The translations under genes were made by a program, and so were the position numbers. Under the pieces are notes generated by a model. It was not told the DNA's origin and searched no databases. It saw nothing but the letters and a program-made list of their open reading frames with translations. Below are positions 1 through 37,655 of a DNA stretch of 37,655 nucleotides, in pieces. The stretch is from Candidatus Rifleibacteriota bacterium (GTDB lineage Bacteria > Muiribacteriota > Ozemobacteria > Ozemobacterales > Ozemobacteraceae): the NCBI GenBank assembly GCA_015233155.1, contig JADFYG010000011.1, positions 70,394 through 108,048 on the forward strand, given 5' to 3'. Position 1 is the stretch's first letter. Every line of letters begins with the position of its first letter.

Positions 1-237
1 ATCAAAACATGCGACTTTGACCGGGTCGAACCCGGCGAAAGCATTACGAAAGGCGGGGCGTTTTTCCAGAATCGTTCGCCAGCTGAGTCCGGCCTGAAAA
101 ATTTCCAGGATAAGCCGTTCGAAATATGCAAGATCATCGGTTATTCGAAAACCATACTCCGTGTCGTGATAGACGGCGAGAGGTGCGGAAGCATTGGCCC
201 AGCTGCATCGCGTAAGCTCGTTTGAAATCTGTTTCAT
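1..237 (-). CDS. tag: DNA-3-methyladenine glycosylase I (Tag), 3' end off the window
   Basis: Base-excision repair enzyme that removes 3-methyladenine from alkylated DNA. The 79 visible residues match the N-terminal half of the family: the start MKQISNELTRCSWA carries the first zinc-site cysteine (C11), followed by YHDTEYG with a zinc-site histidine (H24), an FE pair at 39-40 where the catalytic Glu region lies, and the family signature QAGLSW with FDPVKVA near the edge. The remaining half, with the second zinc pair, lies beyond the window. The start is supported by GGGAGA about 8 bases upstream. It lies 67 bp downstream of uvrC on the same strand, so two DNA-repair genes are probably co-transcribed. 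The assignment is from motif recognition and is strong. Confidence 0.93.
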   Translation of the reverse strand, partial: MKQISNELTRCSWANASAPLAVYHDTEYGFRITDDLAYFERLILEIFQAGLSWRTILEKRPAFRNAFAGFDPVKVACFD

Positions 238-258
238 TAGCGGTCTCCCGATATCGCA

Positions 259-337
259 TTCTTCGTGTTCATCTGTGGTTAACCATCTTCTTCTTTTTCC
301 GTTTTTATCTGTGTTCTTCGTGTTCATCTGTGGTTAA
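259..337. repeat. Pair of identical 24-bp direct repeats at the 3' end of uvrC
   Basis: Positions 259-282 and 314-337 are the same 24 bases (on the minus strand, TTAACCACAGATGAACACGA plus GAA), 55 bp apart. A degenerate part copy follows at about 340-356. Short CCACAGATGAACAC-type repeats are seen in spacers of many unrelated bacterial genomes. The second copy lies inside the end of uvrC and supplies its last residues; the first lies in the uvrC-tag spacer. Confidence 0.85.
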
Positions 338-2167
338 TTTCTGTTCTGTGGTTATCTGCTTTTTTTGATCTATCGAGGCAAAAACAAGCGCCGCGATGCG
401 AGCTGGGATCCCGGCTTTTTTGGAGATTTCTTCGGGTGTGGAATGTGCAGCACGGTCTATGGAACCGAATGTCTCAATAATGCGCCTGATGGTACGCGGT
501 CCTACTCCAGGCAAGGATAGCAGCGCAGACCTTACTACACGTTTAACGCGCAAGGTGTGTTGAAATGAGTTGGCAAAACGGTGAGATTCGTCACGCAGCC
601 TTATCAGAAGCCTCATGGCCGGTGAGGTCAGGGGAAGCTTTACCGGCAGGCCATGTGGAGGCACAAGAAGTTCTTCCCGTTTCGCGAGACCCCACACCGG
701 TCGATCGACTCCAAGTTTATCCAGCTCGTCACGTGCGGCGTTTACCTGTGCAATGCCTCCGTCCACGATAAAAAGATCCGGGAGTGGAGCGCCTTCGTCA
801 AGAAGACGTCGAAAACGACGGTGTGTAACTTCCCGGATTGCGGCAGGATCGTCGATCCCGATGAAAGATTTTATATGAAACCGGCGATAATCCGATTTTT
901 GGGGTTGTCCGTTGACGGCCGTCACAAGCGAAGCTACAGGATCGGTTCCCTGAAGATGCGAGATATCTATGCATTCGACGCGCACGGGGGTCCTGGGCAG
1001 CGCCAGGCGCCGCTCGAGGTCGAGCACACCTTCTGAAAGTCTTGTCTCATCAGGCGATTTCAGATTGCGCAACAGTTCGGAAGCATTTTCGTCGGCCATT
1101 TTCATGAGACGATGCTTTGGCCCTCGTGAGGGCCTGGCTATGCGCACACGACGACCGCATCGGCCGGACAGATGCTCGATAAGGGCTTCCAGAGGCTTCG
1201 GTCGGTGATTGGTCATTATGGCGGACGGAATAAGATTCTGGTCGTAGAACCGCATGATAAGTGAGCCGAGCATCTCTTCGACGGATCGCCCGGGTTCCGG
1301 TTCCGCTTCTATGGTTCGGTGACCGAGCAGTTTCCCGGCGCGCACGAAAAAAACGCTTGCGACGAGCAGATCGTGACTGTCGGCCAGGCCCCAGAAGTCC
1401 AGGTCGACGTGACGGACAAACTCCACCTTCTGATTCGTGAAAAAATGTTTGAGCGCTCCGATGGTATCGCGCATCTCAGCTGCTTCCTCAAAACGGAAGT
1501 CGGCGGCGAGGAGCTCCATCTGTTTTTGCATTGCATCGAAATCCGGAGCCGACTTTCCTGACAGAAAACGCAACGCCTCGTCGACGTGGTGGCTGTAATC
1601 CTCACGGCTGATCGCACCCGTACAGGGGGCCAGGCAGAGACCTATGGACTGCTTCAAACATGCGCGTGGAGCCGGCTTGTCAGGGGCAAAGGCGGTCGTG
1701 CATGTGCATATTTTCCAGGAGCGTACGGCAAGATCAATGATGTGGCGCAACGCCGACTCATCAGGAAAAGGTCCGAAATATCTGTTTCCGTCTCCGAAGA
1801 TTACTTTGCGCACCTTTCGCAGTCTTGGAAACGGCTCGCTCAGCGAGACCATCAGATATGGATGGGTTTTGGCATCTTTCAGGCGGACGTTGTAGCGTGG
1901 CTTGTGGCGTTTTATGAGATTGTTTTCAAGCACAAGCGCCTCGACCTCATTGGTCGTGACTATGAATTCAACGGATGTCACCATGGAAACCAGGCGATCG
2001 GTTTTGGCGTCCCGATGCTTCTGGCGAAAATAGGATGCCACACGGTTTTTTAAAAGACGTGATTTGCCGACGTAGATGACTTTGCCGTCAGAGGCATACA
2101 TAATGTATACGCCTGGCTTGCGCGGCATATGCGCCAGAAGCTTTTTAAGATCGTGCTCGGGAATCAC
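305..2167 (-). CDS. uvrC: Excinuclease ABC subunit C (UvrC)
   Basis: Nuclease of nucleotide-excision repair that makes both incisions around a UvrB-bound lesion. Domains in order over 620 residues: GIY-YIG nuclease (about 15-95, with GVYIMY and IYVGKSRLLKNR), a cysteine cluster (C154, C156, C170, C178, C182) matching the known UvrC iron-sulfur site, a UVR helix pair that contacts UvrB (about 212-240, FRFEEAAEMRD), the RNase H-like nuclease (VECIDISH, LFIVDGG) and a C-terminal helix-hairpin-helix (LPGVGPRTIRRI). The open frame runs 139 codons further upstream, but that part overlaps the permease gene and resembles nothing. The GTG at 2167 overlaps the permease stop as GTGA, giving translational coupling and the usual family length. 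The last residues (KLTTDEHEEHR) come from an intergenic repeat. Confidence 0.96.
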   Translation of the reverse strand: MIPEHDLKKLLAHMPRKPGVYIMYASDGKVIYVGKSRLLKNRVASYFRQKHRDAKTDRLVSMVTSVEFIVTTNEVEALVLENNLIKRHKPRYNVRLKDAKTHPYLMVSLSEPFPRLRKVRKVIFGDGNRYFGPFPDESALRHIIDLAVRSWKICTCTTAFAPDKPAPRACLKQSIGLCLAPCTGAISREDYSHHVDEALRFLSGKSAPDFDAMQKQMELLAADFRFEEAAEMRDTIGALKHFFTNQKVEFVRHVDLDFWGLADSHDLLVASVFFVRAGKLLGHRTIEAEPEPGRSVEEMLGSLIMRFYDQNLIPSAIMTNHRPKPLEALIEHLSGRCGRRVRIARPSRGPKHRLMKMADENASELLRNLKSPDETRLSEGVLDLERRLALPRTPVRVECIDISHLQGTDPVASLVTAVNGQPQKSDYRRFHIKSFIGIDDPAAIREVTHRRFRRLLDEGAPLPDLFIVDGGIAQVNAARDELDKLGVDRPVWGLAKREELLVPPHGLPVKLPLTSPAMRLLIRLRDESHRFANSFQHTLRVKRVVRSALLSLPGVGPRTIRRIIETFGSIDRAAHSTPEEISKKAGIPARIAALVFASIDQKKQITTEQKLTTDEHEEHR

Positions 2168-3354
2168 TGTGCGCGCCACCGCTGGCGATTTATGGCGCCT
2201 ATGGCGACTCCGGCCGTGGTAAACAGGCCCGCGATGAAGAGAAAAACGAATGGTCCGATAACCGGGAGGGCCAGATTTGAGAACATGGTTACTATGAAGC
2301 CGCGTAATCCCATCATCAGCGTATAGATTGCTGCGTATGAGCCGATCAGATCCGCGGGAACGAAGGCGATGATACAGAGCAGCCAGCTTAGATCGACGCC
2401 CGCGTTCATGATTCCGTAGAGCAAATATGGGATGGCGAGGTATCCAGTGCGCGGAGCCAGCAAAACCAACCATGGAATCAGCATTCCGGCAGTAAGAGCC
2501 AGCAACATACCTCGCTGCGGGCCGAAGCGGTATATGAATCGACCGATAATAGCGTAGCACATGACAAGCATGATATTGGTACATCCATTCAGAATACCGA
2601 GCGATGTATTTGAAATACTGAAATGTTCGACGAGAACGGTTGGCAGGACTCCAACGACGAGGAGGTTGCCGAAGCCGAACAACATAAGGGTGACGTTAAG
2701 CCAGTAAAATGGTTCGCAGTCGATTACGGTCCGGTACACATCATATGGAGTGTAGACGGAAGCAGTGTAAATCGGGGAAACTTCGCGCGGAAGGACACGT
2801 AAAAAATTTGCGGCGGAAATAAAACCGGAAAGACCTGAAAGAGTCAATGTCAGAAGGAGCATGCCGCGGTCAATCATCATGCCGCCGAGAGCGGCGGCTG
2901 CGATCTGGAATATCGCCTGATATGTGCGGACAAATCCCATGGCCGAACTACGTCCGCGATCTGAATACATGGACTTGAGAAGTCGCGTATATGGTGCCAG
3001 ACCCAGCCCTTCCACGAGCTGATTGACCATGTAGATTCCCAGAATCAGCCATGGATTTGTGCAAAGTCCGATCAACGCTACCGCTGGGCGTGCGATAAGA
3101 CATGGAACCGAAACCAGCTCGAGAGCTCTGAATCCGGAAAGATGCGGCAAAATCGGAAAGGACATAACCAGCGCAAGGAAGGGGGCTGCAATACAAAGAC
3201 CCATCTGAAAAGGATCTGCACCGATGCGCTTCATCAGAACAGGAATAAAAGGAAGCAAAAAACCTATGTATAAACCGTAATACGATGCCGAGACGGCATC
3301 AATCAGGAAGGCTCGATGATCCTCTTCTGGAACGCGATTAGAGAACGGAATCAT
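2164..3354 (-). CDS. Major facilitator superfamily permease
   Basis: A 396-residue very hydrophobic protein with about 10-12 predicted membrane spans (for example residues 20-41, 55-70, 83-98 and 104-120), the size expected of MFS carriers. Charged loops such as SDRGR (about 131-135) and RFGPQRGML (about 275-283) look like the inter-helix loop motifs of this superfamily. The substrate cannot be read from the sequence. The gene begins 12 bp after the upstream gene and its TGA overlaps the uvrC start by 4 bp, so it sits within a co-transcribed and probably translationally coupled set. No good ribosome site precedes the ATG, which fits re-initiation from the upstream gene. There is no evidence that it is functionally linked to DNA repair. 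Confidence 0.8.
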   Translation of the reverse strand: MIPFSNRVPEEDHRAFLIDAVSASYYGLYIGFLLPFIPVLMKRIGADPFQMGLCIAAPFLALVMSFPILPHLSGFRALELVSVPCLIARPAVALIGLCTNPWLILGIYMVNQLVEGLGLAPYTRLLKSMYSDRGRSSAMGFVRTYQAIFQIAAAALGGMMIDRGMLLLTLTLSGLSGFISAANFLRVLPREVSPIYTASVYTPYDVYRTVIDCEPFYWLNVTLMLFGFGNLLVVGVLPTVLVEHFSISNTSLGILNGCTNIMLVMCYAIIGRFIYRFGPQRGMLLALTAGMLIPWLVLLAPRTGYLAIPYLLYGIMNAGVDLSWLLCIIAFVPADLIGSYAAIYTLMMGLRGFIVTMFSNLALPVIGPFVFLFIAGLFTTAGVAIGAINRQRWRAQ

Positions 3355-3366
3355 ACAAAAGAAAAT

Positions 3367-4533
3367 TCAGCGTTGCAGAGTTGACGGCGAAGTTGCGGGA
3401 GAATCTGATGGCAACTGCTTTGATGGCTTTGAAGATGGCGATGGCGAAGATGGCGGTGACGAAGTGGGTGACGAAGAAGACGCCGACGATAATGACGACG
3501 GGGATGCCACGGAAGATGGCTGCGAAGCCCCGAAGACAAGCGGGGCCTGCGAGAGGGCCCCCTCGCTTTCGGAAGATGTTTCTGAGGCGATTTTAGCATT
3601 GCCATGAGTTTGCGATGCAGATGCCGGGCCCGTCGCAATACCAGCTGTTCCGGAGGCTCCTTCCGCGCCCCCTTCTACGGAGCGTATGGATTCCACGGTA
3701 AAAAATTTTAGTCGCTTTTCTGACAGGGCCTGAACCCACCGCCCGGTTGCCCGGACCTGGCCGTCAAGTATTCCCGGCAGCTTGACGGCGGTTAATAAAG
3801 GAAGTGTCGATGTCAGCGGAAACCTGTCTCCATTGTCAGTTTCGATCGCCCATCTTCGGAAGAATCGGCGCCGCTGTATCGGCTGTTCTTCCGGAATCAG
3901 CCTGCCAAGCAGTGTGACAGACTTTTGCTCTTCTTTCTGCTCGGCCTTCATCGTGGCGGCGATTGGAGCGCCAACTATGGTTCTCAGAGGCAGAGGCATC
4001 CAATCTTCACGTGATCCGGTCGCAACGGAAGATGAACTTGCAACAATTGACGATTTCGAAGCCGGAGCCGATTCATACTTCGGGCTGATTCTTCTGCCGA
4101 TAGGGTTGGACGTCGAAGCAAACTCGACTGCTGATTCTACCACTGTTTTTAAACCGGAATCAGAGGAGATTTCTTCACCGGGTTTCAAGGCATCGAGAGT
4201 CGCGGGTAGCTTTCTTGCCTGCTCTCTTAGCCCCTTTTCCAGAGGAGCTATCACATCGGTTGCGACTAAATCTGAAACAGGGCTCGCGGTAAGAGGTGTT
4301 TCCGCCAGCATGGCTGCTTCAGGGTCGGCGGCTGGTATGTTTCCTGATGCAGACTGTTTTTTATTTGGCTGGGTCGGCTGAGTCGGAGTTTTTGCGTTTT
4401 TAATGAACTGCACTGATTTTTCAGAGTTCGGAGCCTGGGGGAAGGCATCCAGATGACTGACAAGGCTCACTGCAATGAAAAAAAACAGAATAGCCGTTAT
4501 AATCACGTTTTTTGTCGGGTGAGGATAAATCAT
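3367..4533 (-). CDS. Exported or membrane-anchored Ser/Pro-rich protein with a possible OB-like core
   Basis: 388 residues of unknown function. Residues 8-28 form a hydrophobic segment after a short basic start, so it is an uncleaved anchor or signal peptide. Residues about 40-215 are low-complexity Ala/Pro/Ser/Glu. A more ordered stretch of about 80 residues follows (from VTLLGRLIPEE through RRWAIETDNGDRFPL and RATGRWVQAL to KFFTVESI), alternating in a way that could be a small beta-barrel; this is only a suggestion. The last 90 residues are almost entirely Ser/Pro/Ala/Lys, ending in an S-P-S run that may be disordered. Its ATG shares one base with the stop of the upstream gene (TAATG), so it is translationally coupled. 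I do not recognise a family. Confidence 0.7.
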   Translation of the reverse strand: MIYPHPTKNVIITAILFFFIAVSLVSHLDAFPQAPNSEKSVQFIKNAKTPTQPTQPNKKQSASGNIPAADPEAAMLAETPLTASPVSDLVATDVIAPLEKGLREQARKLPATLDALKPGEEISSDSGLKTVVESAVEFASTSNPIGRRISPKYESAPASKSSIVASSSSVATGSREDWMPLPLRTIVGAPIAATMKAEQKEEQKSVTLLGRLIPEEQPIQRRRFFRRWAIETDNGDRFPLTSTLPLLTAVKLPGILDGQVRATGRWVQALSEKRLKFFTVESIRSVEGGAEGASGTAGIATGPASASQTHGNAKIASETSSESEGALSQAPLVFGASQPSSVASPSSLSSASSSSPTSSPPSSPSPSSKPSKQLPSDSPATSPSTLQR

Positions 4534-5318
4534 TATTTAAATTCGACTTCGAATGCCAGCGAGTTTGTGCGGCGCGTGTTTATGGTCATCCAGAGGAGCA
4601 TCTGCTGCTTGCCGACGGGAATAGAGGCAATGGCTTCAGCCGGAAACGGAATTTCCACGCTCCAGAGTCCGGACAAGTTCGAAGTGCCGATTTGGGCCGG
4701 AAATTTCAGCGGGTTTTGTGCCAGAATTTCAGGGGGAAGAATTGGCGGCTGGCTTGCTGTTGCCGTGCTTGTCGCTGTGCCTGTAGCGGTTGCAGTGCCT
4801 GTAGCCGTTGCCGCCAGGATGTCAAAATCGGGTAAAGTCATGGCGGAAATGCCGGTTGGTCGCGAATTATCCGTGCTACAGGCGGTTGCATGGCTTTCGA
4901 GGCTCTGCAAATCCTGAAAACGCAGAGAAGGACTGGCTGTAGGTGATGAGATGACCCCGGCGGGGCCTATGTTCGGATCATTCAGCCCCTGGGCGAATGC
5001 GACGAAAGCCGTGGCGGTCGTAACAGTGACAGCGCTGGTCCAGAGACAGTTTAGTTTCAGTATTCCGCCAGTACTTATTGTAATGGTGTTGCCGGATACC
5101 GTGAGACTCGCGATGGTAGGGTCTATCGAGGAAGGGTAGGGGACCGGCGCCACGGTAGAGACAGGGTTTCCCTCGCTGCAACCCATGGAAACCATGACAG
5201 CAAAAATGATGCCTGCCAGGAAACAGCTCGTAATGAATGTGCCGAAAAGCCCGCTGAAAGAAGATCGGCATCCACGCGTGCCGTCTGAACAAAGAGGTGC
5301 ATTACTCCGGTTTGGCAT
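4533..5318 (-). CDS. Putative exported lipoprotein, unknown function
   Basis: I place the start at 5318 (MPNRSNAPL), not at the longer frame start 5531, because the extra 71 residues run into a palindromic repeat and the chosen start gives a usable export signal: a basic region, a hydrophobic stretch (about 27-43) and a cysteine (C47 in VSMGCSEG). The lipobox is imperfect, with Ser at -3. The mature part is Ser/Thr/Ala-rich, with a low-complexity stretch of Thr-Ala repeats around 4752-4813 encoded by a near-repetitive DNA tract, then a Pro-rich segment and a better-ordered C-terminus (LSGLWSVEIPFPAEA, LWMTINTRRTNSLAFEVEFK). The stop overlaps the next start by one base. It is the first gene of the run ending at tag. 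No family recognised. Confidence 0.62.
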   Translation of the reverse strand: MPNRSNAPLCSDGTRGCRSSFSGLFGTFITSCFLAGIIFAVMVSMGCSEGNPVSTVAPVPYPSSIDPTIASLTVSGNTITISTGGILKLNCLWTSAVTVTTATAFVAFAQGLNDPNIGPAGVISSPTASPSLRFQDLQSLESHATACSTDNSRPTGISAMTLPDFDILAATATGTATATGTATSTATASQPPILPPEILAQNPLKFPAQIGTSNLSGLWSVEIPFPAEAIASIPVGKQQMLLWMTINTRRTNSLAFEVEFK

Positions 5319-5494
5319 GACTGTTTCTGGTATATCCTCTTCTACAAAATGGGAAAATTGAAAATACCATGTATCGATCGACCTTCGCAACCATCGTGAG
5401 TGTGGTCCAGTAATTCTCCATTTGGGCGCCGGAGAGGATCTTCGGTGGATTTCGTTGTAAAGATATTGAAACACCTCTTTCGATCGATAATTGC

Positions 5495-5572
5495 GGGAGG
5501 GTTTGAAACCCTCCCCTACATGTCCTGGCACATTTAAGAGTCGTCAATATTCTCGTAGGGGTGGGTTTTAAA
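5495..5572. repeat. Nested palindromes in the 5319-5805 spacer
   Basis: Positions 5495-5515 form a perfect 21-base palindrome (GGGAGGG TTT G AAA CCCTCCC). Its right part, 5502-5519, also pairs with 5555-5572 (16 of 18 positions), so two alternative hairpins are possible. GCGTTTGCCC just to the right (5573-5582) resembles the end sequence of the mobile palindromes at 12681-12854. The rest of 5319-5805 holds the presumed promoter of the lipoprotein-to-tag run and no gene I can support. Confidence 0.7.
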
Positions 5573-5805
5573 GCGTTTGCCCAGACCTGATTGCCAGAAA
5601 CTCTTCTAATAGCGCATAAATATTGTTGTCGTAGGGAATTTACTGATTGTATGTTCGAATTGGCATCGTTATTATTCAGGTAAGAGCATGGTTTAAATAT
5701 ATTTGAGCGACTTGATAAAATTCCGGAATGTACCGAAAAGATCGTGAATTTTGCAGGAGCCTCTTTATACAAAACCATAAAAGTTCGTATCGGGAGGTGA
5801 CACTT

Positions 5806-6129
5806 TTGACAAGAAAAAATTGCTGGGAAGTCAAAAAATGCGGCAGACATATCGGCGGCGAAAAATCTCAGGAACTCGGAGTTTGCCCTGCCGCCGTTCC
5901 AGGAAAATTTAATGAAATTAATAAGGGACAATGTGGTGGACGATTTTGCTGGGCAATTGTCGGAACCATGTGTGGAGGAATAATACAGGGCACGTATGCG
6001 GAAAAACTTAAGAACTGCTTATATTGTGAATTTTTCGTAGAGGTAAGTGCCGAGGAAGGCCGCAATTTTGTCATGAAACTTGATGATGCCGAAAAGAAAA
6101 TAAAGAAGGAAAGGCCCGGACTCCAGTAA
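5806..6129 (+). CDS. Two-CW domain cysteine-rich protein
   Basis: A 107-residue soluble protein with the paired CW pattern known from small proteins and from N-termini of some signalling proteins: NCWEVKKCGR near the start, then GVCPAA, GGRFCWAIVGTMCGG and a final NCLYCEFF. Nine cysteines in this spacing suggest metal or redox binding, but the function of the domain is not established. The frame is open to 5728 but the true start is almost certainly TTG at 5806, since GGAGGTG (5793-5799) lies 6 bases upstream and the first CW motif begins five residues later. It stands alone on the plus strand between spacers and converges on the aldo/keto reductase. A helical charged tail (about 85-107) ends the protein. 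Confidence 0.82.
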   Translation: MTRKNCWEVKKCGRHIGGEKSQELGVCPAAVPGKFNEINKGQCGGRFCWAIVGTMCGGIIQGTYAEKLKNCLYCEFFVEVSAEEGRNFVMKLDDAEKKIKKERPGLQ

Positions 6130-6200
6130 AACAGCTGTAAATTATAGGACTATTCATAAAAGGTTTTATAATATTCCCGTTTGCCCTGCCGATAACACCA

Positions 6201-6223
6201 AGGGCGACCCGATGGGTCGCCCT
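6201..6223. repeat. Perfect 10-bp stem hairpin between convergent genes
   Basis: AGGGCGACCC, a GAT loop, then GGGTCGCCCT. It lies between the ends of the two-CW gene and the aldo/keto reductase, where a shared terminator would be expected, but there is no T run on either side. It may be a REP-type palindrome that also blocks read-through. GTTTGCCCTG at 6179-6188 resembles the end of the CAGGG-type elements elsewhere in the window. Confidence 0.65.
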
Positions 6224-6259
6224 AGATATGCGAAAAGATTGTGTGATCGGTATAAAAAA

Positions 6260-7414
6260 CTATTGTTCCAGGACTTTTACGACTTCTTTCAACTTTTCGG
6301 GAATAGGGATATGTTGCGGGCATTTTGGTGCGCACTCTCCGCACTGCACGCATTTGCTGGCCTTGCCCTGACCCAAAAATACATTATACTGGAACTTGAC
6401 CGCATCAGGGTTTTCAAACATAGCCAAATTATTTAGCATGCCAAAACACCCGGGAATATTTACTCCCGCAGGACATGGCATGCAATATTTGCAGGCCGTG
6501 CAGTCAACCTTGATCCGGGACCTGTACTCTTTTCGAACTGATTCGATAAGGGCTTTTTCCGCATCTGAAAGTGAGTTGGGCACAGCTTTCTGAGCAATTT
6601 CCAGATTTTCGGTCAACTGCGCTTCTTCGTTCATTCCGCTCAATGCAACACTCACTTCCGGATGATTCCATACATGTTGAAAAGCCCATGCCGCCGGAGA
6701 GCGATGAACAGGGGCATTATCCCAGAGTTTCTGAACCGAGGGAGGGACATTGTTCGCGAGGCTCCCCCCCCGTAATGGTTCCATGACAACCACGCCGAGT
6801 CCCTTTTTTGCGGCATAATTGAGGCCGGCAAGACCGGCCTGAAAATTTTCGTCCATAAAGTTGTACTGAATCTGGCAAAATGACCAATTGTATGCATCGA
6901 CGACTTCTTTGAAAAGCGGCAAATCATCGTGGAAAGAAAACCCCGCATGACGAATTCTTCCATCCCTGATGGCGGAATCAAGAAATTCAAATACTCGCGC
7001 GCTCTTCAATTTTCCCCAGAATTGATGCATGACGGCATGAACCAGGTAAAAATCGATATGATCGGTTTGCAGCCGGAACAATTGTTCATTCAGAAATTTG
7101 TCGCAATCCTCCCGGGATTGAATAGACCAGCTGGGTAACTTCGTTGCCAGGAACACTTTATCCCGCATTTGTCCTTTTAAAAATGATCCCACAAATAATT
7201 CGCTTTGCCCTGCAGTGAATGGGACTGCGGCATGATATGGATAAGCGGTGTCGATATAATTGATCCCTTTCTCGACAGCCCTGTGAAGTAATGCAGACGA
7301 TTTTTCTTCATCAATGGTTTCCGGTTTGTGTGGATCTGTGAGCGGGAGCCTCATGCAGCCAAAACCCAGAACCGAAACGGACTTTCCGGTTTTACCAAAT
7401 TGTCGATATAACAT
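6260..7414 (-). CDS. Aldo/keto reductase with C-terminal 4Fe-4S ferredoxin domain
   Basis: Oxidoreductase of the AKR superfamily, subgroup carrying two C-terminal iron-sulfur clusters, common in anaerobes. Residues 1-270 form the (beta/alpha)8 barrel: GFGCMRLP near the start and the catalytic tetrad D55, Y60, K92 and H126 (YIDTAYPYH, LATKLP, FYLVH). Residues about 310-384 hold two cysteine groups, CTACKYCMPCP and CVQCGECAPKCP, typical of ferredoxin-like electron transfer. At 384 residues it has the normal length. The physiological substrate is unknown. It is transcribed alone, divergently from mntH across a 149-bp spacer, and ends 131 bp from the two-CW gene. The family assignment is firm. 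Confidence 0.93.
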   Translation of the reverse strand: MLYRQFGKTGKSVSVLGFGCMRLPLTDPHKPETIDEEKSSALLHRAVEKGINYIDTAYPYHAAVPFTAGQSELFVGSFLKGQMRDKVFLATKLPSWSIQSREDCDKFLNEQLFRLQTDHIDFYLVHAVMHQFWGKLKSARVFEFLDSAIRDGRIRHAGFSFHDDLPLFKEVVDAYNWSFCQIQYNFMDENFQAGLAGLNYAAKKGLGVVVMEPLRGGSLANNVPPSVQKLWDNAPVHRSPAAWAFQHVWNHPEVSVALSGMNEEAQLTENLEIAQKAVPNSLSDAEKALIESVRKEYRSRIKVDCTACKYCMPCPAGVNIPGCFGMLNNLAMFENPDAVKFQYNVFLGQGKASKCVQCGECAPKCPQHIPIPEKLKEVVKVLEQ

Positions 7415-7444
7415 TTCTGCACCCTTTCCGGCATTTTTTTACTG

Positions 7445-7513
7445 CAAAATGGGTACGGTACGCCATGCCCATTTTGTTATTTCCGTTTTGCATGATATTT
7501 TGTTTTGCATGAT
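7445..7513. promoter_or_regulatory. Inverted and direct repeats in the aldo/keto reductase - mntH spacer
   Basis: Two structures lie in the 149-bp divergent spacer. Positions 7445-7453 and 7468-7476 are a 9-bp inverted repeat (CAAAATGGG / CCCATTTTG). Positions 7485-7496 and 7502-7513 are identical 12-bp direct repeats (GTTTTGCATGAT) set 17 bp apart, ending about 50 bp before the mntH start. They could be binding sites for regulators of either gene. Neither resembles the MntR or Fur consensus that I know. The start of mntH is preceded by AAGGA at good spacing. Confidence 0.45.
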
Positions 7514-7563
7514 TCTGGCAAGAATCTCTTTTGGTCCATAAATTTATACGCGTAAGGAAACAT

Positions 7564-8895
7564 ATGATCGACCCTGCGGGACCTGAAGGCTCTTTCCCCT
7601 CAGTAATAGAGCCGGCAGCCGGTGATCGAAAAACGGTTGCTGTCGCCGTCGAGATTCTTGCCGGAGGAAGTGAGCAGACGGGCTTTGCGCGGTTTTTGCC
7701 ATTTATGGGGCCTGCCTTCATAGCATCGGTGGCGTATATCGACCCCGGCAATTTCGCCACCAATCTCCAGGGTGGCGCGCAGTTCGGATATATGCTTACC
7801 TGGGTTGTCATAGCGAGCAACCTGATGGCGATGCTGATCCAGAGTCTTTCAGCAAAACTGGGTATCGCCACCGGTAAAAACCTGGCGGAACTATGTCGTG
7901 AAGAGTATTCGCTCTCGGTCGTATGGGTAATGTGGGTGCTTATGGAAATAGTTGCCATGGCGACTGATCTTGCGGAATTTCTCGGCGCGGCTCTCGGGTT
8001 CAATTTGCTTTTTGGAATGCCTCTTTGGCTTGCCGGAATCATGACGGCAATTGCCACGTTTCTCATTCTCGGTCTCGAGCGATATGGATTTCGCCCGCTC
8101 GAAGCCGTTATCACAGGTATAATAGGTGTCATTTCAGTCTGCTATCTTTTCGAGATTTTTCTGGCAAAGCCTGATTGGATAAAAATCGCCTGGAGCATTG
8201 CGGTTCCGCGCCTCTCCGGATCCGGGAGTATTCTGCTTGCGACCGGCATTCTGGGTGCTACAGTGATGCCCCATGTCATTTTTCTGCATTCGGCATTGAT
8301 GCAGGGGCGTATTGTCACTCATAAACCGGAACAGATGAAGAAACTTTTCCGATACGAAGTAGTGGATGTGGTCGTCGCCATGGGAGTTGCCGGAGCTATC
8401 AACGCCGCCATGCTAATCATGGCGGCTAAAACCTTCCATGAAGCCGGGATTGTAAATGTCGACGCCATCGAAAAGGCGCATCTGACGCTCGAACCACTGC
8501 TCGGCAAATCCGCGAGCGTGGTTTTCGCAATTTCGTTGCTTGCTGCCGGTCTTTCATCGTCGGCGGTCGGCACTATGGCCGGACAAATTATCATGCAGGG
8601 TTTTATCAGGCATCAGATACCAATATGGGTGCGCCGCGTTGTTACCATGGCGCCTGCTTTGATCGTGATCTTCCTTGGATTAAATCCAACGCGCACTCTC
8701 GTCATGAGCCAGGTCTTGCTCAGCTTCGGATTACCGTTCGCCATCATTCCACTCGTAAGATTCACCCAGCGCGAAGATCTTATGGGAGTTCTCGTGAACA
8801 GTCGTCTGACAGGCGTTTTGGCGTGGGGTGCCGCTTGTTTAATCGTGATTCTCAATTTGTATCTCATTTTTCAAACTTTTTCGGGAGCCTCCTGA
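7564..8895 (+). CDS. mntH: Nramp-family divalent metal (Mn2+/Fe2+) : proton symporter
   Basis: Inner-membrane importer of Mn2+/Fe2+ coupled to protons. 443 residues with about 11 spans. The metal-site motifs are intact: D60-P-G-N63 in the first helix and, in the sixth, A232-T-V-M235-P-H237, where the methionine favours transition metals over Ca2+. I start at ATG 7564, with AAGGA five bases upstream; an in-frame ATG at 7531 lacks such a site. The N-terminal 40 residues are a soluble extension. The stop is 2 bp before the next ATG, so mntH and the UspA gene are co-transcribed and probably coupled; some genomes carry these as one fused protein. Divergent repeats at 7445-7513 may control it. Confidence 0.94.
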   Translation: MIDPAGPEGSFPSVIEPAAGDRKTVAVAVEILAGGSEQTGFARFLPFMGPAFIASVAYIDPGNFATNLQGGAQFGYMLTWVVIASNLMAMLIQSLSAKLGIATGKNLAELCREEYSLSVVWVMWVLMEIVAMATDLAEFLGAALGFNLLFGMPLWLAGIMTAIATFLILGLERYGFRPLEAVITGIIGVISVCYLFEIFLAKPDWIKIAWSIAVPRLSGSGSILLATGILGATVMPHVIFLHSALMQGRIVTHKPEQMKKLFRYEVVDVVVAMGVAGAINAAMLIMAAKTFHEAGIVNVDAIEKAHLTLEPLLGKSASVVFAISLLAAGLSSSAVGTMAGQIIMQGFIRHQIPIWVRRVVTMAPALIVIFLGLNPTRTLVMSQVLLSFGLPFAIIPLVRFTQREDLMGVLVNSRLTGVLAWGAACLIVILNLYLIFQTFSGAS

Positions 8896-8897
8896 AC

Positions 8898-9812
8898 ATG
8901 TACAAGCGCATTCTTGTGCCCCTCGACGGATCGGCCCTCGCTGAATCAGTGTTGCCCGTAGCCGCATTTTTCGCGGAGACCGCGAAGGCGCAGATACTCC
9001 TTCTGCATGTGCTTGAGCGCGATGCCCCGAATACTATTCACGGCGACCGGCATTTGCGGGCGGCCGATGAAGCTGAAGCCTATCTGAAGAATATCACGCG
9101 AACGGCATTTGCCGAGGGAACCGATGTTGCGCGTCACGTACATGGAGAAGCTGTCACTCATGTTGCGGGAAGTCTTGCCGGCCACGCGTCGGAGTTCGCT
9201 CCTGACCTGGTGCTGCTTTGCGCGCACGGGGACGGCGCATGGCGTGACACACTTTATGGAAACATCGCTCAGCAGGTCGTAGATCTTGGAAAAACCCCGG
9301 TTTTATTGATCAGAAATAGCGGAGACGGAAAACTTATATTTCCATACCGGCGTATCCTGGTTCCCATCGACGGAAAACCCAGTCATGAAGCCGGTCTTCC
9401 CGGAGCGACAGACCTGGCCGAGTTGTGTAAGGCCGAATTACGTCTGCTGATGGTGGTTCCGACACTTTCGACGCTTACCGGAAATGAGGCAGCCACCGGA
9501 AGCATGCTTCCCGGATCGACGCGGGCGGTGCTCGATCTTGCACAGGAGCGAGCCGTCGAGCATTTGGGCGAATGTGTTGCTCCATTGCGTGAACGCGGAG
9601 TTTCCGTATCCGCCTGCGTTGCACGTGGAGATCCGCTGGAACGCATTGAGGGCGAATTCCATAGATGCGATGCCGATCTTGTCGTGCTTGCCACTCACGG
9701 GAAGGCCGGTTTGAAAGCTTTTTGGGCTGGAAGCCTTGCTTCGAAGCTTTTGAAACGTATTCCGGTCTCGTTTTTGCTCGTCCCGGCGCAAAACTCGCCG
9801 GTTCCTCAGTAG
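8898..9812 (+). CDS. Tandem-domain universal stress protein (UspA family)
   Basis: 304-residue cytosolic protein made of two Usp domains. Each begins with the typical strand (YKRILVPLDGSALAE at 1-17; YRRILVPIDGKPSHE at about 152-167) and ends with the ATP-loop region (HGDGAWRDTLYGNIAQ and HGKAGLKAFWAGSLAS). The second has a cleaner G-x2-G-x9-G(S) type loop than the first, so nucleotide binding may be unequal; this is inference. The start ATG at 8898 is 2 bp after mntH; a longer open frame from 8625 overlaps mntH in another phase and is not real. Position suggests a role in the metal-import operon, perhaps modulating MntH in response to ATP or stress. Confidence 0.92.
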   Translation: MYKRILVPLDGSALAESVLPVAAFFAETAKAQILLLHVLERDAPNTIHGDRHLRAADEAEAYLKNITRTAFAEGTDVARHVHGEAVTHVAGSLAGHASEFAPDLVLLCAHGDGAWRDTLYGNIAQQVVDLGKTPVLLIRNSGDGKLIFPYRRILVPIDGKPSHEAGLPGATDLAELCKAELRLLMVVPTLSTLTGNEAATGSMLPGSTRAVLDLAQERAVEHLGECVAPLRERGVSVSACVARGDPLERIEGEFHRCDADLVVLATHGKAGLKAFWAGSLASKLLKRIPVSFLLVPAQNSPVPQ

Positions 9813-9862
9813 AAAAACAAAATGATATGGATTGAGCCTCCCATAGGAAAGGATCGTGACGC

Positions 9863-11890
9863 GTGACAACCAGAAACCTGACCATAGCTTTTACGGATAT
9901 AAAAGGATTCACTGAGCGGACTGCCAATGCCAACCGGGATTTTGTTCTCAGAATCATGGCCAGACACGATGAACTGCTGATGCCGGTTATCCGGCGATAT
10001 CAGGGGCAGTTGATCAAGAAAATCGGCGATGCGTATCTGCTGACATTCGAAAGTCCTACCAATGCAGTTTTGTGCGCTCTCATGATGCAGGAAAAACTCA
10101 AGGAGTATAACCGGACAGCGACCGCCGAAGAAAAGATCGAGATCAGGATTGCCATAAATACCGGCGAAGTGAATATCGTCGGTGCCGACGTAATGGGTGA
10201 GCCGGTCAATGTCGCTTCCCGCGTGGAGGGCATCACCGAGGCGAACGAGGTCTGGTTCACGGAAGCGACGTATCTCGCCATGAACAAGCAGGAAGTGCCT
10301 AACAGTCTTGTGGGAGAGTTCCGATTGAAAGGAGTTCCCGAGGCTCTGAGAGTATATCGCGTGGTCATGGATGCAAGTTCCGATGCGTTTAAACGAACAC
10401 TGGCTGCGCAACAGATACGTATGAACGAGGTTGTTTCGGCAATACCTGATTTTGTGCAAACAGCCGCCGAGACGGATTCTTCCAGGTGGATTCTTTCTGT
10501 CGTGAAGGTTGTTGTGTTGTTGCTAGGTTTGGGCCTCTTATTTCTTCATCTTAGCCGCCCCGATGTCGGTCACTTTGTTCAGATTGCTGAGGAACGCCTT
10601 AAGGCGCATGATTTTGCCGGAGCTCTGACTCAACTGGATCTGGTTTTGAAAGATGATACCGGGAATATTCCGGCTCAGGACCTCGTCCGCCGCATAGTTG
10701 ATGCTTCCTGCCGAGACTCTCTGGAGCGTGGCAATCTGGATGAGGCCCGGCGAATCTTTCTGGAAATGCCTCGGCGCTACCCGTTTCTCGGACCGCAGGA
10801 CTCGCTTGAGGCGTCACTTGTACTTGGCGAGTGCCGTAATATGCTTCAGACAGGGGACAAAGACGATGTCTATGAAAAGATCGATCAGCTCCTGAAAAAC
10901 CAGCACAATAAACCCGAAACGCATTTTGCTGTTGCAAAGTTCTTCAGTGAAACCGGAATAAACTGGCAGCGTACTCTGGATCACCTCCTGATTGCTTTGA
11001 AAGCCAGCTCAGACAGATATTCCAAAGAACCGGTCGTTCAGACGGAGATGGATTATTTCCTTCGCCATGTCACTCCTGACGACGGATATGACGATTTCCG
11101 TTCCTATGTCGCGAATAATGACTTTGAGCAAGTTAAACCTTTGCTTGAACAGAATTTGTACAGTCCTGCCACCGATGCGCGGGCACTGCGATGGAATGCC
11201 CAGCGTATTCTTACCGGGAAGCATTTGCCCGTAGACCTCAGCCGCTTCTATCTCCTCGAACTGCTGGATTCCAACTGTAATCTCCCATCCCGGATGGTTG
11301 ATGAGGCGATGGCCTTCTTTCTGGCAGGCGGGAATCAGGCGTCAGCCGCGGCTATAATTCCAGCAAACATTGACCGGTTTCCACTGCTTGACCGGGAAAC
11401 CCTGGAAGAAAAGACTCATCTGTATCAACTGGTCACAGGCCCGTTCTTTGCCCCTCTTCGTGATTTTCTGGTCCGTTCCCTGGCTGATCGTGCAAATTAT
11501 ACCCGACGGGCTAATGCCTGTCTTATTTTGAAGTTCAGAAAGGAGCTGTCACCTTCTGAAGCTTTGGCGTATCACCTGACAAATCTGCTCTGTTTTGAGG
11601 ACATGATAGGGCCCACTTACTCGCGTGGTTCATGGTATGACTCCATGGACTGGTTAGGGAAAACCGATTTGAATGCCGCCTTCAGTGTTGCAGGCGACTG
11701 CCTCCTCGCCTCAGGAACCACCGTTCTGGCGTTCCCGTCCGTCAGGGCGGAAGCCAAGCAGTTTCTTGCGACTCTTTCTCAGAGCCTCCCTGTGGTCATT
11801 GAGAAGGCAAAAGATCAGAAAAATGAGTTTCAGCAGGAACTCAATCAGAAGATCCTGGGTCTGGTGCAGCAGGTAATCCCAAAGCTCTGA
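9863..11890 (+). CDS. Membrane-anchored class III adenylate/guanylate cyclase with a C-terminal helical-repeat region
   Basis: 675 residues, unusual order: cyclase first, then one membrane span, then a large domain outside the catalytic side. Residues 1-170 are the cyclase: metal aspartates D12 (FTDIKGFT) and D56 (KKIGDAYLL), substrate lysine K53, transition-state N116 and R120 (PVNVASRVEG). The base-contacting Asp of adenylate cyclases is replaced by Glu (E113), so specificity for ATP is likely but not certain. Residues about 209-229 are a hydrophobic span; residues 235-675 are helical with TPR-like texture (AEERLKAHDFAGALTQLD, LERGNLDEARRIF). GTG start at 9863 preceded by AGGAAAGGA. It follows uspA by 50 bp without a terminator, and a strong terminator follows it. 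Confidence 0.87.
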   Translation: MTTRNLTIAFTDIKGFTERTANANRDFVLRIMARHDELLMPVIRRYQGQLIKKIGDAYLLTFESPTNAVLCALMMQEKLKEYNRTATAEEKIEIRIAINTGEVNIVGADVMGEPVNVASRVEGITEANEVWFTEATYLAMNKQEVPNSLVGEFRLKGVPEALRVYRVVMDASSDAFKRTLAAQQIRMNEVVSAIPDFVQTAAETDSSRWILSVVKVVVLLLGLGLLFLHLSRPDVGHFVQIAEERLKAHDFAGALTQLDLVLKDDTGNIPAQDLVRRIVDASCRDSLERGNLDEARRIFLEMPRRYPFLGPQDSLEASLVLGECRNMLQTGDKDDVYEKIDQLLKNQHNKPETHFAVAKFFSETGINWQRTLDHLLIALKASSDRYSKEPVVQTEMDYFLRHVTPDDGYDDFRSYVANNDFEQVKPLLEQNLYSPATDARALRWNAQRILTGKHLPVDLSRFYLLELLDSNCNLPSRMVDEAMAFFLAGGNQASAAAIIPANIDRFPLLDRETLEEKTHLYQLVTGPFFAPLRDFLVRSLADRANYTRRANACLILKFRKELSPSEALAYHLTNLLCFEDMIGPTYSRGSWYDSMDWLGKTDLNAAFSVAGDCLLASGTTVLAFPSVRAEAKQFLATLSQSLPVVIEKAKDQKNEFQQELNQKILGLVQQVIPKL

Positions 11891-11958
11891 TATTTATGTC
11901 GTTATGATTAGGCAAAATATTCATGAGACTTATTTCCCGATAGACTCATAATAAATGA

Positions 11959-11986
11959 AAACACCGGCCCTTCGGGGCCGGCGTTT
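11959..11986. terminator. Bidirectional intrinsic terminator with UUCG loop
   Basis: A 12-position stem (one mismatch) closed by the extra-stable C(UUCG)G loop at 11971-11974. A-rich sequence lies on the left and T-rich on the right, so it can end transcripts arriving from the cyclase (plus strand) and from the small membrane protein gene at 12015-12158 (minus strand), which converge here. Confidence 0.85.
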
Positions 11987-12014
11987 GATTATGTATTTTA
12001 CAATTGAAAACGAA

Positions 12015-12158
12015 TTACATAGTTGCCCAGACGACTGCGCCTACGAGTACAACCGTAATGGTAATTTTGATGACTATATTGACGAGGACCCCCGAAGCGG
12101 ACTCAGTTGGGATGGGAGAAGCAACGGAAGCGGGGGCTTTTGTATTATGAAGAGACAT
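12015..12158 (-). CDS. Small single-span membrane protein, 47 residues
   Basis: A short frame beginning MSLHNTKAPASVASPIP and ending with one hydrophobic helix of about 24 residues (VLVNIVIKITITVVLVGAVV). It is supported by a very good ribosome site, AAAGGA, six to seven bases before the ATG, and by the terminator that follows its stop at 11959-11986. No family is recognised. It lies 112 bp after the exported protein at 12271-12636 on the same strand, so the pair may be one transcript. The predicted topology is N-terminus outside the helix with almost no tail. It could be a small partner of a larger membrane complex, but there is no evidence for which. Confidence 0.6.
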   Translation of the reverse strand: MSLHNTKAPASVASPIPTESASGVLVNIVIKITITVVLVGAVVWATM

Positions 12159-12270
12159 GATTTTATCCTTTCTATGTGACAACGAATAGCGATTTATCGC
12201 ACATTCAACGAAATGCTCACATGACGCGAAACATTGTGGTAAAAACCACTACAGAGATAGTTGAAAAAAA

Positions 12271-12636
12271 TCAGCCGTCCGAGCGGGCCAGTCGCGAATT
12301 TGTGAGCCCCCATTCGGGAGGACAAAATGGACCGGTCGGGGTAGCTTCAGAAAAGATCCCGGCCAGTCGGTTGAGAGGGACGATAACCGCGGGAGTCGGT
12401 ATGTGGCGGCCGGTCACTGTACAGACGGTTTGAAGACATGCTTCGCGCGTCACAAGATTCCCGTTTTCCGTTGTCTTTCCAGAGGTTGCGTCATCACCGA
12501 TCGAACCCTGAAGATCGCTCGATATCTGCATGGGATGATTTTCACTGCCCAGGCACAGTTCTCGTTCGTTTGCAAAAATGCCACCCTGACATGCCAGTGA
12601 CAAGGTGAGCACGAAAATTACGACTCGTCGCAACAT
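12271..12636 (-). CDS. Small exported protein, unknown function
   Basis: 121 residues with a clear N-terminal signal peptide (MLRRVVIFVLTLSLACQGG, cleavage probably after IFA at about residue 22). The mature part has four cysteines besides the one in the signal, a Pro-rich stretch (GRHIPTPAVIVPL) and an FCPPEWGL motif near the end. I recognise no family. There is no strong ribosome site before the ATG, which lowers confidence. It heads a possible two-gene transcript with the 47-residue membrane protein. The MITE-like element lies about 50 bp upstream and may carry or disturb its promoter. Confidence 0.5.
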   Translation of the reverse strand: MLRRVVIFVLTLSLACQGGIFANERELCLGSENHPMQISSDLQGSIGDDATSGKTTENGNLVTREACLQTVCTVTGRHIPTPAVIVPLNRLAGIFSEATPTGPFCPPEWGLTNSRLARSDG

Positions 12637-12680
12637 GCAAACATGATACCGATAATGCTTACGTGATTCAAGCGAAATTC

Positions 12681-12854
12681 ATCTCAAACAGGGCAAACGC
12701 ATTAAAAACTCAGGAATGGTCTATAACACGACTCTCGCTACTGTAACTATGATATGGTAGGGCGTGACCGCCGGGCACGCCGAAGTGCGAAGCGGCGCGC
12801 CCGGCGGTCGCGCCCTACCACAGAACTTTTAATGTGTTTGCCCTGATCTCAAAC
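12681..12854. mobile_element. Complete MITE-like palindromic element with 8-bp target duplication
   Basis: Outer inverted repeats of 19 bp (18 match) at 12689-12707 (CAGGGCAAACGCATTAAAA) and 12828-12846 enclose a long inner palindrome with 28-bp arms at 12756-12783 and 12794-12821 (26 match) and a 10-base loop. Identical octamers ATCTCAAA flank both ends (12681-12688 and 12847-12854), as expected for a target-site duplication. There is no coding capacity, so it would be a non-autonomous element mobilised in trans. It sits between the M13 peptidase terminator and the small exported protein gene. Confidence 0.85.
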
Positions 12855-12870
12855 GGCAAACACAGAGATA

Positions 12871-12907
12871 AAAAAGCCTTCCGACATAGCTATTACGTCG
12901 GAAGGCC
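12871..12907 (-). terminator. Intrinsic terminator of the M13 peptidase gene
   Basis: Read on the minus strand, a perfect 10-bp stem (GCCTTCCGAC at 12877-12886 pairing with 12898-12907) with an 11-base loop is followed by six T residues (12871-12876). It lies 9 bp after the peptidase stop. Confidence 0.93.
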
Positions 12908-12915
12908 GTAAATAC

Positions 12916-14964
12916 TTACCAGATGATTACGCGCTGATTTGGGGGCAGATACATCTTGTCCCCTTCCTTTATATCGAAGGCGGCATAGAATCCGGGCTGG
13001 TTCTTCAGCGTGCCGTTTGTGCGGAACTTGTCTGGCGAATGAGGATCGCTCTTAATAAGAACCATTTGTTTTTCATCGCGAATCTTTCCGCGCCATACCT
13101 GCGCCCAGCCGATATAAAGACGCTGATAACCGCTTAAGTTATCGATCGTTGGGGGCTCTTTCCCGTTCAGAGACAGCTTGTAAGCTTTATACGCAATCGC
13201 AAGGCCGGAGTTGTCGGCGATATTTTCGCCCAGTGTCAGCTCACCATTCACGTTGTAACCTGGCAGCGGACTGTAAGCACCGTACTGCTCGACGAGTTTC
13301 CTGGTTTTGGCGGCGAAGTTCTGATGATCTTCTTTGGTCCACCAGTCACGCAGGTTGCCGTCGCCATCATATTGGGACCCCTGATCATCGAAGCCGTGAC
13401 TGATTTCGTGGCCAATAACCGCACCAATGCCGCCGTAATTAACCGCATCATCCGCATTGGCATCGAAAAAGGGCGATTGCAGGATAGCAGCCGGAAAGAC
13501 TATCTCATTCAGTTCAGGATTGTAATAGGCATTGACCGTCTGCGGAGTCATGTCCCATTCCTCGCGATCAATCGGCTTGCCCAGTTTATTCAACTGCCGC
13601 AGATAATCGAATATGTTGGAGCGAATAACATTTCCGACCAGATCATCCTTGACGATCCGTAATGTGGAATAATCACGCCACTTGTTGGGATATCCGATTT
13701 TAGACGTGAATTTAGAGAGTTTTATCTGTGCCTCTTTCTTGGTTTGCGGGCTCATCCAGTCGAGGGTCTCGATGCTTTGGCGATATGCGACAAGAAGGTT
13801 CTTGACCAGCTCCTGCATACGAGCCTTGCGCTCGGGCGGAAAATGCCGGGCCACGTATATTTTTCCGAGACTTTCGCCCAATGCTCCCTCAACCATGACA
13901 ACGCCACGCTTCCAGCGCGGTCTGTTCACTGGCTGCCCGGTAAGTATGGTTCCCTTGAAGCCAAAATTCATATCGACGAAGGATTTGGACAAATATGGTG
14001 CAAAGCTGTTCAGCAGGTGAAACTTGAAGTAAGCCTTCCATGCCGACAATGGTCTGCTTTCCAGACACTTGTTGAAGCCGGTGAAATAGCTTGGCTGGCT
14101 GACTATTACATATGTCGTCTTGTCTTCAATTCCGGTGTCCTTCAGGTAGGTCTTCCAGTCATATCCGGGGGCTACGTGGTCCAGTCCCGCGAATTCGACC
14201 TTATTGTATGTTTTGACTGGATCGCGGTTTTCAACCTTGGTCCACTGCGCCTTTGCCAGCTCAGTTTCGAGAACGACGATCTGCCTGGAATTTGCCGCCG
14301 CATCCTTTTCTCCGGCAAGCGTCAGTAAGTGTTCAATGTAGGTCTGATATTTGGCGCGTATGCCGCTCAGCTTCTGGTCTTTGGGTTTAAGGTAATAATC
14401 GCGGTCAGGCAATCCGAGACCGCTTTGCCCCAGATCTGCAATATATTTGGTGGAATCCTTGGCATCCTGGTGAATGTTGAAATCGTAGGGAGCGCGGGCG
14501 CCGATTTTGTTAAGATGCGCTATCAAAGCGGGGATCTCTGCTTTAGAGGTGAGTTTGTCGATCCTTGCCATCTCGGCGGCAATAGGTTGCAAGCCTTGCT
14601 TCTCAAGGAGTTCTTCATTCATGAAACTGGCATATATATCGCCAATCTTCTGTTGATCGGAGCCGTCAATCTTCTTCGGATCACTCGCCGCCTCTTCAAT
14701 GATTGCTCGAAGCTGTGGCTGAGTGTCTTCATACAGCTTTTCAAAGGCTCCCCAACTGGTTTTATCAGCCGGAATCTCGGTCGTATCAAGCCAAATACCG
14801 CTATAATGCCTGAAAAAATCGTCATTGGGGCGAACGGCTTTGTCAATATACTGTGTGTCGATGCCGGAAAGCATCTTGGGTTGTTGCGTTCCGGGGAGGT
14901 CACCGGCAAGGCATGTTCCTGCAAGTAACCCGAGGGACAGTGCTGCGATCAAATACGGTTTCAT
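12916..14964 (-). CDS. M13-family zinc metalloendopeptidase (PepO/neprilysin type), exported
   Basis: 682-residue peptidase that degrades oligopeptides outside the cytoplasm. Zinc motif HEISH at 519-523 (GHEISHGFDDQG) with the third ligand E580 in GENIAD, and the substrate-binding NAYYNPELNEIVFP upstream: all family hallmarks are present. The N-terminus is a signal peptide (MKPYLIAALSLGLLAGTCLA). I use ATG 14964, preceded by AAGGATGG, rather than the open-frame start 15069, because the extra 35 residues would precede the signal peptide. It ends in VIIW, close to the usual family tail. It is monocistronic: a strong terminator follows it and a repeat-bearing spacer precedes it. The substrate is not known. 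Confidence 0.95.
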   Translation of the reverse strand: MKPYLIAALSLGLLAGTCLAGDLPGTQQPKMLSGIDTQYIDKAVRPNDDFFRHYSGIWLDTTEIPADKTSWGAFEKLYEDTQPQLRAIIEEAASDPKKIDGSDQQKIGDIYASFMNEELLEKQGLQPIAAEMARIDKLTSKAEIPALIAHLNKIGARAPYDFNIHQDAKDSTKYIADLGQSGLGLPDRDYYLKPKDQKLSGIRAKYQTYIEHLLTLAGEKDAAANSRQIVVLETELAKAQWTKVENRDPVKTYNKVEFAGLDHVAPGYDWKTYLKDTGIEDKTTYVIVSQPSYFTGFNKCLESRPLSAWKAYFKFHLLNSFAPYLSKSFVDMNFGFKGTILTGQPVNRPRWKRGVVMVEGALGESLGKIYVARHFPPERKARMQELVKNLLVAYRQSIETLDWMSPQTKKEAQIKLSKFTSKIGYPNKWRDYSTLRIVKDDLVGNVIRSNIFDYLRQLNKLGKPIDREEWDMTPQTVNAYYNPELNEIVFPAAILQSPFFDANADDAVNYGGIGAVIGHEISHGFDDQGSQYDGDGNLRDWWTKEDHQNFAAKTRKLVEQYGAYSPLPGYNVNGELTLGENIADNSGLAIAYKAYKLSLNGKEPPTIDNLSGYQRLYIGWAQVWRGKIRDEKQMVLIKSDPHSPDKFRTNGTLKNQPGFYAAFDIKEGDKMYLPPNQRVIIW

Positions 14965-15120
14965 ACTTCCATCCTTGTTCCAGATTGTGCCGAAATAATG
15001 CATCAGATTTGAGGAAAAGTATACAATTTTCTTCGTTGAAAATCTTTGCGGGTTGAACCTTATTCGCACGCACTATACCATTCCAGAAAATACGTTCGAA
15101 ATGATTTCGTAGGGGTGGAT

Positions 15121-15230
15121 CAGGGTCATATAATTCTCGAAGGGTAGGGCGCGACCGCTGGGCGCGCCGAGTTCTGATATCTTCAGGTTATCTCGGCTGG
15201 TTCGGCGATCCAGCACTACCATTCGTTGAG
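15121..15230. repeat. Degenerate copy of the CAGGG-type palindromic element
   Basis: Begins CAGGGTCATATAATTCTCGA and continues with GGTAGGGCGCGACCGCTGG. It follows the copy at 35029-35181 almost base for base, through TCTCGGCTGG to CCATTCGTTGA. The right end is not clear and I see no target duplication. It lies 18 bp after the helicase stop, and its internal palindrome may act as that gene's terminator. Confidence 0.7.
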
Positions 15231-15247
15231 TTCAACAATCCAAACCA

Positions 15248-17206
15248 CTAGGAGTTGCGAAGGCGACGGGGCGTAAAACGCTTACTGCGTGAATCTTTTC
15301 GCTCAAGAGGACGGTCTTCCGTGGATCGTGGCCGTCTGGAAGGGGAATCGCTCTGCTCTTCATCCTGCACGGCGTCGCATCGTTCAATCTGAAGATTACG
15401 GCCTACGACTCTTACTCTCTTCAGTTTTCTTAACATGGCTTCCGTCATGGTATCGGGAAGATCAACCATGCTGTACTCCTGAAAAAGCTGAATACGCCCT
15501 ATTGACTTGCCTTCAATTCCAGTTTCTCCTGCGATTGCTCCCATGATCTGTCCTGGCTTAACCCCGTGAAACCTGCCGACCTGAATACGGTATCGCACCA
15601 TACCTTCTTCCTGTGCCCCATCGTCCCTGGTATGCCGTGGTCGACGCTCTTTCTGCGTGCCATCGTCGCGGGTGTGCCGAGGTCTTGTCGTCTCATCCTT
15701 TGTGCTATCGTCCCGGGTGAGTCGTGGTCTGGGGGCTTCCTGTGCGCTATCGTCGCGGGTGCGCCGAGGTCTGGAGTCTTCCCGTGCGCTATCATCACGG
15801 GTGCGTCGTGGTCGGCGGGCTTCCATGGTATCCCTCATGGATTCATCTGAATGGGCTGAAAAAGCGGGTTTTGGCGGGAGTTTCGGAAGCAGAAGCGGAC
15901 GATCTCCGTGAAACATGCTGGCCAGAGCTGCGGCAACGTCGATAGGATCAGCACTTTGCTCCTGAATATATGTTTCCACGACTTCGCGAAAGGATTTCCA
16001 CTCTTCGTGGGCGAGTGCAGCGGTAATTTTTTGCTTGAAATGCGAGATACGCACGGCATTCACTTCCTCGATCGTAGGGACTTCCATCACTTCGATCTTC
16101 TGCCGCGTAGTACGTTCAATCGTCTGCAACATTCTTTTTTCACGCGGGGCGACGAAAAGAATGGCTTCACCATTTCGACCTGCTCTACCAGTTCTGCCGA
16201 TGCGGTGAACATACGCTTCCGCGTCATACGGAATATCATAATTTATAACATGGCTTATACGATCGACATCCAGGCCGCGCGCTGCAACGTCAGTGGCTAT
16301 CAAAATATTCAGACGTCCGGATTTCAGCTGATCGATCGTGCGCTCCCGTTGATTCTGTGGAATATCCCCATTAAGGGCCGCCACAGCAAAGCCGCGTGCT
16401 GCGAGTTGTTCGGCAACTTCAAGAGTGGCTGATTTTGTTCGGACAAAAACAATGACCCCTTCGAAAGACTCGGCTTCGAGAATGCGTGAAAGAGCATCCA
16501 TTTTATTGAGACGGTTGACTATCCAGTACCGTTGTCTGGTCAGTTCAACAGTCGCTGTTTTGTTGCGGATAGTTATTTCCTGGGGGTCTTTCAAATATTT
16601 TTTCGCAATCGCTCGAATTACCGATGACAGTGTGGCGGAAAAAAGCGCAATCTGTCGTTTTGCCGGTGTGTGATCAAGCACCCACTCGACATCTTCCTTG
16701 AATCCCATTCTCAGCATTTCATCGGCTTCATCCAGGACAAGACAAGTCAGTGCCTCGAGCTTCAGTGTTTTTCGCTCGATGTGGTCCATGACCCGCCCCG
16801 GAGTCCCCACGACTATGTGTACCCCGTGGCGTAAAGGGCGAAGCTGGAGCCCATATTCCTGGCCACCGTAAACCGCCAATACTTTTAATCCGGGCAGATG
16901 GGCGCCGTATTTCTGAAAGGCTTCGGAAACCTGAATCGCGAGTTCACGGGTCGGAGTCAGTACGAGAATCTGCGGCTCCGGTTTTTCCAGATCGAGTTTT
17001 GAAAGCAGTGGCAGAGCGAAAGCCGCTGTTTTACCAGTGCCGGTCTGTGCCTGGCCGAGAACATCCTGGCCGGAGAGAACAACGGGGATCATCAAGGCCT
17101 GAATCGGAGTCGGGACCTCGTATCCTACGTCGTTGAGAGCCCGTTGAAGGGGCTCGATGAGATCAAGATCTTTAAAGTTGACGGTTACTTCTTGTTCGGT
17201 ACTCAT
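15248..17206 (-). CDS. deaD: DEAD-box RNA helicase with DbpA-type RNA-binding domain (DeaD/CsdA)
   Basis: ATP-dependent RNA helicase, probably acting in ribosome assembly or mRNA decay. All motifs are intact: AQTGTGKT (53-60), PTRELA, TPGRVMD, DEAD (159-162), SAT (190-192), DVAARGLD and HRIGRTGR (334-341). After about 460 comes a charged linker with five copies of RPRxTRDD (465-528), then a DbpA-type RNA-binding domain (about 537-612, VRYRIQVGRFHGVKPGQI) and a basic tail. ATG 17206 is chosen since the family N-terminus starts there and AAGGA lies 11 bases upstream; the longer frame start at 17272 adds nothing recognisable. The 366-bp divergent upstream spacer holds a large inverted repeat. 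No co-transcribed partner. Confidence 0.95.
   Translation of the reverse strand: MSTEQEVTVNFKDLDLIEPLQRALNDVGYEVPTPIQALMIPVVLSGQDVLGQAQTGTGKTAAFALPLLSKLDLEKPEPQILVLTPTRELAIQVSEAFQKYGAHLPGLKVLAVYGGQEYGLQLRPLRHGVHIVVGTPGRVMDHIERKTLKLEALTCLVLDEADEMLRMGFKEDVEWVLDHTPAKRQIALFSATLSSVIRAIAKKYLKDPQEITIRNKTATVELTRQRYWIVNRLNKMDALSRILEAESFEGVIVFVRTKSATLEVAEQLAARGFAVAALNGDIPQNQRERTIDQLKSGRLNILIATDVAARGLDVDRISHVINYDIPYDAEAYVHRIGRTGRAGRNGEAILFVAPREKRMLQTIERTTRQKIEVMEVPTIEEVNAVRISHFKQKITAALAHEEWKSFREVVETYIQEQSADPIDVAAALASMFHGDRPLLLPKLPPKPAFSAHSDESMRDTMEARRPRRTRDDSAREDSRPRRTRDDSAQEAPRPRLTRDDSTKDETTRPRHTRDDGTQKERRPRHTRDDGAQEEGMVRYRIQVGRFHGVKPGQIMGAIAGETGIEGKSIGRIQLFQEYSMVDLPDTMTEAMLRKLKRVRVVGRNLQIERCDAVQDEEQSDSPSRRPRSTEDRPLERKDSRSKRFTPRRLRNS
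15602..15817 (-). repeat. Tandem 42-45 bp coding repeats in the helicase linker
   Basis: Five units encode RPR(R/L/H)TRDD(S/D/G) followed by a variable acidic/polar spacer, at residues 465, 479, 493, 508 and 522, that is every 14 residues with one 15. The strongly alternating Arg/Asp character suggests a disordered RNA-interacting spacer between the helicase core and the RNA-binding domain. Confidence 0.85.
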
Positions 17207-17347
17207 TATTTTGGGTTCCTTCCCTGTCTGAAAAGCCGAAAAAGCCGGTGTCCTCAGCAGGCAGGAAAGCAACGCATAATCGAGTCACTAATTATCATTC
17301 CAAACGCTGAACGAGGGGTTACGGATTCATGACGGCACGCAAAATTA

Positions 17348-17391
17348 CATCAGATGCAAAAGGTAGACTTATTCATCTCTTGCATCTGATG
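17348..17391. promoter_or_regulatory. 12-bp inverted repeat in the helicase - kinase divergent spacer
   Basis: CATCAGATGCAA (17348-17359) pairs perfectly with TTGCATCTGATG (17380-17391) around a 20-base spacer. It lies 142 bp upstream of the helicase start and 182 bp upstream of the kinase start. It could be a leader hairpin of the helicase mRNA, a protein-binding site or a terminator of another transcript. The rest of the spacer 17207-17572 shows no gene. Confidence 0.5.
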
Positions 17392-17572
17392 CTAATTATA
17401 TCACAATTTTGAGTCGAAAAGATCGTCCGACGTGATAAAATAATCATCGAACGCAATATGAACGGCGTTCTCAGCACCGACAACATGAAGGACGTCCGGA
17501 GTTTACGGTGATAACTCCACTGCTCCCCAATGACTGCTATGAGATGCATTTCGTTCAAAGAGGTGGATCATA

Positions 17573-19777
17573 ATGAGTGAAGAAGTCATCAGGCTGTTGG
17601 AAGAGCTCGAGGATATCTGGTACAGGGGCTCAACAAAAGAGTCTCGACTGGATGGCAACGAAGCTCTGCGAAACAGGTTTTCGAAGCTTTTATCTGATTT
17701 TATGGCGATAAAAAATTTCGTTCGCGCGATGTCTGAAGGCGATCTCTCGCAGGCGCTCAACATAGAAGGAGAATTTGCGGAAAGCTGCAAAAAATTGCAG
17801 AACAACGTACGATATTGGGCCACATTGGCCGATATTATCGATTTCCTGCCGGATGGCACCTTCGTCATCGACCGGGATGGGCGCGTTGTCGTGTGGAATC
17901 GGGCAATCGAAGCAATGACGGGAGTGTCGGCGAAAGATATCGTAGGCAAAGATGATTATGCGCACGGAATCGCTTTCTATGGCAAGAAAAGGCCGGTGCT
18001 GATAGACTATGTAACGCTTTCAGATGAAGAGATTCGCGACAAATACTCCAACCTCACCCGCGTCAGAGATATGTTGTTCGGGGAGGCTTTGATTCCGAAC
18101 CTGCGCGGACATGATCTCTGGATCGAGGGGCGAGCGGCTCCCCTGGAAGATTCTAAGGGAAATCTGATGGGCGCCATCGAGATCGTCCGCGATATCACTG
18201 CACGGGTGGAAAGCGAGCAATCATTACGCGCATCGGAGCAAAGATTGTCTGACATCGTTAATTTCATGCCGGACGCGGTCTTCGTAATCAATCGTGAAGG
18301 AAAGGTTATCATCTGGAACAAGGCAATAGAGAAGCTGAGCAAGGTCAAGGCTGAAGATATTCTCGGCAAGGGAAATCCCGCGTATTCGGCGGCTTTCTAT
18401 GGACAGGAAAGACCGCTGCTCATCGATCTGGTTCTCAACCCAAGCGAGGAGTTCGAAACGAAATACAGCAAATTGCATTTTGAAGACAACGTACTGATAG
18501 GTGAATCCTATCTGCCATTATGGGGACGCGGCACCTATCTTCTTTGTCGCGCATCGGCGCTCCATGATGCGAATGGCAAAATCATAGGTGCCATCGAGAC
18601 GATTCACGATTTCACCTCTCGCAAACGTGCCGAACAGGAGTTGCAAATAGCCAAGGAAGCCGCCGAGGTGGCTAATAAAGTTAAAGGGGAATTTGTGGCC
18701 AACATGAGTCACGAAATCAGGACCCCCTTGAATGCCATTATCGGATTTGCGAATTTGATGCTTCAGACAGAGTTAACGCCGAAGCAGAATGATTTCGTTA
18801 ATAAGATTCAGATTGCGGGTAGTTCCCTTATTGGAATTGTCAATTCAATCCTCGATTTTTCCAAGATAGAAGCAGGAAAAATTGAAATGGAGAAGATCGA
18901 TTTCAATTTGGATAATGTAATAAATAATGTGGTTTCAACCATTAGTTCCAGGGTGAATGATCACGGATCTGAGTTTGTTCTCGACATTTCTCCGGATGTT
19001 CCGCAATATTTAAACGGAGATCCTCTTCGAGTTGAACAAATACTGACTAACCTGATTTCCAACGCCATAAAATTTACGGAAAAAGGTAAAATACTACTGA
19101 AAATAGATCTGATAGATCAGATTGCCGACAAAGCCAGGATTGGCTTCTCAATTCGGGACACGGGCATTGGAATGAGCCAGGATCAAATTGATCGGTTATT
19201 TCAACCATTCACTCAGGCTGATGGTTCCGCCAGTAGAAAATTCGGTGGAACCGGCTTGGGATTGAGCATTTGTAAGCGACTGGTAGAAATGATGGGAGGC
19301 GAAATTTCCGTAGAAAGTCATCTGGGTGGAGGAAGCATATTCCGTTTCTCTGTCTGGCTTTCGATATGTTCAAATAGTAATGCTTCAGGAAAAGTTAAAG
19401 GCTCGATTCCGCATTCCTCCTCTCAGGTTTCGCTGATTCCTGGAATCGATACTCAAAAAGATTTGGCGAGTCTGGAGGGAGGAGATCAGCTCACGAATAT
19501 ATCGAGACCTGCAACAGAGGTTTCAGGATTGGAAAAGGCATCCCAAACCGGTTCCAGAACAATTTCTGATTCCTTGGAAGTTCTTACGGAACTCAGAGAA
19601 AATCTGCAAAACCATGATTTCGATTCCGCTCAACAGTTTGATAAAATCAAGGCCGAATGGGGATCTCTTCTGTCCGGGATCCATGAATTTGACGAAATCG
19701 GGAAAATGATTTCGAAATTCGCCTTCGAAAAGGCCCTGGACTTATTGGAACTTCTTATAAAGAAAGTCAAAAACTGA
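17573..19777 (+). CDS. Cytosolic HAMP-like/PAS/PAS sensor histidine kinase, HPt and receiver missing
   Basis: 734 residues, no membrane span. Order: a HAMP-like helical segment (about 45-80, AMSEGDLSQALNIEGEFAE), two PAS domains (about 85-210 and 222-350), each containing the FYGxxRPxLID insertion typical of a PAS subgroup, then HisKA with phospho-acceptor H380 (SHEIRTPLNAIIGF) and HATPase with N box (NLISNAIKF), G1 (RDTGIGM) and G2 (FGGTGLGLSI). The tail 620-734 begins LIPGID and ends with a module strongly like the end of the hybrid kinase at 22157-24955, but without the receiver and HPt core found there. GAGGTGG six bases before the ATG supports the start. It stops 9 bp from the convergent cyclase gene. 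The ligand is unknown. Confidence 0.92.
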   Translation: MSEEVIRLLEELEDIWYRGSTKESRLDGNEALRNRFSKLLSDFMAIKNFVRAMSEGDLSQALNIEGEFAESCKKLQNNVRYWATLADIIDFLPDGTFVIDRDGRVVVWNRAIEAMTGVSAKDIVGKDDYAHGIAFYGKKRPVLIDYVTLSDEEIRDKYSNLTRVRDMLFGEALIPNLRGHDLWIEGRAAPLEDSKGNLMGAIEIVRDITARVESEQSLRASEQRLSDIVNFMPDAVFVINREGKVIIWNKAIEKLSKVKAEDILGKGNPAYSAAFYGQERPLLIDLVLNPSEEFETKYSKLHFEDNVLIGESYLPLWGRGTYLLCRASALHDANGKIIGAIETIHDFTSRKRAEQELQIAKEAAEVANKVKGEFVANMSHEIRTPLNAIIGFANLMLQTELTPKQNDFVNKIQIAGSSLIGIVNSILDFSKIEAGKIEMEKIDFNLDNVINNVVSTISSRVNDHGSEFVLDISPDVPQYLNGDPLRVEQILTNLISNAIKFTEKGKILLKIDLIDQIADKARIGFSIRDTGIGMSQDQIDRLFQPFTQADGSASRKFGGTGLGLSICKRLVEMMGGEISVESHLGGGSIFRFSVWLSICSNSNASGKVKGSIPHSSSQVSLIPGIDTQKDLASLEGGDQLTNISRPATEVSGLEKASQTGSRTISDSLEVLTELRENLQNHDFDSAQQFDKIKAEWGSLLSGIHEFDEIGKMISKFAFEKALDLLELLIKKVKN

Positions 19778-19786
19778 TGAGAATGA

Positions 19787-20836
19787 TTATTTCAACTTGA
19801 AAACCTTTGTAGGGAATGATTTGCCCTTTAAAAGTATTTCCTGATAAAATTCGAACTCCTGTGTGTCCGGCAATCTGGACAGAACATTCTCCGAGATCAG
19901 AAAGCAGCCTGGAGGAGTTACCGATTCAACGCGACTTGCTGTATTGACCACATCTCCTATTACTGTTTTGTCCTTGCGGAAACTCGCCCCGATATCCCCA
20001 TGAATGAGGCGTCCGGTATTGATGCCGATTCGAACTTTTATTCCGGGAAAGCCCATTTTTTCAAGTTCCTTATTCAAATCGGGCATGGTAATCTCAGTAA
20101 TTTTTTTGGCGGCATCCACTGCATCGAGAGGATTAAGGAATGTGGCCATGATGCAGTCACCAATGAACTTGTCGATATCTCCAAAGTGCTGCTTGATGAC
20201 TTGAGAAGCCACTTCCAGGAAAAGGTTGAGCATTTGAACCATTTTTTCCGGGCCAAGACTTTCCGATAAGGTTGTGAATCCGACGATATCGATAAAGAAT
20301 ATGGTCAACTCCTTGGCGACCGCGAAGATCTTTTCAGGGTTGACGACCGCCTCTTTTACCAGATCATAGGTTGATTCGGAGACATAAAGCTTAATGAGTT
20401 TTTCGAATCTCTCTTTCTGTGTTTCGAGCTCCTGGAGTGTGCTGAGAAGTTTAAGGTGCGTTTTTACCCGCGCAAGAACGACCATGGGAGATATGGGTTT
20501 TGTTATGTAGTCGACACCACCCGCATCGAACCCCTGGACTTCATCATATTCTTCACTTTTTGCCGTCACGAAAATTACCGGAATCCTTCGGGTGTTTGGC
20601 TGCGCTTTCAACTTGCGACAGACATCAAAACCACTGATATCAGGCATCATTACGTCAAGTAAAATGAGATCTGGCGGAAGAGATGACTCAGCCACCTGAA
20701 GAGCTTCTGTGCCATTGAGTGCAACCCGGATTTTGTACTCCGGCGAAAGGATTCGCCCCAGGATTTCTATGTTATCCTGAACATCATCAACGATCAGAAT
20801 AATTTTTCTATCCGGGTTTTTGGGTGTCGTTGCCAT
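19787..20836 (-). CDS. Response regulator with adenylate cyclase output (REC-class III cyclase)
   Basis: 349 residues. Receiver domain 11-130 with phospho-acceptor D61 (ILLDVMMPD), acidic pair D17-D18 and K113 (YITKP). A short coiled segment (about 131-165) links to the cyclase domain (175-349), which has both metal aspartates D183 (FFIDIVGFT) and D227 (FIGDCIM), adenine-recognition K223 and D295 (VIGDVVNTASR), and N298 and R302. Every residue needed for cAMP synthesis is therefore present. GAAGGA lies 9 bases before the ATG. It is 202 bp downstream of the receiver-HD-GYP gene on the same strand, with a repeat hairpin between, so it may be the last gene of the hydrogenase/kinase operon or have its own promoter. 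The two receivers are close paralogues. Confidence 0.94.
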   Translation of the reverse strand: MATTPKNPDRKIILIVDDVQDNIEILGRILSPEYKIRVALNGTEALQVAESSLPPDLILLDVMMPDISGFDVCRKLKAQPNTRRIPVIFVTAKSEEYDEVQGFDAGGVDYITKPISPMVVLARVKTHLKLLSTLQELETQKERFEKLIKLYVSESTYDLVKEAVVNPEKIFAVAKELTIFFIDIVGFTTLSESLGPEKMVQMLNLFLEVASQVIKQHFGDIDKFIGDCIMATFLNPLDAVDAAKKITEITMPDLNKELEKMGFPGIKVRIGINTGRLIHGDIGASFRKDKTVIGDVVNTASRVESVTPPGCFLISENVLSRLPDTQEFEFYQEILLKGKSFPTKVFKLK

Positions 20837-20925
20837 TTCTGTCGGTCCTTCTTTAATGAACGAATAACATCTGGTTTTCCTGTAATTCTAAATCATGATT
20901 AACAAAGTATGCTAACCAATTAGTT

Positions 20926-20990
20926 GAGATTTCTCCCTTCGGTCGAAATGACAGCATTGTTTTTCATTCCGAACGAATGTGAGGAATCTC
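20926..20990. repeat. Imperfect palindromic intergenic repeat
   Basis: A left arm at 20926-20952 (GAGATTTCTCCCTTCGGTCG...) pairs imperfectly with 20964-20990 (ending GTGAGGAATCTC). The wording GAGATTTCTCCCTTCGGTCG is familiar to me from short dispersed repeats in several bacterial phyla. It lies in the 202-bp spacer between two response-regulator genes; nothing else is seen there apart from AT-rich sequence. Confidence 0.72.
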
Positions 20991-21038
20991 GCTTGTCGTA
21001 AAGAATGTGAATATTTAGGCTTCTTTGGTAATCGTGTT

Positions 21039-22160
21039 CTAAATCGATTTCTCCAGGCTTTCTTTTTCTTCTTTTAGTGTGGTATATCGAACGGCTATAT
21101 CCAGAAACTCCTTTTCTATACTTATAAAAGTATCAGTTATCAGCGGATCGAAATGAATTTCTCTTCCTTCGCGAATTATTTGAACCGCTTTTTCGTGGGA
21201 AAATGGAGCCTTGTAACTGCGTTTGCTGATGAGAGCGTCATATACATCGCAAATTGCCATGATCCTACCGGAAACAGGGATTTGCTCTCCACGCAATCCT
21301 TGAGGATATCCCGATCCATCCCATTTTTCATGATGGGAAAAAGCGATTTCACAAGCAATTTCCAGGAAAGAGGAAACCTTTTCCCATCCGATTTCGATGA
21401 CACCGCGAGCAATGGCATCCCGGCCAATGGTGGTGTGGGTTTTAATTATTTCAAATTCCTCAGCACTGAGTTTGCCGGGTTTCAATAGAATGTTGTCACG
21501 AATTCCTATTTTTCCTACATCGTGTAGAGGAGCGGATTTGGAAAGGAGATCGATAGTCTCATCGTTGAGGGAAGTGCGGAAATGAGAGGCCTCTAGCAAG
21601 CGACTGGACAGCAGGCGGACATAGCGCTGTGTTCTCTTGATGTGATCTCCGGTTTCATTATCACGTATCTCTGCCAGAGAAGACAGTGTGTAAATGGTTA
21701 TATCCCGGGTTTTCAGCAACTCCTGCGTCCGTTCACTCACCATTTTTTCAAGGAGACGCTGTTGATTGAATAAATCAAGATGCGTATTGACCCGTGCAAG
21801 AACTATAGGGGGACTGACGGGTTTGGTGATGTAATCAACGCCTCCTGCCGCAAATCCGGAAGTTTCGTCCATTACTTCGTTTTTGGCGGTGACGAAAATT
21901 ATCGGGATTTTTCGAGTCGGGTAATGTTCCTTCAGGCGCCGACAAACTTCGAAGCCGTCGATATCCGGCATCATGACGTCCAGCAGTATTAACTCAATAT
22001 CCGAAAACTTTTCGACTATTTCCAGAGCTTCGGTTCCATTGGAAGCCACGCGAATCGAGAACTGAGTACGCAAAATGCTTCCAAGAATTTCAATATTTTC
22101 CGGAACATCATCTACCACCAAAATACAAGGTTTGCGTTTTGTTTTAATTTCGCCCGTCAT
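21039..22160 (-). CDS. Response regulator with HD-GYP (c-di-GMP phosphodiesterase) output
   Basis: 373 residues. Receiver 11-130 with D61 (LILLDVMMPD) and K113 (ITKP); HD-GYP domain about 155-350 with H213-D214 (LHDVGKIGI), HH at 276-277 and GYP at 284-286 (HHEKWDGSGYPQG, then LRGEQIPVSGRI). These are the full metal and signature residues of active c-di-GMP hydrolases. The ATG overlaps the stop of the hybrid kinase by 4 bp (ATGA), and AAGGTG within the kinase end serves as ribosome site, so kinase and regulator are translationally coupled and very likely a cognate pair. A DNA-binding domain is absent, so the output is enzymatic. Confidence 0.95.
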   Translation of the reverse strand: MTGEIKTKRKPCILVVDDVPENIEILGSILRTQFSIRVASNGTEALEIVEKFSDIELILLDVMMPDIDGFEVCRRLKEHYPTRKIPIIFVTAKNEVMDETSGFAAGGVDYITKPVSPPIVLARVNTHLDLFNQQRLLEKMVSERTQELLKTRDITIYTLSSLAEIRDNETGDHIKRTQRYVRLLSSRLLEASHFRTSLNDETIDLLSKSAPLHDVGKIGIRDNILLKPGKLSAEEFEIIKTHTTIGRDAIARGVIEIGWEKVSSFLEIACEIAFSHHEKWDGSGYPQGLRGEQIPVSGRIMAICDVYDALISKRSYKAPFSHEKAVQIIREGREIHFDPLITDTFISIEKEFLDIAVRYTTLKEEKESLEKSI

Positions 22161-24955
22161 TTTTTCTGCACCTTCTCAATAATGACATCCAGTAATTTCA
22201 AAGCTTTATCAAACATGAATTTTGAAATATTATTTTCAAGCTCTTTGAATTCAGGAAAAGTAGAAAAGGATGAACCCCACTCTTTAGCAATCTTTTCAAA
22301 CTGTTCCGTTGAATCGAAATCGCGGTTTTTAAGATTTTCCCTGAGTTCCAGAAGCATGTTCATGGATTCTGAGATTGGTTGTAAAGGGTGTTCAGCAGGT
22401 TCAGGGCTTGCTTCAATACTCGAAATCCGACTTTTGACTGACTCTATGGCATGGCAGACTTCATTCAATGTAAGCTTCAGCTTTTTCCAGGCCGGATGAA
22501 TTTCAATCTCGTTTTTTTCATTGCTTTTTTTCTCCAATACTTCCGCGGTATTGAAAACATCCATCATTCCCAGATTACCTGCTGTACCCTTCAAAGTATG
22601 TGCTAGAAAAGATGTTCTTTCAAAATTAGTATTAGTGATAGCCGCATCGAGATCGCCGATCATCTTAGGTTTGGAGGCCAGAAACTTAAGCAAAAGAACC
22701 TTATAACTGGCGGAATTCCCCGCAAACCGCTCCAATCCCCTTCGAATATCGATTCCCGGGATCTGTGGCATAGCGGAAGACGAAGATGGTTGCGAGATTA
22801 TTGCTTCCCTTGTTTCCCCGGAAACTTTCTTCAGATACTTTTGAAGCGTTATTCTCAAATGATTGGGATCTATCGGCTTCGATATATGGTCATTCATTCC
22901 GGCACTGAACGCTTTATTTCGATCTTCCGCGAAAGCATTTGCGGTCATCGCGAGAATGGGTAATTGATTAAAATGAGCATTTTGTCTGATTCTTCTGGTC
23001 GCCTCATAGCCATCCATTTCCGGCATCTGAATATCCATCAGGACGAGGTCGAAATATCCCGGCGGATTTACCATGATTTTTGAAATAGCCTCCATGCCGG
23101 TATTTGCTATATCTACGGTAATTCCCCAACTTTCAAGCAGTTCTCTTGCTATCTGTTGGTTGAAATCATTGTCTTCGGCCAGCAGTACTCGATGATCCTG
23201 GAAATATTTTATAAGTCCGGATTCCTTTGTCTTTCCCATGAGCGCCAGTCCGTCTTGTGGAGAAAAAATCCGGAGAATAGCATCATAAAGAGTCGAAACT
23301 GTGAATGGCTTGAAGAGTATATCGTTGACTCCGGCTTCTACAAGTTTTTTCTTTGCTTCCACCCCGATGAATGATGAAATCATGACTATCGATGGAACAC
23401 ATTGAGAAGGAAAATCCTGCTTTACTTCCTCAATCATTTGAATTTCATCATGGCTGGGAATTTTATTCTCTATAAGAATAAGTTTATATGGATCCTTGAA
23501 TAGATTTTTCCGCATTTCAGTCATTGCGTCCCTTGTCGAACAAAAAGTATTTATGCGGAATGGAAACCTTTTTAGCATTTTCTGAATGACCTGCTGCATA
23601 GTGGAATTACTATTCAGCAGCAGCACCTGAAGACCATTCAGGAGCTGTGGAATAACCCTGTTAAGGGGGTTCTCCTCGGAACTGATTTTAAACCAAACCG
23701 AAAATCCGAATGTACTTCCTGTCGCCAGCTGGCTTTTTACGTAAACTTTGCCATCCATGATTTCAATCAGTCGTTTGCAAATACTCAACCCCAGACCTGT
23801 ACCCCCGAATTTACGAGTCATGGAGCCATCAGCCTGAATAAAGGGTTGAAAAAGCTTGTTCAACTGCTCCTGAGTCATACCAATACCGGTATCACGGACG
23901 GAAAATTCAATCTTTGCTTTCTCTCCAACCCGCTCCAGGAGATCTATCTTCAGCTCCAGCTCCCCTTTTTCAGTAAACTTGACCGCATTTGAAACCAGGT
24001 TTATCAGTATTTGCCCTAATCGGATGGGATCACCAACCAGATATCGCGGAATATCAGGGGATATGTCGAGCAGAAATTCCAACCCCTTGTCATGAACTCT
24101 GGGAGAAATAAGCGAAATAACGTTATTGATAACGTGGTCCAGTTCAAAATCAATATGCTCGATGTCCATTTTTCCGGCTTCAATTTTGGAAAAATCAAGA
24201 ATATCATTTATCAGACGCAACAATGAACCACTGGCAATTTGAATTTTACTCAGATACTCCAGTTGTTTCTGGGATGAATCAGTTTGCATGGCTAGATTCG
24301 TAAACCCTATAATAGCGTTCATCGGGGTTCGAATCTCATGACTCATGTTGGCCAGAAATTCGCTCTTGTATCTGTTCGCATCGATAATTTCCTGCTCGGC
24401 TATTTTTCGCTGAGTGATATCCATTGCTGCGCAAAGAAAACCACTGACAGAATTATCTGGTCCTGGAATCGAAGTTATCGAAAGAGTTACTGGAAAGCGC
24501 GACCCGTCTTTCCTTACGTAAATCCATTCTTCTTCACTCGCAACTTCCTTTTTAGCGTATTCCAGGAAAATGTTCATTCCATCCAGTCGTCGATTCAGGT
24601 TTTCTTCCAACAACTTCCGGCGTGATTCCAACTGAGATTTCTCGTGAAATATGTCCGGAGTGAGCTTTCCGATAGCTTCATCCCTGGAATATCCCAGCAT
24701 TCCCTCGGCACCCGAATTGAAAAGAAGAATGGTGCCATTCAAATCAGCCGCAATGATCGAAATGCGAGATGCTGCATTTAGAACAGCCTTCTGACTTGCA
24801 TTAACCACCTGAAGCCGCTGAAGGAATTCATCTGTTTGTTTGAACTGTTCGACGATGAGTTTTGATGTGAACTCAGCCGCATCCCTGGAAACCTTGACTT
24901 CACGTCGAAGGGTTTCCCGTTCCTCGATTATCTGGCGAAGTTCATCGAAATCCAT
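22157..24955 (-). CDS. Soluble PAS hybrid histidine kinase (PAS-HisKA-HATPase-pseudoREC-REC-HPt)
   Basis: 932 residues without a membrane span. Coiled N-terminus (1-55); PAS (about 58-185); HisKA with H206 (MSHEIRTPMNAIIGF); HATPase (about 305-425; NLVSNAVKF, RDTGIGM, FGGTGLGLS); a degenerate receiver (about 441-565) where the phospho-Asp position is Glu496 (LILIENKIP); an intact receiver (about 588-708; D595, D641, K693); HPt with H786 (AHTLKGTAGN); and a 70-residue helical tail shared with the kinase at 17573-19777. ATG preceded by AAGGA at 7 bases. It lies 28 bp after the hydrogenase maturation protease and overlaps the HD-GYP regulator. The layout is that of a phosphorelay whose sensor could receive the state of the adjacent hydrogenase; that link is inferred. 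Confidence 0.95.
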   Translation of the reverse strand: MDFDELRQIIEERETLRREVKVSRDAAEFTSKLIVEQFKQTDEFLQRLQVVNASQKAVLNAASRISIIAADLNGTILLFNSGAEGMLGYSRDEAIGKLTPDIFHEKSQLESRRKLLEENLNRRLDGMNIFLEYAKKEVASEEEWIYVRKDGSRFPVTLSITSIPGPDNSVSGFLCAAMDITQRKIAEQEIIDANRYKSEFLANMSHEIRTPMNAIIGFTNLAMQTDSSQKQLEYLSKIQIASGSLLRLINDILDFSKIEAGKMDIEHIDFELDHVINNVISLISPRVHDKGLEFLLDISPDIPRYLVGDPIRLGQILINLVSNAVKFTEKGELELKIDLLERVGEKAKIEFSVRDTGIGMTQEQLNKLFQPFIQADGSMTRKFGGTGLGLSICKRLIEIMDGKVYVKSQLATGSTFGFSVWFKISSEENPLNRVIPQLLNGLQVLLLNSNSTMQQVIQKMLKRFPFRINTFCSTRDAMTEMRKNLFKDPYKLILIENKIPSHDEIQMIEEVKQDFPSQCVPSIVMISSFIGVEAKKKLVEAGVNDILFKPFTVSTLYDAILRIFSPQDGLALMGKTKESGLIKYFQDHRVLLAEDNDFNQQIARELLESWGITVDIANTGMEAISKIMVNPPGYFDLVLMDIQMPEMDGYEATRRIRQNAHFNQLPILAMTANAFAEDRNKAFSAGMNDHISKPIDPNHLRITLQKYLKKVSGETREAIISQPSSSSAMPQIPGIDIRRGLERFAGNSASYKVLLLKFLASKPKMIGDLDAAITNTNFERTSFLAHTLKGTAGNLGMMDVFNTAEVLEKKSNEKNEIEIHPAWKKLKLTLNEVCHAIESVKSRISSIEASPEPAEHPLQPISESMNMLLELRENLKNRDFDSTEQFEKIAKEWGSSFSTFPEFKELENNISKFMFDKALKLLDVIIEKVQKK

Positions 24956-24983
24956 TTGTTTTCCTTTTCAGCCCCTGGGACAG

Positions 24984-25568
24984 TCAATTATCAATTCTGA
25001 AATAATTATTCTCTGAAATTCGTAAACAAGCCTCTGTAACGGCTCTTATCGAGGAGGCATCGACTTTCCCTTCTCGGCCGACCAGGATAATCTCCGGAAC
25101 TTCTGATTCCAGGACTTCGGGGAGAATCCTGAGGAGGTATCCAAGACCATTTGAATGGGAGAACGAGACGTCCATATTTTGTGCAACCCTTATTGCATCA
25201 AGAATAATTACCTCATTTTCTGCATTGAAACCGCATAGCGAATCCACAAGAATCACCCTGTCTATTTTCTCGAAAAATCTGATAAGATTCAGGCCCTGCA
25301 AACCTCCGTCAATTACTTCGATAGTATCGGGCAGGGACTTGTTCTTCAATGACTTGAATACCATGGGACCCAAATCATCGCCGGAAACCATATCGTTGCC
25401 GACGCACACGATCCTGGTTTTTTTTGTATTTTCTTTCGAGATCCTTGCAATATTCCTGAAATGAAAAAACTGACGCAATCGCCGAGCGCGCGATATCAGG
25501 CATTGACGAGTTCGGTGGCCCCGCTCCGCAAGTTTCGGAAGCAATTTCGTATTAAACATATTTGTCAT
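24984..25568 (-). CDS. [NiFe] hydrogenase maturation protease (HycI/HybD family)
   Basis: Nickel-dependent endopeptidase that trims the C-terminus of the hydrogenase large subunit after metal insertion. Family landmarks: VCVGNDMVSGDDLG (55-66), IDGGLQGLNLI (86-96) and a histidine in SFSHSNGLG (H138). By comparison with HybD the likely nickel ligands are D65 (Glu in HybD), D87 and H138. The N-terminal 50 residues are a basic extension not usual in the family, so the real start may be later, but I see no better start with a ribosome site; ATG 25559 is equally possible. It begins 16 bp after the large-subunit gene. Confidence 0.85.
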   Translation of the reverse strand: MTNMFNTKLLPKLAERGHRTRQCLISRARRLRQFFHFRNIARISKENTKKTRIVCVGNDMVSGDDLGPMVFKSLKNKSLPDTIEVIDGGLQGLNLIRFFEKIDRVILVDSLCGFNAENEVIILDAIRVAQNMDVSFSHSNGLGYLLRILPEVLESEVPEIILVGREGKVDASSIRAVTEACLRISENNYFRIDN

Positions 25569-25584
25569 TTAATTGGGGCTGAAT

Positions 25585-27099
25585 CTATTTTTCACGGCGA
25601 ATGGCATGTACACTGCAAACCATGCATGAATCAAAAGATCTTATAACATGGCCGATTTCAATGGGATTATCAATATCCCTGACTTCGGTGCCGATCAAGG
25701 CTTCTTCCCAGGGACCTCTCACGCCTTTGGAATCACGGGGGGAGCCGTTCCAGGCTGTCGGAGTAATGATCTGGTAATGAGTTATCTTCCCGTTATTCAA
25801 TTTTACCCAATGCCCTAGCGCTCCTCGAGCAGCCTCAATGAGACCAAAACCTTCACCCTGGGTTATCGGTTTTGGTGGAATGTAATATTTCTGCCCTTCC
25901 AGATCAAGCTCGGAAAGCCACGCATCAATAATTGGAAGAAAAAGGGCCGGTCTTACGAGTCGGGCGAGCTCCCGCGCAAACACACTGGACCCGTCTTTTC
26001 CGATCATTTCGGAAAACAACGGGTCTCGCCTGATTACAGCTTCTGCAAGAGGTCCGGTTTCTGAAGGAAGGCCATCATATCGGGGGGCTTTCGCCCAGGA
26101 GTATTTTTGGCTTTCCTTTCCTGTGGCATAAGGGATCGTGCTTCCCTGGAACGGGTGTTGAGCTTCATCGGGGCCCTGGAACCAGGAATGGGAAATATCT
26201 TCAGCAATCATTTGCTGAATAAACGATTTTTCGCCTGCTACAGATACGAAGCCAGCCGGAACGAACTTGAGGCCATTGGAAACTCCTCTCACTTCCGTGT
26301 CCTTGGGTAATCCAAAAGCCCCGAAACTGATGAAATTACCATAACCCATTCCAATTTTGTTCAAGCCGGCTTCACGAGAGAATCGGGTATAAAAGCCAAC
26401 TTCGCTGTTCAAATGCGACTCATCTTCAGCAAGCCAATTTTCAAAATCAGAAACGCTTTTCACGGCATTCCATCGTTCGATACTGCATCCCAAAAATCGC
26501 TTTTCATACCACTTGCGGAAGCGGGAAAGAATTTGTCTGGCCAGACAAATATCGTTGATGCTTGGAATCGAGGCGATGCCGCCCGGGACCATAAAGGATG
26601 TATGCGGCCACTGGCCGCCAAAAATAGCAATGATCTCAAGAACCCTTTTGGTTTCCTTGATTGTGTCAATTACCACCTGCCCCTTGAATGGCTCATAACG
26701 TTGAAATGCTTCCTGGAACAGGGAATTTTTCTGATAGGAAGGGTTGATAAAATCGGGGGCAAACATCAAAGAATAATGTCGCACATCGCTTTGGATGTGT
26801 TCGACCATGGTGGCAATATTGCGAATTCTCAAAGCATTATCCGGAATATCGATTCCTGCGATCATATCCAGGGCCGTTGCAGCCGCTGACAGATGACTTA
26901 TGCAGCATATTCCGCAAATTCTCGGGGTAATCACGAGGCCGTCGAGAGCACCTCGCCCCTGCATGATTTTCTCGAACCCACGGAACATGGTTCCTGAACT
27001 CCAGGAGTCATCCACGATATGGTCATTTATGGAAACCCTTATTTCGAGGTCACCTTCAACCCGATTCAGGGGAACTACGCACGTCACTTTTTCGCCCAT
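25585..27099 (-). CDS. [NiFe] hydrogenase large (catalytic) subunit, group-2-like
   Basis: Carries the NiFe(CN)2CO active site. 504 residues from ATG 27099, with GGAG six bases upstream; a GTG at 27111 is the alternative. L1 motif R60-I-C62-G-I-C65 and L2 motif D490-S-C492-M-V-C495-S-V-H498 supply the four metal cysteines; RVEGDLEI near the start (13-20) is the usual conserved glutamate region. After H498 only six residues remain (AIRREK), a very short cleavable tail, consistent with the protease gene just downstream. The overall wording resembles cyanobacterial-type or sensory group 2 enzymes, but I cannot place the subgroup without a tree. It follows the small subunit by 45 bp. Confidence 0.94.
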   Translation of the reverse strand: MGEKVTCVVPLNRVEGDLEIRVSINDHIVDDSWSSGTMFRGFEKIMQGRGALDGLVITPRICGICCISHLSAAATALDMIAGIDIPDNALRIRNIATMVEHIQSDVRHYSLMFAPDFINPSYQKNSLFQEAFQRYEPFKGQVVIDTIKETKRVLEIIAIFGGQWPHTSFMVPGGIASIPSINDICLARQILSRFRKWYEKRFLGCSIERWNAVKSVSDFENWLAEDESHLNSEVGFYTRFSREAGLNKIGMGYGNFISFGAFGLPKDTEVRGVSNGLKFVPAGFVSVAGEKSFIQQMIAEDISHSWFQGPDEAQHPFQGSTIPYATGKESQKYSWAKAPRYDGLPSETGPLAEAVIRRDPLFSEMIGKDGSSVFARELARLVRPALFLPIIDAWLSELDLEGQKYYIPPKPITQGEGFGLIEAARGALGHWVKLNNGKITHYQIITPTAWNGSPRDSKGVRGPWEEALIGTEVRDIDNPIEIGHVIRSFDSCMVCSVHAIRREK

Positions 27100-27144
27100 C
27101 TCACACTCCACTAAGAGGTTTTCACGCTGAAAGTTAAATGGCTG

Positions 27145-28083
27145 TCATATCTTGGTAATACGCTTTATCAGTCTGTCCGGTGCCGATGCGGCTGCTATGC
27201 TCTTGAAAGCCATATAATGAGCTCGATCTAATCCCTTTGGAAGCAGAATTGGAAGTCCTTCGATGTTTGGTGTTTCGAAAAAAGGATATTTTCGCGGGAA
27301 GTCCGGGGAAGTGCATCCGAAGCATGGAACACCAACCCGTGTTTTGGATGACCGGCGATTCCAGAGTATTTTATTGCAGGGGCCGAACACCAGGGGACCG
27401 TAACAACCCTTGAAGAAAAACAGACATCCCTTTTCTCCGAAATCCTTTTCTTCGATGCGGTATTCATGATACTCGTTTCTTGTGCAACCTTGATGAACGA
27501 GCATTCCATACCATTCAACCGGTCTGTTGAATTCGTCAAGTTCAAGGGGGACGTTTTCAACCAAAGCCGATAGTGTACCTCTTACAGCTTCGCAGTGACA
27601 AGGACATCCGGAAATATTTATGACGGGAAGGCCGCCCCTTGCCTTGAAGTTTTCTCCCAGGAAGCCGCCTTTTTTTTCTTTGTGGAACATCAACCCGGTT
27701 GCCTCTATTTCCCCATCGCTTCCGATCCCGCCAAAGCTTGCGCAGGTGCCTACGGCAATGACAACCTCGGCTTTCTGGGCCAGACCGGCAATCAAATCTT
27801 TTTTGGGAGTTCCATCAAAAGCCTGAAACATCCCCGTGCCGCCCGGGCCACGAATGACAGAGCCTTCTACACAAAGTATATCCAGGCGTACTTTATCTGA
27901 AAGTATTTGCTCATTTATACTGTTATACTCACTGAACTTGTATGTTGACAAAGACGGATGCCAAAGCAGCTCAAGTTGCAAATAATCGAAAAACTCGAGA
28001 GTGTCCGGAGATTCCATGTTCAACAGGGACATCGTGTCACCACCACATCCGCCAGCGGTTAACCAGTAAAGCGATTTTCCCAT
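27145..28083 (-). CDS. [NiFe] hydrogenase small (iron-sulfur) subunit, cytosolic, group-2-like
   Basis: 312 residues from ATG 28083, chosen because AGGAGG lies four bases upstream; the upstream in-frame extension to 28140 lacks such a site. There is no twin-arginine signal and no C-terminal anchor, so the enzyme is cytosolic. LYWLTAGGCGGDTMSLLN and LLWHPSLS match group 2 small subunits. Proximal cluster ligands: C13, C114 and C160, with Asp16 where a cysteine is usual. Distal cluster: H197, C200, C220, C227. Medial: C236, C254, C257. It is the first gene of the hydrogenase-kinase run. No cytochrome b, quinone-linked or diaphorase gene is nearby. Confidence 0.94.
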   Translation of the reverse strand: MGKSLYWLTAGGCGGDTMSLLNMESPDTLEFFDYLQLELLWHPSLSTYKFSEYNSINEQILSDKVRLDILCVEGSVIRGPGGTGMFQAFDGTPKKDLIAGLAQKAEVVIAVGTCASFGGIGSDGEIEATGLMFHKEKKGGFLGENFKARGGLPVINISGCPCHCEAVRGTLSALVENVPLELDEFNRPVEWYGMLVHQGCTRNEYHEYRIEEKDFGEKGCLFFFKGCYGPLVFGPCNKILWNRRSSKTRVGVPCFGCTSPDFPRKYPFFETPNIEGLPILLPKGLDRAHYMAFKSIAAASAPDRLIKRITKI

Positions 28084-28093
28084 GTGCCCTCCT

Positions 28094-28116
28094 GGTTTAC
28101 GTCTAAATCGTAAACC
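28094..28116 (-). promoter_or_regulatory. Candidate operator upstream of the hydrogenase operon
   Basis: Perfect 8-bp inverted repeat GGTTTACG - N7 - CGTAAACC, 10 bases before the small-subunit start codon and just ahead of its AGGAGG. A TAGAAT hexamer (minus strand, 28127-28122) directly upstream could be a -10 box, which would put the dyad at or just after the transcription start, the position expected of a repressor site. No convincing -35 is seen at 17 bp (TTTATT). The site could alternatively be a leader hairpin. Confidence 0.5.
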
Positions 28117-28168
28117 AACAGATTCTAGCGGTTTTTTCATTATTAATAAAGTAAAAAATAATTGAAAT

Positions 28169-28182
28169 CAGGGCAAACGCAT
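28169..28182 (-). mobile_element. Solitary end of the CAGGG-type element
   Basis: CAGGGCAAACGCAT on the plus strand is identical to the first 14 bases of the left end of the complete element at 12689. No second end is found within the expected 160 bp. It lies 1 bp beyond the stop codon of the secretin-like gene. Confidence 0.6.
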
Positions 28183-28183
28183 C

Positions 28184-28804
28184 CTACTCGTCGTGAATGA
28201 CTATTAGGCGATTACCCTGGACGTCGTGGGTCACGCGCGTGTGTTTGTCAAGCTTCAAGGACTCGATCATTTGGGAAACATCTGCTGCGCGGGCGTTCTG
28301 TAGAGAAATTATCTCGAACGAGACGCGAGTAGGCTGTGCCTCCTCCGCAAGAATTAGCTTGATGCGCCCATGGTCCTCGTAAGTAAGGCCATTGGCGCGG
28401 GCAATGAATTGAATCAGTTCGAGCGTGTCCATGTCCGTGACGCGGCAGCTGAGACGGCCGGAGACTTTCGGAGATATCATAAGATTAATGTGGCCGCGCT
28501 GTGCCAAATCCATCAACACCTGACGCAGATCGGCATCGCGAACGTCGAGAAGAGGTGTAGCGTTAGACGCATCGCCGTTGCGGTAGTCCTGAGGCGGCTC
28601 TGCGCGATGTGCCCATGGAAGTTCGTCCGGAGCGGCAATCGCGAGAGGACATGTAATTCCCGCTAAACCGAAAAAGAATATAACAAGAGTAACTTGCATA
28701 ATCCGCATAACAATTCGCCCATTTTGGGGCGAGGTATACCACGCACCTGTAAGAATATATCGTGAATTAGTCATGGCTCTGACATGTGTGAAAAACAGCT
28801 TCAT
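28184..28804 (-). CDS. Stand-alone secretin N0/N1-domain protein (truncated GspD/PilQ-like)
   Basis: 206 residues, exported. A good signal peptide runs from M33 (MRIMQVTLVIFFFGLAG to IAA), so translation may start at 28708, although ATG 28804 overlaps the FHA gene stop by 4 bp and may be used. The mature part contains an N0/STN-type domain (about 80-150, LLDVRDADLRQVLMDLAQRG and LELIQFIARANGLTYE) and the start of an N1-type domain (VSFEIISLQNARAADVSQMI to GNRLIVIHDE). A normal secretin would continue for 300 or more residues with further N domains and the outer-membrane barrel; here the frame stops and no barrel sequence follows in any frame, and an element end lies right after the stop. It is either a decayed secretin or a specialised periplasmic adaptor. 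Confidence 0.82.
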   Translation of the reverse strand: MKLFFTHVRAMTNSRYILTGAWYTSPQNGRIVMRIMQVTLVIFFFGLAGITCPLAIAAPDELPWAHRAEPPQDYRNGDASNATPLLDVRDADLRQVLMDLAQRGHINLMISPKVSGRLSCRVTDMDTLELIQFIARANGLTYEDHGRIKLILAEEAQPTRVSFEIISLQNARAADVSQMIESLKLDKHTRVTHDVQGNRLIVIHDE

Positions 28805-30414
28805 ATCCGCTCCAGAATTTCAATTTTATATGGAGTTCCTCCGAGAGAGAGGGTGTCGCCGGACTTGATTTGCTGAGGTTTGGTTATTTTCGTTCCGTTA
28901 ACTTCCGTTACATTGTTTTGGGCAAGCGGAGTGACAATGAATGAATCAATGACAAGCGCTATGGTAACGTGCAGGCGACTGACTTCAGAGGCTGTCAGGA
29001 CTACGACATTGCTGGAACGACGTCCGATGGATATTTCCGCCGCCTTGCCTTCAAATCTGCGGCCTGATTGGTCGCTGATCACTATATGAATGCTGGTTCC
29101 CAATACTCCATGAACTGATTTATTGATGAGAGTCGCCTGTTCACCCGTATCTCCGGCGGCTGTGGAAGAGTCAGCCGGTAATGCACGTGGAGAAGGTGTC
29201 GTTTTTGATGATCCCGGAGAGAAGGCAACCTCAGACTTTGCAGAGATGGAAGTCGGTCTGGACACGCTTTTCCCTTCCTGGTGGCCTTTTTCTTTACTGG
29301 CAGCCGCTTCAGCAACGGGCTTTTCTTGCGAAACTGGCGATGATGGCTGCGCCTCGGGTGCAGGTGGTACGACTGGTGAAGCTGATACTATCGGTGCAAT
29401 CGGTTCAACAGGTGTAACAGCAGGTTTAACCGGCGTAACCGACGCCGTTCGGGAAGTCGGCTCCAGGGGCGGTACCCCGGAAACATCAGGAATCGTCGGC
29501 GCGAGCTTTGTCGGAGTGCCCGTCTTGCCGAGAGAGGTGGCTTCGGAAGCCATGGATCCCGTTTCAGAACCAATCGGAGCAGGATAATTCAAATGAGGGG
29601 AAGAAACCTCAGGCGCTGTCGAAGCTTCAGGCCTCGGCTCGGGATGTACCGTCACCGCTCCCGTTTGTGCAGGTTTAGTTCCAGGCTCGGAAATGTCTGA
29701 ACCTGTTATTGCTGATGTCACACTTTCCTCGGTCGGCGTGGCGGCTGGCGGAGATGTATCGTGCTGCGATTGCGGCGTTATTGGAGCAGAACCCTTCTGA
29801 GCTTCCGGGAAGTAGTTCGATCGTACTTTTTCCAGTTCCTCGTAGTTCAAAAAAAGCGAGCGCGTGGACATCAATACGACGGATTGCTTCTGGTGTCGCC
29901 AAAAATAAGCAGCAATAACGGCCAGAAGCAGAGCGCCGATCAAAAGATGCAGATGATAGCTTTTCTTGGCTTCGGGAGCGACAAACTGTATGTGTCCGGA
30001 AAGATCGCTTCCAGTGGATTTCAAAATGATCTCCGTCTCGGACGACAATTTAGTGGCGAGAAATTTTAGTCCGATTGTTCTGGTCTTTCCGGTTGGATTC
30101 TGTATTTCAACTATGCCGTCGGTTATAACCTGGACATCCGGGGTCGGATCAACTGCTCCCATGAACTGAATTTTTTTGCCATCGAACACCAGTCGGGCTG
30201 TGCCAGAGTCTTGCGGCACGAAGCCGGTTTCCACGACGAACAATAATCCGGGCTCACTTTGTGAGGGAACATTCAATGTGGCGGCCTGAACGGGGAAATG
30301 CCACATAAAGACGGCCAGAAAAGCAAAAAACATGGCTTTTGTAAATAATCCTGATATGACGGAATATCGGGAGCATGATTTTGCATGAACCTCATATGTC
30401 GAAAAATTATCCAT
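28801..30414 (-). CDS. Membrane protein with extracytoplasmic beta domain, Pro-rich linker and C-terminal FHA domain
   Basis: About 537 residues. A hydrophobic N-terminal signal (about 28-46, FFAFLAVFMWHFPVQA) precedes a beta-rich exported domain (47-150), a membrane span (about 157-174, LHLLIGALLLAVIAAYFW), a 230-residue Pro/Ser/Thr-rich disordered linker, and an FHA domain at the end (EISIGRRSSNVVVL, SRLHVTIAL, NGTKITKPQQIKSGDTLSLGG). FHA domains bind phosphothreonine or act as assembly modules. Start ambiguous: ATG 30414 or TTG 30420 with AGGACAGG upstream. It is coupled to the secretin-like gene by ATGA and lies 61 bp after the AsmA/TamB-like gene. FHA-plus-secretin pairs occur in secretion and pilus systems; the function here is unknown. 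Confidence 0.82.
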   Translation of the reverse strand: MDNFSTYEVHAKSCSRYSVISGLFTKAMFFAFLAVFMWHFPVQAATLNVPSQSEPGLLFVVETGFVPQDSGTARLVFDGKKIQFMGAVDPTPDVQVITDGIVEIQNPTGKTRTIGLKFLATKLSSETEIILKSTGSDLSGHIQFVAPEAKKSYHLHLLIGALLLAVIAAYFWRHQKQSVVLMSTRSLFLNYEELEKVRSNYFPEAQKGSAPITPQSQHDTSPPAATPTEESVTSAITGSDISEPGTKPAQTGAVTVHPEPRPEASTAPEVSSPHLNYPAPIGSETGSMASEATSLGKTGTPTKLAPTIPDVSGVPPLEPTSRTASVTPVKPAVTPVEPIAPIVSASPVVPPAPEAQPSSPVSQEKPVAEAAASKEKGHQEGKSVSRPTSISAKSEVAFSPGSSKTTPSPRALPADSSTAAGDTGEQATLINKSVHGVLGTSIHIVISDQSGRRFEGKAAEISIGRRSSNVVVLTASEVSRLHVTIALVIDSFIVTPLAQNNVTEVNGTKITKPQQIKSGDTLSLGGTPYKIEILERI

Positions 30415-30475
30415 GATCAAATTTCTGGCCTGTCCTTTCCGGGGTCTACGGCTCCGAAAAATACCCGCAAGATTG

Positions 30476-33400
30476 CTACTGCCCTGGCTCCCAGCCGGGA
30501 AACCACTCTTTCAGCTCCTCGACGCTGGCCTTGTGTGAATGGCGCCCGCCGAAAATACTCTTTATGAAATTTTTCTTCGCGCGCTTTTTAACACGCTCGG
30601 TTATGGTTTTTCCGATGAGGCCGGGGTTGTCCCAGGTCCCGTTTACAGTCAGATCTATGAATGGAACTCCGGTCTCTTTATCCTGAACTACTCTGGTTAA
30701 AGATCCCAGTTTGCGTCCAAGTTTCGTTCGACGCAACGGCTGCGGGTTGAACATGATCTTTCCGGTCAGCTGCATATTTTTGGGATCAAAAGCGCTTTCT
30801 CCGAGTTCGATGCGCATATCCGGGCCTGCGAACAGTCCATCGGCTACACGGAGATGACCTCGATCCATGGTATCATCTTCGCTGCTCAAATACAGGTTTA
30901 TCTGACCGACCCGAAACTCCGGCTCGTCGAGAAAATCAAGACCGATCTTGTCGATAGTCTCCTTCTCGAAAGGAAGGTTGCCAACGATCATATTCTTCAG
31001 TTTCAGATGCAGTTCAGCTTCGCGGGAACCATTTTCCGGCGCTTCGGCCGAGAATTCCCCGCCCAGGATACCTTTGAGATGTGATTCAGCGCGCATTGCA
31101 ACTGAGCCCAGATCTATACCGTCAAAATGACCGGCAACTGAAAATATCGGCGAATGTCCTGGCGTTATCTTCCCGCTGGCTTTGTCCAGTTGTAATTCTC
31201 CGTTCAAAAAACGGAGAATGCCTTCAGTGATTTTCGCGGAACCGGTGCGCAAATCATAAGCGAGAGCCAGTGAACTCTTTCCGATCGGAACTGTATAGGC
31301 GTTTCCGTCAGTTTCATAACGGACATCAATATCGCCGCCGGATAACTTCAGGCCTACGGCAGGTTGAGCGGCTGTTCCGGTCACGGAAACTTCTCCGGCA
31401 AGCGCTCCCTCCTTCGGGAAGCTTATTTTCGGTAATTTCAGCCCGGCGAGCAGCGCCATGACATCAGTGGGAAACACTGAATCAGCCTTTGCCTGAAGAG
31501 TCAGTTGCGCCGCACCGAGCGGATCGATGATACGTCCCATCGGAAGCGTAAGTTGCGCTCGTCCGAACTGAGCGGTTGCGTCCCGGATCTCGATCACGGG
31601 TTCAGGCTTGTCCATTTTTCGGGAAAAAAGCAGGCGTCCACTCATTTTTTCTACTTTTTTTGATACCGAAGCATGTCGGAAACCACCGCCGGACAGGTTG
31701 ATTTCGCCCCCGGCCGCGTACCGGTTTCGTCCGCCGGAAAGCGCCAACGCACCTGACAAGCTTCCGACAACTTCAGAGATATCCTTTATCTTCTCATTTT
31801 CTATGAGACCACCCGCAAGAAATTTATAAACTTCCGCTGCCTGAAGTCCCTGGATTGATGCGCTCAGACCGTCCATGACAGGCGTAAGGACTCCTTCCGT
31901 CCGATTTACACGCATTTTCCCGGACAGATTCATCGGAGCGCCAAGCAATACTCCGCGACCATCTGCGACCTCGACGTCAAAGCCGGCTGTTCCCTTTTTT
32001 TGGAAGGAAATCTTTCCTCCCAGGTGTTCAACATCCAGGCGCTGCTTTCTGCCTGATCGGCCAGGCATGGGAATTTTAAGATCGAGCTGCTTTAACTCCA
32101 GGAAGCCCTCGGCATCAGGGTCGTTCGTCTTGCCCTTGAACGTGATCTCACCACGTGTAGCCCCGGTAAGAACGAACGGGATATTTAATTTGCATATCCG
32201 GGAAACTTCTGAGGCCAGGGTTTCGATGTGCTCGCTTTTCAAGCCGGCCTTTGCGTTTTCGATCAGTCCGGTTCGCGGCTGATACCGTGATTTTAAGGAC
32301 AGATCGACTCCGAAGAGTCCGGCGGAGAGATCGAGATCGAGGCGGTTCTCGCGTGATCCTTTTTCTCGTCCGTATGAGGCGGTGCCTCTCAGGTGATCGA
32401 GTCCGAATGGAACCTGTCTTATGTTCAGGCTGGCATTTCTTGTCGAAAACTTCCCCTGATATTCGCCCTCTACTGAGGTGGAAATAGAAATATCGCATGG
32501 AAGCATGGCTTCGAGCAGATTGGCCCTGAGACGAAGTCGTGGAAACACCAGTTGTCCGCTCATGGCAGGCCTGCTGAGTTTTCCGGCACCCTCGAGGTCA
32601 AGGGTGAACGCCCCGCCAAGCTCGACGGGAGTCTTTTTCAGAGCGGCGTCGACTGCCGGAATCTCACGCAAAGTCGATATCAGCGTGGAAAAGTCTTCGC
32701 CCTTCGCTGTGACAGTTAACCCACGAATCTCTTCAGACAGCAGATTCACAGATGCCGACGCGTACAGGGGAAAACCGAATGCCACTCCTCCCATTTTCAA
32801 ATCGAGACGTTCAGGACGAAACTTAACCGCATCCAGACGCTGATTCGCACGCGCGCCGATCGAGAATCGATCGAGACGCCAGACCCGGCTTCCCACTTTC
32901 AATCCGATGTGGTCTGCCGTCAAATCAAGTGTCTGCGGCTGAGATGCACTAGAAAATGTTGCTGACAAAAGCTCACGGCCCTCTATGCTGATTTCCTTGA
33001 ACTGAAATGGCTTCGATCGACCAATAACCGCGCGCAAACGCGGCTCCTGAACAATAAACGGCTTGGCGTCTATCAGTCGCCCCTTGCATGCCAATTCATA
33101 TTCGCTGATCTTTCCGGAAGACGCATCGAAACCGACGCGGCCGCTGACACTGGTTTGTAGAGAATCTAACGCTGCGGATACATCTTCGATGGCGAGTGAT
33201 CCGCTCGAAAGACGTGCTTTGCCGTCAAGGCGCAGACGGTCTTCTCCCCTGAGATGGCTGATAATCGTGGCTCCTTTAAGATCGATAACGGCCGCGCCTT
33301 CTGTAGGGCGGGTCGGATTTGGAATATTTGCCTCGAAAGTCAAAGGTCCGGAAAGATCGACGCGTGAAATCCATGCCCGAAAACGCTCACCATGGGCTGC

Positions 33401-34972
33401 GGGAAGCAGTCTCGATGGAATCAGATCAGAGATATGCAGGGCCAGCGAAAGGTCTCGATATTCGGGGCGTGGCCCAACTCTTATCTGGTGAACAGTCCCC
33501 CGAAGACTGCCCGCTGATCGCCCCATTTCTATCTTGAAAATGCGATCGCCTGTCTCCTGGTTAATTGATTCACCTGTAATTCCCATTGCTTCGCCGGCAA
33601 TGTTCGCGGTAAGGCTTCCGAGAATGTGGTCGGGCGCCGTAAGGTCAACGGTTCCGGACGCTTGAGCCGGGTAACTTGCCAGATCGAAGCGGATATCCCG
33701 GATTTGTCCAAGGTGTTGCTTAAGAAGAAAATCGAAAGAAAGATTCGATACACTTGGGACACCCGGCAAGAAACAGGTTCCGCTTGTCAGATTGCAGGAA
33801 ATCTCGGCGTCGGCGATGGGCGATCTATCGTCGGGGCTGACCGAATGCATTACAAGGTCTCCGCTGAGTTTTGAGCCTTCCGGGAGATAATCAGCGATAA
33901 AATCAGGAGTCGCCAGACGCAAAGCTCCGTTCAGTCCGTGGAGGCGTGTCAGAATATCCGGCCCTGGATGGCCGAGAACAAATCGCAGCTTGAGACGTTC
34001 GCTGCGTCGTCCGTCAAAAATCTGGATTGCTCGGCCGTCCTGGCCGATGTTTTTCACATCCACAACCAGATTTTCGCCGAACAGGTCCATGGTAAGGTTG
34101 AAATTTCCGGAGGATTTGAAGCGGCTGATCTGCAGGCGTGCAAGGTTGGGGTGGTCGGGAGCGTCAATTTTAATGATGTGATCGACGAAGTCAGCCTTGG
34201 GAAACTTGCGAAGAAGAACATGAAGACCGGCGGCTTGCCAACTGGTCGTCGGAAGCCGGAATAACCCTGAGATCACACGATCCGCGATCAGTTCGCGCGG
34301 CTTGGGAATCAGGATACTCATGTTTTGCAGCTCGATATGTTGAAGGAATCTGTCGGCCAGGTGTTCCGCCTGGTCCTGGGAATCTTTCTTTCCTTTTTCC
34401 GCCGATTGCGGCTGTGAAAAAGTGGCGGGTGCCGCCAACCCAGGTTCGGAAGCCGACGCCACCCCCGTGGAGGATGCTTGTCCGAAGTCCCAGTCAGCCA
34501 GGCCGGAGGCATCGCGAGTGAGCGTCAATACGGGATCATGAACTACGACACTTTCGAGGATGAGCTGGCCGAAAAAGATGTCTGCGAGTGAGTATTTAAG
34601 CGAAACCCTCGGAACGTTCAGCAAAATGCCACCGATTTCGAAGCGGGGATTTCGTATGACCAGGCCTTCCAGCTCGACACCGGAGATCAGATCTCCGGTA
34701 ATGCGGGAAATCTGAAGGGGAATCGTGTCTTTCGTGAGACTCGGAATGAGTCTTCCCTTGATCTGCCCTTCGATAAGGTCGCTGTTGAGGCGAAGAAATT
34801 GAAGGAAAAACCAGCCTGAAAGAGCGAAAAAAATGAGAGCCATGGCAGCGACGGCCCGCCTTATCCATCGGCGAATGGAACGCGCGCCGGAATCTCCGGC
34901 TTTGTGCTGCTGACGCCGCTTATCAAGCTCGGCTTTTATTGTCTCAAGGGCTTGTGATTGCCTCTCATCCAT
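30476..34972 (-). CDS. Very large AsmA/TamB-like inner-membrane anchored envelope protein
   Basis: About 1,498 residues. A basic cytosolic N-terminus and one membrane span (about 40-61, AVAAMALIFFALSGWFFLQF) are followed by a long periplasmic region of repeating beta-strands with the style of AsmA/TamB/DUF3971-type proteins: ISGVELEGLVIRNPRF, LILESVVVHDPVLTL, LKLSGGDIDVRYET, LRVADGLFAGPDMRIELG, and near the end MFNPQPLRRTKLGRKLGSL and VNGTWDNPGLIGKTI. Such proteins form hydrophobic-groove bridges that move phospholipids or assist outer-membrane assembly. Start ATG 34972 lacks a strong ribosome site; GTG 34990 is possible. It heads a run with the FHA and secretin-like genes. Confidence 0.85.
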   Translation of the reverse strand: MDERQSQALETIKAELDKRRQQHKAGDSGARSIRRWIRRAVAAMALIFFALSGWFFLQFLRLNSDLIEGQIKGRLIPSLTKDTIPLQISRITGDLISGVELEGLVIRNPRFEIGGILLNVPRVSLKYSLADIFFGQLILESVVVHDPVLTLTRDASGLADWDFGQASSTGVASASEPGLAAPATFSQPQSAEKGKKDSQDQAEHLADRFLQHIELQNMSILIPKPRELIADRVISGLFRLPTTSWQAAGLHVLLRKFPKADFVDHIIKIDAPDHPNLARLQISRFKSSGNFNLTMDLFGENLVVDVKNIGQDGRAIQIFDGRRSERLKLRFVLGHPGPDILTRLHGLNGALRLATPDFIADYLPEGSKLSGDLVMHSVSPDDRSPIADAEISCNLTSGTCFLPGVPSVSNLSFDFLLKQHLGQIRDIRFDLASYPAQASGTVDLTAPDHILGSLTANIAGEAMGITGESINQETGDRIFKIEMGRSAGSLRGTVHQIRVGPRPEYRDLSLALHISDLIPSRLLPAAHGERFRAWISRVDLSGPLTFEANIPNPTRPTEGAAVIDLKGATIISHLRGEDRLRLDGKARLSSGSLAIEDVSAALDSLQTSVSGRVGFDASSGKISEYELACKGRLIDAKPFIVQEPRLRAVIGRSKPFQFKEISIEGRELLSATFSSASQPQTLDLTADHIGLKVGSRVWRLDRFSIGARANQRLDAVKFRPERLDLKMGGVAFGFPLYASASVNLLSEEIRGLTVTAKGEDFSTLISTLREIPAVDAALKKTPVELGGAFTLDLEGAGKLSRPAMSGQLVFPRLRLRANLLEAMLPCDISISTSVEGEYQGKFSTRNASLNIRQVPFGLDHLRGTASYGREKGSRENRLDLDLSAGLFGVDLSLKSRYQPRTGLIENAKAGLKSEHIETLASEVSRICKLNIPFVLTGATRGEITFKGKTNDPDAEGFLELKQLDLKIPMPGRSGRKQRLDVEHLGGKISFQKKGTAGFDVEVADGRGVLLGAPMNLSGKMRVNRTEGVLTPVMDGLSASIQGLQAAEVYKFLAGGLIENEKIKDISEVVGSLSGALALSGGRNRYAAGGEINLSGGGFRHASVSKKVEKMSGRLLFSRKMDKPEPVIEIRDATAQFGRAQLTLPMGRIIDPLGAAQLTLQAKADSVFPTDVMALLAGLKLPKISFPKEGALAGEVSVTGTAAQPAVGLKLSGGDIDVRYETDGNAYTVPIGKSSLALAYDLRTGSAKITEGILRFLNGELQLDKASGKITPGHSPIFSVAGHFDGIDLGSVAMRAESHLKGILGGEFSAEAPENGSREAELHLKLKNMIVGNLPFEKETIDKIGLDFLDEPEFRVGQINLYLSSEDDTMDRGHLRVADGLFAGPDMRIELGESAFDPKNMQLTGKIMFNPQPLRRTKLGRKLGSLTRVVQDKETGVPFIDLTVNGTWDNPGLIGKTITERVKKRAKKNFIKSIFGGRHSHKASVEELKEWFPGWEPGQ

Positions 34973-35028
34973 ATTGATGAAGATTACCACACTTCATAGA
35001 TTCAATTCCAGTTATTGCACCTTTTATC

Positions 35029-35181
35029 CAGGGGCATTTAATTCTCGACGGTAGGGCAGCGACCGCCGGGCGCGCCGCGTCTTTTGCCACGAGCTTTCTC
35101 GGCTGGCCCGGCGGTCCAGTCCTGCCATTCGTTGAAATCATGTAATGCAAGCCATTTCCCGGGGGAGAATTAAATGACCTG
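35029..35181. mobile_element. CAGGG-type palindromic element with both ends
   Basis: Left end CAGGGGCATTTAATTCTC (35029-35046) is inverted at 35165-35181 (17 bases, one gap); the inner 12 bases CATTTAATTCTC are an exact match. The centre carries the GGTAGGGC-GCGACCGCCGGGCGCGCCG motif and an imperfect inverted partner. I see no clear target duplication. It fills the spacer between the GspF-like and AsmA/TamB-like genes. Confidence 0.75.
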
Positions 35182-35187
35182 AATCTT

Positions 35188-36162
35188 TCATTGACAGATA
35201 TTAACCAGGCCAACCATCGGCATGGCAAATGAAAAAACCATGCCACCAATTAAAAGCCCTGACAAGATGACAGAGATAAGTTGCAGAAATTCCAGTCGCA
35301 CCAATATCTTCGATTCCATGCCGCCTTTAAGGACTTTTAAAATGCCGACGAACATTTTCGGATCATAGTTTTTCATTTCCTCATGAATCAGTTGTTCAGA
35401 TTCGAGGAACGTTTGAATCAGATCCTGATCCGCATGGCATTGCATACTCCTGAAGACCAACATAAAAGCTGCATCCGGGGAACTATTCAGTTTAAGTCTG
35501 TTTATCCATTGTTCCATGAAGTACATTCTGGTCCACAGTGTGTATGCTCCATTTATTCCGGGGAATAAAAGTAACCATGGAACCAGTCCGGCTCTGAAAC
35601 CAGAATGGAAAAAGCCCTGAAAAAGAAGCAATGGAATTCCAAATACAGCCGGTAAAATCACCCACCACCATCTATTCAAATACAGGGATGACTTCACTAT
35701 GATCGTCATCCACAAGGGCGTTCTCATCCATTGAAAATGATCATTGAATTGCGGAACGACAAACATTAGTATTCCGGAAAGAGTCTGAGCGCATAAAAAG
35801 ACTATGAGTCCGGATGTGAAAATTTTGCTTTTTATGCGAGCTTCAAATTCTGAACTGGATTTCATCCAGTTTTTTTTGCAGTCAAGGCTGACTTTAAGCA
35901 GCAGGATAAGATGAAAAAGTTTGGTCAGCCCCAGCAAAATATCGATTCTGGCCATTTCGCCCATGATTCTTGTATCTTCACTCCAGGAAAAAAAGATACC
36001 GATTGCTACGAGAATGCAGTAGTGCCTGATATAGACGAGTTCCGGGATTTTATTGTCGAGCAGGAAAAATAAACCAGATGATTTTTCTGAAACGGATGAC
36101 TTATCCAGTGCGGAATTTTTTGCCAGCAGGGAAAAATATGAATTCCTGGATATGGCTTTCAT
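35188..36162 (-). CDS. GspF/PilC-like polytopic membrane protein (degenerate)
   Basis: 324 residues from ATG 36162, selected because GGAGG lies five bases upstream; an earlier in-frame ATG at 36204 has no such site. At least five hydrophobic segments (for example ILVAIGIFFSWS, LIVFLCAQTLSGILMFVV, WWWVILPAVFGIPLLLF and the C-terminal VILSGLLIGGMVFSFAMPMV). The second half, from YLNRWWWVILP through a helical soluble part (residues about 225-290) to the final span, has the layout of the C-terminal half of GspF/PilC platform proteins, but the N-terminal half does not match and conserved residues are poor. This is a tentative call. It is upstream of the AsmA/TamB-like, FHA and secretin-like genes on the same strand, from which an element separates it. 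Confidence 0.55.
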   Translation of the reverse strand: MKAISRNSYFSLLAKNSALDKSSVSEKSSGLFFLLDNKIPELVYIRHYCILVAIGIFFSWSEDTRIMGEMARIDILLGLTKLFHLILLLKVSLDCKKNWMKSSSEFEARIKSKIFTSGLIVFLCAQTLSGILMFVVPQFNDHFQWMRTPLWMTIIVKSSLYLNRWWWVILPAVFGIPLLLFQGFFHSGFRAGLVPWLLLFPGINGAYTLWTRMYFMEQWINRLKLNSSPDAAFMLVFRSMQCHADQDLIQTFLESEQLIHEEMKNYDPKMFVGILKVLKGGMESKILVRLEFLQLISVILSGLLIGGMVFSFAMPMVGLVNICQ

Positions 36163-36258
36163 TGTTGCCTCCATCCGGCGGTTTTGCTCGTGAGGTTGCT
36201 TCATGATTAAGCAGAATTCATGCCAGCCTCATTTGTCTTTCAGGATGCGCATCAATTA

Positions 36259-36288
36259 GACTCATGTGCGGGGTGCCGCACATGAGTC
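36259..36288. repeat. Perfect 13-bp stem hairpin
   Basis: GACTCATGTGCGG (36259-36271), loop GGTG, then CCGCACATGAGTC. It lies in the 367-bp spacer between the divergent GspF-like and CRP-like genes, 96 bp upstream of the former. No T run follows on either strand, so it is more likely a REP-type palindrome or a protein site than a terminator. Confidence 0.7.
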
Positions 36289-36314
36289 CTGTGCAAAGAA
36301 CCGCTGCCGGAAGT

Positions 36315-36415
36315 CAGGGGCATTTAATTCTAGACAGGTAGGGCCGCGACCGCCGGGCGCGCCGCTTTACACTTCGGCATACCCGGCGGTCACACCATTT
36401 CATAGCCCGCCCTGC
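36315..36415. repeat. Partial CAGGG-type palindromic element
   Basis: Starts CAGGGGCATTTAATTCTA, as in the copy at 35029, and continues with the GGTAGGGC and CGACCGCCGGGCGCGCCG block. An inverted partner lies at about 36380-36400 (CCCGGCGGTCACACCA). The right end with the inverted CATTTAATTCT is missing, so this copy is truncated or diverged. The remainder of the spacer up to 36529 shows no gene. Confidence 0.65.
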
Positions 36416-36529
36416 TTATATACCATTCCCCAGTTTTTAGTGCGCCTGCCCTGCCTCATTGTCGTTAAATTTGCCTTTATCGCCCGGGTTATGCAATACT
36501 GCATCAAGTGCAATGTGGGAGAGCTCGCC

Positions 36530-37195
36530 ATGAAATCGATGGTAAGGGAATATGCGAAGGGTGCCGTTATCTTCAATGAGGGCGATGTCGGCAACACCGC
36601 TTACATTATTTCTGAGGGTGCCGTAGAAATATCGGTGCAGATTGGCAGCAAGAAGTCAATTCTAACCGTCGTGAATCCGGTTTCAGTGTTCGGCGAAATG
36701 GCCCTGCTGATGAAAGACCAGAAGCGCACCGCCACCGCCGTCGCCAAGTGCCCCTCGAAAGTTGCCGAGATCACCAGGCGCGATTTCGACGATATTATCA
36801 GTCAGTCACCGCGCCTCGTTAGTGTCATGCTCTCCGCTCTTGTCGAGCGACTTCAGAGAACCACGGCCATGGTGGTGCAGACTCCAGATCTGTTTCTAGC
36901 CGTCGGCGAGATACTGAATCTCCTTGCAATGCATACTTCGCCGGCTATTCGCTACGATACTGCCGCCGCCATGATCAAGTACGAACCTGTGGTTAAGTCC
37001 CTCGCGGCAGCTCTGCTGATTGATCTCAAAGAGGTGCAGAAAACTCTACAGGTCATGGAAACCCTTGGTCTGATTGCAATCAAGGTCGAAAACAACCAGA
37101 AATACATTGATGTGCCACATCGCGACGACTTTCTCGAACGCTGCAAGAAAGTTCACAAGACGCTGGCTCAGATCGGCGTTTCCGACGAGCTGTAA
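36530..37195 (+). CDS. CRP/FNR-type cyclic-nucleotide-binding protein
   Basis: 221 residues. Residues 1-115 are a cyclic-nucleotide-binding beta-roll (YAKGAVIFNEGDVGNTAYII) with an intact phosphate-binding cassette FGEMALLMKDQKRTATAVA: the Glu and the Arg-Thr-Ala that contact cAMP or cGMP are present. Residues 115-221 are helical and end in a winged-helix-like stretch (LKEVQKTLQVMETLGLIAIK then a YIDV wing), so DNA binding is possible though a classical CRP helix-turn-helix is not evident. ATG 36530 has GGGAGAG 8 bases before it; the longer frame to 36266 runs through a repeat element. With two cyclase genes in the window it is a plausible cAMP effector. Confidence 0.85.
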   Translation: MKSMVREYAKGAVIFNEGDVGNTAYIISEGAVEISVQIGSKKSILTVVNPVSVFGEMALLMKDQKRTATAVAKCPSKVAEITRRDFDDIISQSPRLVSVMLSALVERLQRTTAMVVQTPDLFLAVGEILNLLAMHTSPAIRYDTAAAMIKYEPVVKSLAAALLIDLKEVQKTLQVMETLGLIAIKVENNQKYIDVPHRDDFLERCKKVHKTLAQIGVSDEL

Positions 37196-37207
37196 CTACG
37201 GCCCCTC

Positions 37208-37258
37208 TCGCCTGCCGAGGGTATTTCTCCCTTAGGAGAAAAAAGGCTTGTCAGGCGA
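37208..37258. terminator. Nested hairpins between convergent genes
   Basis: TCGCCTG (37208-37214) can pair with CAGGCGA (37252-37258) around an inner stem TTTCTCC / GGAGAAA (37224-37230 with 37235-37241). It lies just after the CRP-like stop and runs into the last codons of the convergent partial gene. No clear U tract, so terminator function is only likely from position. Confidence 0.45.
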
Positions 37259-37655
37259 TCTCACCCCTCACACGCCACGAAGAGCCGTCACTGGATTCCG
37301 CCACTGATTTCACCGAACCCATGGACGCAGCTTTTTCGCCTAGCGCCTGCCGATACAACTCCTTGAGCGCCTCATTGAGCTCACGGCGCGCTGTCATTGT
37401 TTCCCGGACAAGCCGCTCACTCACATCCCTGGATATCTCCTGAAGCTGCTTTTCGACCTGAAGTGACAAGCCAAGATAACTGATGTCTTCAGCTTTTAAT
37501 TCGGCGCTCTCAGGGACAGGCTTATCATTTGGAGAGTAATACGAAAGAGTTAAGTGATCGGGAACTTTTTCCGACGCGTCTATTTCAAGAGAAAGGGCCT
37601 CCAGGTCCAATCGCAGCTCTGCTTTCCCGGCAGACGTTCTGACCAGAACATCATG
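37251..37655 (-). CDS. Unknown protein, 5' end off the window
   Basis: 134 C-terminal residues of a gene entering from the right edge; the frame is open to the last base, so the apparent TTG at 37610 is not its start. Visible parts: a beta-like segment (DVLVRTSAGKAELRLDLEAL), an acidic stretch, and an amphipathic helix of about 50 residues (LSLQVEKQLQEISRDVSERL and on through REL, ALKELYRQALG), then a polar tail. I do not recognise a family. It converges on the CRP-like gene with 55 bp between the stops. Confidence 0.65.
   Translation of the reverse strand, partial: HDVLVRTSAGKAELRLDLEALSLEIDASEKVPDHLTLSYYSPNDKPVPESAELKAEDISYLGLSLQVEKQLQEISRDVSERLVRETMTARRELNEALKELYRQALGEKAASMGSVKSVAESSDGSSWRVRGEIA

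What the first reader, a model, noticed from the sequence alone, without database searches (positions are those of the whole stretch)
19787..28083. Candidate H2-sensing module wired to c-di-GMP and cAMP
Seen: one strand carries small subunit, large subunit, maturation protease, soluble PAS hybrid kinase with HPt, a 4-bp-overlapping receiver-HD-GYP, and receiver-adenylate cyclase, with short gaps (45, 16, 28, -4 and 202 bp). The hydrogenase lacks a Tat signal and any electron-transfer partner gene. Known: regulatory hydrogenases HupUV/HoxBC pass H2 status to the PAS kinase HoxJ and then to an NtrC-type DNA-binding regulator. Inferred: here the same kind of sensor could control second-messenger enzymes instead of a transcription factor, through a phosphorelay to two receivers. 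I know of no described H2 sensor with paired HD-GYP and cyclase outputs.
Basis: partly seen in the sequence, partly recalled or inferred. Interest (0 to 1): 0.93.

Follow-up and report, generated by a model that had tools for sequence, protein, structure and literature searches.

The report
Hydrogen sensor with swappable signalling outputs
These genes encode a nickel-iron hydrogenase that likely senses hydrogen gas and is predicted to dock, through a short helix found at the start of 57 partner proteins each encoded beside such a hydrogenase, onto a kinase that would control the cell messengers c-di-GMP and probably cAMP.

Summary
The six-gene cluster is real and was read correctly. Its hydrogenase falls in one clade (SH-aLRT 100) with Methylobacter and Ideonella rows, i.e. 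HydDB group 2c, already proposed to sense H2 through c-di-GMP; it lies apart from 2a/Huc and HoxC (2b) rows. The general idea is thus in print; the wiring is the variant. Here the hydrogenase is followed by a hybrid kinase or, in 5 of 56 loci, a diguanylate cyclase, and the partner begins with a 44-residue helical signature. All 57 copies found lie beside such a large subunit, including 16 of 16 in 1,221 genomes not chosen for it; 13 related GGDEF-EAL/Vibrio-type loci lack it. I read it as the hydrogenase-docking element (inferred). A c-di-GMP or cyclase gene sits in the partner or within 4 kb downstream in 18 of 32 testable loci, against 0 of 23 uptake loci. The HD-GYP gene overlaps the kinase gene by 4 bp and is the likely main output; cyclases stand beside the module in 2 of 56 loci, so the cAMP arm is weaker. 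HypD and HypF were not found in this 84%-complete bin. No step has been tested biochemically.

The parts
27145..28083 (-). hydrogenase small subunit (312 aa form; ORF extends to 28140)
   Evidence: PF01058 + PF14720; starts MGKSLYWL like relatives, conserved cluster Cys
25585..27111 (-). [NiFe] hydrogenase large subunit, group 2c clade
   Evidence: PF00374; L1 RICGICCISH, L2 SFDSCMVCSVH, 6-aa tail AIRREK; tree
24984..25568 (-). hydrogenase maturation protease
   Evidence: PF01750 and TIGR00072, both above cut-off
22157..24955 (-). PAS-HisKA-HATPase-REC(degenerate)-REC-HPt hybrid kinase
   Evidence: Pfam; H206, D641 and H786 motifs intact, first receiver Asp replaced by Glu
24800..24931 (-). 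44-residue N-terminal signature helix of the kinase (residues 9-52), predicted hydrogenase-docking element
   Evidence: alignment A2; genome searches; adjacency; predicted helix 3-62, low confidence over the signature
21039..22160 (-). REC-HD-GYP response regulator, predicted c-di-GMP phosphodiesterase, overlapping the kinase gene by 4 bp
   Evidence: PF00072 + PF13487; HD and HHExxxGxGYP motifs; best PDB relative 4r8z, cyclic di-GMP phosphodiesterase
19787..20836 (-). REC-class III cyclase, predicted adenylate cyclase
   Evidence: PF00072 + PF00211; D183, K223, D227, T291, N298, R302; CyaB 3r5g among PDB relatives
17573..19777 (+). PAS-PAS-HisKA-HATPase kinase, convergent with the cyclase gene, without the signature helix; possible second input
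   Evidence: Pfam; 58% identity over 281 aa to the other kinase; no signature match

Best explanation
The genes encode a soluble [NiFe] hydrogenase of the group 2c clade that likely senses H2 and is predicted to pass its state, through a conserved 44-residue N-terminal helix, to a PAS hybrid kinase that would phosphorylate a REC-HD-GYP protein, a predicted c-di-GMP phosphodiesterase, and probably a REC-adenylate cyclase. Shown here from sequence: gene order, domains and catalytic motifs; clade membership; the signature in the partner protein of 57 of 57 loci found, whether kinase or diguanylate cyclase. Inferred: H2 is the ligand; the helix binds the hydrogenase, most likely its small subunit; the kinase autophosphorylates (H206) and relays to its second receiver (D641), its HPt (H786) and then the receiver of the HD-GYP protein, whose gene overlaps by 4 bp. 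Less certain: that the same HPt also feeds the cyclase receiver, which is 60% identical to the HD-GYP receiver. Whether H2 raises or lowers kinase activity is unknown.
For: Clade: 51-row clade (SH-aLRT 100, quick tree) holding the window, the GGDEF-EAL-linked Methylobacter/Ideonella rows and the kinase-linked rows, apart from the 2a/Huc rows (99) and two HoxC rows (100). Signature: a profile grown from the window alone finds one copy in each of 38 of 38 loci and no other ORF of 90 sources at E up to 1; 41 copies in 38 genomes, each beside one of 41 matching large subunits; in 1,221 genomes not chosen for the hydrogenase, 16 new copies, 16 of 16 beside a large subunit or a fragment of one (contexts). 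Output-independent: 46 kinases, 5 diguanylate cyclases, 5 cut copies among 56 loci; 35 other kinase genes and 14 other GGDEF genes in those loci lack it. Output enzymes in 18 of 32 loci against 0 of 23 uptake loci. Clade-specific residues: 14 of 312 in the small subunit, 3 of 508 in the large. HypD in 33 of 37 relatives' genomes.
Against: HypD and HypF were not found in the window's own genome; it is 84% complete and holds other nickel-hydrogenase genes, so incompleteness is likely but not shown. 13 loci of the same 51-row clade (GGDEF-EAL or Vibrio type) lack the signature, and in the wider tree they branch inside the signature rows with weak support (85, 81), so the signature is not needed for every group 2c partner. 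14 of 32 testable loci have no c-di-GMP or cyclase enzyme within 4 kb downstream. Cyclases adjoin the module in 2 of 56 loci. The helix model has pLDDT of only 51-62 at residues 21-60. R16 of the signature is His in six later copies. In some searches at most 18 candidates per genome were scored, so copies elsewhere may have been missed. Nothing biochemical.
Confidence: 0.66

Rival explanations
1. Same H2-sensing kinase, but only the HD-GYP protein is its output; the cyclase is controlled by the convergent PAS-PAS kinase at 17573-19777 or by several kinases.
For: The cyclase is 202 bp downstream while the HD-GYP gene overlaps the kinase by 4 bp; the second kinase has no regulator of its own among the neighbouring ORFs scanned and a core 58% identical to the first; cyclases adjoin the module in 2 of 56 loci.
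Against: Same strand and tandem order; the two receivers are 60% identical; L026 has a REC-cyclase gene directly before the small subunit on the same strand.
Confidence: 0.4
2. The hydrogenase is a bioenergetic uptake enzyme with an unlinked electron acceptor; the kinase beside it serves other signals and the enzyme is not the sensor.
For: Closest solved structures are the Huc uptake enzyme; the large subunit keeps a C-terminal tail and a protease gene, as uptake enzymes do and the two HoxC rows do not.
Against: The tree separates it from 2a/Huc; signature in the partner of 57 of 57 loci; the tail is lost in 5 loci, all without a protease gene. Redox partner genes were not searched for systematically in the relatives.
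Confidence: 0.15
3. The signature is only a coiled coil that dimerises the kinases or cyclases, and its linkage to the hydrogenase reflects descent of one operon rather than docking.
For: Heptad-like hydrophobic spacing and a predicted long helix; all signature rows fall in one larger clade of large subunits.
Against: The signature persists while the output state changes: 11 changes on the large-subunit tree counting loci without an output gene as a state, 4 among the three output types alone; charged E11 and polar Q29 are invariant and R16 nearly so; 35 other kinases in the same loci lack it.
Confidence: 0.25
4. The module is decaying or unmatured in this organism because the Hyp machinery is gone.
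For: HypD and HypF not found.
Against: Open reading frames and metal ligands intact; other Ni-hydrogenase genes in the genome; bin 84% complete.
Confidence: 0.1

Closest known systems
HydDB [NiFe] group 2c, 'Diguanylate cyclase-linked (putative)' (PMC5037454, passages; 2c in Methylobacter genomes, PMC12810054, passages; Thiomargarita enzyme with Methylobacter best match, PMC4853749, passages)
   Same: Same large-subunit clade; small subunit-large subunit-protease-signalling gene order; c-di-GMP link
   Different: GGDEF-EAL partner in 8 of 13 rows of the Methylobacter/Ideonella/Vibrio group (4 kinases, 1 cut) without the signature; here a hybrid-kinase phosphorelay with separate REC-HD-GYP and REC-cyclase, and the signature helix
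Group 2b regulatory hydrogenase HoxBC/HupUV with HoxJ/HupT (L095, L096; PMC6978683 and PMC5665086, passages)
   Same: Soluble hydrogenase beside a PAS-type kinase; logic of sensing
   Different: The two HoxC rows have no C-terminal tail and no protease directly after them; kinases of 480 and 477 aa as ORFs, too short for a hybrid with HPt, have another N-terminus; a sigma-54 regulator stands beside L095
Huc (group 2a uptake hydrogenase, PDB 7uus/7utd)
   Same: Nearest solved large subunit, aligned over residues 12-502
   Different: Separate clade; no same-strand kinase, GGDEF, EAL, HD-GYP or cyclase gene within 7 kb downstream in 23 of 23 loci
BarA-type hybrid kinases; PleD-like and HD-GYP response regulators
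   Same: Domain order and motifs
   Different: Soluble, with the hydrogenase-linked helix and a PAS domain at the N-terminus

Membership tests
HydDB group 2c | Large subunit in one clade with Methylobacter/Ideonella rows | tested here: met
   SH-aLRT 100 for 51 rows; that these very rows are HydDB 2c is inferred from the papers, HydDB's classifier was not available
HydDB group 2c | L2 motif SFDxCLVCTVH (as quoted in PMC4853749) | tested here: inconclusive
   window SFDSCMVCSVH: two conservative differences
HydDB group 2c | Linked to a c-di-GMP enzyme | tested here: met
   REC-HD-GYP overlapping the kinase gene; a phosphodiesterase type rather than a diguanylate cyclase
Group 2b (HoxBC/HupUV) | Falls with HoxC in the tree | tested here: not met
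   HoxC rows form a separate branch, support 100 (two rows only)
Group 2b (HoxBC/HupUV) | No C-terminal tail and no protease (recalled; seen in L095, L096) | tested here: not met
   6-aa tail and adjacent protease gene
Group 2b (HoxBC/HupUV) | Ile/Phe pair narrowing the gas channel (positions recalled) | tested here: not met
   Ile68 is present but also in 33 of 33 2a-type rows; Met116 where both HoxC rows have Phe
Group 2a / Huc uptake | Falls in the 2a/Huc clade | tested here: not met
   2a/Huc rows form a separate 32-row clade, support 99
HD-GYP c-di-GMP phosphodiesterase | HD and HHExxxGxGYP motifs | tested here: met
   H213-D214 and residues 276-286
HD-GYP c-di-GMP phosphodiesterase | Hydrolysis of c-di-GMP | not testable with these tools
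   needs an enzyme assay
Class IIIb adenylate cyclase | Two metal Asp, Lys/Thr base pair, Asn..Arg (rule recalled) | tested here: met
   D183, D227, K223, T291, N298, R302
H2 sensor | H2-dependent kinase activity | not testable with these tools
   needs reconstitution

The most novel reading that the evidence does not exclude
A 44-residue N-terminal helix is a portable hydrogenase-docking tag. Any signalling enzyme that carries it comes under H2 control, and evolution has swapped kinases, diguanylate cyclases and, through phosphorelays, HD-GYP proteins and adenylate cyclases behind one hydrogenase. In this bacterium, probably of a Riflebacteria lineage, the tag wires H2 to both c-di-GMP breakdown and cAMP synthesis.
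Probability: 0.42. Interest if true: 0.82.

Novelty: new variant of a known kind. Interest (0 to 1): 0.66.

Why it matters
HydDB (2016) lists group 2c as 'putative' with an 'undetermined role' (passage). A conserved, output-independent partner helix gives a concrete, deletable and transferable element with which to test that role. If right, it shows how a metalloenzyme can serve as a detachable gas-sensing subunit for different signalling enzymes, offers a tag for building H2-responsive kinases or cyclases, and predicts that H2 sets c-di-GMP levels in many uncultured anaerobes.

Tried and rejected
A scan of genome contigs with the single large-subunit sequence found nothing; the alignment A1 found relatives, of which the tool kept the best 80 of 583, so the locus set is a capped list. 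Filing under 2b or 2a was tested and rejected on the tree. I tried to extend the signature to the Methylobacter/Ideonella/Vibrio group and to HoxJ: the model drifted into the PAS domain and also matched an unrelated PAS kinase in L028, so I draw no conclusion.

Papers. Searches whose listings showed no description of this kinase-linked arrangement or of the helix: (open-licence PMC only; listings, plus passages of the papers named). The paper that founded group 2c is not held, so prior mention of kinase linkage there cannot be excluded. PMC12727194 (passages) lists histidine-kinase, EAL/GGDEF and chemotaxis-protein gene clusters among neighbours of [NiFe] large subunits in general, so such neighbourhoods are known at table level.

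Mended on re-reading the calls: the signature rows are not a proven clade of their own (in one search the GGDEF-EAL/Vibrio rows branch inside them with weak support; those rows were set as outgroup by me); R16 is not invariant beyond the 26 aligned rows; the kinase and cyclase stops are 9 bp apart. None of these moved my odds.

Limits of the counts: loci are related, so the Fisher values overstate significance. The test looks 4 kb past the partner gene, the control 7 kb past the large subunit. 32 of 56 loci had enough flank; L016 is counted among the 57 only through. Two short large subunits (L119, L123) were dropped from the tree. L032 has a cyclase-domain gene on the other strand 5.7 kb from its partner gene, not counted. 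Domain calls in loci rest on my own small profiles built from window and locus sequences, spot-checked by Pfam for four locus proteins.
Full report
OBSERVATION. The six genes are present as described with the domains claimed. Gaps of 45, 16, 28, -4 and 202 bp follow from starts at 28083 for the small subunit and 27099 for the large subunit. The kinase carries intact H-box, ATP-binding, second-receiver and HPt motifs, but its first receiver has Glu at the phospho-acceptor position. The HD-GYP and cyclase catalytic motifs are intact. The cyclase has Lys and Thr at the base-reading positions, as in class IIIb adenylate cyclases (the Lys/Thr rule is recalled). PDB relatives are a cyclic di-GMP phosphodiesterase, 4r8z, for the HD-GYP protein, and PleD receivers plus CyaB and other adenylate cyclases for the cyclase protein. 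Hydropathy gives no sign of membrane segments; the highest value, 1.70, lies in the cyclase's catalytic domain.

WHICH HYDROGENASE. The closest solved structures are Huc, but in a quick tree of 91 large subunits the window lies in a 51-row clade (SH-aLRT 100) that also holds Methylobacter, Methylomonas, Gallionellaceae, Ideonella and Vibrio-family rows. The 2a/Huc rows (32 rows, 99) and the two HoxC rows (100) lie elsewhere. The set was the best 80 of 583 relatives in one collection plus a few others. In the 13-row Methylobacter/Ideonella/Vibrio group the next signalling gene encodes a GGDEF-EAL protein in 8, a kinase in 4, and is cut in 1; the Ideonella plasmid record names it a bifunctional diguanylate cyclase/phosphodiesterase. 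HydDB assigns 2c enzymes to Methylobacter genomes (PMC12810054, passages), and a Thiomargarita enzyme whose best match is Methylobacter was called 2c (PMC4853749, passages). HydDB describes 2c as putatively sensing H2 through c-di-GMP (PMC5037454, passages).

THE PARTNER SIGNATURE. Reading the N-termini of the proteins encoded after the hydrogenase showed that in the window and its nearer relatives they begin alike, whether they continue as PAS kinases, kinases without PAS, or bare GGDEF proteins. A profile grown in four rounds from the window alone found one copy in each of 38 of 38 loci, and no other ORF of the 90 sources searched reached E 1; the 13 GGDEF-EAL/Vibrio-type loci have none. The 26-row alignment has 44 columns with E11, R16 and Q29 invariant; in six copies found later R16 is His (L121, L122, L123, L138, L140, L141). 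In the 38 genomes there are 41 copies: 35 genomes with one and three with two. The second copies lie beside second large subunits, and the 41 copies match 41 large subunits of the clade, three of them in pieces or partial. These genomes were chosen for the hydrogenase. The fair test is in genomes that were not: 37 others of the window's phylum held by the tool and 1,184 drawn from three other phyla (searched 39, 395, 398 and 396; seven were already). They gave 16 new copies, and all 16 lie directly after a large subunit or, in L119, a fragment of one (for nine, for seven). In some searches the tool scored at most 18 candidates a genome, so the absence of stray copies is not complete proof. Distances from the large subunit run from -229 to +1329 bp over 56 loci. 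Of these 56 proteins 46 are kinases, 5 are diguanylate cyclases and 5 are cut. In the same loci 35 other kinase genes and 14 other GGDEF genes lack the signature. Pfam has no family there. A 15-row model predicts one helix from residue 3 to 62, with low confidence over most of the signature (mean pLDDT 51-62 at residues 21-60), as a monomer model of an interface helix may show.

WHY DOCKING. The signature is the only element I saw shared by partners with different outputs. On the large-subunit tree the output state changes 11 times if loci without an output gene count as a state, and 4 times among the three output types alone, while the signature stays. That tree was rooted on five GGDEF-EAL/Vibrio rows by my choice; in the wider tree those rows branch inside the signature rows with weak support (85, 81), so one lineage may have lost or rebuilt the signature. 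Residues conserved in the signature loci but not in the GGDEF-EAL/Vibrio rows or in 2a concentrate in the small subunit: 14 of 312 positions against 3 of 508. Several are in its C-terminal part (P267, F268, H289, 296, A298, L305). This is inference from sequence; the alternative that the helix only dimerises the partner is kept as a rival.

OUTPUTS. Of 56 loci, 32 have at least 4 kb after the partner gene. In 18 of them the partner or a same-strand neighbour within 4 kb carries GGDEF, EAL, HD-GYP or a cyclase domain, and in 14 none does. In 23 uptake loci with 7 kb after the large subunit none does. Two of the 14 have such a gene upstream (L026 REC-cyclase, L120 HD-GYP). REC-GGDEF is the commonest (12 of 56). 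HD-GYP follows in the window and in L038, L041, L122, L140 and L141, and REC-HD-GYP stands 2.2 kb on in L139. Cyclases adjoin the module in the window and L026; L032 has one 5.7 kb off on the other strand. The 4-bp overlap of kinase and HD-GYP genes is mirrored by kinase and REC-GGDEF genes in L031 and L144 (all -3). The HD-GYP and cyclase receivers of the window are 60% identical, which allows but does not show a common donor. The genome has 18 GGDEF matches, 17 over the cut-off, so c-di-GMP is likely made there.

MATURATION. Tail length after the last metal motif tracks the protease: with a protease gene 4-18 residues (29 loci), without 0-24 (27 loci); all five loci with no tail lack the protease. 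The window has 6 residues and a protease. HypD was not found in the window's genome and HypF only as a 34-bit match far below its cut-off; the bin is 84% complete and has other nickel-hydrogenase genes. HypD is present in 33 of 37 relatives' genomes. I take its absence as incompleteness, without proof.

ORGANISM. Nearest named HD-GYP relatives are Candidatus Riflebacteria (70% and 62%) and Ozemobacteraceae (58%), whereas named large-subunit relatives come from other phyla. The lineage is probably Riflebacteria; no marker gene was tested. Only 2 of 39 genomes of the window's phylum held here carry the signature, so the hydrogenase part was probably acquired, while the HD-GYP regulator looks native.

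VERDICT. A real, conserved candidate H2-sensor module of group 2c in a phosphorelay variant, with a newly noticed candidate docking helix. The sensing role is likely and untested; the c-di-GMP arm is well supported by linkage; the cAMP arm is plausible but rests on two loci.

Noticed in passing
L012 9599-13701 + (window's own genome, contig C141): A second hydrogenase of [NiFe(Se)] type, small subunit with a Tat-type start and large subunit without a C-terminal tail, is followed with a 4-bp overlap by a methyl-accepting chemotaxis protein with a CxxCH haem-type motif before its HAMP domain: a candidate H2-taxis pair.
   Followed up: partly
window 17573-19777 +: Convergent PAS-PAS kinase, 58% identical in its core to the hydrogenase-linked kinase and sharing its C-terminal tail (47% over 89 aa), but without receiver or HPt.
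   Followed up: partly
window 9863-11890 + and 36266-37195 +: A second protein with a class III cyclase domain and a protein with a cyclic-nucleotide-binding domain (CRP-like, below NCBIfam's cut-off) lie in the same window.
   Followed up: no
L018 1427-4399, L039 5544-8561, L042 5937-8930, L115 12803-15769, L118 8332-11322: In five desulfobacterial-type loci a kinase of 988-1005 aa stands just before the group 2c module (a lone receiver between in L039); in four of them (not seen in L042) it follows a second hydrogenase with its protease. Its N-terminus, read in L018 and L039, looks like an RND-type membrane protein.
   Followed up: no
large subunits of the signature loci: C-terminal tail length and presence of the protease gene vary together; five loci have neither, as in the two group 2b rows.
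   Followed up: partly
L011 8309-11164 - (G037 contig C326): The other genome of the same phylum with the signature also holds a large subunit split over two frames (group not tested) next to a kinase with a HoxJ-like N-terminus.
   Followed up: no
window 28184-30420 -: Upstream of the hydrogenase on the same strand lie a short protein with a weak secretin-N match (below cut-off) and an FHA-domain protein, possibly secretion or pilus genes.
   Followed up: no
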